Shown here piece after piece: positions 1 through 64,000 of a DNA stretch of 64,000 bases. A program made the position numbers and the translations under genes. The notes beneath the pieces are model-generated. The model made no database searches. It was not told the origin of the DNA and worked only from the letters and a program-made list of their open reading frames with translations. The DNA lies in the NCBI RefSeq assembly GCF_000473085.1, contig NZ_AXBA01000013.1, positions 1 to 64,000 of the forward strand. The letters run 5' to 3'. Position 1 is the first letter of the stretch; each line of letters begins with the position of its first letter. The stretch is from Azorhizobium doebereinerae UFLA1-100 (lineage in GTDB: Bacteria > Pseudomonadota > Alphaproteobacteria > Rhizobiales > Xanthobacteraceae).

Positions 1-223
1 AAGGAACGCGCAGGCGGTCATCCCGTCCAATCCATCCCGCGCCAGGAAGCATAGCCTCGACAGGCACCTCTACGCTCAGCGCCACCTGATCGAATGCTGC
101 TTCTCCAAGCTCAAGCAGTTCAGGCGTGTCGCGACCCGCTTCGAGAAGACCGCGCGAAACTACCTCGCCATCGTCACAATCGCTGCCATCGTCCTGTGGA
201 TCAGGTAACTGTCCACACCACCT
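1..223 (+). mobile_element. Right end of an IS5-type insertion sequence (left part outside window)
   Basis: The element is identified from the transposase C-terminus it carries. After the stop codon the sequence gtccacaccacc (211-222) is a candidate for the terminal inverted repeat, followed by ctag. The other end lies outside the window, so the repeat and any target duplication cannot be confirmed. Downstream sequence is ordinary chromosomal coding DNA on the opposite strand. Confidence 0.6.
2..208 (+). CDS. IS5-family transposase, C-terminal fragment
   Basis: This is an open frame entering from the left edge and ending in TAA at 206-208; 68 residues are visible. They contain YAQRHLIECCFSKLK, an exact match to the Y-(2)-R-(3)-E-(6)-K signature that holds the third catalytic acid of IS4/IS5 DDE transposases (visible residues Y24, R27, E31, K38). 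The ending with FRRVATRFEKTARNY and a hydrophobic tail is typical of the IS5 IS427-like group. The start is outside the window, so the gene may be intact or the second half of a programmed-frameshift transposase. Confidence 0.85.
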   Translation, partial: RNAQAVIPSNPSRARKHSLDRHLYAQRHLIECCFSKLKQFRRVATRFEKTARNYLAIVTIAAIVLWIR

Positions 224-264
224 AGAGGTAGGGCGCGCGGAACCCCGGAGCCACGTTAACCGTA

Positions 265-1161
265 TCAGGGCCGCGACATGAGCAATGGACGGCCGCGCTC
301 GGGTACCTTCGCCCAGCCGCCATCCTCCTGCCGGGCGAATCGCAGCGTGCCGCCTCCCCCGCCGGAGGACACCAGCACGTTTCCGCCCTCCAGCCGCCAC
401 GCCACCGGCTGAAATGCGGCAAGGCCGGCGTCGCATCCCGGCCCCACGGCGATGGCGAAGCCCCCGGCCGGCGCCGGCGTCTCGGAGAAGGTCCAGCGGC
501 AGAGCGGGCTGCCGGCGGCGCGGGCGAGGTCCCATTCGCCCAGCATCTCTTCCGGCCGCACCATGTCGTCCTGGAGCGCGGAGGGCGGCGCGAGGAAATA
601 GACGCCGTCGCCCTCGCGCAGGGCCTCATAGGCCCCGCCCGCGCCCTCGGTGAATTCGGCCACGGTGCGGCCCTGCGCCGACAGCAGGCGGATCGCGCCG
701 GAGGGATCGGGCATCCAGGCCGCCACCTGGGCGGCGAAGGCGATCGCCGGACAGCCGCCGGCGGCGAAGGCCAAAGCGAAGCCGGGCGGCGCGGGAACCG
801 TCTTCAATTGCAGGGAACAGGTGCGCTCGCCGTCGGCGCTGGCCAGCGTCAGGGTGCCGGCGCGCTTCTCCGCCTCGGCGCGCAGCGCCGGGTCCGGCCC
901 CTTGGGCGCGGGAGTTGCGGAGGGGGCGGCGGGCTTGGCGGCCGGCTTGCCCGGAAGCGCGGCCGGCGGCTTGTTGCCGCCGGTGCCCTGCGCCCGCGGC
1001 GCGGTGCCGAAGGCCAGCACCAGGGCCAACGCCAGACCGGCCGCCATCCAGGCCCGGCCGGGGCCGCGCGGCGGCGCGGTCGCCACCCGGCGCTCCGGCC
1101 GGATCACGCCGGGCGGGACCGGGACACGTCCGGCCGGGAACCGGGAAAACAGGAACCGCAT
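265..1161 (-). CDS. Secreted protein with two AprI/Inh-type protease-inhibitor domains
   Basis: A protein of about 298 residues if the first ATG (1161) is used. A TTG at 1206 and an ATG at 1047 are alternatives; the ATG at 1047 puts a clean signal peptide (MAAGLALALVLAFGTAPRAQG) at the N-terminus. After an Ala/Pro-rich linker come two repeats of a small beta-barrel pattern: Cys, then GC about 20 residues later, then a W in a P-I/V-x-x-W context, then a glycine-rich strand. This is the pattern of periplasmic inhibitors of serralysin-type metalloproteases (AprI/Inh). Repeat 1 starts near TCSLQLKTVP and repeat 2 near GEWDLARAAG. No protease gene is adjacent, so the inhibitor role is inferred from fold resemblance only. 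Confidence 0.7.
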   Translation of the reverse strand: MRFLFSRFPAGRVPVPPGVIRPERRVATAPPRGPGRAWMAAGLALALVLAFGTAPRAQGTGGNKPPAALPGKPAAKPAAPSATPAPKGPDPALRAEAEKRAGTLTLASADGERTCSLQLKTVPAPPGFALAFAAGGCPAIAFAAQVAAWMPDPSGAIRLLSAQGRTVAEFTEGAGGAYEALREGDGVYFLAPPSALQDDMVRPEEMLGEWDLARAAGSPLCRWTFSETPAPAGGFAIAVGPGCDAGLAAFQPVAWRLEGGNVLVSSGGGGGTLRFARQEDGGWAKVPERGRPLLMSRP

Positions 1162-1264
1162 CGGCAGACCGCCCGCAGTGGCGCGCCGCTCGACGGCGCC
1201 CGACAAGGCAGGCGCCGTTCGGCCGGAAAGTCAACCGACCCGGTCAATCCGCGGGGCCGCCCGC

Positions 1265-2245
1265 TCAGCCCTTCGGCCAGGGGGTCTCGCCCACCGGCGT
1301 CACCGGCCCCTTGCCGGCGAACCAGGACACCAGATTGTCCACCACCAGTTGGCCCATGGCGTTGCGGGTGTGGTGGGTGGCCGAGCCCACGTGCGGCAGC
1401 AGCACCACGTTGTCGAGCGCGAAGAAGGCCTCCGGCACGCGCGGCTCGTCGACGAACACGTCGAGGCCGGCGGCGAGGATTGTCCGGTCCTGAAGCGCCT
1501 TCAGCAGCGCCGGCTCGTCCACCACGGTGCCGCGCGCCACGTTGATCAGGATGCCGCGCGGGCCGAGCGCTTCCAGCACCTCGGCATTGACAAGGTTGCG
1601 GGTCGCCGCGCCACCGGGAAGGATGAGGACCAGCGTGTCCACGTCCCGCGCCAGGGCGATCAGGTCGGGATAGTGGGTGAAGGCGACGTCCGGCTGCGGG
1701 CGGCGGGTGTGGTAGGCGATGGGCAGGCCGAAGGCCTCGATGCGCTTGGCGATGGCCTTGCCGATGCGGCCCATGCCGACGATGCCCACCTTGCGGTCGC
1801 GCAGCGTGGCGCCGAGCGGGAACGGGCCCTTGATCCAGCCGCCCGCGCGCACGAAGCGGTCGGCCTGCGGGATCTCGCGCACGGTGGCCAGCAGCAGGCC
1901 GAGGGCCAGGTCCGCCACCTCCTCGTTCAGCACGTCCGGCGTGTTGGTGACGATGATGCCGCGCTGGGCGGCGGCGGCGGCGTCCACCGTGTCGTAGCCG
2001 ACGCCGAAATTGGAGATGATCTCAAGCTTGGGCAGGCGGTCCATCAGCGCACCGTCCACCTTGAGCTTGCCCTTGGTGGCAAGGCCGCGGATCTCGCCCG
2101 CCTCGGCGGCGATCACCGCATCGAGACCGTCCGGTCCCAGCACGGTGAAGCGCTCCGCCAGCTGGCGCTCGACCACGCCCTCCATGATCGCTCCGGTGAG
2201 CAGCAGCTTGGGGCGGGCGGCGGACGCGGGGAGGGAAGAAGACAT
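1265..2245 (-). CDS. D-isomer-specific 2-hydroxyacid dehydrogenase (glyoxylate/hydroxypyruvate reductase-like)
   Basis: This is a 326-residue NAD(P)H-dependent reductase of 2-keto acids. The Rossmann motif VGIVGMGRIGKAI lies near residue 150. The catalytic triad of the family is present: Arg in NVARGTVVDEPAL, Glu in DVFVDEPRVPE and His in LLPHVGSATHHT. The dinucleotide-site sequence THTRRPQ-like region (HTRRPQPDV) would favour NADPH, but substrate specificity cannot be read from sequence. The start MSSSLPASAARPK (ATG 2243-2245) was chosen because the family begins here. The frame stays open upstream to 2635, but that would run into the divergent ABC gene and its repeat-bearing leader. It is transcribed divergently from the ABC importer at 2576. 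Confidence 0.9.
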   Translation of the reverse strand: MSSSLPASAARPKLLLTGAIMEGVVERQLAERFTVLGPDGLDAVIAAEAGEIRGLATKGKLKVDGALMDRLPKLEIISNFGVGYDTVDAAAAAQRGIIVTNTPDVLNEEVADLALGLLLATVREIPQADRFVRAGGWIKGPFPLGATLRDRKVGIVGMGRIGKAIAKRIEAFGLPIAYHTRRPQPDVAFTHYPDLIALARDVDTLVLILPGGAATRNLVNAEVLEALGPRGILINVARGTVVDEPALLKALQDRTILAAGLDVFVDEPRVPEAFFALDNVVLLPHVGSATHHTRNAMGQLVVDNLVSWFAGKGPVTPVGETPWPKG

Positions 2246-2575
2246 GGCGGCGTAACTCGCTGGAAGACGGGGGGATCTCAGCGCCAGGGGCGCGCAGGGC
2301 CCGTGGACCGGCTCTGGATAAGCGTCATCATGCTTTGGTTCAATCGTTTTAATCTCCGCTTGATCGCTGGCCGTTACCGCCCCATGATCGAGCCGCGCCC
2401 TCGCCAAAGGGCGCGCAACCGCCATGCGGCGGCAATATGGGATCCGAGGACGGCACGCCGTCGAACGGACCTGATCTGGGCAGGACGACGCAGCCCGTAA
2501 CGGGCCGACCTCGCAAGAGGTAGATGCCCCGCAAGGGGTAGACGCCTCGCAAGAGGTAGCAAGGAGCAGGACACG
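2246..2575. promoter_or_regulatory. Divergent intergenic region with a structured leader
   Basis: 330 bp between two divergent genes. It holds a relatively AT-rich patch around 2330-2365, where promoters could sit, a hairpin GCCCG-TAA-CGGGC at 2493-2505, and the three-unit hairpin array annotated separately. No coding sequence is supported here. Confidence 0.5.
2509..2560 (+). repeat. Three tandem 18-nt units, each a short hairpin with a GCAA tetraloop
   Basis: Stems start at 2509, 2527 and 2545, an exact 18-nt period. Unit cores are CCTC-GCAA-GAGG, CCCC-GCAA-GGGG and CCTC-GCAA-GAGG, separated by tagatg and tagacg. The middle unit changes both sides of the stem together, so pairing is kept. 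Each stem can gain a fifth pair with the flanking T. GCAA is a GNRA tetraloop. The array ends just before the ribosome binding site (aaggag, 2561-2566) of the ABC ATPase gene, so it would lie in that mRNA leader. Confidence 0.75.
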
Positions 2576-3637
<1,062 letters not shown>

Positions 3638-3772
3638 CCCCGCCGCGGGCGTCACCACAAGAGCGCCGCGACGGCGCCGGTGCCCGCGCCAGCCATACCG
3701 ATGACCCTGCCTAGAAGACCTCGCGGCCAAGACCCTGTCGGGTCCGCCGACGCGGCGAAGGCAGACGCCTAA

Positions 3773-3797
3773 CCCCGGGCGGTGGGCCGTCCCGGGG
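3773..3797 (+). other. Intergenic hairpin before the binding-protein gene
   Basis: CCCCGGG (3773-3779) can pair with CCCGGGG (3791-3797) across an 11-nt loop, 22 nt before the ATG at 3820. There is no T-run, so it is not a classical terminator. It could tune expression between the ATPase and binding-protein genes. Confidence 0.4.
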
Positions 3798-3819
3798 ATG
3801 CCAACGGAGGAACGCCAAG

Positions 3820-5130
3820 ATGACCATTTCCAGACGCGACGTGCTGCTGGGCGGCGCCGGTTTAGCGGGCGCCGCCACCCTGCCCATGATGGGCAGCACG
3901 CCGAGCCTTGCGCAAGCGCTGCCAAAATTCGATCCGGAGCCGGGCGCGAGCCTGCGCCTGCTGCGCTGGTCCCCGTTCGTGAAGAGCGAGGAGGACGCCT
4001 GGATCGCCAATACCAAGAAGTTCACCGAGGCCACCGGCATCGAGGTGCGCATCGACAAGGAGAGCTGGGAGGACATCCGTCCGAAGGCGGCGGTGGCCGC
4101 CAACGTGGGCTCCGGCCCGGACCTCGTCTGGGTGTGGTTCGACGACGCGCAGCAGTATCCCGACAAGCTGCTCGACGTGACCGACCTCGCCAAGGGGCTC
4201 GGCGCCACCTATGGCGGCTGGTACCCCGCACCCGAGGCCTATGCGCTGAACCGCGGCCGCTACGTCTCCCTGCCGCTCGCCACCATCGGCAATGCCGTGA
4301 TCTATCGCGACAGCTGGGTGAAGGAAGCGGGCTTCTCCGAGTTCCCGAAGGACACCAAGTCCTTCCTGGAGCTGGGCAAGGCGCTCAAGGCCAAGAACCA
4401 TCCCATGGGCTTCACGCTCGGCCACGGCGTGGGCGACGGCAACAACTACTGCCACTGGATCCTGTGGAGCCACGGCGGCGAGATGGTGAACGACAAGGGC
4501 AAGGTCACCATCAACAGCCCGGAGACCATCGCCGCGCTGAAATATGCCCGCGAGCTCTATCTCACCTTCATTCCCGGCACCGAGAGCTGGCTGGACGTGA
4601 ACAACAACCGCGCGTTCCTCGCCGGCGAGATCTCGGTGACCGCCAACGGCGTGTCGCTCTATTACGCCGCCAAGAACGACCCCAAGCTCGCGGACATGGC
4701 CGCCGACATGCGCTCGGTGAACCTGCCCATCGGGCCGGTGGGCAAGTCGGTGGAGCTCCACCAGACCACCTCCGCCTGCATCTTCAAGTACACCAAGTAT
4801 CCGAAGGCGGCGCAGGCCTATCTGTCGTTCATGTTCGACGCGCCGCAGATGAACGCCTGGATCCAGGGCTCCAACGCCTATTGCTGCCAGACGCTCAAGG
4901 CGTTCGCCAGCAATCCGGTGTGGACCTCCAACCCGATCCACGCCCCCTATGCCAAGGCCTCCGAGACCCTGCGGCCCAACGGCTATGCCGGTCCGCTCGG
5001 GCCGCAGTCGGCCGCCGCCATGGCCGACTGGATCGTGGTGGACATGGTGGCGGAAGCCGCCACCGGCCAGCGCACCCCCGAGGAAGCGGCCCGCCGCGCC
5101 GAGCAGCGCGCCGCGCGCATCTATCGCTGA
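3820..5130 (+). CDS. Extracellular solute-binding protein, family 1 (carbohydrate ABC importer)
   Basis: 436 residues. The N-terminus TISRRDVLLGGAGLAGAAT is a twin-arginine (Tat) signal followed by a hydrophobic stretch and an AQA-type cleavage site near residue 34, so it should fold before export to the periplasm. The body follows the MalE-like family 1 binding-protein pattern: an early RLLRWSPF strand, GSGPDLVWVWFDDAQQ in the first lobe, and AFLAGEISVTANGVSLYY in the ligand cleft. A good ribosome site (ggagg, 3806-3810) precedes the ATG. It sits between the ATPase and permeases of the same importer. A sugar, polyol or sugar-phosphate ligand is likely by family but unproven. Confidence 0.92.
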   Translation: MTISRRDVLLGGAGLAGAATLPMMGSTPSLAQALPKFDPEPGASLRLLRWSPFVKSEEDAWIANTKKFTEATGIEVRIDKESWEDIRPKAAVAANVGSGPDLVWVWFDDAQQYPDKLLDVTDLAKGLGATYGGWYPAPEAYALNRGRYVSLPLATIGNAVIYRDSWVKEAGFSEFPKDTKSFLELGKALKAKNHPMGFTLGHGVGDGNNYCHWILWSHGGEMVNDKGKVTINSPETIAALKYARELYLTFIPGTESWLDVNNNRAFLAGEISVTANGVSLYYAAKNDPKLADMAADMRSVNLPIGPVGKSVELHQTTSACIFKYTKYPKAAQAYLSFMFDAPQMNAWIQGSNAYCCQTLKAFASNPVWTSNPIHAPYAKASETLRPNGYAGPLGPQSAAAMADWIVVDMVAEAATGQRTPEEAARRAEQRAARIYR

Positions 5131-5134
5131 GCGC

Positions 5135-5165
5135 GGCACCGCCCCGGCCCGGCCGGGGCGGTGCC
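5135..5165 (+). other. Strong inverted repeat directly after the binding-protein gene
   Basis: GGCACCGCCCCGGCC (5135-5149) and its exact complement (5151-5165) are separated by one base, and there is no T-run. Hairpins at this position in importer operons (known for malE-malF) protect the upstream mRNA and give more binding protein than permease. That role here is inference. Confidence 0.6.
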
Positions 5166-5327
5166 CACCGGGGCGGGCGGCCGGTTCCGGCCGGTCCGCC
5201 CGCCCCGGCGGCACAGCCGAGGCGGCAGGCCCAAGGGCCGCCGCTCCCATCCGGCGACGGGCGGCGCGGCCGCCTTTGTCTTCCCGACGCGGACCCCGCC
5301 TGAGGCGGCTTTCGGAGATTCTGGTTC

Positions 5328-6275
5328 ATGGCTGATATCGCGGCGCACCGAGCGTCACCCTCCCCGTTCCGCGCCTGGCTTTCCAGGGTCGGGCAAGGGC
5401 GCCACCTCCTGGGGCTGCTGTTCCTGCTGCCGGCCGCGGTGTTCCTGCTGTTCTTCCTCACCTATCCGCTCGGCCTCGGCGTGTGGCTCGGCTTCACCGA
5501 CACCCGCATCGGCCGCGAGGGCGTGTTCATCGGGCTGGAAAATTACGAATCGCTGATGGGCGACAGCGTGTTCTGGCTGGCGGTGTTCAACACCCTGCTC
5601 TACACCATCGGCGCCTCGATCCTGAAGTTCGCGCTCGGCCTGTGGCTGGCCCTGCTGCTGAACCAGAACCTGCCGTTCAAGTCGTTCTTCCGCGCCATCG
5701 TGCTGCTGCCGTGGGTGGTGCCGACCGTGCTCTCGGCCATCGCCTTCTGGTGGATCTTCGACGCGCAGTTCTCGGTGATCTCCTGGGCGCTGATCAAGCT
5801 CGGGCTGATCGACCACAACATCAACTTCCTCGGCGACACCACCAACGCGCGCGCCTCGGTGATCGCCGCCAACGTGTGGCGCGGCATCCCGTTCGTGGCC
5901 ATCTCGCTGCTGGCGGGCCTCCAGACCATCCCGCAATCGCTGCACGAGGCGGCGACGCTGGACGGCGCCACCGGCTGGCAGCGCTTCCGCTACATCACCC
6001 TGCCCATGCTCTCGCCGATCATCGCGGTGGTGATGACCTTCTCGGTGCTGTTCACCTTCACCGACTTCCAGCTGATCTACGTGCTGACGCGCGGCGGGCC
6101 GCTCAACGCCACCCACCTCATGGCCACCCTCTCCTTCCAGCGCGCCATTCCCGGCGGCCAGCTGGGCGAGGGCGCGGCCATCGCGGTGGCGATGATCCCC
6201 TTCCTGCTGTCGGCGATCCTGTTCTCCTACTTCGGCCTGCAGCGCCGGAAGTGGCAGCAGGGCGGGGGCGACTGA
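5328..6275 (+). CDS. ABC importer permease, MalF/UgpA type
   Basis: 315 residues with six predicted membrane segments, starting with a hydrophobic stretch at about residues 24-48. It carries the cytoplasmic EAA loop EAATLDGATGWQRFRYITLP, which docks on the ATPase and defines binding-protein-dependent permeases. Length and topology fit the first permease of CUT1 importers. Its stop overlaps the start of the second permease as TGATG (6273-6277), so the two are translationally coupled and presumably form a heterodimer. Confidence 0.93.
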   Translation: MADIAAHRASPSPFRAWLSRVGQGRHLLGLLFLLPAAVFLLFFLTYPLGLGVWLGFTDTRIGREGVFIGLENYESLMGDSVFWLAVFNTLLYTIGASILKFALGLWLALLLNQNLPFKSFFRAIVLLPWVVPTVLSAIAFWWIFDAQFSVISWALIKLGLIDHNINFLGDTTNARASVIAANVWRGIPFVAISLLAGLQTIPQSLHEAATLDGATGWQRFRYITLPMLSPIIAVVMTFSVLFTFTDFQLIYVLTRGGPLNATHLMATLSFQRAIPGGQLGEGAAIAVAMIPFLLSAILFSYFGLQRRKWQQGGGD

Positions 6276-7234
6276 TGACCTCCGTGCCCTCTGCTCCCCC
6301 TTCCTCCCGCGCGGATCTCGTCATGACCGACCACAGCCAAGCCAAATCCGGCGTCTCGACGGTGGGGCTGACCGACAATTCCACCGGCATGAGCTATCTC
6401 GACAACGCGCCGCGGCGGTTCCTGACCGTCATCCTGCCGCTGCTGGTGTTCGTCTTCGTGCTGCTGTTCCCGTTCTACTGGATGGCCATCACCGCCATAA
6501 AGCCGAACCACCAGCTCACCGACTACGCCCATTATTCGCCGCTGTGGGTGGTGGGGCCGACGCTCGACCACATCAAGTATCTGCTGTTCGAGACCACCTA
6601 TCCGCACTGGCTGTGGAACACGCTCTACGTGTCGTTCTGCGCCACCTTCATCTCGCTGGTGACCTCGGTGTTCGCCGCCTATGCCATCGAGCGGCTGCGC
6701 TTCCACGGCTCGCGCTGGGTCGGGCTCGGCATCTTCCTGGCCTATCTGGTGCCGCCGTCCATCCTGTTCATCCCGCTGGCGCTGATGGTGTTCAAGATCG
6801 GCATCTACGACACCAAGCTGGCGCTGATCCTCACCTATCCCACCTTCCTGGTGCCGTTCTCCACCTGGCTGCTGATGGGCTATTTCCGCTCCATCCCCTA
6901 CGAGCTGGAGGAATGCGCTCTGGTGGACGGCGCCTCGCGCTGGCAGATCCTCACCAAGATCCTGCTGCCGCTCTCGGTGCCGGGGCTGATCTCGGCCGGC
7001 ATCTTCTCCTTCACCCTGTCCTGGAACGAGTTCATCTACGCTTTGACCTTCATCCAGTCGTCGGAGAACAAGACCGTGCCGGTGGGCGTGCTCACCGAGC
7101 TGGTGCGCTCGGACGTCTATGAATGGGGATCGCTGATGGCCGGGGCGCTGATCGGCTCGCTGCCGGTGGTGATCCTCTATTCCTTCTTCGTGGACTATTA
7201 CGTGTCCTCGATGACCGGCGCGGTGAAGGAATAG
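6275..7234 (+). CDS. ABC importer permease, MalG/UgpE type
   Basis: 319 residues from the ATG that overlaps the preceding stop (TGATG); an internal ATG at 6323 is an alternative start. The first membrane segment is at about residues 42-65 (FLTVILPLLVFVFVLLFPFY). The EAA loop reads EECALVDGASRWQILTKILL. The long polar N-terminus before it is common in MalG-like subunits. It completes the importer with the upstream permease, binding protein and ATPase. Confidence 0.93.
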   Translation: MTSVPSAPPSSRADLVMTDHSQAKSGVSTVGLTDNSTGMSYLDNAPRRFLTVILPLLVFVFVLLFPFYWMAITAIKPNHQLTDYAHYSPLWVVGPTLDHIKYLLFETTYPHWLWNTLYVSFCATFISLVTSVFAAYAIERLRFHGSRWVGLGIFLAYLVPPSILFIPLALMVFKIGIYDTKLALILTYPTFLVPFSTWLLMGYFRSIPYELEECALVDGASRWQILTKILLPLSVPGLISAGIFSFTLSWNEFIYALTFIQSSENKTVPVGVLTELVRSDVYEWGSLMAGALIGSLPVVILYSFFVDYYVSSMTGAVKE

Positions 7235-7272
7235 CCGCCGCGCCGCGGCCCCCATCCTGCGGAAGATCCCGG

Positions 7273-7297
7273 CGGGCGGTCGCGAGGCCGCCCGTTT
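7273..7297 (+). terminator. Weak hairpin after the ABC importer operon
   Basis: CGGGCGG (7273-7279) pairs with CCGCCCG (7288-7294) and is followed by only three T residues. It is a plausible weak factor-independent terminator 38 nt after the permease stop. Confidence 0.4.
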
Positions 7298-7423
7298 CCG
7301 TTGGCAGCCGATTCCGGTACGTTAACCCCGCTGAAACGCCGGATCGGTCTTCTCCGTCGTCGGGACATGGGCCGCCGCCCGGACGGCGCGCGGCCGGGGA
7401 AGATCAGCGCGGGGGGACGAGGA

Positions 7424-7969
7424 ATGCTGGAGCGGGCGCTCGAGAACATGCTGTTTCGCAGCCGCTGGCTGATGGCGCCCTTCTATGTGGGCCTCGTCGT
7501 CTCGCTGGTGGTGCTGCTGATCCAGTTCGTCCGCGAACTGCTGCACTTCATGCTGCAGGCGCTGGTCGCCACCGAGAGCGACGTCATCCTCGGCATCCTG
7601 ACCCTGGTGGACCTGACGCTGACCGGCAATCTGGTGCTGATCGTCATCTTCTCGGGCTATGAGAATTTCGTCTCGCGGATCGACCCCGCGGGCCATCCCG
7701 ACTGGCCGGAATGGATGACCAAGGTGGACTTCACCGGCCTCAAGCAGAAGCTGTTGGCCTCGATCGTCGCCATCTCCGCCATCTCGCTGCTCAAGGCCTT
7801 CATGCACATCGACCCGGCGGCCGACCAGACCGCGCTGATGTGGAAGGTGGTCATCCACGTGGTCTTCGTCGTCTCCAGCCTGCTGCTGGCCTTCTCCGAC
7901 AAGATCGGCGACGGCAAGGTGCACGACAACAAGATCGAGGGCGGCAAGGTCCCGAGCGAGAACCACTGA
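7424..7969 (+). CDS. UPF0114 (YqhA/TIGR00645) family membrane protein
   Basis: 181 residues from ATG 7424, which is preceded by a purine-rich site (gacgagga). The frame is open further upstream, but the family begins with the sequence LERALENMLFRSRWLMAP seen here. There are four hydrophobic segments, near residues 14-36, 52-76, 107-125 and 138-156, separated by charged loops such as GYENFVSRID. Members are inner-membrane proteins of unknown function. The gene ends convergently with the STAS gene at 8064. Confidence 0.88.
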   Translation: MLERALENMLFRSRWLMAPFYVGLVVSLVVLLIQFVRELLHFMLQALVATESDVILGILTLVDLTLTGNLVLIVIFSGYENFVSRIDPAGHPDWPEWMTKVDFTGLKQKLLASIVAISAISLLKAFMHIDPAADQTALMWKVVIHVVFVVSSLLLAFSDKIGDGKVHDNKIEGGKVPSENH

Positions 7970-8063
7970 CGGCGCCGGGACGCGCGTCATCCCGTCCCGC
8001 CGCGCCGGCGTGGCCGGGGGGGCCGAATGAGAGGAGGCGCGCCGCCGCCCGGCGGCGGCCGGC

Positions 8064-8366
8064 TCAGTGGATGTCGAACAGTGCCGAGAAGCCGGAGATG
8101 TCGAAGACTTCCTGGATCTGGGGCTGAAGCGACTTCAGGCGCAGCTTGCGCTTGTGCGGGCTCATGGCCTTGCCCGCCACCAGCAGCGCACGCAGGCCGG
8201 AGGACGACACGTAATCCACCCCCGCCATGTCCACCACGATGGCGCCGTTGGAGGCCTTCACCGCCTCCAGCAGCTGGCCCTCGAACGGCTTGGCGTTGAG
8301 CGTGTCCAGCCGGCCGCTCACCTTGAGCACCGTGTCTTCGCCGCTCGCTTCGGTCTCGATCTGCAT
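8064..8366 (-). CDS. STAS-domain anti-sigma-factor antagonist (SpoIIAA/RsbV type)
   Basis: A 100-residue single STAS domain. The phosphorylation loop reads DYVSSSGLRALLVAGK (around residues 51-66). In SpoIIAA/RsbV a Ser here is phosphorylated by the partner kinase and dephosphorylated by a SpoIIE-type phosphatase. It is the distal gene of a minus-strand run: RsbW-type kinase (10554-10111), Na+/Pi transporter, then this gene after a 55-nt gap. A RsbU-type phosphatase lies at 18017-20062. Together these supply all three partner-switching roles. Confidence 0.9.
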   Translation of the reverse strand: MQIETEASGEDTVLKVSGRLDTLNAKPFEGQLLEAVKASNGAIVVDMAGVDYVSSSGLRALLVAGKAMSPHKRKLRLKSLQPQIQEVFDISGFSALFDIH

Positions 8367-8421
8367 TCACACGTCCTCGCGCCTGCCGGGGTCGGGCGGC
8401 CGGCATTGCCGCGCCTGCGCC

Positions 8422-10086
8422 TCAACCACGGTCCTCGACAGCTTCCACCCGCCCGTTCTGCGCCGCAGCCGGAACGGACCACCCCTCCGGCGAATTATCC
8501 TCATTCGCCCGGGGGCGCAACGCCAAGGAGAGCCGCCGCACCAGCCAGAGCGCCCGTTCGAACAGGCTGGTGGCCCGCATCAGCGTGCGCACCTCGCTTC
8601 CGCCCGTGGCGCAGGAGGCGGCCAGGTCGCGGCGGATGCGGTCCAGAAGGTCGCTGCGGTCCCCGGTCAGGGCGTTGAGCACCTCAAGGTCGCCCTCGCC
8701 GGCCTCCTCCGGCACGGCGTCGGCCAGCACCAGCAGCACCGCGCGCAGCGATTCGGACAGGTTGAACACCAGCGGCGGCAGCGGATGGAAGGCGTCCACC
8801 ACCGCGCCGAACTCGTGCAGCGTCTCCTGCAACGCCCGCAGCAGGTCCACCTGGGCCTGCGCCCGCAGCGCGAGGTCGAGATCCTCGCGCGTCAGGCGCT
8901 GGTCGATCAGCTCGGTCAGGAAGCGGTCGGTCGCGGCGGCGATGGCCTCGGCGCCCTGCCAGGCCGCCAGCCGGGCCTTGGGCTCGTCGTGCGCGCGCTG
9001 GTCGAGGTCCGGCAGGATCGTCGGCAGGCAGACCACCAGACGGGCGGTCTCGCGGGCCACTAGGTCGAGCGCGGTGGGCGGATCGCTCACCGCCCGGTCA
9101 TGGATGAAATGCGGCCGCGAGAGCTTGTCCTCGCGGGTGGCCGGGCTGAAGCGGACGGCGATGGCCTCGCTCAGCCCGATCAGCGTCACCACCACCAGCG
9201 CCCCGCTGGCCTGGAGGGCGAAGAACACCACCGAGAGCGCGAAGGCCGGGTCCCGCCCGCTGCCGATGCGGCCGAGCATCACGTCGAGATTGAGGCCCGC
9301 CGCCATCACCGCCAGGGCCGCGCCGCCGACGATCAGGCAGCCCATCGCCTTGACCTGGATGGCGCTGACGCACAATTGCCGCCCCGCCCCCCGCATGTCG
9401 CCGGCCGAGATCAGCGTGGCGAGGCCGGAGCCGAGATTGGCGCCGACCACCAGGAACATGCCGTCCCCCAGCCCCAGCACCTGCGCCTGCACCACCGCCA
9501 CGGCGAGGATGGTGGGCGTGGAGGCGGACTGGGTGATGAGCGCCAGCAGGCAGCCCAGGAAGAAGCCGCGCGTCGGGGTGAGCAGTTCCCCCACCACATG
9601 GGCCGCCTGCGAGAGGTCGAGCCCGGCGGGGGCGGACTTGATGAAGTCGAGCCCGAGGAACAGCAAAGCGAGCCCGAGCAGCACGCCCATCCACTCGCGC
9701 CAGCCGGTGCGCTTGTCCATGCGCAGGTGGAAGGCCAGGCCGACGAGCGCCACCAGATAGAGCACCGCCACCTTGAGGTTGACGCTGGCGATGAAGACGA
9801 GGGCCGAGGTGCCCACATTGGCGCCGGCCACCACCGGAATGGCGTCCCGGGTGGCGAACACGCCGCCGCGCACCAGATTGGCGCAGATCAGCGTCACCGC
9901 GTTGCTCGACTGGGTGATGGCCCCGGCGACCATGCCGCACAGCACCCCGGCCGGGCGCGAGCCGGTGGCCATGCGCAGCAGCCGGCGCACCCGCCGGCCC
10001 ATGACCTGCTGCAGGTGCGCGCCCATGAGCTTCAGCCCGACGAAAAGCAGCCCGAGGCCGGCGAGAAGCTGCGCAGCAATCAACAC
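8422..10086 (-). CDS. Na+/phosphate cotransporter family protein (NptA-like) with PhoU-like tail
   Basis: 554 residues starting at GTG (10084-10086). The membrane half (about 1-300) holds two inverted repeats, each with the Q-S motif of NaPi-II type symporters: GAITQSSNAVTL and LITQSASTPTI. The cytoplasmic half (about 330-530) is helical and resembles the PhoU-like domain often attached to these proteins. It lies 24 nt after the RsbW-type kinase gene and 55 nt before the STAS gene, so it is embedded inside a signalling operon. This suggests that phosphate uptake, or a related anion flux, is tied to partner switching, which is inference. Confidence 0.88.
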   Translation of the reverse strand: MLIAAQLLAGLGLLFVGLKLMGAHLQQVMGRRVRRLLRMATGSRPAGVLCGMVAGAITQSSNAVTLICANLVRGGVFATRDAIPVVAGANVGTSALVFIASVNLKVAVLYLVALVGLAFHLRMDKRTGWREWMGVLLGLALLFLGLDFIKSAPAGLDLSQAAHVVGELLTPTRGFFLGCLLALITQSASTPTILAVAVVQAQVLGLGDGMFLVVGANLGSGLATLISAGDMRGAGRQLCVSAIQVKAMGCLIVGGAALAVMAAGLNLDVMLGRIGSGRDPAFALSVVFFALQASGALVVVTLIGLSEAIAVRFSPATREDKLSRPHFIHDRAVSDPPTALDLVARETARLVVCLPTILPDLDQRAHDEPKARLAAWQGAEAIAAATDRFLTELIDQRLTREDLDLALRAQAQVDLLRALQETLHEFGAVVDAFHPLPPLVFNLSESLRAVLLVLADAVPEEAGEGDLEVLNALTGDRSDLLDRIRRDLAASCATGGSEVRTLMRATSLFERALWLVRRLSLALRPRANEDNSPEGWSVPAAAQNGRVEAVEDRG

Positions 10087-10110
10087 GGTGAGGGTCGCTC
10101 CGGCCTGCGA

Positions 10111-10554
10111 TCAGGCTGCCTTGTGGGGGTCGGCGATGAGGGTGAAACGATTTTCATCCCCCGCCCGCTCATAGTCCAGGCCGGCGAGGAAGTGCCGCAT
10201 GAGCTGGACGCCATGTCCGCCGATACGGGCTTCCTCCACCGAGGCCGCAACTTCCGGCTCCCCCACCGAGAGCGGATCAAAAGCCAAGCCATTGTCGATG
10301 ATGCGCAGCGCCACCCGGTCGGCCGGCAGGCGGAAATAATCCACCCGGATGCGCGGCGGATGCGCCAGGCCCTCGAAGCCGTAGGAGATGACGTTGGCGA
10401 GCGCCTCCTCCAGGCTGAGCTCCAGCCCGAAGCGCATGCGCTCCGGCCAGCCGTCCTGCTCGGCCAGTTCGTTGAGCCAGTCCGAAACGCGCGGCAGGTC
10501 GTCGATGCTGGGCGCCACGTCCAGGCTCGCGGCGGCTCTGTCAAATCCGCTCAT
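10111..10554 (-). CDS. RsbW/SpoIIAB-type serine kinase (HATPase_c_2 anti-sigma factor)
   Basis: 147 residues with the GHKL ATP-binding fold in its short RsbW form. The N box is SLEEALANVISYG, with the Glu and Asn needed for Mg-ATP. The G1 box is RIIDNGLAFDP and the G2-like loop is ARIGGHGVQLMRHF, followed by an ENRFTLI strand. In the family this kinase phosphorylates its STAS antagonist or binds a sigma factor or other target. The STAS partner is two genes downstream at 8064-8366. No sigma factor gene is adjacent, so the output target is unknown. Confidence 0.9.
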   Translation of the reverse strand: MSGFDRAAASLDVAPSIDDLPRVSDWLNELAEQDGWPERMRFGLELSLEEALANVISYGFEGLAHPPRIRVDYFRLPADRVALRIIDNGLAFDPLSVGEPEVAASVEEARIGGHGVQLMRHFLAGLDYERAGDENRFTLIADPHKAA

Positions 10555-10697
10555 GCGCGCGCCTCACGCGGGTCCGCGCGGCGCGATCCGGCGCACCATG
10601 ACGTCGTCAGCATCCGCGCCTCTCCAGCCCCACACCCGCCCCGCACATCGAGACCGCGCGCCTCCCGGCGCACCGGCCCGTCCTTCGTGGACGTCAA

Positions 10698-10725
10698 GCT
10701 ATATCGATCCCCCGGCGCCGGGCAA
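10698..10725 (-). promoter_or_regulatory. Candidate promoter for the kinase-NptA-STAS segment
   Basis: Read on the minus strand: TTGCCC (10725-10720), a 16-nt spacer, then TATAGC (10703-10698), about 150 nt before the kinase ATG. It lies in the 241-bp gap after alr, the only sizeable gap in this minus-strand gene run. The match to sigma-70 consensus is partial. Confidence 0.35.
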
Positions 10726-10795
10726 TGCACCCCGGGGGGCGGCGCCTGCCGCCACGCACCGGAAAATGCCCGCGCGCCCGACGACCCGGCCCGCC

Positions 10796-11974
10796 TCATG
10801 CCGCGCCGCCCGCCGCCTGCCCCCGTCCGGCCCGCAGCCCCGCCGGCTCCGCCCGCTCCGGCGCCTCGTGATAGATGCGCCTGGCGCGATGCCCGGCCGC
10901 CACCATCACCGCATTGGGCGCGATACCGGCGGCGGCGGCGAGCTGGTCCACCGGCAGGCGGGGGCCGAACAGTTCCACCCGCGCGCCGGGCACCGCCACG
11001 CCTTCGGGCAGATGGCTCACGTCCACCGTCATCAGGCTCATGGCGACGCCGCCGACCACCGGCACCAGATGCCCGCCGATCCCGGCATGGGCCTGGTGGC
11101 GGAAGGAAAACGGCACGCCGTCGCCATAGCCGGCGGCCACATGGGCGAGGCGGCAGGCGTGGGCGGTGCGATAGGTGCCGCCATAGCCCACCTCGACGCC
11201 CGCCGGCACGTCCATGACGCGCAGGATGGGCGCCGACAGGCGGGCGGCCAGCTCGATGGGCTGCGGCCGGGCGGGCGTGGTCTCCACCCCGTAGATGGCG
11301 CTGCCGACGCGGGCATGGCTGGCGTGCCGCGCCGCCGGGCCGAACACCCCGGCGGAGGCGCAGAAGCTCAGGGTCGCCTCGGGCAGCGCCCCGGTCCAGG
11401 CCCGGAACCGGCGCCATTGCTGGGCGTTGCGGCGCGCGACGGGATCGGCGAACCGCGCCAGGTGGGTCACATAGGCGGCGATGCGCAGGCCGGAGAAGGC
11501 CGCCGGCGTGTCGCGCAGGCGCCGCACGTCGGCCAGCGAGAGGCCGAGGCGGGTCAGGCCGGTGTCGAACTGGATGGCGATGTCGAACGCCCCGCGCTGC
11601 GCCGCCTCGGCGCGGGCCACGGGCAGTTCGGCGGCATCGATCAGCACCGGCACCAGCCGGTGGGCGCGGAACTCGCCCGCCGGCGCGCCGGCAAGGCCGT
11701 GCAGCACGAAGACCCGCGCCTGCGGCGCCAGCGCCCGCACCGCCACGCCTTCCTCGAAGCTCACCACCCAGAAGTCGCGGCAGCCCAGCGACGCGAGCAG
11801 CGGCACGATGCGCGCCGCGCCGAAGCCATAGGCGTCCTGCTTGACCACCGCGCCCACCGTGGGGCCGGTGAAGACATCCCGAACCGTCTGCCAATTGCGC
11901 CGGATCGCGCCGAGATCGATCTCCAGGATCGCCTGGTCGCTGCTCGTCCCGCTGGCTCTATCCGCCGGACACAT
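10796..11974 (-). CDS. alr: Alanine racemase (PLP-dependent)
   Basis: 392 residues. The PLP lysine is in GAVVKQDAYGFGA near the N-terminus; most Alr proteins read VKA(N/D)AYGHG, so Lys-Gln-Asp and Phe are small deviations. The second-domain tyrosine region VGYGGTYRTA is present. The first ATG is at 11974, with a TTG at 11980 as alternative. It overlaps the end of the GNAT gene by 17 nt, so it is translated with it. Being encoded in a sensor/transport operon rather than near cell-wall genes suggests a special role, for example a D-amino acid used as signal or nutrient (inference). Confidence 0.9.
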   Translation of the reverse strand: MCPADRASGTSSDQAILEIDLGAIRRNWQTVRDVFTGPTVGAVVKQDAYGFGAARIVPLLASLGCRDFWVVSFEEGVAVRALAPQARVFVLHGLAGAPAGEFRAHRLVPVLIDAAELPVARAEAAQRGAFDIAIQFDTGLTRLGLSLADVRRLRDTPAAFSGLRIAAYVTHLARFADPVARRNAQQWRRFRAWTGALPEATLSFCASAGVFGPAARHASHARVGSAIYGVETTPARPQPIELAARLSAPILRVMDVPAGVEVGYGGTYRTAHACRLAHVAAGYGDGVPFSFRHQAHAGIGGHLVPVVGGVAMSLMTVDVSHLPEGVAVPGARVELFGPRLPVDQLAAAAGIAPNAVMVAAGHRARRIYHEAPERAEPAGLRAGRGQAAGGAA

Positions 11975-12650
11975 AGACAATCGCCGCCCCTTCCGCCCCC
12001 TGCCGCGCGGCCACGCCGCGCCAGCCGGCCTTCAGCAGCGCCACCTGTCCCTCGGCATCGGCGGGCGACATCAGCCGGGTGTCCCGTGGCGTGATGTCGG
12101 TTCCATCGCGAACCATCAGATAGCGCAGATGCCCCCCGTAATAAGGCACCAGCGCGCGAATGGCGAAGCCTTCCGACAGCAGATTGATCCAGCTCGCCGG
12201 ATTTCCGGGGGCGGAGGTGGCGAACAGGATGTCGCCCGGCTGCGCCAGGCGGACGCGGGCGGCGATCAGGGCGCGCTGAAGCTTCTGCCCGCGATGGGCC
12301 GGGGCCACCGAGGCGCCGGCGAGCTTGGCCACCGGCGCGTCGGCCGGGGCACCGATATGGGGGCGCGGATCGTCATAGGCCGGCAGCACGCGCTGGAGCA
12401 CGCCGTAGGCGACCAGCTCGGGCTCAGCGCCCGCCCGGTCCGCGCCATCCCCGTCCGCGAACACCCCGACCATCCGGCCGCGCCCGCCGAGGATGCCGGC
12501 GAAGAAATCCCGGGTCTCCGGCTTCACCACCTCGGGCCGGATGGCCTCGCCGATGGCCTGCCGGTGCAGCGCGTAGACCGCGTCGAGGTCCGGCGGGCCG
12601 AGCGCCCGCCAGGACAGCGCGTCCCCGGCGGCCGGGCCGTCGATGCTCAT
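11958..12650 (-). CDS. GNAT-family N-acetyltransferase
   Basis: 230 residues. The acetyl-CoA pyrophosphate loop is visible as ASVAPAHRGQKLQRALIAAR, corresponding to the V-x-P-x-x-R-G-x-x-x pattern of motif A. It is followed by a typical ATSAPGNPASWINLLSEGF segment, where a neighbour-of-substrate Asn and a late aromatic Tyr (VPYYGG) occur. The start overlaps the stop of the binding-protein gene as ATGA (12650-12647), indicating translational coupling. The substrate is unknown. Co-transcription with alr and a binding protein suggests an amino acid or related amine. Confidence 0.75.
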   Translation of the reverse strand: MSIDGPAAGDALSWRALGPPDLDAVYALHRQAIGEAIRPEVVKPETRDFFAGILGGRGRMVGVFADGDGADRAGAEPELVAYGVLQRVLPAYDDPRPHIGAPADAPVAKLAGASVAPAHRGQKLQRALIAARVRLAQPGDILFATSAPGNPASWINLLSEGFAIRALVPYYGGHLRYLMVRDGTDITPRDTRLMSPADAEGQVALLKAGWRGVAARQGAEGAAIVYVSGG

Positions 12651-13669
12651 CCCGTGACCAGCTCGGCGTAATTGAGCATGGCGATGGGCGGGTAGATGCC
12701 GAGCGACTTGGCGATACGCATGTTGATGATGAGCGAGAAGCGCTTCAGCGTCTCGATCGGGATCTTGCTCGCCGGGGTGCCGCGGGCGAGGATCTCCACC
12801 GCCTTGGTGCCGGCGAGCTGGCCGACGGAATAATAGCGGCTCACCAGCCCCACCAGCGCGCCGCCCTCGCGGATCGCCAGCTCGGCGGCGCCGAAGGTGG
12901 GCAGCCCGGCGGCCAGCGCCGCCGGCGTCACCCGGTCGTAGATCGTCCCGAGGAAGGTGTCGGGCAGCAGATAGAGCCAGTCCGCCTTGTCGGCGCGGAG
13001 CTGGGCGACCATGTCCTCCACGCCCTCGGCGGTGGGACGGCCGCTGGCGTCGTTCTTGAACGGGCGGGCCAGCACCTTGGCGCCCATGCCGTCGCAGAAG
13101 GCCTTCACCTCGCGGACGATGACGTCGGAATTCTGCTCGCTGGTGGAATAGAGGATGCCGACGGTGGAGAAGTCCATGAAGGACTGCATCGCCTTCATCT
13201 GCACGTCGGTGGGCACCACGTGCACCGCGCCGGTCACGTTGCGGCCGGGGGCGGCGAAGCTCGGGGCGATGCGCGCCTGCACCGGCGCGGCCACCAGGGC
13301 GAACACCACCGGGATGTCGCGGATGAACTTGGGGTCGGTCGAATCGAACGGTCCCGCCACCCCGAGGGTGAGCGGCGTGCCCCAAGTGTAGATGAGGTCC
13401 GGCTTCAGCGTGGCGAGGTCGGCGATCATCGACGGCAGGTTGGCGATGTCCCGCCGCGCGTCGCGCGAGATGATCTCGGTCTTCAGCCCGGCGGTGTCCA
13501 GCAGGTCGCGGAAGCCGCGCTCCACGTCGGTCTCGCCGCGGAAGGTGAGCATCAGGATCTTGTAGGTCTTGCCCGTGTCGGCGGACAGGCCGCGCGGCAG
13601 CGCCAGCGACGCGCCCGCGCCGACGCCGAGGGACAGAAGCGAACGACGATCCAGCATGGGCCTCCTCAT
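12647..13669 (-). CDS. ABC-type substrate-binding protein, TrpX-like (ABC_sub_bind family)
   Basis: 340 residues. The N-terminus MLDRRSLLSLGVGAGASLAL is a Tat-like twin-arginine signal with an A-rich core. The mature part has two alpha/beta lobes typical of periplasmic binding proteins of the TrpX/YufN-like group: YKILMLTFRGETDVERGF, PDLIYTWGTPLTLGV, TVGILYSTSEQNSD and an AELAIREGGALVGL segment. The start overlaps the MFS gene stop as ATGA (13669-13666). No ABC permease or ATPase gene is nearby, so the protein may serve as a ligand receptor for the neighbouring membrane sensors rather than for import (inference). Confidence 0.88.
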   Translation of the reverse strand: MRRPMLDRRSLLSLGVGAGASLALPRGLSADTGKTYKILMLTFRGETDVERGFRDLLDTAGLKTEIISRDARRDIANLPSMIADLATLKPDLIYTWGTPLTLGVAGPFDSTDPKFIRDIPVVFALVAAPVQARIAPSFAAPGRNVTGAVHVVPTDVQMKAMQSFMDFSTVGILYSTSEQNSDVIVREVKAFCDGMGAKVLARPFKNDASGRPTAEGVEDMVAQLRADKADWLYLLPDTFLGTIYDRVTPAALAAGLPTFGAAELAIREGGALVGLVSRYYSVGQLAGTKAVEILARGTPASKIPIETLKRFSLIINMRIAKSLGIYPPIAMLNYAELVTG

Positions 13670-15642
13670 GGCACCGAAGCCTCCTCGGGAGCGGCCGGCG
13701 ACCCGCGGTCGCGGCGCGCCGGCACGCGGCCGGACAGGATGAATGCCGCCGCGCCGAATACCACTAGGCCACCCACGGTCATCATGGAAGTTACGAATCC
13801 GACACTTCCCAAAAGGAAGCCGGCGGCGGCGGGGCCGACCGCATTGCCGCTGCGCTCCACCAGCCGGAACAGGCCGAGCACCCCGGCCGAATGGCCGCCC
13901 GGCACATGGCGGGCGCTGTCGGCGACCAGGGCGGACTGCGGCGCGATCGACATCGCCTGGCCGATGCCGAGCAGCGCCAGCACCAAAGCGAGGATCACCG
14001 GCGAGGTGCCGAAGGCCACCAGCAGCGCCCCCGCCCCGGCCAGCGTGCCGCCGGCGGCGACGAAGCCGGCGCGCGCCGACCAGCGGTCGGCCAGCGCCGC
14101 GAACAGCGGCACGCCGAGCACCATGATGACCGGGTAGATCATCTGCAGCCGGCCGACGGCGGCCGAGGAGAAGCCCTCGCGCTGGAGCTCCACCGGGATC
14201 AGGTAGAAGCACAGCGCGGCGAGGATGAACTTGGCCGGGAAGGCGCAGCCGAACAGCAGCGCGGCGAGGCGCGGCGCCTGGATGGCGGCCTTCAGGTCGG
14301 TGAGGCCGAGGCCGTGCGCGCCGCCGCGCCGCTGCGAGGCCGGCAGGCTCAGCCCGGCCAGCACCAGCGCCAGGGCGGCGAGGCCGCCGGAGAACAGGAA
14401 GGCGATGTTGCCGCCCAGCCGGTCGCCGATCACGCCGCCGATGGGCGGCCCGCACAGCGCCGCCACCATGATGGCGCGCACGAAGACCGCGAGCCCCTCG
14501 GCCCGCTCGGAGGGGGCGGAGCGATCCACCACGTGGCCCTGGGCGGAGACGAACACCAGAGCGTAGCCCACCGCCGACAGCACGCGGGCGCCGAGGAAGA
14601 CGAAATAGCTCCCCGTCAGCCCCGACAGCACGTAGCCGCAGGCGGCGAGCCCGGCGCCGAGCATGAAGCCGCCGCGCCGGCCGATGCGCTCGGACAGCGC
14701 GGCGAACGGCAATTGGCAGAGCGCCACCGCCGCCATGAAGGCGACGATGGGCAGGCTGATGGCCACGTCCGGGCTGATCGGCAGGCTGGCCGGGGCGATC
14801 GACTGCACGTAGCGCGGCAGGAACGGGCGGGTCAGTTCCTCCGCCAGCATGAACAGGAACAGCGCCGGGCGGACCACCGCCGCCGCCTGGTTGCCGACGC
14901 TGTGGACCGAGCCGAGCCCGGTCTTGGCCGCCACCGCGTCCAGCGTCGCCAGCGCCCGGGCATCGCCCCGCCGCTCGGCCTCGTCGCGGGCGAAGGCGTG
15001 GCGCGAGGCCAAGGCGTTCAGCTGCCGGTCGATGGGGGCGATGAGGCGGTCGCCGTCGGCGCCCTCATGCCGCACCAGCCGGCCGCGCGCCAGGTCGCGC
15101 ACCCGCGCCTCGACCCCGGCCAGCACGCTGACGCCGCGCGCGCCGACCACCAGGGCCACCAGTTCCAGCGCGATCAGCAGGGCGACGACGCCGATGAAGG
15201 CGACATCGACGAGCACCGCCGCCACCTGCTCGGAAATGATGCTCGGGTCGATGAAGATGACGATGTCGCCGAGGCTCGGCCCATCCTCCACCGCCACCGG
15301 GACGCGGACCTGCGGCCAGTCGGGCTGCTCGCGCTCGCCGGACTGGAACAGCACGGTGCCGCCCTGCGTCAGGCGGATCTCGGACAGTTCGCTGTTCTGG
15401 CTGCGCAGATCCTCGAAATAGGCGGGCACGCCGGCCAGCTTCTCCATCGGGATGCCGGCCTCCACCGCGGTCTCCACCAGCGCGGCGGCGGAGCGGCCGA
15501 CCGATTCGGCCTTGGCGACGATGGTCGGGACGATGGTGCGCACGGCGGCGCGCTGCGCGCCCCAGGCGATCATGCCGAGCGCGGCGCACAGGATGACGAT
15601 GATGGCGGCGGAGATGCCGCCGCGCAGGCCGATGCCGATCAC
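13666..15642 (-). CDS. Periplasmic-sensor domain fused to an MFS transporter
   Basis: 658 residues, far longer than the usual ~400 of MFS proteins. Residues 10-30 are a membrane helix. Residues 31-140 form a cache/PDC-like extracytoplasmic domain (GIPMEKLAGVPAYFEDLRSQ, then IRLTQGGTVLFQSGE). Residues 143-167 are a second helix and 168-240 a HAMP-like helical linker. From about 250 a complete 12-helix MFS permease follows, with motif A as LSERIGRRGGFMLG near 317-330. The GTG start (15642-15640) overlaps the stop of the upstream sensor gene as GTGA. The sensor part resembles the plus-strand sensor at 17199-18017. Such a design would let a periplasmic signal gate or report transport (inference). 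Confidence 0.85.
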   Translation of the reverse strand: MIGIGLRGGISAAIIVILCAALGMIAWGAQRAAVRTIVPTIVAKAESVGRSAAALVETAVEAGIPMEKLAGVPAYFEDLRSQNSELSEIRLTQGGTVLFQSGEREQPDWPQVRVPVAVEDGPSLGDIVIFIDPSIISEQVAAVLVDVAFIGVVALLIALELVALVVGARGVSVLAGVEARVRDLARGRLVRHEGADGDRLIAPIDRQLNALASRHAFARDEAERRGDARALATLDAVAAKTGLGSVHSVGNQAAAVVRPALFLFMLAEELTRPFLPRYVQSIAPASLPISPDVAISLPIVAFMAAVALCQLPFAALSERIGRRGGFMLGAGLAACGYVLSGLTGSYFVFLGARVLSAVGYALVFVSAQGHVVDRSAPSERAEGLAVFVRAIMVAALCGPPIGGVIGDRLGGNIAFLFSGGLAALALVLAGLSLPASQRRGGAHGLGLTDLKAAIQAPRLAALLFGCAFPAKFILAALCFYLIPVELQREGFSSAAVGRLQMIYPVIMVLGVPLFAALADRWSARAGFVAAGGTLAGAGALLVAFGTSPVILALVLALLGIGQAMSIAPQSALVADSARHVPGGHSAGVLGLFRLVERSGNAVGPAAAGFLLGSVGFVTSMMTVGGLVVFGAAAFILSGRVPARRDRGSPAAPEEASVP

Positions 15643-16304
15643 GGCCGCCCCCCCGCCGGGCTGGCGTCGCGCTTCAGCACGGCGGCATGGGCGGCGTCGA
15701 CGCTCGCCAGCGCGGCGCGGGCGGGCTCCGGCCAGGAGCCGGGGTCCGCCGCCCGCCGCAGCGAGCGCCTGAGGCTGGCGGCCAGCAGCAGGCCGACCGC
15801 GATGGTGGCGAGCGCCGCCGCCGCCAGGGTCGGGATGGCGATGAAGCGCAGGTCCGCGGCCAGCGCCTCGGCGCCGGCGGCCAGGATCACCGGGTCGTAA
15901 TGCACGATCACCCGGCCGATCCGCGCCTCCAGGTCGTTCTCCATCACCCGCGACACGCTGTCGGCGGGGTGCGCGGGTTCGTCACGCCCGGCGCGGTCCG
16001 GATCGCTGCTGAACAGCACGTGGCCGCGCTCGTCCGCCACGTCGATGGCGCGGATGGCGGTATCGATTCGCGCCTCCCGCCGCAGCAGGTCCGGCAGTGT
16101 CTGCTGCGCCGGCAGGGCGATGCCCAGGCCCGACGCCAGCTCCGCCGTGGCGCCGATTCGCTGCGCGGTGATGGCGAAGCGCGCCTCCACCGCGGCACGG
16201 TTGGCGTTGAGCAGGGTGGCGTAGGCGAAATAGGCGCCGAAGGCCACGCAGGCCGCGGCAATCATGGCGAACAGGGCGATCAGGACGGCAGTGGTACGGG
16301 TCAT
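15639..16304 (-). CDS. Membrane sensor-like protein without output domain (sensor A)
   Basis: 221 residues from ATG 16304; a GTG at 16331 is possible. Two membrane helices (about 5-28 and 150-172) flank an extracytoplasmic domain of about 120 residues. This domain contains GIALPAQQTLPDLLRREARI and AIDVADERGHVLFSSD, a pattern common in the sensor regions of histidine kinases and chemoreceptors. Only about 45 polar residues follow the second helix, so there is no kinase, phosphatase or cyclase domain. It is the first gene of the minus-strand operon, overlapping the sensor-MFS gene by 4 nt. Its domain is most like sensor B on the other strand. Confidence 0.7.
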   Translation of the reverse strand: MTRTTAVLIALFAMIAAACVAFGAYFAYATLLNANRAAVEARFAITAQRIGATAELASGLGIALPAQQTLPDLLRREARIDTAIRAIDVADERGHVLFSSDPDRAGRDEPAHPADSVSRVMENDLEARIGRVIVHYDPVILAAGAEALAADLRFIAIPTLAAAALATIAVGLLLAASLRRSLRRAADPGSWPEPARAALASVDAAHAAVLKRDASPAGGRP

Positions 16305-16465
16305 TTCGGCGCGGCTCGGGGGGCAGGTCACTGTGTCAGGCGACGCATGCGATGGAAAGCGGTTTGGTGGGGAGTGGCTTTTTTGACCCGGTTCCGGTTT
16401 TTGCTCTGGTTTGGCGACGAGCGTGCGGCTAACGTCCCGCCGGCCTGCCTATTACCGTCTGCTTC
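16305..16465. promoter_or_regulatory. Divergent promoter region between the two sensor operons
   Basis: 161 bp between sensor A and sensor B. It contains a T-rich patch with TTGACC at 16383-16388 on the plus strand as a possible -35 element, but a convincing -10 element was not found. No GGAAC-N16/17-CGTT (EcfG-type) element is seen on either strand. Confidence 0.45.
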
Positions 16466-17212
16466 ATGACTTTTGTCGGTCGACTCGCATTATTCGTTGC
16501 CGCAGCTCTGCTCGCGACCCTGCTGGTCGTGGCGACGGGGGCCTTTTTCGCGAGTCAAAAAGTCACCGCCGACATCGAGCGGGCCCGGGTATCCCACCTG
16601 CTGGGCAGCCTGCGCAGCGCCACCGAGGCCAACCTCGCCATCGGCCTGGCGCTCGACCAGGTGTCCTCGCTCCAGGCGCGCATCGAGCGCGAGACGGCGG
16701 CGGACGCGGCGGTGCAGGCCATCGACGTGTTCAACGCCCAGGGCCGCTCGGTCTACAGCACCGATCGCGGCGCGGTGGGCGAGGAGGTGCCGCCCGCCTG
16801 GACCACCCAGATGCGCGACGACGGCATCTGGACCGTCCCCGGCCGCGGCGAGACGGTCTACGTCACCCGCTTCGACAACGACCTGGGCTTTGCCGGCGGC
16901 ATCGCCGTGTCGGTCTCCGACGACGCCCGCGCCAACCGCAACGAGCGCATGCTGGTGGACCTCGCCTGGCGCACGCTGGCCGTCGGAGGCGCCGGCATCC
17001 TCGCCGCCGGCCTCCTGGCCTTCGCCTTCGGCGCGCTGATGACCCGGCCGTTCGGCAACGCGGCGCGCATCCTGCGCGGCGAGGCGGCGTCCGCCCCCGC
17101 CGGCCGCGGCCTCGAACAGCTGGCGCAGCAGACCCGGCGCACCTGGACCCGCAGCGAGGAGCGCATCGACGCCGGCCTCAAGCAGCTGGAGGCGCTCGAT
17201 GACGGGATCTGA
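16466..17212 (+). CDS. Membrane sensor-like protein without output domain (sensor B)
   Basis: 248 residues with membrane helices near 5-27 and 172-192 and an extracytoplasmic domain between them. The domain carries ANLAIGLALDQVSSLQARIE and VQAIDVFNAQGRSVYSTD, which aligns by eye with sensor A (AIRAIDVADERGHVLFSSD). After the second helix there is only a short basic/helical tail (about 55 residues). The last 14 nt overlap the start of sensor C. It is the first gene of the plus-strand operon ending in the phosphatase, so it probably forms a complex with it (inference). Confidence 0.7.
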   Translation: MTFVGRLALFVAAALLATLLVVATGAFFASQKVTADIERARVSHLLGSLRSATEANLAIGLALDQVSSLQARIERETAADAAVQAIDVFNAQGRSVYSTDRGAVGEEVPPAWTTQMRDDGIWTVPGRGETVYVTRFDNDLGFAGGIAVSVSDDARANRNERMLVDLAWRTLAVGGAGILAAGLLAFAFGALMTRPFGNAARILRGEAASAPAGRGLEQLAQQTRRTWTRSEERIDAGLKQLEALDDGI

Positions 17213-18017
17213 CGAGGCCCTGCCGCGCGGCCGCGCCCGGCTGCTCACCGGCCTGTTCGCCTTCCTGCTCACGCTGCTGGTCGGCGGCGTCGGCGGCGCC
17301 GTGCTGGTGTCCGGCTTCAAGGCCAGCGTCGAGGAGACCGCCCGGCGCGACGTCACCGTGATCGGCGGCTCGCTCGCCCGCGCCCTCGCCATGCAGTTCG
17401 AGAAGGCGGCGCGGTTCGGCATCCCGCTCAAGCTCATTCCCGGCGTCGAGGGCTATCTCGCCCAGACCCTGAACCAGACGCCGGGCATCGCCCGCATCGT
17501 GGTGCGCGGCCCGGACGGGCGCGAGGTGCGCAGCGCCATCGGGCCGCTGGCCGGCACCGACACGGTGTCCGCGCCGATCGCCGTGGATGGCCTCGCCCTC
17601 GGGCAGGTGGACGTGACCACCAGCCCGCTCGCCTTCAGCGGCACCTTCGCCGCCCTGACCCTCCAGGTGGCCGGCGCCGTGCTGGCGTTCGCCGCCGTGG
17701 CCGGCATCGCCTCCGGGCTGGTGGCCGGCGGCGCCCTGGAACGGCGGCGGCAGCGCCTCGCCGCCGCCATGGCGCACAATGTGGCCGGCGAGTTGGACGG
17801 AGGGCCGCAATCGGCCGCCATCGGCCGCTCGCCGGTGGCGCAGGCGTTCGAGGCTTTGTCCCGCGGCGCCCGCCGGGTCGGCGACAAATGGGCCGCCTTC
17901 CAGGCCTATGCGGAAGAATTGCTGGCGGTTGATTTCGACGGCCGGCTGCGGCCGGAGGTGGAACGCATCCGGCGCGAGGCGCTGCCGCGCGGCAGCCAGA
18001 GCGAGCGGGGCAGCTGA
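17199..18017 (+). CDS. Membrane sensor-like protein without output domain (sensor C)
   Basis: 272 residues, with membrane helices near 15-38 and 148-175. The extracytoplasmic part contains FGIPLKLIPGVEGYLAQTL and ARIVVRGPDGREV, followed by APIAVDGLALGQVDV. This matches the N-terminal sensor of the MFS fusion (GIPMEKLAGVPAYFEDL, then VPVAVEDGPSLGDIVI) more than sensors A or B. The cytoplasmic tail of about 95 residues is helical with no recognisable enzyme domain. It overlaps sensor B by 14 nt and shares TGATG (18015-18019) with the phosphatase gene. Confidence 0.7.
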   Translation: MTGSDEALPRGRARLLTGLFAFLLTLLVGGVGGAVLVSGFKASVEETARRDVTVIGGSLARALAMQFEKAARFGIPLKLIPGVEGYLAQTLNQTPGIARIVVRGPDGREVRSAIGPLAGTDTVSAPIAVDGLALGQVDVTTSPLAFSGTFAALTLQVAGAVLAFAAVAGIASGLVAGGALERRRQRLAAAMAHNVAGELDGGPQSAAIGRSPVAQAFEALSRGARRVGDKWAAFQAYAEELLAVDFDGRLRPEVERIRREALPRGSQSERGS

Positions 18018-20062
18018 TGCTTCTGCGCACCCGCATCACCCTTCTCGTCGCCGCCGGCTTCGTCGTGCTGGTGGGCTGCTTCCTTGGCCTCCTCGTGCTG
18101 CGCGACCGCATGGAGGAGGACCGCCTGTCCAATGTGGTGATCCTCGGCCAGGGCGCGCTGTGGCGCGAGATCGTCACCGTCCAGTCCGCCACCCTGGAAA
18201 AGAGCCTCGACACCGTCGCCGGCTCGGCCAGCCTGATGGCCTCCCTGCGCAGCACCGACCGCGGCGCGACGCTGGCGGCGCTCAACGGGCTGGACATCTT
18301 CTCCGACACCACCCCGCCGATCTATGAGGTGGTCGCCGAGGACCGCGAGGTGCTGGTGGCCAACGGCACGCCGGGGCGCGGGCTGCTGGACGCGGACAGC
18401 ATCGACCGGGTATTCGCCGGGCAGAATGTCTCCGGCCTGCGCCAGGTCTCGGCCAACCAGATCCTGGTGGTGGCGGCGCGGCGGGTCACCTTCTCCGACG
18501 GCGAGCAGGCCATGCTGGTGCTCGGCCGCGACGCCGGGGCGGCGGTGCGCCGCTTCGCCGCCAGCATCGAGGCCACCACCACCCTGATCACCCTGCGCGG
18601 CGTGCTCGCCGCCACCACCAATGCGGAGGCCTGGCGCAAGGCCGGCCTCGTCATCTCGCCGCGCCAGCCGCTGCGCGAGACGGTGGCGCTGGACGGCCGC
18701 ATCTTCAGCGTCACCAGCATCCCGGTTCCCGATGTCAGCGGCGGCACCGTGGGCGCGCTGGTGAGCATGGTGGACAATACCGAGGGCATCACCAACGCCC
18801 AGGGCATCCGCCGCGCCGGCATCGCCGTCAGCCTCGGGCTGTCGCTCATCGGCATCATCGGCCTCAACATGTTCCTGTGGTACAGCTTCCGGCCGCTGGA
18901 ACGGGCCATCGACGTGCTCCAGGCGCTGTCGCGCGGCGACACCTCGGTGACGCTGGAGCACCAGGGCAAGGACGAGATCGGCCGCATCGCCGCCGCCGTG
19001 GTGGCGTTCCGGGCCAATGCCCAGGCGCTGGCCGAGACCCGCCGCCAGCGCGAGCGGGTGCGCCGCCGCCAGGAAGTGGTGATCTCCGCCGAATTGCAGG
19101 CCCTGGCCGACGCCATCGACCCCACCGACCGCGAGGAAGTGCTGGCGCTGCTGCGCTCCGACACCGATACCGGCGAGGACGAGCTGCGCCGCGTCGCCCG
19201 CGTGCTGCACGATCTGTCGCGGCGCATCGTCGAGCAGCACACCCGGCTGTCCGCCATGGTGGTGGAACTGCGCGAGGCCCTGATCACCAAGACCAAGCTG
19301 GCCGGTCTCCAGCAGGAGCTGGAGATCGCCGCGCAGGTGCAGCTCGCCATCCTGCCGAAGGAATTCCCGCCCAATCCGCGCATCGCCGTGCACGGCCACA
19401 TGACCCCGGCCCGCGAGGTCGGCGGCGATTTCTACGACTACTTCCTGATCGACGACCAGACGCTCGGCTTCGTGGTCGCCGACGTGTCCGGCAAGGGCGT
19501 GCCGGCGGCGCTGTTCATGGCCATCTCGCGCACCCTGCTGCGCTCGACCGCGCTGTTCGAGCGCTCGCCGTCCAGCAGCGTCCGCCGCCTCAACGACCTG
19601 CTGGCGCTGGAAAACGAGCAGATGCTGTTCGTGACCCTGTTCTACGGCGTCATCGACCTGGAGAGCGGCAAGGTCTCCTACGTCAACGCCGGCCACAATT
19701 TGCCGTACAAGATCACCCAGGCCAACGCCGTCTCCATCGTGCCCTCCACCCGCGGCATGGCGGTGGCGGTGATGGAGGGCTTCGTCTACCAGGAAGGCGA
19801 GCTGACCCTGTCGCCGGGCGACACGCTGTTCCTCTACACCGACGGCGTGACCGAGGCGTTCGACGTCGACGGCAACGCCTATGGCGACGACCGGCTGGCG
19901 CACCTGCTGACGGAGGACGCCGCCCACTGGCCGGTGCCGGAGACGCCGCAGCGCGTGCTGGCCTCGGTGCGCGCCTTCGAGCGCGGCGCGCCGCAGGCGG
20001 ACGACATCACCTGCCTGACCCTGCGCTATTTCGGCGGCAGCGCCCGGCGCCACAGCCTGTAG
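18017..20062 (+). CDS. Sensor-HAMP-SpoIIE (RsbU-type) serine phosphatase
   Basis: 681 residues. The first membrane helix is at about 7-28, followed by a large extracytoplasmic sensor (30-265), a second helix (267-288), HAMP (289-342, SFRPLERAIDV... KDEIGRIAAA) and a helical linker (343-440). A PP2C-type phosphatase of the SpoIIE/RsbU group follows (about 455-680). All metal-binding motifs are intact: VGGDFYDYF (near 468-476), VADVSGKGVPAAL (487-499), LFLYTDGVTEAFD and ADDITCLTL. Such enzymes dephosphorylate STAS antagonists; the likely substrate is the STAS protein at 8064-8366. The start shares TGATG with sensor C. Confidence 0.95.
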   Translation: MLLRTRITLLVAAGFVVLVGCFLGLLVLRDRMEEDRLSNVVILGQGALWREIVTVQSATLEKSLDTVAGSASLMASLRSTDRGATLAALNGLDIFSDTTPPIYEVVAEDREVLVANGTPGRGLLDADSIDRVFAGQNVSGLRQVSANQILVVAARRVTFSDGEQAMLVLGRDAGAAVRRFAASIEATTTLITLRGVLAATTNAEAWRKAGLVISPRQPLRETVALDGRIFSVTSIPVPDVSGGTVGALVSMVDNTEGITNAQGIRRAGIAVSLGLSLIGIIGLNMFLWYSFRPLERAIDVLQALSRGDTSVTLEHQGKDEIGRIAAAVVAFRANAQALAETRRQRERVRRRQEVVISAELQALADAIDPTDREEVLALLRSDTDTGEDELRRVARVLHDLSRRIVEQHTRLSAMVVELREALITKTKLAGLQQELEIAAQVQLAILPKEFPPNPRIAVHGHMTPAREVGGDFYDYFLIDDQTLGFVVADVSGKGVPAALFMAISRTLLRSTALFERSPSSSVRRLNDLLALENEQMLFVTLFYGVIDLESGKVSYVNAGHNLPYKITQANAVSIVPSTRGMAVAVMEGFVYQEGELTLSPGDTLFLYTDGVTEAFDVDGNAYGDDRLAHLLTEDAAHWPVPETPQRVLASVRAFERGAPQADDITCLTLRYFGGSARRHSL

Positions 20063-20220
20063 GCCGGCCGGCGGCAACCACCACATTACCGTCTGTCCTG
20101 CGGCGCCGGCGGCGGGCCATGTGCGTGGAGCATTGCTCCCGCCGTTTCCGCGCGGCGCGAACCAGGGTACTAACCCTCAAGCCGGCCCGCGAATACGAGA
20201 CCGGCGTCCGGAGAAGCGCC

Positions 20221-21432
20221 GTGTCCGTAGCCGCAGCCCGCCTGCCCGCCCCTTCGCGCGAGTTCGCCACCATCTCCGCCGTGGGCACGGCCCATTTCAC
20301 CAGCCATCTGCTCCAGCTCTCCTTCGCGCCCTTGTTCATCGCCATGCGCGCGGACCTCGGCGTGTCCTTCACCGAGCTGGGCCTGCTGCTCTCGGTCTTC
20401 TATCTCGCCTCCGGCTCCGGCCAGGTGCTGGCGGGCATCCTGGTGGACCGCTTCGGCGCCCACCGGCTGCTGCTGGGCGGCATGGCGCTGCACGGCGGCG
20501 CCATCGCCGCCGTGGGGCTGGCGCCGACCTATTGGCTGATGCTGCCGCTGGTGCTGCTGGCCGGGCTCGGCAATGCGGTCTACCACCCGGCGGACCTCTC
20601 CATCCTCAGCCACCGCATCTCGCCGGAGCGGCTCGGCCGGGCGTTCGCCGCCCATGTGATCGCCGGCAACTTCGGCTTCGCAGCCTCGCCCCTGGTCTCC
20701 GGCGCGCTGGCGCTGGCGTTCGGCTGGCGGGTGGCGCTCACCACCATGGGCCTCGCCGCGCTGGGGCTGACCCTGGCGCTGGTCCTGGTCCGCCCGGTGC
20801 TGCACAGCCCCACCAGCCACGAGCACGCCAAGGCGGGCGGCGAGACCGCCCCGCCGCTCTCCTTCACCCGCGTGCTGATGATGCCCGTGGTGTTGCTGGC
20901 CTTCCTCTATTTCTTCCTGTCCTCGCTGGCGCTGGTGGGGATCCAGAACTTCAGCATCGCGGCGTTGCAGGAGGGCTTCCTGTTCTCGGCCGGCTTCGCC
21001 ACGCTGACCATCACCGCCTACCAGCTCGCCACCGCCGCCGGCGTGCTGGCCGGCGGGGTGCTGGCCGACCGCGCCACCCACCACCACCGCATCGCCATGA
21101 GCGGGCTCGCCGCCGCCGCCGTCTGCGCGGCGCTGATCCCGCTCGGCGCGCCGCCGGCCTTCGTCACCGCCGGGCTGCTGATCGGCATCGGCCTCGCCAT
21201 CGGGCTGTCCATGCCCTCGCGCGACGTGCTGGTGCGCCGCGCGGCGCCCAAGGGGGCGACGGGCAAGGTCTTCGGCGTGGTCTATTCGGGCTTCGACATC
21301 GGCTCGCTGGGGGCCCCGCTCGTCTATGGCGCGCTGATGGACCACCATTTCTCGCGGATGGTGTTCCTGGCCGCGGCGGTGCCGCTCTGCCTCGCCATCT
21401 TCACCGCGCTCGGCGTCAAGCGGGCCTACTGA
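20221..21432 (+). CDS. MFS transporter (fosmidomycin-resistance/Fsr-like)
   Basis: 403 residues from GTG 20221, with ggaga (20210-20214) at 6-nt spacing. Twelve hydrophobic segments are seen. The motif A equivalent is GILVDRFGAHRLLLGG after helix 2, and the GNAVYHPADLSILS segment is typical of the Fsr-like MFS subfamily of drug or small-molecule exporters. It begins 158 nt after the phosphatase gene and has its own ribosome site, so it may be co-transcribed or independent. The substrate is unknown. Confidence 0.88.
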   Translation: MSVAAARLPAPSREFATISAVGTAHFTSHLLQLSFAPLFIAMRADLGVSFTELGLLLSVFYLASGSGQVLAGILVDRFGAHRLLLGGMALHGGAIAAVGLAPTYWLMLPLVLLAGLGNAVYHPADLSILSHRISPERLGRAFAAHVIAGNFGFAASPLVSGALALAFGWRVALTTMGLAALGLTLALVLVRPVLHSPTSHEHAKAGGETAPPLSFTRVLMMPVVLLAFLYFFLSSLALVGIQNFSIAALQEGFLFSAGFATLTITAYQLATAAGVLAGGVLADRATHHHRIAMSGLAAAAVCAALIPLGAPPAFVTAGLLIGIGLAIGLSMPSRDVLVRRAAPKGATGKVFGVVYSGFDIGSLGAPLVYGALMDHHFSRMVFLAAAVPLCLAIFTALGVKRAY

Positions 21433-21481
21433 GGCCCGTGGGCCGGCCCGGCGGGAGCACCGCCGGGCGGAGGCCGGGCGT

Positions 21482-22939
21482 TCACTCCGCCTTGGGCAGC
21501 AGCACCTTGCCGGGGTTGAGCAGGCCGGCGGGGTCGAGCGCCGCCTTCAGCGCGGCCATCACGTCGAGGGCCACCTCGTCCTTGTAGTGGACCAGTTCCT
21601 CGCGCTTCAGGATGCCGATGCCGTGCTCGGCGGAGATCGAGCCGCCGTAGGACGCCACGAGGTCGTGGACGATGCGGTTGAAGCCTTCCCAGCTCTCCAG
21701 ATAGGCCTGCTTGTCCATGCCCACGGGCTGGCTGAGGTTGAAGTGCACGTTGCCGTCGCCGATATGGCCGAAGGCGCAGACCCGCAGGTCCGGCATGTGC
21801 GCCTCGCAGGCGGCGGTGGCCTTCTCGACGAACTCGGCCACCTTGGATACCGGCACCGAGACGTCGTGCTTGATGGAGCCGCCCTCGAACTTCTGCGCCT
21901 CGGACAGGTCCTCGCGCAGCTTCCACAAGGCGAGCGACTGGCTCTCGCTGGCGGCGATCACCGCATCCTCCACCTCGCCCGCCTCGAAGGCTTCGCCGAG
22001 AACCGCCTCCACCATGGCGGCGAGGTCGTCGTCCTGGCGGGTGGAGGTCAGCTCGGCCAGGGCATAGAAGGCGTGGCGGCCCTGGATCGCCCGCACCGCG
22101 CCGGGCATGTGGGCGAGCACCGTCTCCATGCCGAAGTCGGGCAGGAACTCGAAGCCGGTCAGCGTGTCGCCCGCCACCGCGCGCAGGCGGCGGAACAGCG
22201 CCAGCACCTGGTGCACATCGGCGACCCCGACCAGCGCGGTGGCGCGCTGGCGCGGCTTGGGGAACAGGCGCAGCACGGCGGCGGTGATGATGCCGAGCGT
22301 GCCCTCCGAACCGACGAACAGGTTCTTCAGGTCGTAGCCGGTATTGTCCTTGCGCAGGCGCGACAGGCCGTTCCACACCCGCCCGTCCGCCAGTACCACT
22401 TCCAGGCCGAGGGCGAGGTCGCGGGTGTTGCCGTAGCGCAGCACGGCGGTGCCGCCGGCATTGGTGGCGAGGTTGCCGCCGATCTGGCAGGTGCCTTCCG
22501 AGGCGATGGAGAGCGGGAACAGGCAGTCCGCCGCCGCCGCCGCCTGCTGGATCTGGTGCAGGGTGCAGCCGGCCTCGGCGGTGAGCGTCAAATCGGTGGC
22601 GTCCAGCGCGCGCACCTTGTTGAGGCGGCCGAGCGAGAGCAGCAGCGCGCCGAACGGCACCTGCCCGCCCACGAGGCCGGTGTTGCCGCCCTGCGGCACG
22701 ATCGGGATGCCCGCCTCGGCGCAGGCCTTCACCACGAAGGCCACCTCCTCGGTGGAGCCGGGCCGCACCACGGCGGGCGTGGTGCCGCGGAACAGGCCGC
22801 GCTGCTCCACGAGATAGCCGTCCATGTCGGACGGCGCGGTCAGGACATAAGCCGGGCCGATGCGCTGGGCGATGCGCTCCAGGGCGCTCGCGAGACGGTC
22901 GGCGGGCAGGAGGATGGGGCGGGGGGCTGTGCTCGACAT
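21482..22939 (-). CDS. FAD-linked oxidase (D-lactate/2-hydroxyglutarate/glycolate dehydrogenase-like, GlcD family)
   Basis: 485 residues from ATG 22939. The FAD-binding PCMH-type region is near 50-230, with VPQGGNTGLVGGQVP and the GTCQIGGNLATNAGGTAVLR segment that cradles FAD. A FAD-linked oxidase C-terminal domain holds HIGDGNVHFNLSQP and AEHGIGILKREEL, where the family has its metal- and substrate-binding His residues. These enzymes oxidise 2-hydroxy acids and pass electrons to quinone or cytochrome c. No glcE/glcF partners are adjacent, which favours a single-subunit D-lactate or D-2-hydroxyglutarate dehydrogenase. It lies 58 nt after sfsA on the same strand. Confidence 0.9.
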   Translation of the reverse strand: MSSTAPRPILLPADRLASALERIAQRIGPAYVLTAPSDMDGYLVEQRGLFRGTTPAVVRPGSTEEVAFVVKACAEAGIPIVPQGGNTGLVGGQVPFGALLLSLGRLNKVRALDATDLTLTAEAGCTLHQIQQAAAAADCLFPLSIASEGTCQIGGNLATNAGGTAVLRYGNTRDLALGLEVVLADGRVWNGLSRLRKDNTGYDLKNLFVGSEGTLGIITAAVLRLFPKPRQRATALVGVADVHQVLALFRRLRAVAGDTLTGFEFLPDFGMETVLAHMPGAVRAIQGRHAFYALAELTSTRQDDDLAAMVEAVLGEAFEAGEVEDAVIAASESQSLALWKLREDLSEAQKFEGGSIKHDVSVPVSKVAEFVEKATAACEAHMPDLRVCAFGHIGDGNVHFNLSQPVGMDKQAYLESWEGFNRIVHDLVASYGGSISAEHGIGILKREELVHYKDEVALDVMAALKAALDPAGLLNPGKVLLPKAE

Positions 22940-22997
22940 GGGGCGGAAAGTGCCCCAGAGCCGGGCGGCGGGCAAGCGGCTCCAACGCTGTTCGCAG

Positions 22998-23711
22998 TCA
23001 GCCCAGCATGGGGATGGCCCCCGCCACCGCGATCCCCTCCGCGTCGATGCGGCAGACGAGGCCGATGGCCTCCACCCCCGCCGCGCGGGCGAGATCGAAG
23101 GCGCGGCCATAAACCGGGTCGAGGTCGCGGGCGAGGCGGATCTCGCGCGCCGAGGCGATCTGGCTGAGATAGACCATCACCGCCCGGTGTCCGGCGCGCG
23201 CCTCGGCGGCGAGTTCGGCCAGATGCTTGGCCCCGCGCGCGGTGGCGCAATCGGGAAACTCGGCCATGCCGGGCCGGCGCATGAGATGCACGTTCTTCAC
23301 CTCGACGAAGCACGGCGGGCGCCCCTCGCCTTCCAGCAGCAGGTCGATGCGGCTGTTCACCCCATATTTCACCTCGCGCCGCAGGCGGTCATAGCCGGCC
23401 AGCTCCGGCACCTGTCCGGCGGCGATGGCCTCGGCCACCAAGGCGTTGGGATGCATGGTGTTGACGCCCACCAGCTCGGGCCCGGCGCCGAAATCGGCCT
23501 CCACCAGCTCCCAGCCGTAGGGCAGCTTCAGCCCCCGCCCCGCCTTGGGCGCCAGCCAGACCCGCGCGCCGGGCGCCATCAGCCCCAGCATGGCGCCGGA
23601 ATTGGCCACGTGGACGGTGACCTCGGACCCGTCCGCCAGCACCACGTCGGCCAGGAAGCGCTTGTAGCGGCGCACCAGGGTGGCGGGGACGAGGGGTTCG
23701 GGGAAGCGCAT
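22998..23711 (-). CDS. sfsA: SfsA family protein (sugar fermentation stimulation homologue)
   Basis: 237 residues, the normal family length, starting [20 protein letters not shown]. Family hallmarks are visible: the OB-fold N-terminal part with [12 protein letters not shown], then a nuclease-like core [31 protein letters not shown] and [16 protein letters not shown], where D, E and K are placed as in PD-(D/E)XK enzymes. SfsA is a nucleic-acid-binding protein with a poorly understood role. It is in a minus-strand run with the secreted protein upstream and the FAD oxidase downstream. Confidence 0.93.
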
Positions 23712-23775
23712 GCGGGCAGGCTCTCGGCGGGAGGTCCCGCCGCTTGGAGCACCGCGCGGCCGGCCTGTCGAGCCC

Positions 23776-24645
23776 TCAGAGCTTGGGCACGCCCGCCCCG
23801 GTGCGGCTCTCGGCCATGCGGCCGTCGACCACGGCGAGGATCTGCTCCTGCGCGGCCTCATAGGTCGCCACCGCGCCGCGATTGTCGGCCAGCGTGGTCT
23901 TGAAGGTCTTCACCCGCGCGGGGTCCTGCATGTGGCCGATGAGGTCCACCTGGATCATCAGCTCGCTCTTGTCCTCCACCGCCTTGCGGTAGGCATCGAG
24001 CCGGCCGATGGCGAAGGACGCCGAGATATAGGGGCAGGCGGGCTTGGTGCCGCCGCAGGCCTGCGCCTTGCCGCCGCCGAACAGCCAGATGAGGGTGCGC
24101 CCGCCATAGCGCGCGTCGCTGCGCTCGAACGAGGGCGGGCCGTATTTCTCGATCACCTGGGCGGCCAGAGCGGCGACGCGCGGCGCGGCGGGGCCGTTGG
24201 CGAAGTCCATGCGGCGCTGGATGCCGAGCGCCGGGCTCCCGGTGGTGGGCAGGCCGAAATTGACCGTCAGTTCGTCCTGCCCGGCCTGCGTCTGCGCCAG
24301 CACCGACACCTGCGCCAGCACCGGGCGGGAGCGGAACACCACGCCGTCGCGCACATAGGTGATGTTGGCCCGGGTGGCGTCCGGCAGCACGCCGGGATAG
24401 GCCTTCGCCAAGGCGGCGCGGACCTCCGCCTCAGTCATGCCCGGGGCGATGCCGCGCACGTCCGGCTGCACGTCGGGAATGGCGTAAGCGGACGGGGCGC
24501 CGGCCGGCTCGAAGCTGAGCTCGTCCGCCAGCGCGGGACTGGCGACGAGGAAGCCGGCGACGGCGAGGCCCGCGATGGCGAAATGCCTGACCCGCAGCAT
24601 CGCGCCGCTCCGGCCGGCGGACCGTGCCCTCGACAGAAACCGCAT
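23776..24645 (-). CDS. Secreted protein of unknown function
   Basis: 289 residues from the ATG at 24645, which has a strong purine-rich site (gggggagag). A second ATG at 24600 gives a tighter signal peptide ([20 protein letters not shown], cleavage after ALA). The mature part contains [20 protein letters not shown], resembling the short helix-turn of SmpA/DUF-type periplasmic proteins, and a Cys pair in [15 protein letters not shown]. No enzymatic motif was recognised. It precedes sfsA by 64 nt on the same strand. Confidence 0.75.
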
Positions 24646-24771
24646 CGCTCTCCCCCAATCGCCCAAGGCGCGCCGCGCGCGGCCTGAGGCCGGGCGTCAG
24701 CTTTGCGACAAAGCGATTAGGCGGGCGATCCCTTGCCTCGGGCTTGCGCCGCCGGCGCGGCGCGCGGCCGC

Positions 24772-25233
24772 TCAGGCCGGGCCGTCGCTGCGGCCGGCGA
24801 GGCAGATCAGCGTCTGGGTGGCGGTGGCGCACAAGGTGCGCGCGCCCGCCGCCTCCGCATGCACGTCCACCCGGACGATGGTGAGCGTGCGGCCGGAGCG
24901 GACCACCTCGCCGATGGCCACCAGCCGCTCGCCCTTGCCCGGCGCCATGATGTTGATCTTGTATTCCACGGTCAGCACCGTGGACTCCGCCGGAAACAGC
25001 GTGAACGCCGCATAGCCGCCCGCCGTGTCGGCGATGGCGCCGATGGAGCCGCCGTGGAAGAAGCCGTGCTGCTGGGTGACGCCCTCGGCATAGGGCAGCA
25101 CCACCTCCACCCGCCCCGGCGTCACGGCGGCGAGCTCGGCGCCCAGCGTCGCCATGAAAGGCTGACGGGCGAAGCTGTCGCGCACGCGGCGCTGGTAGTC
25201 AGGATCGCCGGGCTCGAAGGCAGGCATCGGCAT
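24772..25233 (-). CDS. PaaI-type hotdog thioesterase
   Basis: 153 residues from ATG 25233, with ggggga just upstream. The hotdog-fold signature is clear: TQQHGFFHGGSIGAIADTAGGYAAF, where the Gly-Gly-x-x-x-x-x-x-Asp element on the central helix carries the catalytic Asp. It is followed by the strand TVEYKINIMAPGKG. Such enzymes hydrolyse aryl- or acyl-CoA thioesters. It is divergent from the TetR gene and faces the TetR operator at 25343, so it may be under the same control. Confidence 0.9.
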   Translation of the reverse strand: MPMPAFEPGDPDYQRRVRDSFARQPFMATLGAELAAVTPGRVEVVLPYAEGVTQQHGFFHGGSIGAIADTAGGYAAFTLFPAESTVLTVEYKINIMAPGKGERLVAIGEVVRSGRTLTIVRVDVHAEAAGARTLCATATQTLICLAGRSDGPA

Positions 25234-25342
25234 CGTCCCCCCATTGCGGGCATCGTCCCGCCCGTGCCCCCGGAAGCACCGCCAAGGGGGGCGGGGCGCG
25301 GGACACCGCAAGGAGGCGTCATCGCACCGGCCCTTGTCAATC

Positions 25343-25358
25343 TACCTACTAGAAGGTA
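25343..25358. promoter_or_regulatory. Palindromic operator 1 of the TetR-type regulator
   Basis: TACCTACTAGAAGGTA differs by one base from a perfect 16-nt palindrome (TACCTACTAGTAGGTA). It ends 10 nt before the tetR ATG. A near-identical site lies upstream of the membrane protein gene at 25994-26009, and the identity continues into the following tacgc. Autoregulation and control of both flanking genes is inferred. Confidence 0.75.
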
Positions 25359-25368
25359 TACGCACCGC

Positions 25369-25947
25369 ATGAGCCGATCCGCCACCACCGCCGACGACAT
25401 CCTCACCTGCGCCCGCACGCTGATCCTCGCGGGCGGCTACAACGGCTTCAGCTATGCCGACATCGCCAAGGTGGTCGGCATCCGCAACGCCAGCATCCAC
25501 CACCATTTCCCCACCAAGCCCGACCTGGTGCGCACGCTCGTCTCCCGCTATCGCGCGGAGGCCGCCGCCGCCATCGCCGCGCTGGAGCGCAACGTCCCGG
25601 AGCCGGCGGCGCAACTGCGCGCCTATACCGGCTATTGGGAAGCCTGCATCACGGACGCCACCGCGCCCTTCTGCGTCTGCGCCTTGCTGGCGGGCCAGAT
25701 CCCGGTGCTGCCCGACGACGTGGTGGTCGAGGTGCGCGCGCATTTCCGCGCCCTGTCGGCCTGGCTGACATCCGTGCTGGGCCGTGGCGCCCGCGCGGGC
25801 ACCCTGCGCCTGGCCGGAACGCCGGACGCCGAGGCGGAAGCCTTCATGGCCACCGTGCACGGGGCCATGCTCTCGGCCCGCGCCTATGGCGACCCCGCCA
25901 TGTTCGGCCTCATCACCCGCCCGCTGCTGGAACGCCTCGCCCCCTGA
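25369..25947 (+). CDS. TetR/AcrR-family transcriptional regulator
   Basis: 192 residues. The N-terminal helix-turn-helix reads GFSYADIAKVVGIRNASIHHHFPTK (about residues 25-50), with the HHF motif typical of TetR proteins. The C-terminal ligand domain has a cluster of Cys residues (ACITDATAPFCVCALLAGQ) that could sense electrophiles or oxidation, as in NemR-like regulators; this is inference. ATG 25369 lies 10 nt after operator 1. Two matching palindromes in this locus indicate local control. Confidence 0.93.
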   Translation: MSRSATTADDILTCARTLILAGGYNGFSYADIAKVVGIRNASIHHHFPTKPDLVRTLVSRYRAEAAAAIAALERNVPEPAAQLRAYTGYWEACITDATAPFCVCALLAGQIPVLPDDVVVEVRAHFRALSAWLTSVLGRGARAGTLRLAGTPDAEAEAFMATVHGAMLSARAYGDPAMFGLITRPLLERLAP

Positions 25948-25993
25948 CCGCGACAGGACGGAGAGGCGGCCGACCCGTGCCTCGCTCAAAAAC

Positions 25994-26009
25994 TACTTAC
26001 TAGTAGGTA
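25994..26009. promoter_or_regulatory. Palindromic operator 2 of the TetR-type regulator
   Basis: TACTTACTAGTAGGTA is one base from the perfect palindrome and shares 14 of 16 bases with operator 1 plus the flanking tacgc. It lies 41 nt before the ATG of the membrane protein gene, a position suited to repression. Confidence 0.75.
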
Positions 26010-26050
26010 TACGCATCCCCATCCATCCCCCCGCTGAAAAGGACCGCCCC

Positions 26051-26536
26051 ATGTTCGGCATCTCTCCCCTTGGCTGGCTGCACACGCTCGGCAGCCTGCC
26101 GGCCATTCCCGTCGCCCTGTACATGTTCGCGCGCTACGGCCGGATCGTGCCGCGCTCCACCGCCGGCCTCATCTATTTCGTCTCCATGCTGATCGGCGCC
26201 GCCACGGTGTTTCTCGTCGCGCACGCCCCCGTCAGCTATGTCATCGGCGCCCTCACCCTCGTCCTGCTGCTCGCCGGCTACGGCGTCGGCTTCCTGCCGC
26301 TGGGACGCGCGGGGCGATATGCGGAGACCATCTGCCTGAGCTTCGCCACCTTCCTGCTGATGCTGCCCACCGTCACCGAGGTCCTGCGCCGCGTGCCGGA
26401 TGGCCACCCGCTGGTCACGGACCTGCATGCGCCGCTGCTGCTCGGCGCGCAGGGCAGCCTGCTCGGCCTGCTCGTCGTCGGCCTCGCCGCCCAGATCTTC
26501 GTCCTCGCCCGGCAGGGAACCGCCGCCGCCCGCTGA
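26051..26536 (+). CDS. Small four-helix membrane protein, likely TetR-regulated
   Basis: 161 residues with four or five hydrophobic segments near 8-28, 38-58, 65-85, 95-115 and 132-153. His residues occur at the membrane boundary (H11, H57-like). It has no recognised family motif. The preceding operator 2 matches the site in front of the TetR gene, so expression is probably induced together with the regulator and perhaps the thioesterase. It could be a small transporter, quinone- or haem-associated membrane protein, or a stress protein. No function is assigned. Confidence 0.75.
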   Translation: MFGISPLGWLHTLGSLPAIPVALYMFARYGRIVPRSTAGLIYFVSMLIGAATVFLVAHAPVSYVIGALTLVLLLAGYGVGFLPLGRAGRYAETICLSFATFLLMLPTVTEVLRRVPDGHPLVTDLHAPLLLGAQGSLLGLLVVGLAAQIFVLARQGTAAAR

Positions 26537-26611
26537 GGCGGTCCGGGGCGAGCGTGCATGGCACGCCTGCGCGGCCGCCGCTTGACCACGCCCGTGGCGG
26601 GTGCGAGCCCT

Positions 26612-26664
26612 TAGAGCGCGATCCGATCAGCTTGCATCGCAAGCTGATCGGCGCGTGCTTTAGC
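26612..26664. repeat. Palindromic intergenic element
   Basis: CCGATCAGCTTGC (26623-26635) and its exact complement (26639-26651) form a 13-bp stem with a 3-nt loop, flanked by tagagcgcg and gcgtgcttta. Its sequence style (tagagcgcgatccgatcag) resembles short palindromic repeats common between genes of Hyphomicrobiales. A second degraded copy type occurs at 57834. It could also act as a terminator for the membrane protein gene. Confidence 0.6.
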
Positions 26665-26686
26665 CCTCGCCGCCCCGGGGACCGCC

Positions 26687-27499
26687 ATGACCGCAGAGCT
26701 TGCCGCCATCCACCGCTATCCCGTGAAGGGGCTGTCGCACGAGGCGCTGGACAGCATCGAACTGGTGGCCGGCGCTTATTTTCCCGGTGACCGGCTGCAC
26801 GCCATCGAGAACGGCCCCAGCGGCTTCGACCCGGCCGCGCCCGAATACAAGCCCAAGACCGCCTTCCTGGTGCTGATGCGCGACGAGACGCTCGCCGCCC
26901 TCCAGACAAGCTACGACCAGCCCACCTCCACCCTCACCGTGGCGCGGGACGGCAAGCTGCTGGCGGAGGGCGACCTCTCCACGGCCGAGGGCCGCGCCAC
27001 CATCGAGGCCTTCTTCACCGACTACATGGGCGCGGACGCCCAGGGCGCGCTGCGCGTGCTGACCGCGCCGGACGGCCACCGCTTCACGGATTCGCTGAAA
27101 GCCGGCTTCGTCTCGCTGCTCAACCTCGCCAGCGTGCGCGACCTGGAAATCCGCATGGGCGCGCCCGTCGATCCGCGCCGCTTCCGCATGAACCTGCTGC
27201 TGGACGGCTGGGCGGCGGGTTCGGAGCTCGACCTCGTCGGCCGCGTGCTGGCGGTGGGCGATCAGGTGCGCCTCCAGGTGCTCAAGCGCACCGTGCGCTG
27301 CGCCGCCACCAGCGTGAACCCGGACACCGCCGCGCGCGACCTCAATGTGGTCAAGGGCCTCGCCCGGGCCTATGGCCATGCGGACTGCGGCGTCTATGCC
27401 AAGGTGCTGGCGGGCGGGACGATCCGGCCGGGCGATGCCATCCGCCTCGCCGACGGCGCGCCGGCGCCGAAACTTGCGACCCAGCCGCGCCTTCTTTAA
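26687..27499 (+). CDS. MOSC-domain protein (molybdenum-cofactor sulfurase C-terminal-like)
   Basis: 270 residues. The N-terminal beta-barrel starts ELAAIHRYPVKGLSHEALDS (MOSC_N), and the MOSC domain covers about 100-265. The conserved cysteine lies in LKRTVRCAATSVNPDTAARD, the position expected to carry a persulfide in sulfur-transferring MOSC proteins such as YcbX/mARC relatives. It is likely a molybdenum-cofactor-binding reductase or sulfur carrier; the substrate is unknown. It stands alone after the palindromic element. Confidence 0.9.
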   Translation: MTAELAAIHRYPVKGLSHEALDSIELVAGAYFPGDRLHAIENGPSGFDPAAPEYKPKTAFLVLMRDETLAALQTSYDQPTSTLTVARDGKLLAEGDLSTAEGRATIEAFFTDYMGADAQGALRVLTAPDGHRFTDSLKAGFVSLLNLASVRDLEIRMGAPVDPRRFRMNLLLDGWAAGSELDLVGRVLAVGDQVRLQVLKRTVRCAATSVNPDTAARDLNVVKGLARAYGHADCGVYAKVLAGGTIRPGDAIRLADGAPAPKLATQPRLL

Positions 27500-27555
27500 G
27501 AGGCCCGTGACGGCCGCGAGGCCCACCAGATTCAAGAAGAACAGGCATTTTTCCC

Positions 27556-29064
27556 ATGGCCACCGATACCAAGCCGAAGGCCCGCCTGCCGCGCGGCCTC
27601 GTGGATCGCACGGGGGCGGAACTCGTCGCCACCCGCGCCATGCTGGAGAAGATCCGCGCCGTCTACGAGCTGTACGGCTTCGCGGCGCTGGAGACCCCGG
27701 CCATCGAATACACCGATGCGCTGGGCAAGTTCCTGCCCGACCAGGACCGGCCGAACGAGGGCGTGTTCTCGTTCCAGGACGATGACGAGCAGTGGCTGTC
27801 GCTGCGCTACGATCTGACCGCGCCGCTGGCGCGCTACGTGGCCGAGCATTTCGACGCGCTGCCCAAGCCCTACCGCTCCTATCGCAACGGCTATGTGTTC
27901 CGCAACGAGAAGCCGGGCCCGGGCCGCTTCCGCCAGTTCATGCAGTTCGACGCCGACACGGTGGGTGCGCCCTCGGTGGCGGCGGATGCCGAGATCTGCA
28001 TGATGGCCGCCGACACGCTGGAGGCGGTGGGCATCGCGCGCGGCGACTACGTCATCAAGGTCAACAACCGCAAGGTGCTCGACGGCGTGCTGGAGGCCAT
28101 CGGCCTCGGCGGCGCGGAGAATGCCGGCAAGCGGCTCATCGTGCTGCGGGCCATCGACAAATTGGACAAGATCGGCGCCGCCGGCGTGCGCGACCTGCTC
28201 GGCCCTGGCCGCTGGGAAAATCCGAAGGAAGAAAGCGGCGACTTCACCAAGGGCGCGGGGCTTGAAGCCGCCGCCATCGACAAGGTGCTCGCCTTCGTCA
28301 ACGCCGGCACCGGCACCGAGGGCCTTGCGAAGCTGGTGGACGTGGTGGGATCGAGCGAGACCGGCCTTGCCGGCATCGCCGAGCTGCGCGAGATCGCCGC
28401 CCTCGTCGCCGCCGGCGGCTATGACGACGGGCGCATCGTCATCGACCCCTCGGTCGTGCGCGGCCTCGAATATTACACCGGCCCGGTCTACGAGGCGGAA
28501 CTCACCTTCGAGGTGAAGGACGAGAAGGGCCGCCCGGTGCGCTTCGGCTCGGTGGCTGGCGGCGGGCGCTATGACGGCCTCGTGGCGCGCTTCCGGGGCG
28601 AGAGCGTGCCGGCCACCGGCTTCTCCATCGGCGTCTCGCGGCTGCTGCATGCCCTGGCGCACCTCGGCAAGATGGAAACCGAGGCCGAGATCGGCCCGGT
28701 GGTGGTGCTGGTGATGGATCGCGACCGCGCCGCCGACTACATGGCCATGGTGGCGAAGCTGCGCGCCAACGGCATCCGCGCCGAGATGTATCTCGGCGGC
28801 TCGGGCATGAAGGCGCAGATGAAATATGCCGACAAGCGCAACGCGCCGGCGGTGATCATCCAGGGCTCGAATGAAAAGGAGGCCGGCGAGGTCCAGATCA
28901 AGGATCTGGTGGAGGGCGCGAAGATCGCCGCCGGCATCGCCGACCATGCGGAATACCGCGCCGCCCGCCCGGCGCAGGTCACGGTGAAGGAAGCCGGGAT
29001 GGTGGACGCCATCCGTGGCGTGCTGGAGCGCCGGGCCGAGCCCACGCTCGGCCTCGACGACTGA
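27556..29064 (+). CDS. hisS: Histidyl-tRNA synthetase
   Basis: 502 residues, about 80 longer than E. coli HisRS, and like the long form found in many alphaproteobacteria. Class II motifs are visible: motif 2 [20 protein letters not shown], the histidine-A loop [23 protein letters not shown], and motif 3 with the conserved Arg in [14 protein letters not shown]-terminal anticodon-binding domain starts near [14 protein letters not shown]. The motif 2 loop differs from the canonical YERPQKGR(Y/F)RQF, as reported for the alphaproteobacterial group whose tRNA-His lacks the extra G-1. Confidence 0.97.
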
Positions 29065-29096
29065 TCGCAACGCACGGCCGGGCCTCTCGGTCCGGC

Positions 29097-29996
29097 CTAT
29101 TCGGCGGGCGCCGGGGCCGTGCGCACCTTGGCCTTGCGGCCCAGGGCGACCACCGCCACCACCGCCACCGCGAACATCACCGTCTCCAGGTCCAGCGGCT
29201 CGCCATTGATCGGCCAGGCCAGGGCGATGGTGACGAAGGTCTGGAGCAGTTGCACCTGCGCCACCCGCGCCACCCCGCCCATGGCGAGCCCGGCGTTCCA
29301 GAAGAAGAAGCCGATGAACTGGCTCATGGCCGCCACGTAGAGGAAGCCGATCCAGGCCGGCCCCGGCACGGCGGCCAGTTCCCGCGGCAGGAACAGGAGG
29401 GCGGCGGGCAGGGTGATCGGCAGAGCGATCACCAGCGCCCAGGCGATCACCTCCCAGCCCCGCATGAAGCGGGCGAGGCGCGCGCTCACCGGATAGCCGA
29501 TGCCGCAGGCGGCCACCGATCCCAGCAGCAGCAGGTCGCCGGTGCCGAAGCGGTCCAGACCGCCGTTGCGGGCGGCGAACACCAGCACCAGCGCCGCCCC
29601 GAGCCCGCTGAAGGCCATGAAGGCCGGGCTCGGCCGCTCGCCGGAGAACACCATGGCGCCGAGCGTGGTGGCGATGGGCAGCAGGCCCAGCACCACGCCC
29701 GCATGGCTCGCCGGCACGCTCTGCATGCCGAAGGCCATCAGCAGGGGAAAGCCGAACATCAGGGAGGCGACCACCATCAGCAGGTCGCGGAACGCGCCCT
29801 TGCGCCCCGCCCAAGGGACCCGGCGGCGCACCAGCAGCATGGCGCCCGCCATCAGCCCGGCCAGCGCCGCGCGGCCGAAGGTGATGAAGAAGGGATCGAG
29901 GCCATTGAGGGCGATGCGCGTCGCCGGCACGGTGGCGCCGAAGATGACGACGCCGATGAAGCCGAGCAGGAGACCGAGGGTGACGCGGGAGGGCAT
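29097..29996 (-). CDS. EamA/DMT-family transporter
   Basis: 299 residues from ATG 29996. Two EamA repeats of about 135 residues give ten predicted membrane helices. Repeat 1 starts VTLGLLLGFIGVVIFGATVPAT and repeat 2 near GDLLLLGSVAACGIGYPVSA. The family exports amino acids, nucleobases or other metabolites; the substrate cannot be told. It is convergent with hisS (32 nt apart). The frame is open further upstream to 30305, but the EamA fold begins here. Confidence 0.88.
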   Translation of the reverse strand: MPSRVTLGLLLGFIGVVIFGATVPATRIALNGLDPFFITFGRAALAGLMAGAMLLVRRRVPWAGRKGAFRDLLMVVASLMFGFPLLMAFGMQSVPASHAGVVLGLLPIATTLGAMVFSGERPSPAFMAFSGLGAALVLVFAARNGGLDRFGTGDLLLLGSVAACGIGYPVSARLARFMRGWEVIAWALVIALPITLPAALLFLPRELAAVPGPAWIGFLYVAAMSQFIGFFFWNAGLAMGGVARVAQVQLLQTFVTIALAWPINGEPLDLETVMFAVAVVAVVALGRKAKVRTAPAPAE

Positions 29997-30316
29997 AAGG
30001 CGATACTCGCGGGGGCAGGCCCGCCGGAACGAAGGTCGCGGCGGCGCCCACGGCGCCGCTCGCATCGGCGGTGCTCTACACGGGGCGGGGAGCCGCGAAA
30101 AGCAACAAGTGCTGATCGCTGCCATCGCTTCGGGTGAAGCCAAGGGATCGGTCCGTGACCGGCGCGCCCGGCGCCGGCAAAACCGCTTGGACCACCCGGT
30201 GCGCGCCGATATGGTGCGCACGCCTTCGGCGGCGCCCCGCATGATGGCGTATGACACGGTGTCGCGAGCGGTGAAGTCCGCGGCGAAGCGCGTGACGACT
30301 GACAAAGGACAGAGCG

Positions 30317-30529
30317 ATGACCCAAACCCAGCGCCCCGGCCACGAGGTCGATCCCAAGCTGCTGGAAATCCTGGTCTGCCCCCTCACCAAGGGCCCGCTG
30401 GACTATGACCGCGCCCGGCAGGAGCTGGTTTCGCGCTCCGCCCGCCTCGCCTATCCGATCCGCGACGGTATCCCGATCATGCTGGCCGACGAGGCCCGCC
30501 GCCTGGACGAGAGCGAAATCAAGCGCTGA
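30317..30529 (+). CDS. Trm112-family zinc-ribbon-like small protein
   Basis: 70 residues. It has [17 protein letters not shown] at the N-terminus and [18 protein letters not shown], the classic UPF0434/Trm112 (YcaR) pattern. Only one of the usual zinc Cys residues is left, as in most alphaproteobacterial copies. Trm112 proteins activate methyltransferases in archaea and eukaryotes; the bacterial partner is not known. The ATG follows aaaggac. It is convergent with the UbiH-type gene. Confidence 0.92.
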
Positions 30530-30557
30530 CGCGGGTTCCCGGCGGCGGGACGCTCCT

Positions 30558-31805
30558 TCAGAGCGCCTCGCCCCGCAGCAGCTTCGGCACCGCGCCGGTG
30601 AGGCCGGCGGCATCGCGGATGAACAGCCCCTTGAGCCGCGGCAGCCGGTCCACCAGCCCGAGCCCGACGTCCCGCACTAGCCGCAAGGCGTCGGACTGGT
30701 TGGAGAAAAGCTTGTTCAGCGTGTCGGTCGCCACCCCCATGGCGAAGGTATCGAACCGCCGCCAGCGCTGGTAGCGCTCCAGCACCTGGGGCGAGGCGAA
30801 GTCGAGGCCGACCCGGGCCGCGTCCGTCATCGCCTCGGCCAGCGCCGCCACGTCGCGCAGGCCCATGTTGAGGCCCTGCCCGGCGATGGGATGGATGAGA
30901 TGCGCCGCATCCCCCACCAGCGCGAACCGCTCGCCGATGAAGCTGCGCGCCATGGCGAAGCCGAGCGGATAGACCTGCGGCCTGGTCTCCACCTTCACCC
31001 AGCCGAGCGCATGGCCGAAGCGCTGCTCCAGCTCTTCCTGGAAGCGGTAGTCAGGCAGCTCGACCATGCGCTGGGCATCGGGCGTGCGCTCGGTCCAGAC
31101 GATGGAGGCGCGGTTGCCCGGCAGCGGCAGCGTGGCGAAGGGCCCGGCGGGCAGGAAATGCTCCTCGGCCCGGCCCTCGTGCGGGCGCTCGTGCTCCACG
31201 GTGAAGGTGATCGCCGACTGGTTGTAGCCCCAGGAGGTGGTGGTGATGCCGGCCAGGCTGCGCAGCCGCGACTTGGCGCCGTCGCAGGCCACCAGCAATC
31301 CCGCGCGCAGCGTGGCGCCGTCGCTGCCCATCACCGTCACGCCCGCGCGGTCGGCGGTAAAATCGGCGACCGTGGCGGCGCGCATGTCGATGCCCGCGCG
31401 CTCGGAGGCCAGCGTCAGCGCGCGCTGGAGCGTGGCGTTGGGCACCATGTAGGCGAACGGCTCGCCGGGCTCCACGTCGCCGTCGAAGGTGAGGAAGACC
31501 GGGCGGGCGACGTCGCGGGTGCGGCTGTCGGTCACGATCATGGTGGTCATGGGCTGGGCGTCATCGGCCACCTGGTCCCAGACGCCGAGCACGGTGAGCA
31601 GCCGGCGGGCGCCGGCGGCGATGGCCGAGCAGCGCCGGTCGCCGGTGAGCGGGCGGCCGAAGCCGGGGTCATAGACGGTGATCGCCGCATCGGCGCCGAG
31701 GCCGTCCTTCAGCGCCAGCGCGAGGCTCAGGCCCGCGAGCCCGCCGCCCGCAATCACCACGTCGGCCTTGGTCGCCGCCGCATCCGGCCTGCCATCCCTA
31801 CCCAT
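30558..31805 (-). CDS. FAD-dependent ubiquinone-biosynthesis hydroxylase (UbiH/UbiF/UbiM/Coq6 family)
   Basis: 415 residues. The N-terminal dinucleotide fold VVIAGGGLAGLSLALAL (about 16-32) binds FAD. The second FAD motif is ALVGDAAHLIHPIAGQGLNMGL (near 290-312), which includes the GD and the UbiH signature. The enzyme hydroxylates the ubiquinone ring at one of three positions, and which position cannot be deduced. ATG 31805 was chosen at the fold start. It is divergent from tesB (135 bp). Confidence 0.93.
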   Translation of the reverse strand: MGRDGRPDAAATKADVVIAGGGLAGLSLALALKDGLGADAAITVYDPGFGRPLTGDRRCSAIAAGARRLLTVLGVWDQVADDAQPMTTMIVTDSRTRDVARPVFLTFDGDVEPGEPFAYMVPNATLQRALTLASERAGIDMRAATVADFTADRAGVTVMGSDGATLRAGLLVACDGAKSRLRSLAGITTTSWGYNQSAITFTVEHERPHEGRAEEHFLPAGPFATLPLPGNRASIVWTERTPDAQRMVELPDYRFQEELEQRFGHALGWVKVETRPQVYPLGFAMARSFIGERFALVGDAAHLIHPIAGQGLNMGLRDVAALAEAMTDAARVGLDFASPQVLERYQRWRRFDTFAMGVATDTLNKLFSNQSDALRLVRDVGLGLVDRLPRLKGLFIRDAAGLTGAVPKLLRGEAL

Positions 31806-31940
31806 TCATCTCTCCTTGCGGCCCAAAGCCGGACCTGCCTGCCGAAATCCCGTCCGCCAGCGCGACCTTGACGGATCGGTGCGCGCCGTGGCTGGCTCGC
31901 ACCCTAACCGCCTTCGTCCCGCCGCGAGTTCCATCCGACC

Positions 31941-32804
31941 ATGACCGACGTCGAAACCCTTCTTACCATCCTCGATCTGGAACAGCTTGAGATCAATCTG
32001 TTCCGGGGTCGCAGCGGCTCCCCCGGCGGCGGCCGCGTGTTCGGAGGGCAGGTGGTAGCACAGGCTCTGGTGGCCGCCGAGCGGACGGTGGAGCGGGACC
32101 GCCCGCCGCATTCGCTGCACGGCTATTTCCTGCTGGGCGGCGATCCGAACATCCCCATCGTCTATGAAGTGGACCGCATCCGCGACGGCAAGAGCTTCAC
32201 CACCCGGCGGGTGGTGGCGATCCAGCACGGCAAGGCGATCTTCTCCATGGCGGTCTCCTTCCAGCTGGAGGAGGAGGGCATCACCCACCAGGCGCCGATG
32301 CCCGAGGTGCCTCCGCCCGAGGACCTGCCCTCCGACGCCGCCTGGCGCCAGAAGCTGCTGGAGCGCTTCCCCGCCGCCGCCGCGCGGGACTGGATGGCGT
32401 TGCGCCCGCTCGAAGTGAAGCCCGTCGGCATCAGCCCGACCTTCCTCGCCGGCCAGGCTTCCGACGCGCGGCCGGGCATCTGGGTGCGCACGCGCGGCCC
32501 ACTGCCGGACGATCCCGCGATCCACCGGGCGGTGCTGACCTATGCGTCCGACCTCTCGCTGCTGCAGGCGGCCCTGGTGCCGCACGGGCGCAGCGTGTTC
32601 GACCCCGACCTTCAGGTGGCCAGCCTCGACCACGCTTTGTGGTTCCACCGGCCGTTCCGCGCCGACGAATGGCTGCTCTACATCCAGGACAGCCCCTCGG
32701 CCCAGGCGAGCCGGGGCTTCTGCCGCGGCGCGCTCTATACGCGGGACGGGCGGCTGGTGGCATCGGCGGTACAGGAAGGGCTGATGCGGGTCCGCGACCT
32801 GTAG
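31941..32804 (+). CDS. tesB: Acyl-CoA thioesterase II
   Basis: 287 residues, the exact length class of TesB. A double hotdog fold is visible, with GGRVFGGQVVAQALVAAERTV in the first half and FDPDLQVASLDHALWFHRPF in the second. The catalytic triad positions are D in the second half (ASLDHALWFH), T/S (VLTYASDLSLLQ) and Q near QASRGFCRGALYTRDGRLV. It hydrolyses medium- and long-chain acyl-CoA. The start has no strong ribosome site. It is a single gene between UbiH and glnK. Confidence 0.96.
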   Translation: MTDVETLLTILDLEQLEINLFRGRSGSPGGGRVFGGQVVAQALVAAERTVERDRPPHSLHGYFLLGGDPNIPIVYEVDRIRDGKSFTTRRVVAIQHGKAIFSMAVSFQLEEEGITHQAPMPEVPPPEDLPSDAAWRQKLLERFPAAAARDWMALRPLEVKPVGISPTFLAGQASDARPGIWVRTRGPLPDDPAIHRAVLTYASDLSLLQAALVPHGRSVFDPDLQVASLDHALWFHRPFRADEWLLYIQDSPSAQASRGFCRGALYTRDGRLVASAVQEGLMRVRDL

Positions 32805-32927
32805 GCGCCCACTTCTTGGACTTTAAGATTAAAAAATAGGCACAAAAAGAGGCGGCAACGCGGCATGCGCGTGGCCCTGCGCGCTCTGGCGAGAAAATAA
32901 GCACGCCACGGCCCCATCCCCCTGAAT

Positions 32928-33404
<477 letters not shown>

Positions 33405-33433
33405 TCTTTTCTCATTTCACGGAGCCTTCTTCC

Positions 33434-34918
33434 ATGAATCTCAAGACGTGGTCCCGCGTGGGACTTCCCACGCTCCTTGCCGTTACGGCGCTGGCGCTGC
33501 CCGTTCTGGCGCAGACCGCCACCCCGGCGCCGGACGCAGCGGCCGCCGCCGCTGCGGCGCCGGTCATCAACAAGGGCGATACGGCGTGGATGCTGGTATC
33601 CTCGCTGCTGGTGCTGATGATGTCGGTGCCGGGCTTGGCCCTGTTCTACGGCGGCCTCGTCCGCACCAAGAACATGCTCTCGGTGCTGATGCAGGTGTTC
33701 TACACCGTCTGCGTCGTCGGCATCATCTGGGTGCTCTACGGCTATTCGCTGGCCTTCACCGGCGGCTCGGACTTCATCGGCGGCTTCTCCAAGGCCTTCA
33801 TGTCCGGCGTCACCACGGAATCCGCCGGCGCCACCTTCTCGGTGGGCGTGGCCATTCCGGAGCTGGCCTTCGTCGCCTTCCAGATGACCTTCGCCATGAT
33901 CACCCCGGCGCTGATCTTCGGCGCGTTCGCGGAGCGCGTGAAGTTCTCGGCGATCGTGCTGTTCGTGCCGCTGTGGGTCACCTTCATCTATTTCCCCATG
34001 GCCCACATGGTCTGGTACTGGGCCGGCCCGGATGCGGTCGACGCGGCGGCCAAGGCCCTGGCGGCGGCTGACGCCGGCGGCAAGGCGGCGGCCCAGGCGA
34101 CCCTCGACGCCGTGCTGGCGGATGCCGGCTACATCTACAAGATCGGCGCCATCGACTTCGCCGGCGGCACCGTGGTGCACATCAATGCCGGTATCGCCGC
34201 CCTCGTCGGCTGCCTGATCGTCGGCAAGCGCACCGGCTTCGGCAAGGAGGCGTTCCAGCCCCACTCGCTCACCCTCACGCTGGTCGGCGCCGGCCTGCTG
34301 TGGGTCGGCTGGTTCGGCTTCAACGCCGGCTCGAACCTCGAAGCCAACGGCCTCACCGCGCTGGCCATGATGAACACCTTCATCGCCACCTGCGCCGCGG
34401 CCCTGTCCTGGATGATCGTGGAATGGCTCGCCAAGGGTAAGCCCTCCATGCTCGGCGTCGTGTCGGGCGCGGTGGCCGGCCTCGTGGCCGTCACCCCCAT
34501 GGCCGGCTTCGCCGGCATCATGGGCGCCCTCATCTCCGGCCTCGTCGTCGGCGTCGTCTGCTTCTTCTTCTGCACCACGGTGAAGAACGCTTTCGGCTAT
34601 GACGACAGCCTGGACGTGTTCGGCGTGCACGGCATCGGCGGCATCTTCGGCGCCATCGCCACCGGCATCGTCGTCAGCCCGGCGCTCGGCGGCACCGGCA
34701 TCTTCGACTACACCACCGGCAAGGTGGCGGATTACGACATGGCCACCCAGGTGATCGCCCAGCTCAAGGCTGTCGCCATCACCCTGGTGTGGTCGGGCGT
34801 CGGCTCCGCCATCCTGTTCTACATCGTGCATGCGGTCGTCGGGCTGCGCGCCACGGTGGAGAAGGAGCGCGAGGGTCTCGACATCACCGAGCACGGCGAG
34901 CGCGCCTACCACAGCTGA
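33434..34918 (+). CDS. amtB: Ammonium transporter
   Basis: 494 residues. A cleavable signal peptide (MNLKTWSRVGLPTLLAVTAL...VLAQ) precedes 11 membrane helices. The family signatures are visible: LALFYGGLVRTKNMLSVLMQ, GGTVVHINAGIAALVG with the first pore His, and DDSLDVFGVHGIGGIFGA with the second. A loop insertion of about 30 residues (AVDAAAKALAAADAGGKAAA) lies between helices 4 and 5. It forms a trimer in the inner membrane. Its C-terminus ends with the EHGERAYHS tail that contacts GlnK. Confidence 0.98.
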   Translation: MNLKTWSRVGLPTLLAVTALALPVLAQTATPAPDAAAAAAAAPVINKGDTAWMLVSSLLVLMMSVPGLALFYGGLVRTKNMLSVLMQVFYTVCVVGIIWVLYGYSLAFTGGSDFIGGFSKAFMSGVTTESAGATFSVGVAIPELAFVAFQMTFAMITPALIFGAFAERVKFSAIVLFVPLWVTFIYFPMAHMVWYWAGPDAVDAAAKALAAADAGGKAAAQATLDAVLADAGYIYKIGAIDFAGGTVVHINAGIAALVGCLIVGKRTGFGKEAFQPHSLTLTLVGAGLLWVGWFGFNAGSNLEANGLTALAMMNTFIATCAAALSWMIVEWLAKGKPSMLGVVSGAVAGLVAVTPMAGFAGIMGALISGLVVGVVCFFFCTTVKNAFGYDDSLDVFGVHGIGGIFGAIATGIVVSPALGGTGIFDYTTGKVADYDMATQVIAQLKAVAITLVWSGVGSAILFYIVHAVVGLRATVEKEREGLDITEHGERAYHS

Positions 34919-35275
34919 GCGGCCGGGCGGCGCGTGCGGCGCCGCCCTCTCCGCTGCCCGGCCCACGCCGGGCGCCATCGCATAAAAAGAGGGGAAGACG
35001 GGCCCTGGCTTACGAGCCAGGGCCTTTTTCATTGCCGCTGCGCGCCGCCGATCCCGCGCAGGACGCCCGCCGGCCCGGCCCATTCGGCCCTTTCCCGGCG
35101 GCGGCCTGCCTGCTAGAAGCCGGCCATGGCCTTTTCGATGCCCCTCGGGACCGCAATCTCTGTCGCGACAGCGCGAATTAGTCGCCCGGCGCCCCGCCGC
35201 CGCGCCTGAGCGCGCACGGGGTCAGCCGGGCAGTGTGACGCACGCGACGCAACGATCCCTATTCGAGCCCGACCC
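34919..35275. other. Intergenic region between amtB and ileS
   Basis: 357 bp. It holds the amtB terminator at 35001-35029. The remainder up to ileS is GC-rich with no supported gene. A short reading frame starting at 35126 was considered and not accepted. The ileS ribosome site is weak. Confidence 0.6.
35001..35029 (+). terminator. Factor-independent terminator of glnK-amtB
   Basis: GGCCCTGGCT (35001-35010), loop TACG (35011-35014) and AGCCAGGGCC (35015-35024) form a perfect 10-bp stem followed by TTTTT. It is 82 nt after the amtB stop. Confidence 0.93.
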
Positions 35276-38200
35276 ATGACCGACAAGACGCCTCCCGACA
35301 AGACGCCTGCCGACAAGACGCCGTCCGACGCCGTCGACTATTCCGCCACCCTGTTCCTGCCGCAGACGCCCTTCCCCATGCGCGGGGGCCTGCCCAAGAA
35401 GGAGCCGGAACTGCTGGAGCGCTGGGCGCGGCTCGGCCTGCGCGAGCGCCTGCGCGAGGCCGGACGCGGCCGCCCGCGCTTCGTGCTGCATGACGGCCCG
35501 CCCTACGCCAACGGCAACATCCATATCGGCCACGCCCTCAACAAGATCCTGAAGGACGTGGTGACCCGCTCGCAGCAGATGCTGGGCCACGACAGCAATT
35601 ACGTGCCCGGCTGGGATTGCCACGGCCTGCCGATCGAATGGAAGATCGAGGAGGAGAACTACCGCAAGAAGGGCAAGACCAAGCCCGACCTCGCGGACAG
35701 CGCCGCCATGATCGCCTTCCGCCAGGAGTGCCGCGCCTATGCCGGCCACTGGCTGAACGAGCAGCGCACCGAGTTCAAGCGCCTCGGCGTCGAGGGCGAC
35801 TGGGAGCACCCCTACACCACCATGAGCTTCATCGGCGAGGCGCAGATCGCCCGCGAAATCATGAAGTTCGCCGACAACGGCCTGCTCTATCGCGGCTCCA
35901 AGCCGGTGATGTGGTCGGTGGTGGAGAAGACAGCCCTGGCCGAGGCCGAGGTGGAATATCACGACCACACCAGCGATACGGTGTGGGTGAAGTTTCCGGT
36001 GCAGGGCGGCGAGCTTGCCGGTGCCTATGTGGTGATCTGGACCACCACTCCCTGGACCATGCCGGGCAACCGCGCCATCTCCTTCTCCGCCAAGATTTCC
36101 TATGGCCTCTATGAGGTCACGGACGCCCCGGCGGACAATTGGGCCAAGGCCGGCGACCGGCTGATCCTCGCCGACAAGCTGGCGGAGGACGTTTTCAAGG
36201 CCGCCCGTGCCACCACCTTCGCGCGACGCGCGGACGTGTCCGCAGCCGAACTGGCCGAGCTTGTCACCGCCCATCCGCTGGCCGGCATCGGCTACGACTT
36301 CAAGGTGCCGCTGCTCGACGGCGACCATGTCACCGACGATGCCGGCACCGGCTTCGTCCACACCGCTCCCGGCCACGGCCGCGAGGATTTCGAGATCTGG
36401 ACCCAGCACCGCCGCTGGCTGGAGGAGCGCGGCATCAACCCCGCCATCCCCTATACTGTGGACGAGGACAGCCTCTACACCGCCCAGGCGCCTGGCTTCG
36501 AAGGCAAGCGCGTCATCACCGACAAGGGCGAGAAGGGCGACGCCAACCAGGCGGTCATCGACGCCCTCGTGGCGGCCGGCAACCTCTTGGCGCGCGGCCG
36601 GCTGAAGCACCAGTATCCGCACTCCTGGCGCTCCAAGAAGCCGGTGATCTTCCGCAACACGCCGCAATGGTTCATCGCCATGGACCAGAACATCCGCGGC
36701 GCGGACGGCAAGGCGGCGCCGCGCCCGGCGACGCTCGGCGGCAACGAGCCCGACACGCTGCGTGCCCGCGCGCTCGCCGGCATCAAGACCGTGGAGTGGG
36801 TGCCGGCGGCGGGCGAGAACCGCATCACCGGCATGATCGAGAGCCGCCCGGACTGGGTGGTCTCGCGCCAGCGCGCCTGGGGCGTGCCGATCACCGTCTT
36901 CATCCGCCCGCTCGCCGACGGCTCGGTGGAGATCCTGCGCGACGCCGAGGTGAATGCCCGCATCGCCGCCGCCTTCGAGGAGGAGGGCGCGGATGCCTGG
37001 TACCAGCCCGGCGCCCGCGAGCGCTTCCTCGGGGGCCGCGCCGCCGAAGGCTGGGCCAAGGTGGACGACATCCTGGACGTGTGGTTCGACAGCGGCTCGA
37101 CCCACGCCTTCACCCTGGAGGTGCGGCCCGACCTGAAGGCCGAGCGCGCTCCGGACGGCCCCGACCGGGTGATGTATCTGGAAGGCTCGGACCAGCATCG
37201 CGGCTGGTTCCATTCCTCGCTGCTGGAAAGCTGCGGCACGCGCGGGCGCCCGCCCTACGACGTGGTGCTCACGCACGGCTTCGTGCTGGACGAGGACGGC
37301 CGCAAGATGTCCAAGTCGCTGGGCAACGTGGTCGCCCCGCAGTCGGTCATCAAGGAATCCGGCGCCGACATCCTGCGCCTGTGGGTCTGCGCCTCGGACT
37401 ATTCCGACGACCTGCGCATCGGCCCGGAAATCCTGAAGACCACGGCGGACACCTACCGCAAGCTGCGCAACACCGTGCGCTGGCTGCTGGGCTCGCTGCA
37501 CCACTACCACCCCGCCGAGCGCGTCGCCTTCGCCGACATGCCGGCGCTGGAACGCCTGATCCTCAACCGCCTCGCCGAACTCGACGGGCAGGTGCGCGAG
37601 GCCTATGCGGCGTTCGACTACAAGCGGGTGAACGCGCTGCTCACGGTGTTCATGACCAACGAGCTGTCCGCCTTCTATTTCGACGTGCGCAAGGACGCGC
37701 TCTATTGCGACCCGATCTCCTCGCCGACGCGGCGGGCGTGCCTGACCGTGCTCAACGAGGTGTTCGACCGGCTCGTCACCTGGCTGGCGCCGATCCTGCC
37801 CTTCACCTGCGAGGAAGCCTTCATCGCGCGGACCGGCTCGGAAGAGGGCTCGGTGCATCTCCTCACCTTCCCTGAGACCCCTGAGGCGTGGCGCGATGCC
37901 GCGCTGGCCGAGCAGTGGCGCAAGGTGCGGCAGGTGCGCCGCGTGGTGCTCGGCGCCCTGGAGGTGGAGCGCGCCGCCAAGCGCATCGGCTCCTCGCTGG
38001 AGGCCGCACCCGTCATCCACGTGACCGATCCGGACCTGCTGGCGGCGCTCGGCGGCGTCGATCTGGCGGAAGTGTGCATCACCAGCGCCGCGACCCTGGC
38101 CACCGACGAGGCTCCGGCGGACGCCTTCCGGCTCGACGACGTGCCCGGCGTCGCCGTGGTGCCGGCCCTGGCGGTCGGCCGCAAGTGCGCCCGCTCCTGG

Positions 38201-38302
38201 AAGGTCTCGCCCGAGGTGGGCGCCGACCCGGACTATCCGGACGTGACCCCGCGCGACGCCCAGGCGCTGCGCGAGTTCAACGCCCGCGCGGCGGCGGAAT
38301 AG
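35276..38302 (+). CDS. ileS: Isoleucyl-tRNA synthetase
   Basis: 1008 residues. Class I signatures are [13 protein letters not shown] (HIGH at about 82-85) and [10 protein letters not shown] (KMSKS near 677-681). The editing domain includes the motif [16 protein letters not shown]. Homologues in alphaproteobacteria are this size. The N-terminus has three 5-residue repeats ([15 protein letters not shown]), encoded by a 15-nt tandem repeat at 35282-35326, that lie before the conserved part. The end is 4 nt before the lspA start, so both are co-transcribed. Confidence 0.98.
35282..35326 (+). repeat. Three 15-nt tandem repeats inside ileS
   Basis: The units encode D-K-T-P-x and differ at the last codon and one silent site. 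They are in-frame and outside the conserved synthetase, so copy number may vary between strains. Confidence 0.8.
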
Positions 38303-38306
38303 GCCC

Positions 38307-38837
38307 ATGGCACCGCTCCGGCTCGGCGTGCTGACCGCGCTGGCGGCCCTGGTCCTCGACCAGGCCACCAAGACCGCCGTGCTCGCCTGGTCGGACGGCT
38401 GGGGCGCGCCGATCCGCGCCATCACGCCGTTCATGGACTTCGTGGTGCTGTGGAACTACGGCATCAGCTACGGCCTGTTTCCCCAGGGCGAAACCGGGCG
38501 CTGGGTGCTGGTGGCCATCAAGGTGCTGGCGGCGGTCGGTTTCGCGGTCTGGCTGGCCCGCACCGCGCGGCGGATCGAGGGGCTGGCGCTCGGCCTGCTC
38601 ATCGGCGGAGCCATCGGCAATGCCGTGGACCGGCTGGTCTATGGCGGCGTGTTCGATTTCATCTCGCTGCACGCCTTCGGCTACCATTGGTATGTGTTCA
38701 ACGTGGCGGATATCGCTGTCGTTGTGGGCGTCGCGATCCTTCTTTATGATGCACTCTTCGCGCGCGCCTCAAAAACGCCGCCCTCTGGGGCCAGCCCTAA
38801 GGCGGCATCGGACCAGGGTGGCCATCCTCCGGCCTGA
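38307..38837 (+). CDS. lspA: Lipoprotein signal peptidase (signal peptidase II)
   Basis: 176 residues with four membrane segments. The two catalytic aspartates are in the conserved boxes [16 protein letters not shown] and [11 protein letters not shown], and the conserved DQATK is near the N-terminus. It cleaves the signal peptide of prolipoproteins in the inner membrane. It lies 4 nt after ileS, the usual ileS-lspA arrangement. Confidence 0.97.
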
Positions 38838-38905
38838 GCGTCGCGGACGCCTTTGGTATGCGAGCCTCTGGTATGCGAATGGCCTGGCAAATTGGGAAAG
38901 GACCC

Positions 38906-39577
38906 ATGCGGAAGATCATGAGACGGTCGCTGACGACCTCCAGGATGCGTGCGTTCCTCCTCGGCGCATCCGCTCTGGCGGCTTTGCCCGCCGCCGCCCT
39001 TGGCACCGCCGCCCCGGCCGCGGCGCAGCAGGACCCGGACCTCGTCCGCAACACGCTGAGCACGCTGGGCATCATCGAAGAGCAGAAGCCCAACATCCAG
39101 TATCGCGAGCGCGCGCCGCTGGTGGTGCCGCCGCCGACGGCGGCCGACGGGCTGCCCCAGCCCCAGGCTGCGGCCTCCACCAAGCTGCCCAACTGGCCGA
39201 AGGATCCGGATGTGCAGCGCGCACAGCAGGCCAAGTCGGTCGATAACAGCCCGGTGATGCGCTACGAGGACAAGCGCGACGTGCTGCTTCCCAGCGAGCT
39301 CAACAAGGGCCGCAAGGCGAAGGCCAACGCCATCGACGGCCCGGTGGGCGCCGACAGCAAGCGCGACGTGATGCTGCCGAGCGAACTGGGCTTCAAGTCC
39401 TGGTTTGGCATCACCCCGTCCGACGAGAAGCCGCTGGCGTTCAACGGCGAGCCGGAGCGCGAGAGCCTCACCCAGCCCCCGCCCGGCTACCAGACGCCCG
39501 CGCCCAACGCGCCCTACGGCGTGGTGGAGAAGAAGAACGAACCGTTCAAATTCCCGACGCTGTTCGACCGCCAGTGA
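38906..39577 (+). CDS. Secreted protein of unknown function downstream of lspA
   Basis: 223 residues from ATG 38906, preceded by aaagga. The signal peptide is MRKIMRRSLTTSRMRAFLL...AAA with a possible cleavage after AAAQ. The mature part is Pro/Lys-rich without recognised domain. Two short repeats read KRDVLLPSELNKG and KRDVMLPSELGFK (about 45 residues apart). It lies between lspA and the M16 peptidases and is conserved in location in related alphaproteobacteria (from memory, not checked). Confidence 0.75.
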   Translation: MRKIMRRSLTTSRMRAFLLGASALAALPAAALGTAAPAAAQQDPDLVRNTLSTLGIIEEQKPNIQYRERAPLVVPPPTAADGLPQPQAAASTKLPNWPKDPDVQRAQQAKSVDNSPVMRYEDKRDVLLPSELNKGRKAKANAIDGPVGADSKRDVMLPSELGFKSWFGITPSDEKPLAFNGEPERESLTQPPPGYQTPAPNAPYGVVEKKNEPFKFPTLFDRQ

Positions 39578-39890
39578 ACCGCAGCGCCGCGATGCCGGGC
39601 CGGAAGGCCGCGTCGCGGCCGCACTGGTGCTCTCGCGCGCGCCGCGCCTTTTCGCCTGCCGGCACCTGCGCCCACGGCCGTCGCCGTTGCGCGTCAGGCG
39701 CCCGCGCCGCCCGCTTGCCCCGCTCCTGCGGGCGCCGCCGCGATCAAAACACCGCGAAACGACAGGCTCCGGCGCTGCGCCGCGCGTGCCGATGGGGCAC
39801 ATTGGCTGCGCCCGGCACCTTGGCCGGTACCGTTCGACGCCCTATCTCTCTTGAGCGCGCGCCTCTTCGGGCGCGCCGTGGAACTGCCCC
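39578..39890. other. Intergenic region before the first M16 gene
   Basis: 313 bp, GC-rich, with no supported gene or RNA. A 7-bp hairpin GCGCGCC/GGCGCGC at 39857-39876 lies 14 nt before the GTG start of the peptidase gene and could affect its translation. No T-run is present. Confidence 0.5.
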
Positions 39891-41261
39891 GTGAACGTGA
39901 GACGCCTCGCCATGGTCGCCATCATCGCCGCCGCCGGAGCCGCCGCCGCGGCCTCCGAAGCTTCTGCCGCCGGCCCGGAGGTGACGCAGTTCGAGCTCGC
40001 CAACGGCTTCAAGATCATGGTGATCCCCGACCATCGCACGCCGGTGGTCACGCACATGGTATGGTATCAGGTGGGCTCCGCCGACGAGCAGCCGGGCAAG
40101 TCGGGCATCGCCCACTTCCTGGAGCACCTGATGTTCAAGGGCACCGAGAAGACCGCCCCCGGCGTGTTCTCGGCCGAGGTCGCCCGCCTCGGCGGCCAGG
40201 AAAACGCCTTCACCTCCACCGACTACACCTCCTATTTCCAGCGCGTCGCCAAGGATCACCTCAAGACGGTGATGACCTTCGAGGCCGACCGCATGACCGG
40301 GCTCCAGCTCACCGACGAGGTGGTGCTGCCCGAGCGCGACGTGGTGCTGGAGGAGCGCCGCATGCGCACCGACAACGATCCCGGCGCGCGCCTGGGCGAG
40401 GCGCTCCAGGCGGCAACTTACGTGAACCATCCCTACCAGCACCCGATCATCGGCTGGGAGCACGAGATCAAGCAGCTCAACCGCGAGGATGCGCTGGCCT
40501 TCTACCGCCGCTTCTACGCCCCCAACAACGCCGTGCTGGTGGTGGCGGGCGACGTGGAGCCGGCGCAGGTCAAGGCGCTGGCGGAAGAGACCTACGGCAA
40601 GATCCCCCGCGCCGACACGCCGCCGCGCCACCGCCCGCAGGAGCCCGAGCCGCAGGCCCACCGCCGCGTCTCGCTGAGCGATGCCCGCGTGGCGCAGCCG
40701 AGCCTCCAGCGCTCCTATCTCGTGCCCTCCTACCGCACCGCCAAGGGCACCGAATCCGAGGCGCTGGACGTGCTGGCGCAGATCCTCGGCGGCGGCCAGA
40801 CCGGCCGCCTCTATCGCGCGCTGGTGGTCGAGCAGGGCCTCGCCGCCGGTGCCGGCGCCTGGTATCAGGGCACGGCCTATGACGAGACCCGCTTCGGCTT
40901 CTCCGCCTCCCCGCGCCCCGGCGTGACGCTGGAGGCGCTGGAAGCCGCGCTCGACACCGTCATCGCCAAATTCGCCGAGACCGGCCCCGACGAGCTGGAG
41001 CTGGCCCGCGCCAAGACCCGCCTGACGGCGGACGCCATCTATGCCCGCGACAACCAGGCCACCCTGGCGCGCATCTATGGCGCGTCCTGGGCCACCGGCG
41101 TCAGCGTGGACCAGGTGAACGCCTGGCCCGACCGGGTGAAGAGCGTGACGGCGGACGAGGTGAAGCAGGCCGCCCAGCGCTATCTGGTGCTGCGCCGGGC
41201 GGTGACCGGCTATCTCACCCCCGCCGCCGCGCCCAAGGCGCCGGCGGAGAACCGCTCGTGA
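39891..41261 (+). CDS. M16-family zinc peptidase (pitrilysin-like), active subunit
   Basis: 456 residues from GTG 39891, with a signal peptide of about 26 residues (VRRLAMVAIIAAAGAAAAASEASA). The inverted zinc motif HFLEH (HxxEH) is at about 81-85, with the distal Glu in PERDVVLEERRMRTDND. The paired second gene lacks this motif. The protein is likely secreted to the periplasm, where it degrades peptides as a heterodimer with the downstream partner. The stop overlaps the partner's GTG start as GTGA. Confidence 0.93.
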   Translation: MNVRRLAMVAIIAAAGAAAAASEASAAGPEVTQFELANGFKIMVIPDHRTPVVTHMVWYQVGSADEQPGKSGIAHFLEHLMFKGTEKTAPGVFSAEVARLGGQENAFTSTDYTSYFQRVAKDHLKTVMTFEADRMTGLQLTDEVVLPERDVVLEERRMRTDNDPGARLGEALQAATYVNHPYQHPIIGWEHEIKQLNREDALAFYRRFYAPNNAVLVVAGDVEPAQVKALAEETYGKIPRADTPPRHRPQEPEPQAHRRVSLSDARVAQPSLQRSYLVPSYRTAKGTESEALDVLAQILGGGQTGRLYRALVVEQGLAAGAGAWYQGTAYDETRFGFSASPRPGVTLEALEAALDTVIAKFAETGPDELELARAKTRLTADAIYARDNQATLARIYGASWATGVSVDQVNAWPDRVKSVTADEVKQAAQRYLVLRRAVTGYLTPAAAPKAPAENRS

Positions 41262-42670
41262 GGCGTCCCGCCCCGGCGCCGCGCGCCGCGTCCCATTCGA
41301 CAGCGCGCCTTGCGGGGCGCACTGTCAGCCGCCGGTCCGTCGGCGCCGCCGTGCTCCTCTTCTCGATGGTCATCATGTCGCTCGCTCTCGTCACGCCTTC
41401 GAACGCCCAGTCGCAGACCACGCGGATCACCAAGGTCACCAGCCCCGGCGGCATCGAGGCCTGGCTGGTGCACGACACCACCCTGCCGCTGGTGGCCATG
41501 GAGTTCGCCTTCCTGGGCGGCGCCGCGCAGGACCCGGCCGGCGTCCCCGGCGTGGCCAGCCTTGCCGCCTCGCTGCTGGACGAAGGCGCCGGCGATCTCG
41601 ATGCGGAAGCCTTCCATCGCACCCTCGCCGACAAGGCCATCGAGCTGCATTTCGACGCCAACCGCGACGAAGTCCGTGGTTCCGTGCGCACGCTGTCGGA
41701 AAACCGCGCGGCGGCGTTCGACCTGCTGCGCCTGGCGGTGACGCATCCGCGCTTCGACGGCGAGGCCATCGAGCGCATCCGCACCGCGCAGCTCGCGGCG
41801 CTGCGTCGCCGCTCCACCGAGCCCAACGCCATCGCCAGCGAACGCTGGTTCGCCCTCGCCTTCCCGAACCATCCCTACGGCCGCCCGGTGGACGGCACGC
41901 TGGAGAGCGTGCCCAAGATCACCAGCGACCATCTGGCGGCGTTCGCCGCCACCAATCTCGCCCGCTCCAACCTGCGGGTGGCGGTGGTGGGCGACATCAC
42001 GCCGGAGGATCTGGGCAAGGAGCTGGACCGGGTGTTCGGCGCGCTGCCCGAGACGGCCAAGCTCACCCCGGTGGCGGACGTCACCCCCAAGGGCCTCGGC
42101 ACCGTGGACGTGGTGCCGCTCGACGTCTCCCAGTCGGTGGTGATGATCGGCACCGACGGCCTGGAACGGCAGGACCCCGATTTCATCACCGCCTATGTGC
42201 TCAACCACATCCTCGGCGGCAGCGCCTTTTCCTCGCGCCTGTTCAAGGAAGTGCGCGAGGCGCGCGGCCTCGCCTATTCGGTCTATTCTTACCAGGTGGC
42301 GCTGGAGCATGCGGGCCTGTGGTTCGCCGGCACGGCCACCAAGAACGAGCGCGCCGCCGAATCCATCAAGATCATCGGCGACGAGTTCCGCCAGATCCTC
42401 GACCAGGGCCCGACGCCCGCGGAACTGGACGAGGCGAAGGCCTATCTCAAGGGCAGCTATGCCCTGCGCTTCGACACCTCCTCGAAGGTGGCTGGGCAGT
42501 TGCTGCAAATCCAGATCGACCGGCTGGGCATCGATTATATCGACCGCCGCAACGCGCTCATCGAGGCGGTGACGCTGGACGACCTGAAGCGCGTGGCCCA
42601 GCGCCTCGCCAGCGCCAAGACCACCTTGACGGTGGTGGTGGGCCGCCCGACCGGCCTCTCCGGCGGCTGA
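41258..42670 (+). CDS. M16-family peptidase-like, inactive subunit
   Basis: 470 residues from the overlapping GTG. An N-terminal Ala/Arg-rich segment is followed by a hydrophobic signal (AAVLLFSMVIMSLALVTPSNA). The position of HxxEH is replaced by ASLAASLLDEG, so no zinc site exists. The R/Y substrate motif of the inactive half, GGSAFSSRLFKEVREARGLAYSV, is intact. This matches the two-subunit M16 organisation (as in mitochondrial MPP). A GTG overlap indicates coupled translation. Confidence 0.92.
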   Translation: MRRPAPAPRAASHSTARLAGRTVSRRSVGAAVLLFSMVIMSLALVTPSNAQSQTTRITKVTSPGGIEAWLVHDTTLPLVAMEFAFLGGAAQDPAGVPGVASLAASLLDEGAGDLDAEAFHRTLADKAIELHFDANRDEVRGSVRTLSENRAAAFDLLRLAVTHPRFDGEAIERIRTAQLAALRRRSTEPNAIASERWFALAFPNHPYGRPVDGTLESVPKITSDHLAAFAATNLARSNLRVAVVGDITPEDLGKELDRVFGALPETAKLTPVADVTPKGLGTVDVVPLDVSQSVVMIGTDGLERQDPDFITAYVLNHILGGSAFSSRLFKEVREARGLAYSVYSYQVALEHAGLWFAGTATKNERAAESIKIIGDEFRQILDQGPTPAELDEAKAYLKGSYALRFDTSSKVAGQLLQIQIDRLGIDYIDRRNALIEAVTLDDLKRVAQRLASAKTTLTVVVGRPTGLSGG

Positions 42671-42936
42671 TCGGCGGCGCTCCACAGGGCCGGAGCCGAA
42701 AGATCGGCCTCCGGCCTTATTTCCGCCCGCGCTAACCATAAAAGCAGAGAGCGGCCCGGTGGGAGCCATCCGGGGGGCATGCCCCCTCCCCGGTGACTTT
42801 AACTTTTTGTTATATACGCTGCCCGCTTGGCCTGACGCTCCCCGGCTTCCGCCGAAGATGTCTCCGCTTCCGGGCTCTGGAGAGGACCCGAGGCGCTTGG
42901 CGCCCGGCAGATCCTCTTGGTTCTGGAGGAGGTGAC

Positions 42937-43767
42937 ATGCGTCTGGCGTTCCACGCCGCCCTGCCGACCCGCATTCTGGCCGGCGGCGCACTGGCCTTCG
43001 CGCTGGCGGGGTGCGCGGGCTTCAATTCGCAGGGCACGTTCGGCGCCCCGGGCACCACGGTGGACGCGGCCGCGGCCACCGGCCCGGTGTCTCCCTCGGG
43101 CACCACGGTCGCCGGCGGAACGCCGGACGGCAACCAGGTAACCTGCCCGCCGGTGACGGTGCGCTCCGGCGCCTCCACCTGGCAGGTTCCCGCGCCCGGC
43201 GGCGGGCTGCGCGCCCAGGGCACGTTCGGCACGCTGGCCCGCGAATGCCAGGTGGCCAACGGCCAGATGAACATCAAGGTCGGCATCGAGGGCCGCGTGA
43301 TCCTCGGCGAGAAGGGCTCGCCCGGCGCCTTCACCGTGCCGGTGCGCGTGGCGCTGGTGTCCGAAGGCCCGAATCCGGTGACGATCCAGAGCAAGTTCTT
43401 CGTGGTGCCGGTGCAGGTGCCGGCGAACGAGACCCAGGCCGGCTTCGCGGTGGTGGAAGAAGGCATCGTCTTCCCCATGCCAGCGCACACGGACGATCTC
43501 GACCGCTACATCATCTATGTGGGCTTCGATTCGAAGGGCGATGCGGGCGCCAAGCCGGCCCGGCCGCGCCCGGCGACGCCCCGCCCCGCCGCCAGCACGC
43601 CGGCGGCGAGCACGCCGGCTGCAAGCAGCAGTTCCAAGCCCGCGTCCAACAGCGGCGGCGCGCCGTCGAGCGACACGTTCGGCCCGGCGCCGACCTTCTC
43701 CGCGCCGGCTTCGAGCGGCGCGGTCGGCCCCTCGCCCAACACCTTCGGCCCGCCGCCCACGCAGTGA
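42937..43767 (+). CDS. Lipoprotein of unknown function with a low-complexity C-terminus
   Basis: 276 residues from ATG 42937, with ggaggaggt upstream. The lipobox LAGC follows a hydrophobic signal (Cys near residue 27), so it should be lipidated and anchored. The middle is a compact domain with a conserved-looking segment VGIEGRVILGEKGSPGAFTVPVRVALVSEG. The last 100 residues are Ala/Pro/Ser-rich (PATPRPAASTPAAS), probably a periplasmic or peptidoglycan-spanning arm. Function is unknown. Confidence 0.8.
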   Translation: MRLAFHAALPTRILAGGALAFALAGCAGFNSQGTFGAPGTTVDAAAATGPVSPSGTTVAGGTPDGNQVTCPPVTVRSGASTWQVPAPGGGLRAQGTFGTLARECQVANGQMNIKVGIEGRVILGEKGSPGAFTVPVRVALVSEGPNPVTIQSKFFVVPVQVPANETQAGFAVVEEGIVFPMPAHTDDLDRYIIYVGFDSKGDAGAKPARPRPATPRPAASTPAASTPAASSSSKPASNSGGAPSSDTFGPAPTFSAPASSGAVGPSPNTFGPPPTQ

Positions 43768-43910
43768 GCATGGCGGCCCGGCACGCCTGCCCCCAATGCC
43801 GATGCGCCCACGCAACGGCATTGGGTATAAGACGAGCGGCGAATTGACGGGGACGACGGATCCCCTATGCTGCAACGCGACGGTGGGTTTCTCGCCGTCG
43901 TTCGGATGAT

Positions 43911-44173
43911 CCCTGCGGGAGAGACCGGAAAGCCGCATCCGCGGTGATCCGGCGCCGAAGGCGCAACCGCCCCGGAACCGCTCAGGCAACAAGGGCCGCA
44001 GGGTGACGAGCCTCTGGAAAGCAGTCGCGGACGCGATGCTGTTCCGGAGCGTTTGGCGTTCGCGCCTGCGTTCCGGTTCACATGCGTCCAGCGGCTCACC
44101 GACGGAGTAAACCGGCGCCGGTCGCTGACATGCGATGGGCGCGGTGAATCTCTCAGGTTCCTGCGACAGAGGG
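43911..44173 (+). ncRNA. Tandem glycine riboswitch
   Basis: Aptamer 1 spans 43911-44003: its closing stem is CCCTGCGG (43911-43918) with CCGCAGGG (43996-44003). It contains the conserved GGGAGAGACC, GCGCCGAAGGCGCAACC and CTCAGGCAAC elements. Aptamer 2 spans 44011-44172: CCTCTG (44011-44016) pairs with CAGAGG (44167-44172). It contains ACCGACGGAGTAAACC and the hallmark GGTGAATCTCTCAGGTTCC. Aptamer 2 has a long insertion in its variable stem. Glycine binding would regulate the gcv operon that starts 57 nt downstream. Confidence 0.92.
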
Positions 44174-44181
44174 GGCGCCGC

Positions 44182-44199
44182 GCGGATCTTGCGATCCGC
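44182..44199 (+). promoter_or_regulatory. Hairpin after the riboswitch (candidate expression platform)
   Basis: GCGGATC (44182-44188), loop TTGC and GATCCGC (44193-44199) lie between aptamer 2 and the gcvT start at 44230. There is no T-run, so control may be translational or through an alternative fold with the aptamer-2 stem. Confidence 0.5.
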
Positions 44200-44229
44200 A
44201 CAGTCTGGCGCCTATCGCGGAACCGTTGC

Positions 44230-45393
44230 ATGTCGCATGCTGACGACACGACCCCCCTTCTGAAGACCCCGCTCCATGCCGCCCATGCGGCACTGGGAGC
44301 CAAGCTCGTGCCCTTCGCGGGCTACGACATGCCGGTGCAGTACCCCACCGGCATCCTCACCGAGCACAATTGGACGCGCGAGAGCGCCGGCCTGTTCGAC
44401 GTCTCCCACATGGGCCAGGCCTCGCTGATCGGTCCCGACCACGCCACCACGGCGCGGGTGCTGGAAGCCCTCGTTCCGGCGGACATCCTCAATCTCAAGC
44501 CCGGCCAGCAGCGCTATTCGCAGCTCCTGGCGGACGACGGCGGCATCCTGGACGACCTCATGGTCGCCCGTCCGCTGGACCCGGCGCAGGACGGCACGCT
44601 GCTCCTGGTGGTCAACGCCGCCTGCAAGACCGCCGATTACGCTTATATCGCCGCCCGCCTGCCGGCCGGCGTCGCGCTCGTGACCCACGAAGACCGCGCA
44701 CTCATCGCGCTCCAGGGCCCCAAGGCGGTGGACGTGATGGCCCGCCATGCCCCCGGCACCGCTGACATGGCGTTCATGAGCGTCATCCGCACCACCTACG
44801 ACGGCATCCCCATCGGCATCTCCCGCTCCGGCTACACCGGCGAGGACGGCTATGAGATTTCGGTCGCCAATGGCGACGCCGAGAAGCTCTGGAACGCCCT
44901 GCTGGCTGAGCCGGAGGTGAAGCCCATCGGCCTCGGCGCCCGCGACAGCCTGCGACTGGAAGCGGGCCTGTGCCTCTACGGCCACGACATCGACACCACC
45001 ACCTCGCCGGTGGAAGGCGCGCTCACCTGGTCGATCCAGAAGCGCCGCCGCGAGGAGGGCGGCTTCCCCGGCGCCGCGCGCATCCAGCGCGAGCTGAAGG
45101 ACGGCCCGGCGCGCGTGCGCGTCGGCCTCGCCTTCGACGGCCGCGCCCCGGCCCGCGAGGGCGCCGAGATCGCCACCAAGGACGGCGCCGTCGTCGGCCG
45201 CGTCACCTCCGGCGGCTTCGGCCCGACGCTCGGCGCGCCCATGGCGCTCGGCTACGTGCCCACCGCCATGTCGACACCCGGCACGAAGCTGGACGTCATC
45301 GTCCGCGGCAAGCCGCTCGCCGCCACTATCGTCACAACCCCGTTCGTGCCGCAGCGCTACGTTCGGAAGACCACTGCAGCCAAAGGGGCCTGA
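44230..45393 (+). CDS. gcvT: Glycine cleavage system T protein (aminomethyltransferase)
   Basis: 387 residues from ATG 44230. The N-terminal part ([28 protein letters not shown]) and the GCV_T motif [11 protein letters not shown] are typical. The folate site includes [13 protein letters not shown], where the catalytic Asp region and Glu of the family sit. T-protein transfers the one-carbon unit from the lipoyl arm of H-protein to tetrahydrofolate and releases ammonia. It is the first gene of gcvT-gcvH-osmC-gcvPA-gcvPB behind the glycine riboswitch. Confidence 0.97.
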
Positions 45394-45396
45394 CCC

Positions 45397-45768
45397 ATGA
45401 TCATCCGTTACTCCAAGGATCACGAATATGTCCGTCTCGACGGCGACGTGGCCGTGGTCGGCATCTCCAGCTACGCTCAGGAGCAGCTCGGCGACGTGGT
45501 GTTCGTGGAACTGCCCGAGGTCGGCAAGACCGTCGCCCAGGGCAAGGAAGCTGCCGTCGTCGAGAGCGTGAAGGCCGCCAGCGAGGTCTACGCCCCCGTC
45601 TCCGGCGAGGTGGTGGAGGTCAACAGCGAACTGGAAGCCGCCCCCGCGACCGTCAACGAGGATCCCGAAGGCAAGGGCTGGTTCCTGAAGCTCAAGCTCT
45701 CCAACCCGGCCGAGTTCGACGCGCTCCTGAGCGAGGCGGACTACAAGGCCTTCCTGGAGACGCTCTGA
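45397..45768 (+). CDS. gcvH: Glycine cleavage system H protein
   Basis: 123 residues, standard length. The lipoyl lysine is in [16 protein letters not shown] (Lys near 58). The hammerhead fold start reads [21 protein letters not shown]. The swinging lipoyl arm shuttles intermediates between P, T and L proteins. It lies 3 nt after gcvT and 3 nt before the OsmC gene. No L protein (lpd) is in the window. Confidence 0.98.
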
Positions 45769-45771
45769 GCC

Positions 45772-46245
45772 ATGGCGCACCTCTACACGGCGACCATCAG
45801 TTGGGAGCGCGGCGCGGCGGTGTTCACCGACGGCCGCTACAGCCGCGCCCACCGGCTGATTTTCGACGGCCTGGAAGTGCCGGGCTCCTCGGCCCCCGCC
45901 TCCGTGCGTGTGCCGCTGTCGCGGGAAGACGCCCTCGACCCCGAAGAGGCGGTGGTGGGCGCGCTGTCCAGCTGCCACATGCTGTTCTTCCTGGATTTCG
46001 CCCGCCGCGGCGGCTTCACCGTGGACAGCTACACCGACGCCGCCACCGGCGAGATGGGGCCGAATGCCAATGGCAAGCTCTACCTCGCCCGCATCACGCT
46101 GAACCCCGCCGTGGCGTTCAGCAGTGCCAAGGCGCCCACCGCCGAAGAGTATGAGGCGCTGCACCACCGCGCCCATGAGGAATGCTACATCGCCAACTCC
46201 GTGCGTGGCGAAGTGGTTCTCCTGCCAACGTTTTCCGTGGCCTAA
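45772..46245 (+). CDS. OsmC/Ohr-family peroxiredoxin-like protein inside the gcv operon
   Basis: 157 residues. The two catalytic cysteines are at VVGALSSCHMLFFLDF and AHEECYIANSVRGEV, the OsmC/Ohr arrangement. OsmC-type enzymes reduce organic hydroperoxides with thiol-based reductants, often lipoylated proteins. Its position between gcvH and gcvPA (21 nt before gcvPA) suggests a link to lipoyl-H-protein chemistry, either protecting or being recycled by it. That link is inference. Confidence 0.9.
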   Translation: MAHLYTATISWERGAAVFTDGRYSRAHRLIFDGLEVPGSSAPASVRVPLSREDALDPEEAVVGALSSCHMLFFLDFARRGGFTVDSYTDAATGEMGPNANGKLYLARITLNPAVAFSSAKAPTAEEYEALHHRAHEECYIANSVRGEVVLLPTFSVA

Positions 46246-46266
46246 GGCCAGCAACCCGAGACATCC

Positions 46267-47610
46267 ATGCGCTATCTGCCCCTCACCCCGGAGGACCGCA
46301 CGGAGATGCTGGCGCGCATCGGCGCGCCCTCCGTCGATGCCCTCTTCGCCGACATCCCCGCCGCCAAGCTGAACCCCGGCCTCGACGGCCTGCCCGGCCA
46401 CCAGAGCGAGCTCTCCGTCGAGCGCACGCTCGGCCGCCTCGCCGCGCGGAACGTGCCGGCGGGCTCGGTGCCCTTCTTCGTCGGCGCCGGCGCCTATCGC
46501 CATCACGTGCCGGCCACCGTCGATCACCTGATCCAGCGTTCGGAGTTCCTCACCTCCTACACGCCCTATCAGCCGGAAATCGCCCAGGGCACGCTGCAAT
46601 ATCTGTTCGAGTTCCAGACCCAGGTGGCGCTGCTCACCGGCATGGAGGTGGCCAACGCCTCGATGTATGACGGCTCCACCGCCGCCGGCGAGGCGGTGCT
46701 GATGGCCCATCGCGTCACCAAGCGCCGCAAGGCGGTGATCGCGGGCAATGTGCATCCGCACTATCGCGAGACCATCGCCACCCTGTCGCGCTATGCGGAC
46801 GACGGCGTCACCGCCCTGCCCCCGGCGCCGAACGGCGCGGAGGATATCCTCGCCGCCATCGACGGCGAGACCTCCTGCGTGGTGGTGCAGAGCCCGGACG
46901 TGTTCGGCCACATCGTTGACCTCAAGCCCATCGCCGAGAAGGCGCATGCGGCCGGCGCGCTGCTGATCGCGGTGTTCACCGAGGTGGTGTCGCTGGGCCT
47001 GATCGAGCCTCCGGGCGCGCAAGGCGCGGACATCGTGGTGGGCGAGGGCCAGTCCATCGGCAATCCGCTCACCTTCGGCGGGCCCTATGTGGGCCTGTTC
47101 TGCACCCGCCAGAAATACGTGCGCCAGATGCCCGGCCGCCTCGCCGGCGAAACGGTGGACGCGGACGGCAAGCGCGGCTTCGTGCTGACGCTCTCCACCC
47201 GCGAGCAGCATATCCGCCGCGAGAAGGCCACTTCCAACATCTGCACCAACTCGGGCCTGTGCGCGCTCGCCTTCACCATCCACCTCTCGCTGCTGGGCGA
47301 GACCGGCCTGCGCAAGCTCGCCCGCCTCAACCACGCCAACGCCTGCAAGCTGGCGGACGCGCTCGCCGCCGTGCCCGGCGTCAAGGTGCTCAACGGCGCT
47401 TTCTTCAACGAATTCACCATCCGCGTGCCGGGCAAGGCGGCGGACGTGATCGAGAAGCTCGCCGCCAAGGGCGTGCTGGGCGGCGTGCCCTATTCCCGCC
47501 TCGCCCCGAAGGCGGGACTGGACGACCTGATCCTGGTGGCCGCCACCGAGATCAACACGGACGAAGACCGCGCCGCCTATGCGGCCGCGCTGAAGGAGGT
47601 GCTGGCATGA
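46267..47610 (+). CDS. gcvPA: Glycine dehydrogenase (decarboxylating) subunit 1
   Basis: 447 residues, the normal size of the alpha half of split P-protein. It has the conserved [20 protein letters not shown] start, [17 protein letters not shown], and [20 protein letters not shown]. It lacks the PLP lysine, which lies in subunit 2. With subunit 2 it decarboxylates glycine and loads the aminomethyl group on GcvH. It ends with an ATGA overlap into gcvPB. Confidence 0.97.
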
Positions 47611-49172
47611 ACCGCGAAGGCCGCGGGGCGACGACCCCCATCACCATCGGCGCGGGCGCGCCGCAGACCTTCACCGGCAATCGCGCGCTGGACCTGGAAG
47701 AGGGCCTGCTGTTCGAGATCGGCCGCGCCGAGGTCACCGGCGTGGACATCGAGGAAGCGGCGGATTTCGCCCCCCGCCTGGGCGGCCACGCCCGTACGGC
47801 GGCGCTGGAGCTGCCGGGCCTGTCCGAGCCGGAGGCCATGCGCCATTACGTGCGCCTGTCGCGGATGAATTACGGCATCGACAGCGGCCTGTTCCCGCTC
47901 GGCTCGTGCACCATGAAGCACAATCCGCGCCTCAACGAGAAGATGGCCCGCCTGCCCGGCTTCGCCGACGTGCACCCGCTCCAGCCGGTCTCCACCGTGC
48001 AGGGCGCGCTCGGCGTGATCGCCGAGCTCAGCCGCTGGCTGCTCTCGCTCACCGGCATGACGGCGGTCGCCTTCACGCCCAAGGCCGGCGCCCATGGCGA
48101 ACTGTGCGGCATGATGGCCATCAAGGCCGCGCACATGGCCAACGGCCAGACCCGTCACATCGTGCTGGTGCCGGAGAGCGCCCACGGCACCAACCCGGCC
48201 ACCGCCGCCCTGATCGGCTATGAGGTCAAGTCCATCCCCGCCCGCGCCGACGGCACGGTGGACGTGGCGGCGGTCAAGGCCGCGCTGTCGCCGGACGTGG
48301 CGGCGCTGATGCTGACCAACCCCAACACCTGCGGCCTGTTCGAGCGTGACGTGGTGGAAATCGCCGCCGCCGTGCATGCGGCGGGCGCCTATTTCTATGC
48401 GGACGGGGCGAACTTCAACGCCATCCTCGGCAAGGTGAAGGTGGGTGAGCTGGGCGTGGACGCCATGCACATCAACCTGCACAAGACCTTCTCCACCCCG
48501 CACGGCGGCGGCGGCCCCGGCGCCGGCCCGGTGGTGCTCTCCGCCGCGCTCGCCCCCTTCGCGCCGGTCCCGGCGCTGGTGGCGGACGGCGCGGGCCTGC
48601 GCCTCGCGGAAGACGAGGGCCAGAGCGGCGCCGCGCAGGCGCTCGGCCGCATGAGCGCCTTCCACGGCCAGATGGGCATGTTCGTGCGCGCGCTGTCCTG
48701 GATGCTCTCGCACGGCGCGGACGGCATGCAGCAGGCGTCCGAGGACGCGGTGCTCTCGGCCAACTATATCCGCGCCTGCCTGCGGGACGTGATGAGCGTG
48801 CCGTTCGGCGAGCGCCCGGCCATGCATGAGGCGCTGTTCGACGATGCCTGGCTGGAGGGCACCGGCCTCTCCACGCTGGACATCGCCAAGGCGCTGATCG
48901 ACGAGGGCTATCACCCGATGACGGTGTATTTCCCGCTCGTCGTCCACGGCGCCATGCTGATCGAGCCCACCGAGAGCGAATCGAAGGCCTCGCTGGACCT
49001 GTTCATCGGCGCTTTGCGGGATCTGGCCTTCGCGGCGAAGGCAGGGGAGACGGAGCGCTTCCTCGGCGCCCCGCACTATGCCCCGCGCCGCCGCCTGGAC
49101 GAGACGAGAGCCGCCCGCGCCCCGGTGCTGCGCTGGACGAGGCCGGCGCCCTTGTCCGAAGCGGCGGAGTGA
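47607..49172 (+). CDS. gcvPB: Glycine dehydrogenase (decarboxylating) subunit 2
   Basis: 521 residues from the ATG that overlaps the gcvPA stop, with gaaggaggt upstream. The PLP Schiff-base lysine is in [17 protein letters not shown], and the [17 protein letters not shown] segment is also conserved. It forms the active P-protein with GcvPA. It is followed by a strong bidirectional terminator. Confidence 0.97.
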
Positions 49173-49194
49173 GCGGCGCTTCGCCCAGACCTGA

Positions 49195-49240
49195 AACGAA
49201 AACGGCCCGGCCGGGGAAACCCGGCCGGGCCGTTTTCGTT
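49195..49240. terminator. Perfect bidirectional terminator between gcvPB and the EamA gene
   Basis: Two 21-nt arms (49195-49215 and 49220-49240) are exact reverse complements around a GAAA tetraloop. The GC-rich core is flanked by AAAA on one side and TTTT on the other, so it can stop transcription of gcvPB and of the convergent gene. Confidence 0.93.
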
Positions 49241-49260
49241 CGCGCTCCGGTGCGCCGGCC

Positions 49261-50139
49261 TCACCGGGCGCGGGCGCGCCGCAGCCATTTGCCGAGCGGC
49301 AGCGCCACGACCAGCAGGCCGCAGACGATCAGCGCCATGCCGGCGAAGCGCAGCGGCGGAAAGCGCTCGCCCAGCACCAGGGCCGCCGACAGCGTGCCGA
49401 ACAGCGGCACCAGCAGCGAGAACGGCGCCACCGTGCCGGCCGGATAAAGCTTCAGCAGGAAGCCCCAGATGCCGAAGCCCAGCAGCGTGGTGGGCACGGC
49501 GAGATAGAGCACCGCCCCGTAGGACAGGAGCGTGGCGTGCTGGAAGGAGCCGGCGATCACCGGCCAGCCCTCGAACGCCAGCGACAGCGCGAAGGCCGGG
49601 ACGGGCGGCACCAGGCTCAGCCACACCACCATGGACAGCATGTCCACCGGACCGTTCTGGCGCATCAGCACATTGCCGACGGCCCAGCTCGCGGCGGCGC
49701 AGAGCGTGAGACCGAGGCCGACCAGCGTCATGTCGCCGCCGACGCTGAGCCCGATCAGCCCGAGGCCGCAGAGCGCGACGGCGACGCCCGCCATCTGCCG
49801 GGGCGAGGGCCGCTCGTGCAGCACCAGCGCGGCGATGAGGATGGTGAGGAAGGATTGCGCCTGGAGCGTCAGCGAGGCGAGGCCCGGCGGCATGCCCTGC
49901 GTCATGGCGGTGAAGACGAAGATGAACTGGCCGAAGAACCAGGTCATCCCGATCAGCACCATCCGCCTGGCGGGCAGCGCCGGCGGGCGGACGACGAGCG
50001 CCGGCAGCGCCGCCACCGCGAACCGCAACGCGGTGAGCAGCAGCGGCGGGAAGGTATCGAGACCGACGCGGATGACGACGAAATTGAAGCCCCAGATCGC
50101 CGCCACGAGGACGGCCAGGGCGATGTGGCGAAGGGCCAT
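49261..50139 (-). CDS. EamA/DMT-family transporter
   Basis: 292 residues from ATG 50139; a GTG at 50184 is an alternative. Ten membrane helices in two EamA repeats: repeat 1 from IALAVLVAAIWGFNFVVIR, repeat 2 from LGLTLCAAASWAVGNVLMR. The sequence AIWGFNFVVIRVGLDTFPP is typical of the YdcZ/YedA-like amino acid or purine exporters. It is convergent with gcvPB and separated by the 21-bp terminator. The substrate is unknown. Confidence 0.88.
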   Translation of the reverse strand: MALRHIALAVLVAAIWGFNFVVIRVGLDTFPPLLLTALRFAVAALPALVVRPPALPARRMVLIGMTWFFGQFIFVFTAMTQGMPPGLASLTLQAQSFLTILIAALVLHERPSPRQMAGVAVALCGLGLIGLSVGGDMTLVGLGLTLCAAASWAVGNVLMRQNGPVDMLSMVVWLSLVPPVPAFALSLAFEGWPVIAGSFQHATLLSYGAVLYLAVPTTLLGFGIWGFLLKLYPAGTVAPFSLLVPLFGTLSAALVLGERFPPLRFAGMALIVCGLLVVALPLGKWLRRARAR

Positions 50140-50483
50140 GAAAACCGATGTCCGGATGGGATGCGCTATTTGAAAGCCGAACACACCCGGCGCAAGCGAC
50201 TTTTCCTGAAGATGTCCATCACGCCCGGTGATGCGTGGGCACCGCGCGCTGAGTCGAACGCAAGCTCACCGCATGTTGACGCTTGGTAATCACGCCCCCC
50301 GGCGGCATCGGATACCGCATCCGGCGCGTTTTCGCGGCCGGAATCGCGATTTCGCCGCCCGGCCTTCCCCTGCGTCCAAGGTTCTGTTGACAGCGCGCGG
50401 AGCTGTGCCCGGAATAACCGCGCGGCGTGAGCGGACGGAAAGGTCCGGGGGGCGCCCGCATATAAAAATCCGAGGAGACGTTC
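50140..50483. promoter_or_regulatory. Divergent region between the EamA gene and the lactate permease gene
   Basis: 344 bp without a supported gene. A plus-strand TTGACA (50387-50392) is a good -35 element, but no matching -10 at normal spacing is obvious; gaataa at 50412 is too far by two bases. A possible ribosome site gaggag (50472-50477) lies just before the ATG at 50484. Confidence 0.45.
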
Positions 50484-52145
50484 ATGTGGAACCAGGTCTA
50501 TGACCCGTTCGGCAGCGCCCTGCTGTCGACGCTCGTGGCAGCCATTCCCGTCGTCACGCTGCTCGTTCTCATTGCCACCAACAAAGTGAAGGCCCATGTG
50601 GCGGCCGTCATCGCGCTGATCGTTGCTTTGCTTGTCGCCATTTTCGGCTTCACCATGCCCGCGGGCCTCGCGCTCCGCGCCACATGGCTCGGCATCATCA
50701 CCGGCCTGTTTCCCATCGGCTGGATCATCCTCAACGTCATCTTCCTCTACCGGCTGACGGTGGAGAAGGGCTGGTTCGACACCCTCCAGCAATCCATCGG
50801 CGGCATCAGCTCCGACCGGCGCATCCAGTTGCTGCTGATCGCCTTCGCCTTCGGCGCCTTCTTCGAGGGCGCGTCCGGCTTCGGCACCCCGGTGGCGGTC
50901 ACGGGGGCGCTGCTCATCGGCCTCGGCTTCTCGCCGCTCGCCGCCTCCGGCCTGTCGCTCATCGCCAACACCGCGCCGGTGGCCTATGGCGCGCTGGGCA
51001 CGCCCATCCAGGGCCTCGCCAGCGTCACCGGGCTCGATCCCTATCTGCTGGGCGCGATGGTGGGGCGGCAACTGCCCTTCTTCTCGCTCATCGTGCCGTT
51101 CTGGCTGATCTGGGTGTTCGCCGGCTGGCGCGGCATGATGCAGATCTGGCCGGCCATCCTGGTCACCGGCGTCTCCTTCGCCGTGCCGCAGTTCCTGATC
51201 TCCAACTTCATCAACCCCTGGATCGTCGATATCGGCGCCTCCATCGTCTCCATGGCCTGCCTCATCGCCTTCCTTCAGGTGTGGCAGCCGAAGGAGCTGT
51301 GGCTCTCGGCCAAGCTGCGCACCAAGGACGACAGCGCGCTGACCATGCCGCCGCGTCCGGTCTCCACCCGTGTGGCCACGCGCAGCGAGGTGGTGTGGTC
51401 CTGGATGCCGTGGGTCATCCTCTCGGTGGTGGTCGGCATCTGGGGCACCGGCTGGTTCAAGGCGATGGTGAACCCGATCTTCACCATCGCCATCCCCATC
51501 GAGGGCCTGCACAACCAGATCCAGAAGGTGCCGCCGGTGGTGGCGACGCCGGTGCGGGAGGGGGCGGTGTTCGCCTTCACCTACCTGTCCTTCACCGGCA
51601 CCGGCATTCTGATCGCCGCCGTCATCGCCGCGGCGGTGATGAAATTTTCCCCGATCCGGCTCATCAAGGCCTATCTGGAGACGCTGTGGGTGGTGCGCTA
51701 CTCGCTGCTCACCATCGCCGCCATGCTGGCCATCGGCACCCTGACGCGATACTCGGGCGTCGACGCCACGCTCGGCCTCGCCTTCGCCCATGCAGGCTTC
51801 CTCTATCCCTTCTTCGGCACGCTGCTGGGCTGGCTCGGCGTGGCGCTGACGGGCTCGGACACCGCCTCCAACGTCCTGTTCGGCGGGTTGCAGAAGATCA
51901 CCGCCGAGCAACTGGGCCTCAGCCCGATCCTGATGGGCGCGGCCAATTCCTCCGGCGGCGTCATGGGCAAGATGATCGACGCCCAGTCCATCGTGGTGGC
52001 TTCCACCGCCACCAACTGGTTCGGCCACGAAGGCACCATCCTGCGCTTCGTGTTCTGGCATTCCATCGCGCTGGCCTGCCTGGTGGGCGTGCTGGTGATG
52101 CTCCAGGCCTATGTCTGGCCGTTCACGGCCATGGTCATCCACTGA
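50484..52145 (+). CDS. L-lactate permease (LctP family)
   Basis: 553 residues, the usual family length, with 12-14 predicted membrane helices. The LctP signature [21 protein letters not shown] and the later [15 protein letters not shown] and [21 protein letters not shown] segments are characteristic. It imports lactate or glycolate with protons. It is a single gene followed by a strong terminator. The FAD-linked 2-hydroxyacid dehydrogenase at 21.5 kb could act on the same substrate, but it is not linked. Confidence 0.95.
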
Positions 52146-52166
52146 CCCAGAGGCTCCGCCAAACGG

Positions 52167-52197
52167 AAAGGGCCGGCAAGCGCCGGCCCTTTTTTTT
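52167..52197 (+). terminator. Terminator of the lactate permease gene
   Basis: GGGCCGGC (52170-52177), loop AAGC, GCCGGCCC (52182-52189) followed by eight T. Flanking AAA can pair with the first T residues. It is 22 nt after the stop codon. Confidence 0.95.
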
Positions 52198-52211
52198 ATA
52201 TCCCCGTCCGC

Positions 52212-53576
52212 TCAGTCCTCGCCCGGAATGGCGGGGGGCAGCGGGATGGGTGAGGCCTGCGGGATGGGCACCGAATAATAGCGCCGCACCGCGATGCCCG
52301 CTTCCGTGAATGGCCCCTTCGCCGCCGGCTTGGCCGGCGCCACGTAGGACATGGGCCCCGGCACCCGCGGCTGCGACGGCAGCGAGCCCGGCGGCAGCAG
52401 CACCGGCTGGTGCGCGTCCGCGTCCACGCCCGGCTGCGGCGCGGCGCGGGAATTATATTGCGGCTGGTAGGTCTGCTGGGGATAGGTCTGCTGCGGGTAG
52501 CCCTGCTGGGGATAGCCTTGCTGGCCATAGCCCTGGCTCGGCGGGGCCGAGGCCTGCGGCGTGCCATAGGCCGGCTGGCGGCCGTAGCCGGGCTGCGGCT
52601 GGATCGGCTGGGGCTGGTTCGCCTGCGGCCGGGCGGGCGGCTGCGCGCCCAGGGGCGAGATGTCCTGCGGCTCCGCCGCCTCCTGCTCCGCCGGCTCCTC
52701 GCCCTGCTGGCCCTGGATCGGCTGGCCCTGGAGCTGTTGGCCCTGGAGCTGTTGGCCCGGCTGCGGCTGGCCGTAGCCCGGCAAGGGCTGGCCCTGGATC
52801 TGCGGCTCGGGCGCCTGCATCACCGGCCCGCGCTCCATCTGGCCCGGCTGCGGGAACAGGTTCGGCGGCGTCGAGACGGTCAGCGTCGGCGGCACCGGCA
52901 GCGGCTGGGGCTTCGGCTTGCAGATCAGGCGCGGGTTGTTCCTGCGCATCAGGTCCACGTGGATATGGTCGTAATGGAAGACGTTGGAGCCCGGCGCCAG
53001 CACCGTGGTGAATGCTTCGCACGCCCCCGCCTGCACCTGGAGCAGGAAGCCGCGCGCCTCGGGCGGGCCCTTCCAGCCGTTCTTCACCGAAATGTCGACG
53101 CCGTTGGCGAAGCGGAAGCCGGCCACGTCGAGGGCATTGCCGAAGGCATGCTCGGAAATCTTGGCGCCGGCCTGCCCGTTCATGCCGCGGCAGGAATAGG
53201 CGGAGATCTGCTTGATGGCCACCACCGGCGCGCCCATCCAGGCCATGGCGGCCGGCTGCACCACCTCGGCGAGCCACACGTCCATCTCGCGGATCATCGG
53301 GCAGGCCAGCGTCGCCTTCGGCTCGATGCCCACTGTGCCGTCATTCAGGGCCGCGACCTTGAAGGGATGTTCCATGCCGCAGACGCCGGGGCCGTCGATG
53401 GCCCGCACCGGCTCCACATAGACCGAGGGGGTGACGCCCCGTTCGGCGATGCACTTCTCCTCGGCCTCGGCGCGCCAGGGCTCACGCCGCTGGAACAGGT
53501 CGAACCTGCAGCCGCCCAAGAGAAGCCCCACGCAGATGAGCGGGGCTACGAAAGACCAGGAAACGCCGCGCATCAT
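52212..53576 (-). CDS. Extensin-like lipoprotein (M15/LAS-type metallopeptidase fold) with Gln/Gly/Pro-rich tail
   Basis: 454 residues. The signal peptide ends in a lipobox (LLLGGC, Cys near 23). Residues about 60-230 are an extensin-like C-terminal domain with the LAS zinc motifs SEHAFGNALDVAGF (SxHxxGxAxD) and HYDHIHVDL (HxH), so it is probably a peptidoglycan carboxypeptidase relative. The remaining 200 residues are a low-complexity tail (PQPGQQLQGQQLQGQ, GYGQQGYPQQGYPQ). It lies convergent to lctP and downstream of rpoH, both on the minus strand for this gene. Confidence 0.85.
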   Translation of the reverse strand: MMRGVSWSFVAPLICVGLLLGGCRFDLFQRREPWRAEAEEKCIAERGVTPSVYVEPVRAIDGPGVCGMEHPFKVAALNDGTVGIEPKATLACPMIREMDVWLAEVVQPAAMAWMGAPVVAIKQISAYSCRGMNGQAGAKISEHAFGNALDVAGFRFANGVDISVKNGWKGPPEARGFLLQVQAGACEAFTTVLAPGSNVFHYDHIHVDLMRRNNPRLICKPKPQPLPVPPTLTVSTPPNLFPQPGQMERGPVMQAPEPQIQGQPLPGYGQPQPGQQLQGQQLQGQPIQGQQGEEPAEQEAAEPQDISPLGAQPPARPQANQPQPIQPQPGYGRQPAYGTPQASAPPSQGYGQQGYPQQGYPQQTYPQQTYQPQYNSRAAPQPGVDADAHQPVLLPPGSLPSQPRVPGPMSYVAPAKPAAKGPFTEAGIAVRRYYSVPIPQASPIPLPPAIPGED

Positions 53577-53635
53577 GCGCCCAGAAGGACGCCGGCGTCA
53601 TTGAGGTCTCGTTAAGAACCGCCCCCGGAAACGGA

Positions 53636-53668
53636 AAAACCGCCCCGGCCGGGGCCGGAGGCGGTTTT
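53636..53668. terminator. Bidirectional terminator between rpoH and the extensin-like gene
   Basis: AAAACCGCC (53636-53644) pairs with GGCGGTTTT (53660-53668), with an inner CCGG/CCGG extension and a one-base bulge. The T-run exists on both strands. It lies 25 nt beyond the rpoH stop at 53694. Confidence 0.8.
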
Positions 53669-53693
53669 AGGGTTAACGAAACCTTAAGGCGCG

Positions 53694-54596
53694 TCAGGCG
53701 TCGGCGGAGGCTGCCTCCGCCGTCTCGATGTTGCGCACGCGGTCCACCACCGCCTTCTGCACCTTCTCGAACGCCCGCACCTCGATCTGGCGCACCCGCT
53801 CGCGCGAGACGCCGAATTCGGAGGCCAGTTCCTCCAGCGTGATCGGGTCCTCCGACAGGCGGCGGGCCTCGAAGATGCGCCGCTCGCGCGGGTTCAGCAC
53901 CGAGAGCGCGCCGGACAGGGCAGTGCGCCGGTTGTCCAGCTCCTCGCTCTCGACCAGCGTGGTCTCCTGGTCCTGCCGGTCGTCGGCCAGCCAGTCCTGC
54001 CACTCGCCGCTGTCGCCGTCGTCCCGCAGGGGGGCGTTCAGCGAGGCGTCGCCCGAGAGGCGGCGGTTCATGTCCACCACGTCCTGCTCGGTGACGCCCA
54101 GCTTGGTGGCGATCTGCTTCACCTGGTCGGGGCGCAGGTCGCCCTCCTCCAGCGCGGAGATCTGGCTCTTGGCCTTGCGCAGGTTGAAGAACAGCTTCTT
54201 CTGCGCCGCCGTGGTGCCCATCTTCACGAGGCTCCACGAGCGCAGGATGTATTCCTGGATCGAGGCCCGGATCCACCACATGGCATAGGTGGCGAGGCGG
54301 AAGCCCTTGTCGGGCTCGAACCTTTTCACCGCCTGCATCAATCCCACGTTGCCTTCCGAGATCACCTCGGATATGGGCAGACCGTAGCCGCGATAGCCCA
54401 TCGCGATCTTGGCCACGAGCCGCAGGTGGCTGGTGACGAGCTTATGGGCCGCATCGCGGTCCCCATGTTCCCGCCAGCTCTTGGCGAGCATATATTCCTG
54501 TTGCGGCTCCAGCATCGGGAACCGGCGTATCTCTTCGAGATACCGCGTCAGACCACCTTCGGCTGAAGGGATCGGCGCCTGTCTGGAAACGGCCAT
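53694..54596 (-). CDS. rpoH: RNA polymerase sigma-32-type factor RpoH
   Basis: 300 residues from ATG 54596, with the strong site aaggagg. Region 2 holds NVGLMQAVKRFEPDKGFRLATYAMWWIRASI, and the sigma-32-specific RpoH box is QKKLFFNLRKAKSQI. Region 4 carries LEELASEFGVSRERVRQIE, the helix-turn-helix that binds the -35 element. It directs heat-shock genes. Alphaproteobacteria often have more than one RpoH, so this may be RpoH1 or RpoH2. Confidence 0.97.
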   Translation of the reverse strand: MAVSRQAPIPSAEGGLTRYLEEIRRFPMLEPQQEYMLAKSWREHGDRDAAHKLVTSHLRLVAKIAMGYRGYGLPISEVISEGNVGLMQAVKRFEPDKGFRLATYAMWWIRASIQEYILRSWSLVKMGTTAAQKKLFFNLRKAKSQISALEEGDLRPDQVKQIATKLGVTEQDVVDMNRRLSGDASLNAPLRDDGDSGEWQDWLADDRQDQETTLVESEELDNRRTALSGALSVLNPRERRIFEARRLSEDPITLEELASEFGVSRERVRQIEVRAFEKVQKAVVDRVRNIETAEAASADA

Positions 54597-54712
54597 GGCG
54601 GCCTCCTTATCTCGTGGTCCTCCGCCCAAGCGACCACATGCGCGGCCGCATGACGCCGACCGCAACCTCGGAATATAGAGGTGATAACGCCGTTGGGATA
54701 GGTGGGGTCCCC

Positions 54713-55777
54713 TCACGCCCCCGCGAGGGCGCGGCGGAGTTTTTCCAATTCGACCGGCAGCGGGCTCTCGAAGGTGAGGGTTTCCCCGGTCACCGGATGG
54801 GCGAAGCCCAGGCGGGCGGCGTGCAGCGCCTGCCGCCCCAGTTCGCCCAGGACCGCGCGGGCGGCCTCGGGCAGGCGACTCGCCTTGGTGCGGAAGCCCT
54901 GGCCATAGGCCTCGTCGCCCAGCAGCGGATGGCCCACATGGGCGAGATGGACACGGATCTGGTGGGTGCGCCCGGTCTCCAGCTGGCATTCCACGAGGCT
55001 CGCCAGCGGCTGGCCATCGGCCCCCATGAAGGTCTCCAGCCGCTCCCAATGGGTGATCGCCTCGCGCCCGCTCTGGCGCACCGTCATCTTCTGCCGGTGG
55101 GCGGGATGGCGGTCGATGGGCGCGTCCACCGTGCCGCGCTGGTCAGGTATGCCCCAGACGAAGGCCAGATAGGCCCGGTCCAGCGGCCCGGTGCGGCCGT
55201 GGTCGGCGAACTGGGCGGCGAGCCCGGCATGGGCCGCGTCGGTCTTGGCAACCACCAGGAGGCCGGACGTGTCCTTGTCCAGCCGGTGCACGATGCCCGG
55301 CCGCTTCACCCCGCCGATACCGGACAGCGTGTCGCCGCAATGGGCCAGCAGCCCGTTGACCAGCGTGCCCGACCAGTTGCCCGGCGCGGGATGCACCACC
55401 AGGCCCGCCGGCTTGTCCACCACGATGAGATGCGCGTCCTCATAGGCGATGTCGAGCGCCATGGCCTCCGGCACCGGGGCGGCCGGCTCTGGCGCGGGGA
55501 CGTGAACGGTCCAGGCATCGCCGGCATTGACCCGCTCGGCGGCGTCTCCTACCACTCGCCCGCCGACGCTCACCCGGCCCTCCGCCACCAGCCGTTGCAG
55601 GCGGGTGCGGCTGAGGCCGGGAAGGCGGGCGGCGAGGAAGCGGTCGGCCCGAAGGCCGGCATCGGCGGCCTCGGCGGTCACGACATGCGCGGTGGCGCCG
55701 GTCTCGTCCGTGTCCTCGATCGGAAGGTCGAGAAGGTCGTCATCGTCCAAGGTTTCATTCCCCAAAGGCTGGCCCAT
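54713..55777 (-). CDS. RluA-family pseudouridine synthase (RluD-like)
   Basis: 354 residues. The S4 RNA-binding domain (LRADRFLAARLPGLSRTRLQRLV, about 40-100) is followed by the synthase domain with the catalytic Asp in GIVHRLDKDTSGLLVVAK. RluD modifies 23S rRNA helix 69; RluC-like activity cannot be excluded. Its ATG (55775-55777) shares two bases with the ATG of the divergent small membrane protein (CATG). It lies 117 nt downstream of rpoH's start on the same strand. Confidence 0.93.
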   Translation of the reverse strand: MGQPLGNETLDDDDLLDLPIEDTDETGATAHVVTAEAADAGLRADRFLAARLPGLSRTRLQRLVAEGRVSVGGRVVGDAAERVNAGDAWTVHVPAPEPAAPVPEAMALDIAYEDAHLIVVDKPAGLVVHPAPGNWSGTLVNGLLAHCGDTLSGIGGVKRPGIVHRLDKDTSGLLVVAKTDAAHAGLAAQFADHGRTGPLDRAYLAFVWGIPDQRGTVDAPIDRHPAHRQKMTVRQSGREAITHWERLETFMGADGQPLASLVECQLETGRTHQIRVHLAHVGHPLLGDEAYGQGFRTKASRLPEAARAVLGELGRQALHAARLGFAHPVTGETLTFESPLPVELEKLRRALAGA

Positions 55778-56129
55778 GTTCCCGCGCCCGTCAGATCCGG
55801 TCTCGCCAGACGATCTGAATAAGCTCCCGCCCGATCAGGCCCGCGTGGTGCAGAAGCTCCGGCGCTTCTCCATGGTGTCCGGGCTCATCATGGCGCTCGG
55901 CGTCGCGAGCATCCTCGGTGTCATCGGCTATCGCATGATGCGGGGCAAGCCCGGAAAGGCGGGCGACGTCACCGCGACGCTGCCGAAGGGCGCCCGCATC
56001 GTCGCCACCGCCGTCGCCGACCGCCTGCTGGTGGTGACGCTGGACGTGGGCGGCGCGACCGAGATCCGCACCTACGACCTGTCCACCCTCGCGCCCACGG
56101 GCCGGCTGACCTTCGCCATCGCCCCCTGA
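55776..56129 (+). CDS. Small single-pass membrane protein (DUF6476-like)
   Basis: 117 residues. A polar N-terminus with SPDDLNKLPPDQARVVQKLRR is followed by one hydrophobic helix (MVSGLIMALGVASILGVIGY, about 32-52). A C-terminal beta-rich part follows, ARIVATAVADRLLVVTLDV and GATEIRTYDLSTLAPTGRL, the style of the alphaproteobacterial DUF6476 family (assigned from memory). Function is unknown. The site aaagg precedes the ATG at 11 nt. The start overlaps the rluA start as CATG; if wrong, the next Met (within the helix) would be the start. It is convergent with the LON gene. Confidence 0.65.
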   Translation: MFPRPSDPVSPDDLNKLPPDQARVVQKLRRFSMVSGLIMALGVASILGVIGYRMMRGKPGKAGDVTATLPKGARIVATAVADRLLVVTLDVGGATEIRTYDLSTLAPTGRLTFAIAP

Positions 56130-56134
56130 CGGGC

Positions 56135-56806
56135 CTATTGCAGCGAGCTTTCCCCGTCGCCGGGCATGCGGGCCAGCATCATCTGGGTGATCGCCACCAG
56201 CATCTCGGCGCGGGACTTCAGGTCCTTGGCCTCCAGCAGCGCCTGCTTCTCCAGCGCGCCATAGGGCGACATGACGGAGAGCGCGTTCACCAGCGTCTCG
56301 GTGCCGGCCTGCTCGATCCCGTCCCAGTCGGCCTCCAGCTTGTTGGCCTCCAGGAAGGCGGCCAGCGCCTTCAGCAGCGAGGTGCGGTCCACCGCGTCCT
56401 CGCCGGCGCTGGCGTCGAAATCCTGCGCGAACGGCGTCACGTCGATGCGGCACTGCCGGTAGGGCGTGTCCACGCTCAGTTCTTCCACCACGGTGAAGCG
56501 GCAGATGCCGGTGAGGGTGACGAGATAGCGCCCGTCCCCGCTCTCGCCGAACTGGCTGATGCGGCCGAGGCAGCCCACCTTGAACAGCGCCGGGCCACGC
56601 TCGCCCTCCGGCTGGCTCTCGTCCGGCTGGATCATGCCGATCAGCCGGTCGCCGGCCAGCGCGTCGTCGATCATGGCGAGGTAGCGCGGCTCGAAGATGT
56701 TCAGCGGCAGTTCCGCGCGCGGCAGCAGCAGCGCCTCCGCGAGGGGGAACACGGGCACCACCGTCGGCGCATCCGCCGGAACGATCAAGGGACGATGCTT
56801 GGCCAC
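56135..56806 (-). CDS. LON peptidase substrate-binding-domain protein
   Basis: 223 residues from GTG 56806, with tgagga upstream. It is a stand-alone N-terminal LON domain: VVPVFPLAEALLLPRAELPLNIFEPRYLAMIDDAL is diagnostic. It has no ATPase or protease part. The thioredoxin-like gene ends 9 nt upstream, so the two are co-transcribed, a common pair in alphaproteobacteria. A role in protein quality control is possible but not proven. Confidence 0.92.
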   Translation of the reverse strand: MAKHRPLIVPADAPTVVPVFPLAEALLLPRAELPLNIFEPRYLAMIDDALAGDRLIGMIQPDESQPEGERGPALFKVGCLGRISQFGESGDGRYLVTLTGICRFTVVEELSVDTPYRQCRIDVTPFAQDFDASAGEDAVDRTSLLKALAAFLEANKLEADWDGIEQAGTETLVNALSVMSPYGALEKQALLEAKDLKSRAEMLVAITQMMLARMPGDGESSLQ

Positions 56807-56815
56807 GGACTATCC

Positions 56816-57730
56816 TCAGGCGAACAGGATCGCCGACAGCTTGCGCCGCCCGGAGACGGTGAGCGGGTCGGTCGGGCCCCAGGCGTCGAACAATTGCACG
56901 AGCTGCTTGCGCGCGCCGTCCTCGTTCCACGTGCGGTCGCGCTTGACGATTTCCATCAGGTGCGCGAGCGCCTCCTCCCGCTTGCCGGAGGCGGCGAGCG
57001 ACAAAGCGAGGTCGAACCGCGCCTGGTGGTTGGACGGGTCGGCGGCCACGTCGGCCTCAAGCCCGGCGGTCTCGCCGAGATCGGCGGTCTGGCGGGCGAG
57101 GTCGATGGCCGCGCGCACCGCCGCGACGGCGGGATCGTTGGCCTTGCCGGCGGGCACCTGGGCCAGCATGGCTTCCGCCTGGTCGAGATCGCCCATCAGC
57201 ACATGCGCGCGGGCAAGGCCGGCCAGGGCCCGCAGGTTCTCCGGCTCGGCGGCGAGCACCTGGGCGAACACTTCCGCCGCCGGGGCGATGTCGCCCTCGG
57301 CCAGCGCCGCCTCGGCGGCGTCCAGCACCTGGGTCAGATCGGCATCCTCGCCGCCGGTGAGGCGGTCGATGAACTCCACCACCTGGCCCTCCGGCAGCGC
57401 GCCGACGAAGCCGTCCACCGGCTGGCCGTTCACGAAGGCGAACACCGCCGGGATGGACTGGATGCCGAGGCGCCCGGCGATGGCCGGATGCTCGTCGATA
57501 TTCATCTTGGCAAGCTTGACCTTGCCCTTCTTGCCGCGCACGGCCTTCTCGATGGTCGGGCCCAGCGTCTTGCAGGGGCCGCACCACGGGGCCCAGAAGT
57601 CCACCAGGACCGGCCGCTGGCGCGATTCCTCGATCACGTCCGCCATGAAGGTCTGCGTGGTGGTGTCGATGACGAAGTCGTCCCCCGCCTGCGCGGGGCT
57701 CTGCGCGCCGCCCGCCTGATTGAAGAGCAT
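56816..57730 (-). CDS. Thioredoxin-fold protein with TPR region (CnoX/YbbN-like)
   Basis: 304 residues from ATG 57730. The thioredoxin domain (about 20-125) has the redox centre FWAPWCGPCKTLGP and the cis-Pro in GIQSIPAVFAFVNG. The C-terminal half has tetratricopeptide helices (AEVFAQVLAAEPENLRALAGLARAHVL). This is the CnoX/YbbN layout, in which a thioredoxin-TPR protein acts as a chaperone holding proteins during oxidative stress. The LON-domain gene follows 9 nt downstream. Confidence 0.95.
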   Translation of the reverse strand: MLFNQAGGAQSPAQAGDDFVIDTTTQTFMADVIEESRQRPVLVDFWAPWCGPCKTLGPTIEKAVRGKKGKVKLAKMNIDEHPAIAGRLGIQSIPAVFAFVNGQPVDGFVGALPEGQVVEFIDRLTGGEDADLTQVLDAAEAALAEGDIAPAAEVFAQVLAAEPENLRALAGLARAHVLMGDLDQAEAMLAQVPAGKANDPAVAAVRAAIDLARQTADLGETAGLEADVAADPSNHQARFDLALSLAASGKREEALAHLMEIVKRDRTWNEDGARKQLVQLFDAWGPTDPLTVSGRRKLSAILFA

Positions 57731-57833
57731 TCTGACCGCCCTCGAAATTCCATGCCGCCCGCCGGTGTCGGCGGCTCCCGCCCTTAGATGGGCGTTGTCG
57801 GGCGCAGCGCAATCGCCGCGCACAGGCGGCTTC

Positions 57834-57866
57834 TAGAGCATCGTGCGGAAAAGGGGAAACCGGATT
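57834..57866 (+). repeat. Degenerate copy of a short palindromic intergenic repeat (half element)
   Basis: tagagcatcgtgcggaaaag, followed by gggaaaccgg, is the left arm and centre of a well known Hyphomicrobiales palindromic repeat (recognised from memory). The matching right arm is missing, so this is a truncated copy. It lies in the 298-bp gap between the thioredoxin-TPR gene and smc, which otherwise shows no gene. Confidence 0.5.
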
Positions 57867-58028
57867 TGCCGCCCCGGCGCCCGCCGGGGCTTCAATCCCC
57901 AGCGTCAACCATCGCCCCTGCAACCGGGAGGCGCGGCTGTGGACGATGCGCCTTGCCGCTTGCGGCCCCGCGGCGCGGCGGGCAGGCTCATTTGACGTTA
58001 ACCTCTGGGGCTGGCACACCGCAAAGCG

Positions 58029-61000
58029 ATGAAATTCAACCGCCTGCGGCTTGTGGGCTTCAAGACCTTCGTCGAGCCCACCGACTTGCTCATCGAGCCC
58101 GGCCTCACCGGCGTCGTGGGACCGAACGGCTGCGGCAAGTCGAACCTCGTGGAAGCGCTGCGCTGGGTGATGGGCGAAAGCTCGCACAAGGCGTTCCGCG
58201 CCAACGACATGGACGACGTCATCTTCTCCGGCACCACGGGCCGGCCGGCGCGCAACACCGCCGAAGTGGCGCTCCAGCTCGACAATGCGGAGCGCACCGC
58301 CCCCGCCGGCTTCAACGAGCACGACGTGCTGGAGGTGGTCCGCCGCATCGACCGGGGCCAGGGCTCGCATTACCGCATCAACGGCCGCGACGTGCGCGCC
58401 CGCGACGTCAACATGCTGTTCGCCGATGCCTCCACCGGCGCGCGCTCCCCGGCTTTGGTGCGGCAGGGGCAGATCGGCGAGATCGTCGGCGCCAAGCCCG
58501 CCGCCCGCCGCCGCATCCTGGAGGAGGCCGCCGGCGTCGCCGGCCTGCACGCCCGCCGCCACGAGGCGGAGATGCGGCTCAAGGGCGCCGAGACCAATCT
58601 GCTGCGTCTGGAAGACGTCATCACCCAATTGGCCGCCCAGGTGGAAGGGCTGCGGCGCCAGTCGCGCCAGGCGGTGCGCTACCGCACGCTGGCCGCCGAG
58701 ATCCGCAAGTACGAGGCGACCCTGCTCTGGCTGCGCTGGAGCGAGGTGACGCGGACCCTCGCGGAGGCCGAGCACACGGTGGAGGTGACGGTACGCGAGG
58801 CGGCGGAATGCACCCGCGCCCAGGCCGAGGCCGCCCGTCTGCAGGCGCTGGCCGCCCACGCCCTGCCGCCGCTGCGCCAGGCCGAGGCGGAGACCGCCGC
58901 CACCTTGCAGCGCCTCACCATCGCCCGCGGCGAGCTGGACAAGGAGGAGGCCCGCCTCGCCACCCGCCGCCAGGACCTGGAGCGCCGCCTCGCCCAGCTG
59001 ACCCAGGATCTGGAGCGCGAGACCGCGCTCTCCGCCGACGCCGAGGGCGTGCTCGCGCGCCTGGAGGAAGAGGAAGCCATCCTCGTCGCCGACCAGGAGG
59101 AGGCCGCCGCCGCCGAGGACGAGGCCGCCGCCGCGCTGGAGAGCGCGCAGGAGGCGCTGGCCGCCGCCGAGGACGACCTCGACGAGAAGACCCGCACCTT
59201 CGCCGACCTCGGCGCCCGCCGCACCACGCTGGAGGAGACCGTGCGCGAGCTGCGCCAGCGCCTGGTGCGCAACGGCGCCGAGCGCGTCTCGGTGGAAGCG
59301 GAGGAACGCCGGCTGAAGCTCGACGCCGGCACTGCCGACCTCGAGGCCCGCCGCGCCGAAGCCGAGGCCGCCCGCGAGCGCCTCGCCCATGCGGAGGAGG
59401 CCGCCGGCGCCGCCGAGGCCGCCCACCAGGCCGCCCGCCGCGCGATGGAGGAGGTGCGCCCCGCCCTCACCGAGGCCGAGCGCAGCTTCAGCAAGCTCGA
59501 CACCGAGGTGAGGACCCTCACCAAGCTGCTGCAATCCTCCGACAGCCGCTTTCCGCCGGTGGCCGACCTTCTCAGCGTGGCCAAGGGCTATGAAATGGCC
59601 CTCGGCGCGGCGCTGGGGGACGATCTCGACCTGCCCGTGGCGGCCGAGGCCCCGGCCCGCTGGGCCGGCTCGGAGCCCGCCCCCGGCGATCCCGCCCTGC
59701 CCGCCGGCGCGACGCCGCTCGCCGCCCATGTGTCCGGCGCCCCCGCGCTTGCCCGCCGCCTGCGGCAGGTGGGCATCGTGGCGGCCGAGGACGGCCCGCG
59801 CCTCCAGCGGGAGCTGAAGCCCGGCCAGCGCCTCGTCTCGCGCGCCGGCGACCTGTGGCGCTGGGACGGCGTGCTCGCCGCCGCCGACGCCCCCACCGCC
59901 GCCGCGCGGCGCCTCGCCGAGCGCAACCGCCTCGCCGATCTCGAAGCCGAGGCGGAATTGACGCGGGAAGCTGTGGAGGAAGCCCGCGACATCCTCGCGC
60001 TGCGCGACGCGGATCTGCGCCTCGCGGCCGGCGCGGAAGCCCAGACGCGGGAGGCCCGCCGCACCGCGCAGCGGGCGGCGGAGACCGCCCGCGAGCTGGA
60101 AGCCGCCGCCGAGCGCAAGGCCAGCGCCCATATCGCCCGCCTCTCGGCCCTGGCGGAGGCCCGCGAGCGCCTCGCCGCCGCCAAGGAGGAGCTGGAGGAG
60201 CGGATGATGGAGGCGGAAGCCGCCATCGCCGAACTGGAGGCGCCCGTTCTCATCGACGCGACGCTCGCCGCGGCGCGCGGCGTGGTGGCGCAGGCGCGGG
60301 CGGGACAATCCGAGGCCCGCGCCCGGCTCGACGGCCTGCAGCGCGAGCATGCCCAGCGCCGGCGTCGCCTGGAGGCCATCGCCAACGAGCGCCGCTCCTG
60401 GACCGGGCGCGCTGGGGGCGCGGGCGAGCGCCTCGCCGCCATCGCCGCCCGCCGCGACGAGGCGGAAACCGAACTCGCCCACAGCGAGGACATGCCGGCC
60501 CAGTTGCTGCACCAGCGCCGTTCGCTGCTCAGCCAGATCGAGGCCGCGGACGCCGCCCGCCGCGCCGCCGGCGACCAGCTGGTGGAAGGCGAATCGGCGC
60601 TCGCCGCCGCCGACCGCGCCGCCCGCGCGGCGCTGGAGGCCATGTCCGCCGCCCGCGAGGAAACCGCCCGCGCCGAGGCCCGGCTGGAGGCCGCCCGGCA
60701 GCGCCGCGACGACGTCATGCGCGAGATCACCGACGCGCTGGAGGGCCCGCCGGAGAGCGCCCGCGAGCAGGCTGAGCTACCCGAGGGCGACCGGGCGCCG
60801 GACATCGGCGCCATCGAGGCGGCGCTGGACCGGGCCAAGCGCGAGCGCGAGCGGCTCGGCGCCGTGAACCTGCGCGCCGAGATCGAATTGACCGAGACCG
60901 AAACCCAGCACGACGATCTGGTGCGCGAGCGCGACGACCTGAACGAAGCCATCCGCCGCCTGCGCAGCGGCATCCAGAGCCTCAACCGCGAGGCGCGCGA

Positions 61001-61481
61001 GCGCCTTCAGGCCTCCTTCACCGTGGTGGACGGCCATTTCCGCAAGCTGTTCGACACGCTGTTCGGCGGCGGCGAGGCGCAACTGGTGCTGACCGACGCG
61101 GAGGACCCGCTGGAGGCCGGGCTCGACATCATCGCCAAGCCGCCCGGCAAGAAGCCGCAGACGCTCTCCCTGCTCTCCGGCGGCGAGCAGGCGCTGACCG
61201 CCATGGCGCTGATCTTCGCGGTGTTCCTCACCAACCCGGCGCCGATCTGCGTGCTGGACGAGGTGGATGCGCCGCTGGACGATTCAAATGTGGAGCGTTT
61301 CTGCGCGCTCATGGACGAAATGACGCGCCTCACCGACACCCGATTCCTGGTGATTACCCACAACCCCATCAGCATGGCGCACATGGACCGCCTGTTCGGC
61401 GTGACCATGGCCGAACGCGGGGTCTCGCGGCTGGTGTCGGTGGACCTCCAGGGCGCCGAGCGGTTACGCGAGGTGAGTTGA
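58029..61481 (+). CDS. smc: Chromosome segregation protein SMC
   Basis: 1150 residues. The N-terminal ATPase head carries Walker A GPNGCGKSNL (about 33-42). A long coiled coil, extremely rich in Ala/Glu/Arg, flanks a globular hinge at about 500-620. The C-terminal head has the signature LLSGGEQALTAMALIF and Walker B PICVLDEVDAPLDDSN. The dimer compacts the chromosome with ScpA/ScpB, neither of which is in the window. There is very strong GC bias, and long shadow frames exist on the other strand. Confidence 0.98.
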   Translation: MKFNRLRLVGFKTFVEPTDLLIEPGLTGVVGPNGCGKSNLVEALRWVMGESSHKAFRANDMDDVIFSGTTGRPARNTAEVALQLDNAERTAPAGFNEHDVLEVVRRIDRGQGSHYRINGRDVRARDVNMLFADASTGARSPALVRQGQIGEIVGAKPAARRRILEEAAGVAGLHARRHEAEMRLKGAETNLLRLEDVITQLAAQVEGLRRQSRQAVRYRTLAAEIRKYEATLLWLRWSEVTRTLAEAEHTVEVTVREAAECTRAQAEAARLQALAAHALPPLRQAEAETAATLQRLTIARGELDKEEARLATRRQDLERRLAQLTQDLERETALSADAEGVLARLEEEEAILVADQEEAAAAEDEAAAALESAQEALAAAEDDLDEKTRTFADLGARRTTLEETVRELRQRLVRNGAERVSVEAEERRLKLDAGTADLEARRAEAEAARERLAHAEEAAGAAEAAHQAARRAMEEVRPALTEAERSFSKLDTEVRTLTKLLQSSDSRFPPVADLLSVAKGYEMALGAALGDDLDLPVAAEAPARWAGSEPAPGDPALPAGATPLAAHVSGAPALARRLRQVGIVAAEDGPRLQRELKPGQRLVSRAGDLWRWDGVLAAADAPTAAARRLAERNRLADLEAEAELTREAVEEARDILALRDADLRLAAGAEAQTREARRTAQRAAETARELEAAAERKASAHIARLSALAEARERLAAAKEELEERMMEAEAAIAELEAPVLIDATLAAARGVVAQARAGQSEARARLDGLQREHAQRRRRLEAIANERRSWTGRAGGAGERLAAIAARRDEAETELAHSEDMPAQLLHQRRSLLSQIEAADAARRAAGDQLVEGESALAAADRAARAALEAMSAAREETARAEARLEAARQRRDDVMREITDALEGPPESAREQAELPEGDRAPDIGAIEAALDRAKRERERLGAVNLRAEIELTETETQHDDLVRERDDLNEAIRRLRSGIQSLNREARERLQASFTVVDGHFRKLFDTLFGGGEAQLVLTDAEDPLEAGLDIIAKPPGKKPQTLSLLSGGEQALTAMALIFAVFLTNPAPICVLDEVDAPLDDSNVERFCALMDEMTRLTDTRFLVITHNPISMAHMDRLFGVTMAERGVSRLVSVDLQGAERLREVS

Positions 61482-61553
61482 TGCGGTGCACCTCAGGGCG
61501 TCATTTGTGATTTTTATTTTGTTTTCAATAAGTTATTCTAGCAACCGCCGTTC

Positions 61554-61582
61554 TTGACACTCATTTTTGCCGCAACTATGGT
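61554..61582 (+). promoter_or_regulatory. Promoter of the ATP synthase F0 operon
   Basis: TTGACA (61554-61559), 17-nt spacer (61560-61576), TATGGT (61577-61582). This is a near-consensus sigma-70 promoter, 74 nt before the atpI ATG, preceded by an AT-rich stretch (61506-61542) that may serve as an UP-like element. Confidence 0.8.
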
Positions 61583-61655
61583 GCCGCGCGGTTTCGGTGG
61601 GCCCGGATCGCTCAGCGTTGTCTTGGCCCCCAGTCTGGAACCGGAGCGGTGCAAC

Positions 61656-62042
61656 ATGACCGAGCCATCGGATTCCCCTGAACGGAAAGCCGATGGCCCG
61701 CCAGTGGTGCAGGGCTCCAGTTCGCCGGACCCCGTGCTCTCCGAACGGCTTCAGCGGCTCAATGCCGCGCTTGACAAGGCGCGGCCTAGAGACCAATCGC
61801 AACCGGCGGATTCACGGCGCGATACGTCCACCGCCTCCGGCATGGCCTTGGCCTTCCGGCTCGGGGCGGAATTCGTATCCGGTGTCCTGGTCGGAGCCCT
61901 CGTGGGCTGGGGCCTGGACAAGGTGCTCGGCATCGCACCGTGGGGGATCATCGTCCTCACGCTGGTCGGGTTCGGGGCGGGCGTTCTGAACATGATGCGC
62001 GCGGCTGGGGAAACCTCGTCGCGCAAAGGGCCGAAGGCCTGA
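61656..62042 (+). CDS. atpI: F0F1 ATP synthase assembly protein AtpI
   Basis: 128 residues from ATG 61656. About 60 polar residues are followed by two hydrophobic helices, AEFVSGVLVGALVGWGLDKV and APWGIIVLTLVGFGAGVLNM, the AtpI pattern. It assists c-ring assembly or Mg transport. It is the first gene of atpI-atpB-atpE-atpF', 128 nt before atpB. Confidence 0.88.
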   Translation: MTEPSDSPERKADGPPVVQGSSSPDPVLSERLQRLNAALDKARPRDQSQPADSRRDTSTASGMALAFRLGAEFVSGVLVGALVGWGLDKVLGIAPWGIIVLTLVGFGAGVLNMMRAAGETSSRKGPKA

Positions 62043-62169
62043 CGGCACCGCCGCCAGCCAGCGTCCCGGACTGAAATGATGCGTCCTGGGCTTCGCCCCG
62101 GATTTTGGAGCGGCTTCGGCCGCGTGGATGACGCGGCCCGCAGCGGCCGCCGGAGACAGGGGCCGTCGG

Positions 62170-62922
62170 ATGACCATTGATCCGATCCACCAGTTTGAGA
62201 TCCAGCGCTATGTGGAGCTGCTGAAGCTCAGCGGTGTCTCCGTGTCGTTCACGAACTCGGCCGCCTTCATGGTCGGCATCGTGGCCGTGATCTTCTTCTT
62301 CCTCACCTACGCCACCCGTGGCCGCACGCTGGTGCCGGGCCGCATGCAGTCGGTGGCGGAGATGAGCTACGAATTCATCGCCAAGATGGTGCGCGATTCC
62401 GCCGGCACCGAGGGCATGGTGTTCTTCCCGCTGGTGTTCTCGCTGTTCCTGTTCGTCTTCGTGGCGAACGTGGTCGGCCTCGTGCCCTACACCTTCACCA
62501 TCACCGCCCACATCGTCGTCACCGCCGCGCTGGCGCTGCTGGTGATCGGCACGGTCATCGTCTACGGCTTCTACAAGCACGGCACCCACTTCCTGCACCT
62601 GTTCGTGCCGTCGGGCGTGCCGGCCTTCCTGCTGCCCTTCGTGGTGCTGATCGAGGTGGTGTCGTTCCTCTCGCGCCCCATCAGCCTGTCGCTGCGTCTC
62701 TTCGCCAACATGCTGGCCGGCCATATCGCGCTGAAGGTGTTCGCCTTCTTCGTCGTCGGCCTCGGCTCGGTCGGCGCGCTGGGCTGGCTCGGCGCCACCC
62801 TGCCCTTCTTCATGATCGTGGCGCTCACCGCGCTGGAACTGCTGGTCGCGGTGCTGCAGGCCTACGTGTTCGCGGTGCTCACCTCGATCTACCTCAACGA
62901 TGCGGTTCACCCGGGACACTGA
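62170..62922 (+). CDS. atpB: F0F1 ATP synthase subunit a
   Basis: 250 residues, the normal length, with five or six membrane helices. The essential Arg lies in [16 protein letters not shown] (helix 4), with the following Asn and a Gln/Glu-containing final helix [22 protein letters not shown]. It forms the proton half-channels against the c-ring. The ATG 62170 is the family start ([17 protein letters not shown]). Confidence 0.97.
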
Positions 62923-62973
62923 GCGTCCCACCCGCACGGCCAACCAACGTTAGTTTTCTCAAGGAGCAGAACC

Positions 62974-63201
62974 ATGGAAGCGGAAGCTGCAAAGTTCATC
63001 GGCGCCGGTCTCGCCTGCCTCGGCATGGGCCTCGCTGGCATCGGCGTCGGTAACATTTTCGGCAACTTCCTGTCCGGCGCGCTGCGTAACCCGTCGGCGG
63101 CCGACGGTCAGTTCGCCCGCGCGTTCATCGGCGCCGCGCTGGCCGAAGGTCTCGGCATCTTCTCGCTGGTCGTCGCCCTGGTTCTGCTCTTCGTCGCCTG
63201 A
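62974..63201 (+). CDS. atpE: F0F1 ATP synthase subunit c
   Basis: 75 residues with two helices and a polar loop ([12 protein letters not shown]). The ion-binding carboxylate is Glu in [13 protein letters not shown] (about residue 58), indicating proton rather than sodium translocation. A good ribosome site (aaggagca) precedes the ATG. It is 51 nt after atpB. Confidence 0.98.
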
Positions 63202-63295
63202 TCAAGCGATCCGCGACGCCGGCCTCGGAGTCTCTCCAGGCCGGCATCGCAATCCTGACCACGACAGCAGCGAAGACAAGGCAGGCGGGCGAGCC

Positions 63296-64000
63296 ATGAA
63301 CAAGACATGGAAGCTGGCTGCGGCAGCCGCGCTCTGGGGAACGGCCGTCCTGGCCGTCCCGGCGACGGCGGGCAGCCTCGATCCTTCATCGGTTTCCGCA
63401 CGGCCGGCGCCGATGGTGGTCGCCCAGGCGGGTGCCGCGGCCCCGGCCGCGCACGCTCCCGGCGCGCCGGAAGCCGGACACGGGCCCGAAGGGGGCGAGA
63501 GCCATGGCGGCTTCCCGCCCTTCAAGCCGGCCAACTATGCCTCCCAGCTCATCTGGTTGATCGTCAGCTTCGGCGCGCTCTACTTCCTGATGAGCCGGGT
63601 GACCCTGCCGCGCATCGGCCGGATCCTTGAGGAGCGGCATGACCGCATCGCCAAGGACCTGGAAGAAGCCCGGCTGCGTCAGGCGGAGAGCGAAGCCGCT
63701 CACGTCGCCTACGAGAAGGCCCTCACCGAGGCGCGCGGCAAGGCCAACGCCATCGCCGGCGAGGCGCGCAACCGCCTCACCGCCGAGACCGACGCCAACC
63801 GCAAGGCGCTGGAAGCCAGCCTCAACACGAAGCTGGCGGATGCCGAGAGCCGGATCGCGGCCACCAAGACCTCCGCGCTCTCCCACGTGCGCGGCATCGC
63901 GGTGGACACCACCAATGCGATCGTGACCACGCTGGTCGGCGCCGGCGCGCCGCAGCAGGACGTGGAGGCCGCCGTCGACGCGGCGCTGGCCGCCAAGTCC
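63296..64000 (+). CDS. atpF': F0F1 ATP synthase subunit b' (AtpF'/AtpG), truncated by window end
   Basis: 235 residues are visible with no stop before the window end. The N-terminus MNKTWKLAAAAALWGTAVLA with ATA is signal-peptide-like, followed by about 60 Ala/Gly/Pro/His-rich residues. Then come the b-type membrane helix ASQLIWLIVSFGALYFLMSR (near 82-101) and the long dimerising helix (IGRILEERHDRIAKDLEEARL). The long N-terminal extension makes it larger than the usual ~160-190-residue b'. With subunit b, whose gene must follow beyond the window, it forms the peripheral stalk. Confidence 0.93.
   Translation, partial: MNKTWKLAAAAALWGTAVLAVPATAGSLDPSSVSARPAPMVVAQAGAAAPAAHAPGAPEAGHGPEGGESHGGFPPFKPANYASQLIWLIVSFGALYFLMSRVTLPRIGRILEERHDRIAKDLEEARLRQAESEAAHVAYEKALTEARGKANAIAGEARNRLTAETDANRKALEASLNTKLADAESRIAATKTSALSHVRGIAVDTTNAIVTTLVGAGAPQQDVEAAVDAALAAKS

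Follow-up and report, generated by a model that had tools for sequence, protein, structure and literature searches.

An eleven-gene cluster at positions 8064–20062 of the window (the whole stretch of 64,000 nucleotides that was analysed, from the nitrogen-fixing bacterium Azorhizobium doebereinerae UFLA1-100) combines the three proteins of an Rsb-type partner switch with four paralogous Cache-type sensors, one of them fused to a full MFS domain, and with an orphan periplasmic binding protein. We consider it quite likely that the cluster constitutes one signalling system whose output is not a sigma factor.

Gene content and organization of the cluster

All eleven genes described in an earlier note on this DNA were found where that note had placed them, and the overlaps it had reported are exact, as read from the sequence and from Pfam matches. 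On the reverse strand, the gene for the small sensor S1 (15639–16331) and that for the sensor-MFS fusion MFSfA (13666–15642) overlap by GTGA, MFSfA and the binding protein (12647–13669) by ATGA, the binding protein and a GNAT-like acyltransferase (11958–12650) again by ATGA, and the GNAT gene and that of Alr, an alanine-racemase-family enzyme (10796–11974; PF01168/PF00842), by 17 nt. On the forward strand, the genes of the sensors S2 (16466–17212) and S3 (17199–18017) overlap by 14 nt, and a TGATG junction joins S3 to RsbU (18017–20062). Because a spacing of 241 nt separates Alr from the RsbW-NptA-STAS block on the same strand, the block may form a third transcription unit apart from the left operon. 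In this gap we found no Rfam RNA family, no promoter match and no unusual RNA fold, and terminator-like sites above shuffle level were few. A genome of the same genus (G002) also carries the locus.

The forward-strand RsbU-type phosphatase (PF07228, E = 8e-50; PF00672) consists of two transmembrane segments, a large periplasmic sensor, a HAMP domain and a SpoIIE/PP2C domain. The RsbW-like switch kinase of the HATPase_c_2 type (10111–10554, reverse strand; PF13581, E = 1.1e-15) and the RsbV-like STAS-domain antagonist with its phospho-acceptor motif VSSSG (8064–8366, reverse strand; PF01740, E = 1.1e-17; TIGR00377 above cut-off) complete the module. Upon alignment with their relatives, the D and DD motif columns holding the PP2C metal-site aspartates were at least 90% conserved (28 sequences), as were conserved the N-box E/N and GGxG of RsbW (29 sequences) and the phospho-acceptor serine column of STAS (27 sequences). 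The view that the switch module is complete, with intact metal sites, was thus corroborated by conserved catalytic or phospho-site residues in all three proteins, and phosphorylation of STAS by RsbW and its reversal by RsbU are predicted from this conservation together with family knowledge. The best NCBIfam match of RsbU was SiaA (NF038263), but its 72 bits fall well short of the 700 required for a SiaA equivalog, and the best PDB match of RsbU was the serine phosphatase 6k4e; a search of the PDB with the RsbW sequence gave no convincing match. Apparent RsbU 'fusions' of 940–1600 aa in L086, L087 and L090–L092 were discounted, since the sequence ahead of the true start (MLLRT) proved to be arginine-rich and read through out of frame. 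Possession of the RsbU-type sensor does not by itself identify the cluster, as that sensor was also seen on chemoreceptor-like ORFs (L124, L130 and L133–L136).

The binding protein (PF04392, E = 5.7e-28) carries a twin-arginine-like signal and has solved relatives in 6hni and 3lft; its nearest NCBIfam model is TrpX, under cut-off. No ABC permease or ATPase was found among the eleven cluster proteins. Two sugar-type permease-like genes lie at about 5.3–7.2 kb, outside the cluster. The GNAT-like enzyme matched PF00583 weakly (E = 0.051, under the Pfam cut-off), and an iterated HMM recovered it from nearly all clusters (E 1e-59 to 1e-90), making it a conserved cluster member. Alr is an optional part that only some clusters have; a role as sole housekeeping racemase was ruled out by a second alr in the genome (G000:C39).

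The sensors form a single paralogous family arranged in pairs

Besides S2 and S3, an HMM iterated from S1 retrieved the N-terminal parts of the MFS fusions, with four sensors at each locus; S1, S2, S3 and the N-terminus of MFSfA belong to a single paralogous family of Cache sensors. They form two pairs that diverge from each other, each made up of a small sensor and a sensor-MFS protein. A tree of 120 sensor domains separated 60 of type 1 (small, S1/S2) from 60 of type 2 (MFS-fused) with a support of 100/100. Within both types the A and B clades run in parallel, with S1 in A1, MFSfA in A2 and S2 in B1, and the sensor set has therefore been inherited together.

S3 lies in the same tree inside a type-2 B2 clade of 23 rows (support 95/93), whose members from other families are mostly sensor-MFS fusions of about 550–630 aa. 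Judged by this nesting, S3 is the sensor of a second sensor-MFS fusion (MFSfB), the MFS portion of which was lost in the window's family. Where the MFS part of the B copy is present it is divergent: Pfam MFS_1 scores it at 21 bits or misses it, whereas the A copy reaches 129 bits. The initial description of three sensors without output domains is to be corrected accordingly: only S1 and S2 are small sensors, S3 being a truncated second sensor-MFS fusion.

Two transmembrane segments flank a periplasmic Cache-like domain in S1 (hydropathy; weak sCache_3_2 match). Searching the PDB with the S1 and S2 sequences gave no convincing match. An AlphaFold model of S2 of moderate confidence (pLDDT 71) has a predicted Cache/PAS-like extracytoplasmic fold between two transmembrane helices, and it aligned with the WalK sensor 4ywz with a VIA-align Z of 16.0 (rmsd 2.2 over 134 residues) and with the KinD, CitA and DcuS sensors with Z of 13–15. 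MFSfA combines a full MFS domain (PF07690, E = 3.9e-44) with an N-terminal alpha/beta sensor segment at approximately residues 41–140; its model had a pLDDT of 44, and the sensor segment alone was used from it.

In L141 (860 aa), L140 (975 aa) and L148 (810 aa) a type-1 and a type-2 sensor share one ORF, pointing to a joint function of the two. L137 has an in-frame fusion of a type-2 sensor with RsbU.

Candidate outputs of the switch

Linked outputs were counted in those four-sensor clusters that are complete, divergent in layout and equipped with PP2C. Of these, 16 come from other families (15 from the same order, plus L121 from another order) and six from the window's own family. A class III nucleotide cyclase is linked to 16/16 of the former and 0/6 of the latter, and NptA, a member of the Na+/Pi cotransporter family with a long C-terminal extension (8422–10086, reverse strand; PF02690, E = 2.4e-38), lies between RsbW and STAS in 6/6 clusters inside the family and in 0/16 outside. 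Two further four-sensor loci have neither: L131, in which the genes are ordered differently, and L104, which is truncated. The change from cyclase to NptA was probably one evolutionary event, so that the mutual exclusion is statistically weak and lends support to NptA as the target without proving it. On these data NptA is probably the direct target of the switch in the window's family. It stands beside RsbW and is not fused to it, and three different contexts (L080, L118 and L142) likewise place it next to RsbW/STAS. A transporter as the output, which the earlier note had suggested, is plausible, as judged from the embedding of NptA in the six family members; in relatives, the output most often linked is the class III cyclase.

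Further links between switch and output were found as fusions in relatives. RsbW and cyclase HMMs matched within one ORF in five loci (L093–L096 and L121), for example PF00211 with PF13581 in L093, and in L122 and L123 an RsbU-type sensor-HAMP protein, encoded where RsbU would stand in the cluster, has its PP2C domain replaced by a cyclase. In L098–L102 RsbW is fused to a membrane domain that was labelled permease-like by eye, since no Pfam permease model matches it. The only PF00211 match in the host genome is a HAMP-cyclase-like ORF beside a mechanosensitive-channel-like gene; being unlinked, it looks unlikely as the linked output, and no orthologue of the cluster-type PAS-cyclase was found in the six genomes of the window's family.

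The same array and switch might instead act on an output encoded elsewhere, a type VI secretion system (T6SS) or another unlinked target, with NptA as a passenger or feedback part. T6SS genes border or enclose the sensor, MFS-fusion and binding-protein triad (S-MFSf-SBP) or its RsbU version at eight places in seven families (L088, L097, L116, L127, L112/L138, L139, L141 and L145), and in L141 the triad stands within the T6SS operon itself, flanked by clpV and tssJKLM; by a rough, uncomputed estimate, a 20-kb interval meets a T6SS cluster by chance in about 1% of cases. All six cluster-bearing members of the window's family also possess tssB. However, it is on another contig or far away in each of them (on C2 in the window's genome, with the cluster on C3), so that T6SS is unlinked in this family, and five genomes with the full cluster (G079, G115, G204, G028 and G088) gave no match to tssB, for which reason T6SS is not a universal output. 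We regard an output encoded elsewhere as rather unlikely.

A canonical, sigma-directed switch of the kind known from SigB in Bacillus, with RsbW binding to a sigma factor from another locus, appears improbable. Characterised RsbW proteins mostly bind sigma factors, and the window itself contains one, rpoH, at about 53.7–54.5 kb. On the other hand, the earlier note's statement that the cluster encodes no sigma factor can be extended to all clusters examined, in which none was recognised; none of the three TIGR02980 matches in the genome, the model used for SigB/F/G-family sigma factors, was above cut-off, and the one inside the window is RpoH; in relatives RsbW occurs joined to cyclases or to permease-like domains; and in Rhodobacter capsulatus an RbaW-sigma interaction was not found (PMC3999984).

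Sensors and switch are linked across genomes

An order-wide survey of 397 genomes gave 19 with an RsbU orthologue that includes the N-terminal sensor. Sensor genes adjoin this full-length RsbU in 19/19, for which reason the grouping of the cluster exceeds chance, and in 15/19 RsbW is no more than about 12 kb away; the kinase and sensor segments, whose co-occurrence the earlier note had proposed to check, do occur together. As a negative control, SpoIIE proteins of this order without the matching N-terminal sensor (e.g. L110, L111 and L117) have RsbW and STAS, and the same loci are without sensors, MFS fusion and binding protein. Class- and phylum-wide searches found the cluster in further orders of the Alphaproteobacteria and also outside the class. 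Those Azospirillum plasmid matches that were checked proved to be MFS-domain relatives only, without the cluster. As a unit, the ten-gene set originally proposed stands for the sensors, the switch and GNAT, but not for NptA and Alr, which are lineage-specific or optional.

One point against the single-system reading is that the sensors may serve transport sensing on their own and only happen to share an operon. That a sensing/transport operon pair and a separate switch module are two unrelated systems lying side by side is highly improbable, since the 241-nt gap between Alr and RsbW and the two genomes (G229 and G206) in which the RsbW-STAS pair is on a different contig from RsbU (L119 and L120) are set against the neighbourhoods just described, which largely refute it, against single co-directional runs in L116 (STAS-RsbW-S-MFSf-SBP-GNAT-RsbU) and L142 (RsbW-STAS-S-MFSf-SBP-S-MFSf-RsbU), and against the sensor-RsbU fusion in L137.

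Proposed mechanism

In one system with a non-sigma output, an extracytoplasmic ligand would probably be captured by the orphan PF04392 binding protein and read by the Cache-sensor array (S1 with MFSfA; S2 with S3), which would set the phosphatase activity of RsbU, presumably through physical contact between sensors and RsbU. RsbU would dephosphorylate STAS, and unphosphorylated STAS would capture RsbW, if the switch runs in the direction assumed here; free RsbW would otherwise phosphorylate STAS and hold a non-sigma effector, which would be the class III cyclase in most relatives, with NptA replacing the cyclase link in the window's family. The middle steps of this scheme are predicted from family knowledge and residue conservation, and we infer the first and the last. 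Whether the full chain runs from ligand through binding protein, sensors, RsbU, STAS and RsbW to NptA as the likely effector is, in our estimate, evenly balanced.

Somewhat more doubtful, and offered tentatively, is the wider reading that the cluster represents a new class of receptor, in which paired Cache sensors, one per pair being MFS-fused (a transceptor or pseudo-transporter), would be loaded by a binding protein and would serve interchangeable outputs, that is, partner switching to a class III cyclase, a Na/Pi cotransporter or T6SS, or a cyclase directly. If true, partner switching would here be a modular form of second-messenger and transport control, not of transcription control. These data bear on what Gram-negative partner switches act on where no sigma factor is involved, for which the fusions of RsbW to class III cyclases or permease-like domains and the swap of PP2C for a cyclase name testable candidates. 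The pairing of Cache/MFS sensors points to a type of receptor in which transporter-like domains take part in sensing, and the recurrent placement in T6SS loci suggests an unrecognised layer of control for T6SS.

Relation to known systems

Partner switching without a sigma factor is already known (Sia, Btr, Rba), whereas the combined sensor/MFS/binding-protein architecture is apparently undescribed: the earlier note had not recognised it, and we likewise found no description in the open-licence literature searched, which is not proof of absence. In SiaABCD of Pseudomonas aeruginosa, a HAMP-containing PP2C phosphatase with two transmembrane segments, a kinase and an antagonist control a nucleotide cyclase and not a sigma factor (PMC7647112). 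The present cluster resembles it in its membrane HAMP-PP2C phosphatase, its kinase and its antagonist, and SiaA is the best NCBIfam match of RsbU. However, the cyclases of the relatives belong to class III (PF00211), unlike the diguanylate cyclase SiaD, and some of them are fused to RsbW; no cyclase is linked in the window's family, and the cluster itself has neither a linked diguanylate cyclase corresponding to SiaD nor any other cyclase gene. Moreover, the four Cache sensors, the MFS domains and the binding protein have no counterpart described in PMC7647112.

With the RsbU/RsbV/RsbW-SigB system of Bacillus the cluster shares the same three kinds of protein with conserved catalytic and phospho-site residues, but it is without a sigma factor, a stressosome or RsbX, its phosphatase is of a membrane Cache/HAMP type, and its relatives have RsbW fused to other effectors. 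It also resembles BtrU/BtrV/BtrW of Bordetella, which acts on type III secretion (PMC8256260), and RbaU/V/W of Rhodobacter in being a Gram-negative switch without a known sigma target (PMC8256260, PMC3999984); in contrast to the cluster, no multi-sensor/MFS/binding-protein array is described for either in these two papers, and the secretion genes that adjoin relatives of the cluster are of type VI and not of type III. Finally, there is a likeness to binding-protein-dependent Cache histidine kinases, from which the cluster differs in its PP2C partner-switching output and in having its sensors split into separate proteins: in L144 and L146 the same binding-protein family stands beside the same sensor family, there fused to hybrid histidine kinases.

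Recurrence of cluster components in other systems

The N-terminal sensor of the RsbU phosphatase is a mobile input domain, because the RsbU-type sensor-HAMP is also borne by chemoreceptor-like proteins at loci L124, L130 and L133-L136. Hybrid histidine kinases fused to the type-1 small Cache sensor family of the cluster were found in L144, L146 and L147, and in L144 and L146 a PF04392-like binding protein is encoded directly upstream of the sensor-kinase. In L139 and L145, the triad of type-1 sensor, type-2 sensor-MFS fusion and PF04392 binding protein is followed by a vgrG-like gene, immediately after it a DUF6931 gene (PF22011), and then more type VI secretion genes.

The Na+/Pi cotransporter-family gene nptA adjoins RsbW-STAS in L118 and L080, where a hybrid histidine kinase-like gene and a SpoIIE protein of the response-regulator type are also encoded; this is a partner-switching system different from that of the cluster, with the transporter neighbour in common.

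Variant gene structures and flanking genes

In L098-L102, which form one genus-level group, a permease-like membrane protein carries an RsbW-like kinase domain at its C-terminus (for example L098:10996-13137 and L100:7787-9046, both on the minus strand) and adjoins a binding-protein/permease-like gene, RsbU and STAS. The RsbU gene of L033 (6325-8282, minus strand), a metagenome-assembled genome, is split by a frame change, possibly an assembly error.

In the window, a second MFS gene and a FAD-linked oxidase-like gene (20121-23110) lie 3' of RsbU; both adjoin the cluster in members of its own family as well and are absent beside distant clusters. An rpoH-type sigma-32 gene (53694-55049, minus strand; TIGR02392 and NF005143 above cut-off) is also located in the window, ∼34 kb away from the cluster.

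Follow-up and report, generated by a model that had tools for sequence, protein, structure and literature searches.

A Cache-type sensor, a HAMP-like linker and an MFS transporter in one protein of Azorhizobium doebereinerae and its relatives

The window analysed here, a stretch of 64,000 nt, carries a minus-strand gene (SMFS, 13666-15642) whose 658-residue product combines a Cache-type sensor, a HAMP-like linker and an antiporter-type MFS transporter in one chain, and this fusion is real. Based on its gene neighbours and its relatives, we lean towards reading SMFS as a receptor-coupled transporter, part of a sensor-gated complex that would feed signalling.

One chain with a sensor half and a transporter half

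The SMFS frame runs from a GTG at 15642 to 13666 as 658 uninterrupted codons, with the terminal stop as the sole stop. Its start forms a GTGA overlap of four bases with the upstream gene SA, and its end forms an ATGA overlap of four bases with the downstream gene SBP; given such overlaps at both ends, the long frame with the GTG start is most likely the gene. Residues 1-185 (15088-15642) comprise a first transmembrane helix, a single-Cache-like domain and a second transmembrane helix (TM2), with D146 and E160 conserved, residues 186-255 (14878-15087) are a degenerate HAMP-like linker, and residues 256-658 (13669-14877) form a 12-helix, antiporter-like MFS. The sequence-only reading had proposed a transmembrane helix, a Cache-like domain, another helix and then a full 12-helix MFS, and AlphaFold2, the MFS_1 profile and residue conservation all agree with that layout. 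It had also suggested structure prediction as a check, and both halves were supported, with a pLDDT of 90.7 for the front end and of 89.5 for the full-length protein (pTM 0.84).

That two genes were joined here by a sequencing or assembly error can practically be dismissed. The same fusion is found in independent genomes, including those of named Azorhizobium, Xanthobacter and Aquabacter isolates, and residues on either side of the junction are conserved, namely E160 in TM2 (glutamate in 52 of 54 aligned family members) and R258 at the start of the MFS (kept in 51/54). We found nothing in favour of an artefact.

The sensor half was recognised from structure. Pfam gave no match to residues 1-255, and Pfam and NCBIfam together gave nothing significant for the N-terminus; weak N-terminal matches among the relatives (e.g. 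DUF4191 and HemY_N) are to unrelated families and were judged to be chance. The AlphaFold2 model of residues 1-241, for which 25 locus-derived sequences were used as input, has a transmembrane helix at 3-61, a small alpha/beta domain with a four-stranded sheet at 86-131, a second transmembrane helix at 133-185 and two linker helices at 198-225 and 228-240. In a Foldseek search with this model, the only match below 0.001 was the integrative model of WalK (9a5d, E 2.9e-4, residues 1-229 aligned), which spans TM-Cache-TM-HAMP, all others having E values of at least 0.017. VIA-align matched the front end to 4onx (Z 12.0, rmsd 3.0 over 96 residues), WalK 4ywz (Z 10.3, rmsd 2.7 over 110 residues) and DcuS 3by8 (Z 9.9, rmsd 2.7 over 104 residues). 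These structure matches are extracytoplasmic Cache/PAS sensors of kinases and chemoreceptors, and by the model and the matches together SMFS has an extracytoplasmic Cache/PAS fold (residues about 30-145) between two transmembrane helices, as Cache receptors do. Pfam sCache_3_2 was detected in 5 of 54 family members (best E 4.1e-6), with no match in the SMFS of the window. The front end is also homologous to a separate sensor of the same locus, SC (hhalign 99.2%, E 2.8e-19, 138 columns), a resemblance that the sequence-only reading had already pointed out.

The transporter half has both an MFS_1 match (E 3.9e-44, best stretch residues 260-577) and the 12-helix fold, and is an MFS on these grounds. 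Of the domain search that had been proposed as a further check, it was therefore the MFS that Pfam returned, and neither Cache nor HAMP was found by Pfam in SMFS itself. Foldseek with the full-length model matched VMAT2 (E 3.2e-12), MdfA and NorA best and SotB lower, and a profile search returned the same kind of transporter with YajR first, the nearest solved structures being YajR, VMAT, EmrB, NorA, SotB and MdfA. Antiporter motif C in TM5 is of the G-P-x2-G-G type. SMFS has GPPIGG at residues 398-403, and a loose regular expression matched 46 of 53 relatives, in at least one of them (L062) out of place. No MFS subfamily model of NCBIfam scored above its cut-off on SMFS. The transporter half is probably antiporter-like, of the drug:H+ antiporter type. 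SMFS has the MFS fold in common with YajR (3wdo) and the other DHA1 antiporters VMAT, NorA, MdfA and SotB. YajR too has an extra soluble domain, but this is C-terminal and cytoplasmic and not a periplasmic sensor.

The linker between the two halves is most likely a diverged HAMP, judging from profile comparisons within the family. Pfam found no HAMP in the SMFS of the window, and the window-clade linker, set directly against the HAMP of the locus's own phosphatase, PP2C, gave no significant match (2.2%). By profile comparison, however, window-clade linkers match those found elsewhere in the family (89.7%, E 1.8e-6), and the linkers of members outside the window clade match HAMP (96.7%, E 3.4e-10). 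With E 0.01 as the threshold, 11 of 54 members have a Pfam HAMP between TM2 and the MFS (best E 3.8e-11), and in an Azospirillum brasilense member it lies at residues 184-233 with a score above the Pfam cut-off (E 4e-9). It is these two-step profile matches, the 11 members and the A. brasilense HAMP that make a diverged HAMP probable in SMFS, where the first HAMP helix would probably start at about residue 167, within the TM2 helix. The HAMP-like linker of the sequence-only reading is thus supported by way of its relatives, direct comparison having failed to show HAMP in SMFS itself. In Burkholderiales the linker has about 30 residues, which makes a full HAMP impossible there, and together with the failure of Pfam on the window linker this means that HAMP coupling is not universal in the family.

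A family of fusions with a second Cache module

Relatives occurred in 8 of 61 near genomes, 24 of 289 genomes in the class and 9 of 398 across the phylum, as well as in 9/247 and 2/194 genomes of two orders chosen around other carriers; these searches used E 1e-60 and scored the best few candidates per genome, so members may be missed. Named carriers include Azorhizobium, Xanthobacter, Aquabacter, Comamonas and Rhodocyclaceae bacteria. A plasmid search returned Azospirillum records only, none of which covered 80% of the query. For the comparison of loci we collected 61, of which L131 and L132 were re-fetched flanks, leaving 59 usable. Left out were the close Xanthobacter loci L014, L016, L017, L020, L021 and L031, the truncated L026, and the Azospirillum loci L036, L038-L040, L042, L043, L045 and L046, and the long stretches cover only part of the matches in the class sample. 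Many of the loci with the fusion are closely related, L012 and L068 being congeners of the window, so the counts that follow are not independent.

A look at homologues had also been proposed as a check, and the identical Cache-MFS fusion is present in 53 of the 59 usable relatives. Five of the others (L037, L041, L069, L110 and L111; three Azospirillum, two others) have a four-TM stub in place of the Cache domain, with about four N-terminal hydrophobic helices kept by hydropathy, and one (L044) has a broken MFS frame. These five retain the MFS, which can therefore exist without a sensor, and the Cache-less protein in Azospirillum lipoferum is encoded next to feoAB. They could favour SMFS being an ordinary exporter on which the Cache domain is a structural add-on for folding, targeting or dimerisation, with no sensing. 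We consider this quite unlikely, because nearly all of the relatives keep Cache, accompanied by another Cache module and, for the most part, by SBP and genes for signalling.

The second Cache module of the window is SA (15639-16331, minus strand), a membrane protein of 230 aa whose gene is the upstream partner in the four-base overlap. On the plus strand lie SB (16466-17212), an SA homologue (hhalign 99.6%, E 2e-24), and SC (17199-18017), which is homologous to the front end of SMFS. hhalign sorts these sensors into two types, A with SA and SB, and C with SC and the front end of SMFS. They are arranged as two pairs in parallel order, SA-SMFS and SB-SC, and after the second pair comes the gene for PP2C (18017-20062, plus strand), a membrane HAMP-SpoIIE phosphatase (PF07228 E 8e-50, PF00672 E 5.8e-10). 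hhalign shows no relation between the periplasmic domain of PP2C and the other sensors (0.3 to 6%). In loci of Burkholderiales and Rhodocyclaceae a single ORF encodes both SA and SMFS; the chain mostly has about 780-800 residues, and its MFS is preceded by two Cache modules. Overall, profiles place a second Cache module immediately upstream of SMFS or within its own chain in 50 of 53 loci; in the other three (L033, L112 and L128) a tandem module was read by eye in the sequence.

Binding protein, partner switching and type VI genes

What had escaped the sequence-only reading is that the fusion belongs to a larger unit, which also takes in another Cache protein, an orphan binding protein and a set of partner-switching genes and, in other genomes, a type VI operon. 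Directly downstream of SMFS in the window, and on the same strand as SA, SMFS and the genes that follow, is SBP (12647-13669, minus strand), which encodes a PF04392 periplasmic binding protein (E 6.3e-28). Its nearest solved structures are 6hni, 3lft and 3lkv, of which 6hni and 3lft bind aromatic amino acids, and among NCBIfam models it comes closest to TrpX (E 1.4e-29, below the cut-off). Among the scanned annotated genes of the locus there is no ABC permease or ATPase beside it, as an ABC importer would have. SBP lies directly downstream of SMFS in 45 of 53 loci and anywhere in the fetched stretch in 49.

Further along the minus strand are a conserved GNAT-like protein (11958-12650), a weakly supported label (NCBIfam E 0.034, below cut-off, and no Pfam match), and RAC (10796-11980), an alanine-racemase-family protein (PF01168 E 3.6e-42, PF00842 E 2.1e-27). 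Where racemase and GNAT-like genes occur, a secrete-and-sense loop is possible: the two enzymes would make a small molecule, such as a modified amino acid or one in the D form, for export by the MFS, and SBP and the Cache pairs would sense it outside the cell. The resemblance of the MFS to exporters and antiporters and the below-cut-off TrpX match of SBP fit this, as do the ten loci with a racemase and the 29 with a GNAT-like gene among 53. As a general explanation we find it unlikely, since no racemase is called in the remaining 43 loci, the GNAT label is weak, and neither gene is called in the seven type VI-linked loci L058, L060, L061, L062 and L107-L109.

The minus strand continues with a HATPase that is a candidate RsbW-like kinase (10111-10554; PF13581 E 1.1e-15), a Na/Pi-cotransporter-like protein (8422-10086; PF02690 E 2.4e-38) and an anti-sigma-antagonist-like STAS protein (8064-8366; PF01740 E 1.1e-17). 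Together with PP2C, the window thus holds in one locus the SpoIIE phosphatase, STAS and HATPase genes of an Rsb-type partner-switching set; scanning the locus gave no recognised sigma factor. The three genes are likewise co-encoded in Rsb/SiaA-type systems, but here they are joined by a sensor-fused MFS, a PF04392 binding protein and Cache pairs, and PP2C scores 72.3 bits against the NCBIfam SiaA model, whose cut-off is 700. The fetched stretches of the 53 loci contain PP2C in 34 cases, HATPase in 28, STAS in 24 and type VI genes in nine.

In five relatives (L058, L060, L107, L108 and L109) a tandem-sensor MFS and SBP lie between ClpV/TssG/TssF and FHA/TssK/TssL/TssM, within the core type VI operon, as accessory genes of that system do; the type VI gene identities come from Pfam on selected genes, mainly of L058. 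PP2C, STAS and HATPase were not recognised in the fetched stretches of these five loci. In L061 VgrG and DUF6931 come after the module, and TssB and TssC lie beyond them; L062 likewise has VgrG and DUF6931 after the module, and a TssC match. L125 has HATPase, STAS, phosphatase, SBP, tandem MFS, FHA, DUF6931, VgrG and ClpV within 20 kb, and in L120 the MFS, SBP and phosphatase genes are accompanied by a ClpV-like one. In the window itself there is no match to any type VI query. In its genome TssK is on one contig (C2) and the window on another (C3), so SMFS does not lie in a type VI cluster there.

Across genomes, we used TssK alone (PF05936) as the marker of co-occurrence, with Fisher tests that ignore shared ancestry. 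Among the 61 relatives TssK is present in 7/8 carriers and 4/53 non-carriers (p 5.7e-6). The difference holds for genomes of 4 Mb or more (7/8 versus 3/27, p 1.3e-4), for one genome per genus (5/6 versus 4/53, p 1.4e-4), in the class sample (10/24 versus 40/265, p 0.003) and in the class sample with strong TssK matches only (6/24 versus 8/265, p 3.4e-4). The control gene TrbI gave a weak association in the same 61 genomes (5/8 versus 13/53, p 0.042), which was not significant after genus collapse. TssK is absent in carrier G040 and in 14 of the 24 class-level carriers, and with so many carriers lacking it, type VI secretion is a recurrent partner and not a universal output.

Which way the signal may run

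In ordinary receptors the slot after Cache-HAMP is held by a kinase or methyl-accepting module, and in SMFS it is occupied by the MFS. WalK, DcuS and CitA share the TM-Cache-TM front end with SMFS, and in WalK a HAMP follows, but their output is a kinase, in the place where SMFS has its MFS. Transporter-sensor fusions are known, with the transporter as input: PMC8534201 describes KsAmt5 as an Amt-kinase fusion whose transporter domain serves as the sensing input to the kinase. Like SMFS it has a transporter fold and a signalling part in one chain; SMFS differs in having a Cache-HAMP-like sensor before the MFS and no kinase, so that the receptor comes first and the transporter sits at the output position. 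The same source describes the BceAB-BceS flux sensor, in which an ABC transporter works with a separate histidine kinase that has no extracytoplasmic domain, and thus a transporter is complexed with a membrane sensor, as may be so in SMFS, without being fused to it. In the literature covered, including the accessible parts of PMC10924467, PMC8534201 and PMC3999984, we found no Cache- or HAMP-fused MFS, and no link of SpoIIE partner switching or of a sensor-MFS fusion with a type VI cluster; most subscription papers lie outside this search, so absence is unproven.

These precedents lend weight to the main rival of our reading, a transceptor or flux sensor in which the MFS is the input. The attached and neighbouring Cache pairs would then read its flux or its substrate-dependent conformation and signal to the phosphatase, so that information runs from MFS to sensor. 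That a transporter can serve as input is established for other families (KsAmt5 and BceAB-BceS, PMC8534201), and the partner-switching set is in the same locus. The two options of the sequence-only reading, ligand-gated transport and a transporter as signal input, would both fit the architecture. Still, we regard it as somewhat unlikely: the MFS is placed after Cache-HAMP, which is an output position, SMFS has no cytoplasmic signalling domain and none was recognised by Pfam in SA, SB and SC, and the five modules inside type VI operons come without recognised partner-switching genes in their fetched stretches.

As a receptor-coupled transporter, SMFS might work as follows. SA and the sensor half of SMFS would form a hetero-dimer whose four membrane helices bundle on one MFS. 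This would explain how a receptor of the normally dimeric Cache type could drive a monomeric transporter, and would also account for the tandem fusion of the two sensors elsewhere in the family. SBP, alone or loaded with ligand, may dock on this Cache pair, and the resulting change would pass through TM2, with E160, and the linker into the MFS and alter its transport cycle. The parallel SB-SC pair could hand the same kind of information to the SpoIIE phosphatase, which would act on the switch made of STAS and HATPase. Where the module lies in a type VI operon, the transporter complex might be an input to the secretion machine, or serve it. More broadly, we tentatively suggest that there may be a class of signal-gated secondary transporters, in which an SBP-activated Cache hetero-dimer gates the MFS through a HAMP switch and which partner switching and type VI secretion have co-opted as their environmental input, although the odds are on balance against this full form.

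Given that the fusion recurs in many proteobacteria, where its neighbours are a binding protein and genes for signalling and where it sometimes lies within the operon of the contact-dependent type VI machine, it may tie transport to the sensing of the surroundings. If the output position of the MFS means gating, receptor signalling could directly switch secondary transport. If the links by type VI operon and co-occurrence are true, the module would be a concrete candidate for the trigger of type VI secretion system assembly, a question that has long been open.

Transport and partner-switching genes

In the window, a gene for a Na/Pi-cotransporter-like protein (8422-10086) lies between the HATPase and STAS genes, a position that is conserved in the Xanthobacteraceae loci. 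Downstream of the phosphatase gene there is a second MFS gene (20119-21432), whose weak NCBIfam matches include UhpC with an E-value of 2.2e-12, below the cut-off. Among the loci that we fetched from other genomes, several from Xanthobacter have a second STAS gene (L014:13847-14146, Pfam E-value 1.7e-14) occupying the place that the racemase gene has in Azorhizobium. In genome G003, the phosphatase gene is split over two frames (L067:5487-7432), perhaps because of a sequencing error.

MFS relatives without the Cache domain

Some close MFS relatives have lost the Cache domain and kept about four N-terminal transmembrane helices (L069:9722-11239, L037, and L041, all from Azospirillum, and also L110 and L111). 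The Cache-less relative in A. lipoferum adjoins feoA/feoB, and neither a PF04392 binding protein nor a phosphatase was called near it.

Type VI secretion clusters of relatives

In the type VI operons that contain the sensor-MFS module (L058, L060, L107, L108, and L109), we noted a second small binding protein between the PF04392 binding protein and the FHA gene; in L058 it is an SBP_bac_3 protein (L058:7581-8306), with equivalents in the other four. Several genomes, one of them from a congener of the window's source strain, have type VI clusters in which VgrG is followed by, or is near, DUF6931 genes (L061:13850-14428, L062, L125:14275-14853, and L139:10585-11130).

Follow-up and report, generated by a model that had tools for sequence, protein, structure and literature searches.

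Partner switches of the Rsb type (RsbU/RsbV/RsbW, and RbaV/RbaW/RbaY of Rhodobacter) are described, in the passages of PMC3999984 devoted to them, as built from a PP2C phosphatase, a STAS antagonist and a HATPase kinase, and the same three kinds of protein are encoded in the stretch analysed here, namely the first 64,000 nucleotides of contig NZ_AXBA01000013.1 of Azorhizobium doebereinerae UFLA1-100 (hereafter the window). RbaY is depicted there as carrying a receiver domain, whereas the phosphatase of the window is a membrane HAMP protein that has four additional sensor domains and also a binding protein encoded beside it. Judged by published names, an almost identical set of gene products is given for the btr locus of Bordetella, for which Table 3 of PMC7498569 names BtrV (STAS), BtrW (kinase), alr, BtrO (MFS), BtrU (SpoIIE phosphatase) and BtrN ("ABC transporter"), the locus being reported in the same source to affect type III secretion. 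In that table a single MFS gene appears and separate small sensors are absent, whereas in the window the receptor unit is duplicated and the neighbours scanned include no secretion genes. Transporter-based receptors have been described with UhpC, which acts with UhpB, and with CbrA, an SLC5 transporter fused to a histidine kinase (the sections on both in PMC8871633), hence a transporter fold serving as sensor or located beside one is common to these and to the window. In the window, however, the MFS domain is fused to a periplasmic Cache-like domain, a serine phosphatase probably forms the output, and within the locus family the transporter half decayed in one paralogue. CitA and DcuS resemble one of the window's sensors (C) in its predicted single Cache/PAS-like fold, although no Pfam Cache model reaches its cut-off in the window. 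A description of the locus itself was not found among open-licence PMC papers.

Layout of the divergent locus

Two operons diverge from one gap located at roughly 16.4 kb. The one on the minus strand encodes, in this order, sensor A, sensor M, the binding protein, a GNAT-like protein, alanine racemase, the RsbW-like kinase, a Na/Pi-cotransporter family protein and the STAS protein; the plus-strand operon encodes sensors B and C, the HAMP-PP2C phosphatase and an MFS gene.

8064..8366, minus strand: STAS antagonist, RsbV-like (TIGR00377, 7.4e-20)
8422..10086, minus strand: Na/Pi-cotransporter family protein, located between the kinase and STAS genes
10111..10554, minus strand: RsbW-like HATPase_c_2 switch kinase (PF13581, 1.1e-15)
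10796..11980, minus strand: alanine racemase, found in only some relatives
11958..12650, minus strand: GNAT-like acetyltransferase (Pfam match below cut-off), a conserved neighbour
12647..13669, minus strand: periplasmic binding protein (ABC_sub_bind, PF04392, 6.5e-28), overlapping M by 4 bases
13666..15642, minus strand: sensor M, a TM-sensor-TM part followed by an MFS domain (about residues 250-640)
15639..16331, minus strand: sensor A, consisting of TM, a single Cache/PAS-like periplasmic domain, TM and a short cytoplasmic tail
16466..17212, plus strand: sensor B, of A type, overlapping C by 14 bases
17199..18017, plus strand: sensor C, of M type, lacking the MFS domain, with a predicted single Cache/PAS-like fold
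18017..20062, plus strand: membrane phosphatase with a periplasmic region, HAMP and a SpoIIE-type PP2C domain

Overlaps of 4 to 23 bases link adjacent genes all the way from A to the racemase (the M and A genes sharing 4), and on the other strand B overlaps C by 14 bases and C overlaps the phosphatase gene by 1, the start of the latter touching the stop of C. For sensor A the ATG at about 16304 appears to be the likelier start as compared to the GTG at 16331, the methionine being aligned in most orthologues. Around the A-B gap no sigma-70-like promoter was found. The earlier note on this DNA had placed the four sensor domains within 15639-18017, a range which covers A, B and C but omits the MFS-fused sensor gene at 13666-15642.

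Among the partner-switch parts, the SpoIIE/PP2C phosphatase (SpoIIE, PF07228, 8e-50; HAMP, 5.8e-10) and the HATPase_c_2 kinase were identified by domain, and a VSSSGLR serine motif was read by eye in the sequence of the STAS protein. The MFS domain of M matches PF07690 (MFS_1) well above the cut-off (E 3.9e-44, 151.4 bits versus 33.4), while Pfam and NCBIfam scans of A, B and C yielded no domain above cut-off. The binding protein was assigned as TrpX-like by NCBIfam with a score below cut-off, and its operon holds no ABC permease.

Pairing and predicted fold of the four sensors

The four sensor domains form two matched paralogous pairs, A-B and C-M, the members of each pair being distributed over both operons as the earlier note had proposed. 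Local alignment against 500 shuffles gave z values of 10.1 for A-B and 8.4 for C-M, followed by A-M (6.4), B-M (4.1), A-C (3.8) and B-C (2.7); since shuffles ignore the patterning of membrane helices, the comparison of profile against profile on extracytoplasmic residues is the better test. With the window's family and one MAG, hhalign restricted to these residues returned 94.1% for A-B (E 1.3e-7) and 97.4% for C-M (E 1.3e-11), and the cross pairs stayed at or below 36% (A-M 35.6%, A-C 27.0%, B-M 1.5%, B-C 0.25%). Thus the pairing proved significant and the four domains are not equally distant from each other. A-B and C-M were the best pairs by all three approaches, i.e., shuffles, whole-sensor profiles and extracytoplasmic profiles, and within the window's own genome the sole other match of B is A (E 4e-4). 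Upon addition of two outgroup genomes the values became 97.0 (A-B), 99.4 (C-M), 95.0 (A-C), 95.3 (A-M), 80.2 (B-C) and 74.3 (B-M); this rise of the cross pairs to 74-95% indicates that all four sensor domains derive from one ancestor. The motifs on which the pairing had originally been based match literally in A and M only, as B reads AVQAIDV instead of AIxAIDV and C departs from its pattern by a Y-x4-L spacing and an IAVDG strand.

A single-chain AlphaFold2 model of the window's C, calculated with 71 related sequences, reached a pLDDT of 90 and comprises a long TM-stalk helix, a short helix and a four-stranded sheet, followed by the second TM helix. Comparison with solved sensors revealed the greatest likeness to the periplasmic domain of a LapD orthologue (4u64; Z 12.2, rmsd 3.4, 117 aligned), to a Clostridium kinase sensor (4onx; Z 12.1, rmsd 2.5, 94 aligned), to CitA (Z 9.3) and to DcuS (Z 9.2), hence C is predicted to possess a single Cache/PAS-like fold, which A, B and M would share by profile homology. 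The sequence profile meets solved structures chiefly via TM2 and HAMP, and no Pfam Cache model scored above cut-off for A, B, C or M, the best match being sCache_3_2 for A (E 0.034, 14.7 bits versus a cut-off of 28.4). For this reason the sensors are called Cache/PAS-like by fold and are not assigned to a named Cache family.

Joint duplication and the fate of the MFS half

Among 101 relatives searched, including the window's genome, 13 yielded a match for C, one of which was spurious: the match in G044 contained internal stops, had no other locus gene within 20 kb and was dropped. Among named relatives Azorhizobium oxalatiphilum comes nearest (L003; L003 and L029 denote one contig), its C being 77% identical. 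An order-level search gave matches in 148 of 397 genomes, most of which were weak and covered partial stretches (20 of these 148 being fetched), and a class-level search with A/B profiles matched 30 of 385 genomes (19 fetched). A phylum-wide C/M profile matched 336 of 398 genomes, a number which results from the generic nature of the TM2-HAMP stretch and which served only to choose strong-match loci and not for counts.

The set annotated by HMMs comprised 53 regions, i.e., the window, L004 and 51 fetched ones. The divergent form was found in 28 loci (window, L004, L020-L029, L092-L104, L112-L114), tandem double units in five (L105, L121, L127, L128, L130) with a sixth, L153, coming from further loci, and two units about 36 kb apart in one genome (L125, L126). 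One unit was seen in 15 loci, some of which sit near contig ends (L106-L108, L110, L111, L115-L117, L119, L120, L122-L124, L129, L131); L030 and L109, at contig ends, hold only the B-C-phosphatase side, and L118, likewise at a contig end, was excluded from these counts. Gene order is conserved: in 46 of 48 cases the gene directly upstream of M encodes a small sensor, and the same holds for C in 33 of 35; the binding protein follows M in 43 of 48 (missing in L004, L123, L124, L128 and L130, with L004 and L124 truncated at contig ends), and the phosphatase or its sensor half follows C in 34 of 35, L129 being the exception.

In a quick IQ-TREE analysis of C and M (85 rows), the M sequences of divergent loci except L113 and L114 formed one clade (26 rows, support 99) and the C clade held 32 of 35 rows (support 90), the C rows of L105, L126 and L129 falling outside. 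The M rows of single-unit loci were located outside both clades, and M of L113 and L114 fell outside the M clade with their C inside the C clade. The A/B tree (82 rows) is parallel, with 26 rows for A (support 99) and 30 for B (support 88), which suggests that both sensor types were duplicated together. In line with the earlier note's duplication of a two-sensor unit, of which single copies do exist, a joint duplication well before the window's family arose is thus supported. As the position of tandem loci in the A/B tree is poorly resolved and three C rows lie outside their clade, the duplication may not have been a single one; an AU test on the 77 rows kept after removal of eight long ones (L105_C, L126_C, L105_M, L131_M, L107_M, L110_M, L129_C, L109_C) did not reject one C clade (p 0.779).

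Regarding the MFS half, C ends after its cytoplasmic helix in the window, L004 and L022-L030, and in the other 18 of the 28 divergent loci it carries a long membrane tail, roughly 300 to 380 residues in length and showing 8 to 12 hydrophobic peaks. When 22 tails were aligned (tandem loci included), profile comparison with the MFS domain of M gave 96.8% (E 2.5e-10), as compared to only 14.5% with the MFS family downstream of the phosphatase, which itself reaches 99.2% with the MFS domain of M. The tails are degenerate: Pfam MFS_1, applied to three of the 22, gave 26.7 bits for L020 (cut-off 33.4) and no match for L021 and L095. MFS chains topped the Foldseek list obtained with a single-chain model of the tailed C of L095, at a high rmsd of 9 Å and more and with a second half that is poorly modelled after about residue 445. 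The strict MFS loop motif A occurs in 21 of 46 M sequences and in none of the 22 tails, its relaxed pattern in 33 of 46 versus four of 22, a difference which argues weakly for lost transport in the C tails.

The earlier note had suggested the opposite order of events, i.e., duplication of a two-sensor unit devoid of MFS and later fusion of one member to a transporter. This order would account for the one fused and one unfused sensor in the window and its family relatives, and the fusion of two sensors without MFS in L129 would fit it, or equally well another loss. However, the sensor is MFS-fused in 14 of the 15 loci with one unit seen (L129 being the exception) and in five of five in a further set, and the tails on C in 18 of 28 divergent loci are related to the MFS domain of M, which renders a gain by M quite improbable. 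Considering the MFS-fused one-unit loci together with the degenerate tails, it is most likely that the MFS domain was lost from C, and that the ancestral unit consisted of a small sensor followed by a sensor-MFS protein. The simplest history would then be that the sensor-MFS gene was duplicated, that the MFS part of one copy decayed and that it was finally lost in the window's family, and perhaps also in G367 (L109).

Probable receptor partners and a proposed route into the partner switch

Natural fusions join parts of the locus. Two loci from a single genus, L152 and L159, encode an A-type sensor, an M-type sensor and an MFS domain in one ORF; so does L153, with an A-type match of a weak 18 bits and with a separate B-C-phosphatase unit adjoining. 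In L129 the A-type and M-type sensors are fused without MFS and are followed by a binding protein, and L128 and L130 each encode a fusion of a C-type sensor with the phosphatase. A fusion implies that two parts can work in cis, saying nothing on binding between unfused ones.

Further candidate outputs were seen in relatives. The protein following C in L113 and L114 combines the phosphatase's sensor half with a terminal class III cyclase domain, the RsbW-like kinase of L020 and L095 is fused to such a domain, and separate cyclases adjoin the locus in L100 and L120. A flank scan of 27 loci, which used one to five hand-chosen ORFs each (several without family match and perhaps not genes), revealed secretion genes in seven, none of them the window: type VI parts flank L105, L110, L152, L154 and L155, L123 is flanked by export genes belonging to the FlhB/YscU and FliR/YscT families, and a secretin flanks L131. 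In L152, L154, L155 and L159 the 20 kb fetched contained a unit of A, M and binding protein but gave no match to a phosphatase, kinase or STAS protein, so the association of the receptor unit with a partner switch is not universal.

With regard to receptor assembly, paralogous periplasmic sensors often dimerise, and both operons start from one gap; on these grounds heterodimers between products of the two operons (A-B and C-M) could be expected. Yet the fusions found join A-type to M-type sensors and never A-type to B-type or C-type to M-type, and loci with a single unit must function without the second pair, so that such heterodimers appear unlikely. The heteromeric assembly raised earlier stays a possibility, in which, judging from the fusions, A-M and B-C would be the units, with C neighbouring the phosphatase, and hence also the likely partners. 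A further reading takes M as an ordinary transporter with a regulatory sensor, the partner switch controlling transport and not the reverse; the well-preserved MFS domain of M (PF07690, 3.9e-44) and the motif-A-like string, more frequent in M than in the C tails, would suit it. Against it, in 34 of 35 cases a C with decayed or absent MFS has been retained next to the phosphatase, and twice it became fused to this enzyme, which fits an input function, and a switch acting upon transport is accordingly given a low probability.

We therefore hold, with moderate confidence, that the two paralogous pairs belong to a duplicated receptor unit feeding one Rsb-type partner switch. From gene order, fusions and domain identities we infer a role as partner-switch input; the physical complexes, the reception of a ligand by the binding protein, the direction of signalling and its target are likewise proposed. 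The suggested mechanism assumes an ancestral unit in which a small two-TM sensor of A/B type adjoined an MFS-fused sensor of M/C type. The copy comprising A and M is retained with the periplasmic binding protein and would receive the ligand, its MFS domain serving as transporter or transceptor, and the copy comprising B and C is retained with the HAMP-PP2C phosphatase and would relay the state to this enzyme, the MFS half having degenerated and being gone in the window's family. The phosphatase beside B and C probably carries the signal into the cell, where, in its active state, it would dephosphorylate the STAS protein, which may then change its partner relation with the RsbW-like kinase.

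On a broader scale, it is tentatively suggested that a small Cache-like sensor, a Cache-MFS transceptor and an orphan binding protein constitute a widespread and so far unnamed module which may serve partner switches, nucleotide cyclases and secretion clusters, and which may have been duplicated in Hyphomicrobiales and relatives into a two-storey receptor, with the decayed transporter as adaptor between receptor and phosphatase. The locus would provide a concrete model of how a signal from the periplasm could reach a partner-switch phosphatase via a transporter-like receptor, and possible roles are thereby suggested for the unassigned MFS, racemase and ABC-type genes of the btr locus. The intermediates leading from an intact to a degenerate and to no MFS domain may illustrate how a transporter becomes a signalling part.

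Cyclase and sensor fusions in related loci

Among the loci of relatives (L-numbers) compared with the window, domain scans identified two arrangements involving cyclase domains, and a fusion of the two sensor types was found in a further locus:

L113:12974-15160, sensor half of the HAMP-PP2C phosphatase plus HAMP, output Guanylate_cyc
L114:4761-6947, same architecture
L020:17574-19367, RsbW-like kinase and class III nucleotide cyclase domain in one protein
L095:2496-4226, same fusion
L129:10044-11135, two sensor types in a single ORF, without MFS

In L113 and L114 the PP2C output is swapped for Guanylate_cyc, with the sensor half and HAMP of the phosphatase retained. RsbW in L096, L098, L112, L117 and L127 resides on ORFs about as long as the kinase-cyclase fusions, and the domain scan of two of these five (L117, L127) gave no cyclase match. 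Next after the two-sensor ORF of L129 follows a binding protein.

Transporter and secretion genes

The window also carries these transporter genes:

about 20180-21432, + strand, MFS gene downstream of the phosphatase
5336-7231, + strand, binding-protein-dependent ABC permease (BPD_transp_1)

The former, for which counterparts were found in L004 and L022-L030, belongs to a different MFS family than M, the MFS-fused sensor. Some 5 kb past the binding-protein gene, on the opposite strand and outside the operon, lies the permease.

Type VI secretion genes adjoin or surround the receptor unit (small plus M/C-type sensor) in L105, L110, L152, L154 and L155, together comprising TssK, FHA, AAA/ClpV-like, TssG, VgrG and VasJ/ImpA. 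Single units are adjoined by type III/flagellar export family genes (L123:8353-10232) and by a secretin (L131:3719-5923).
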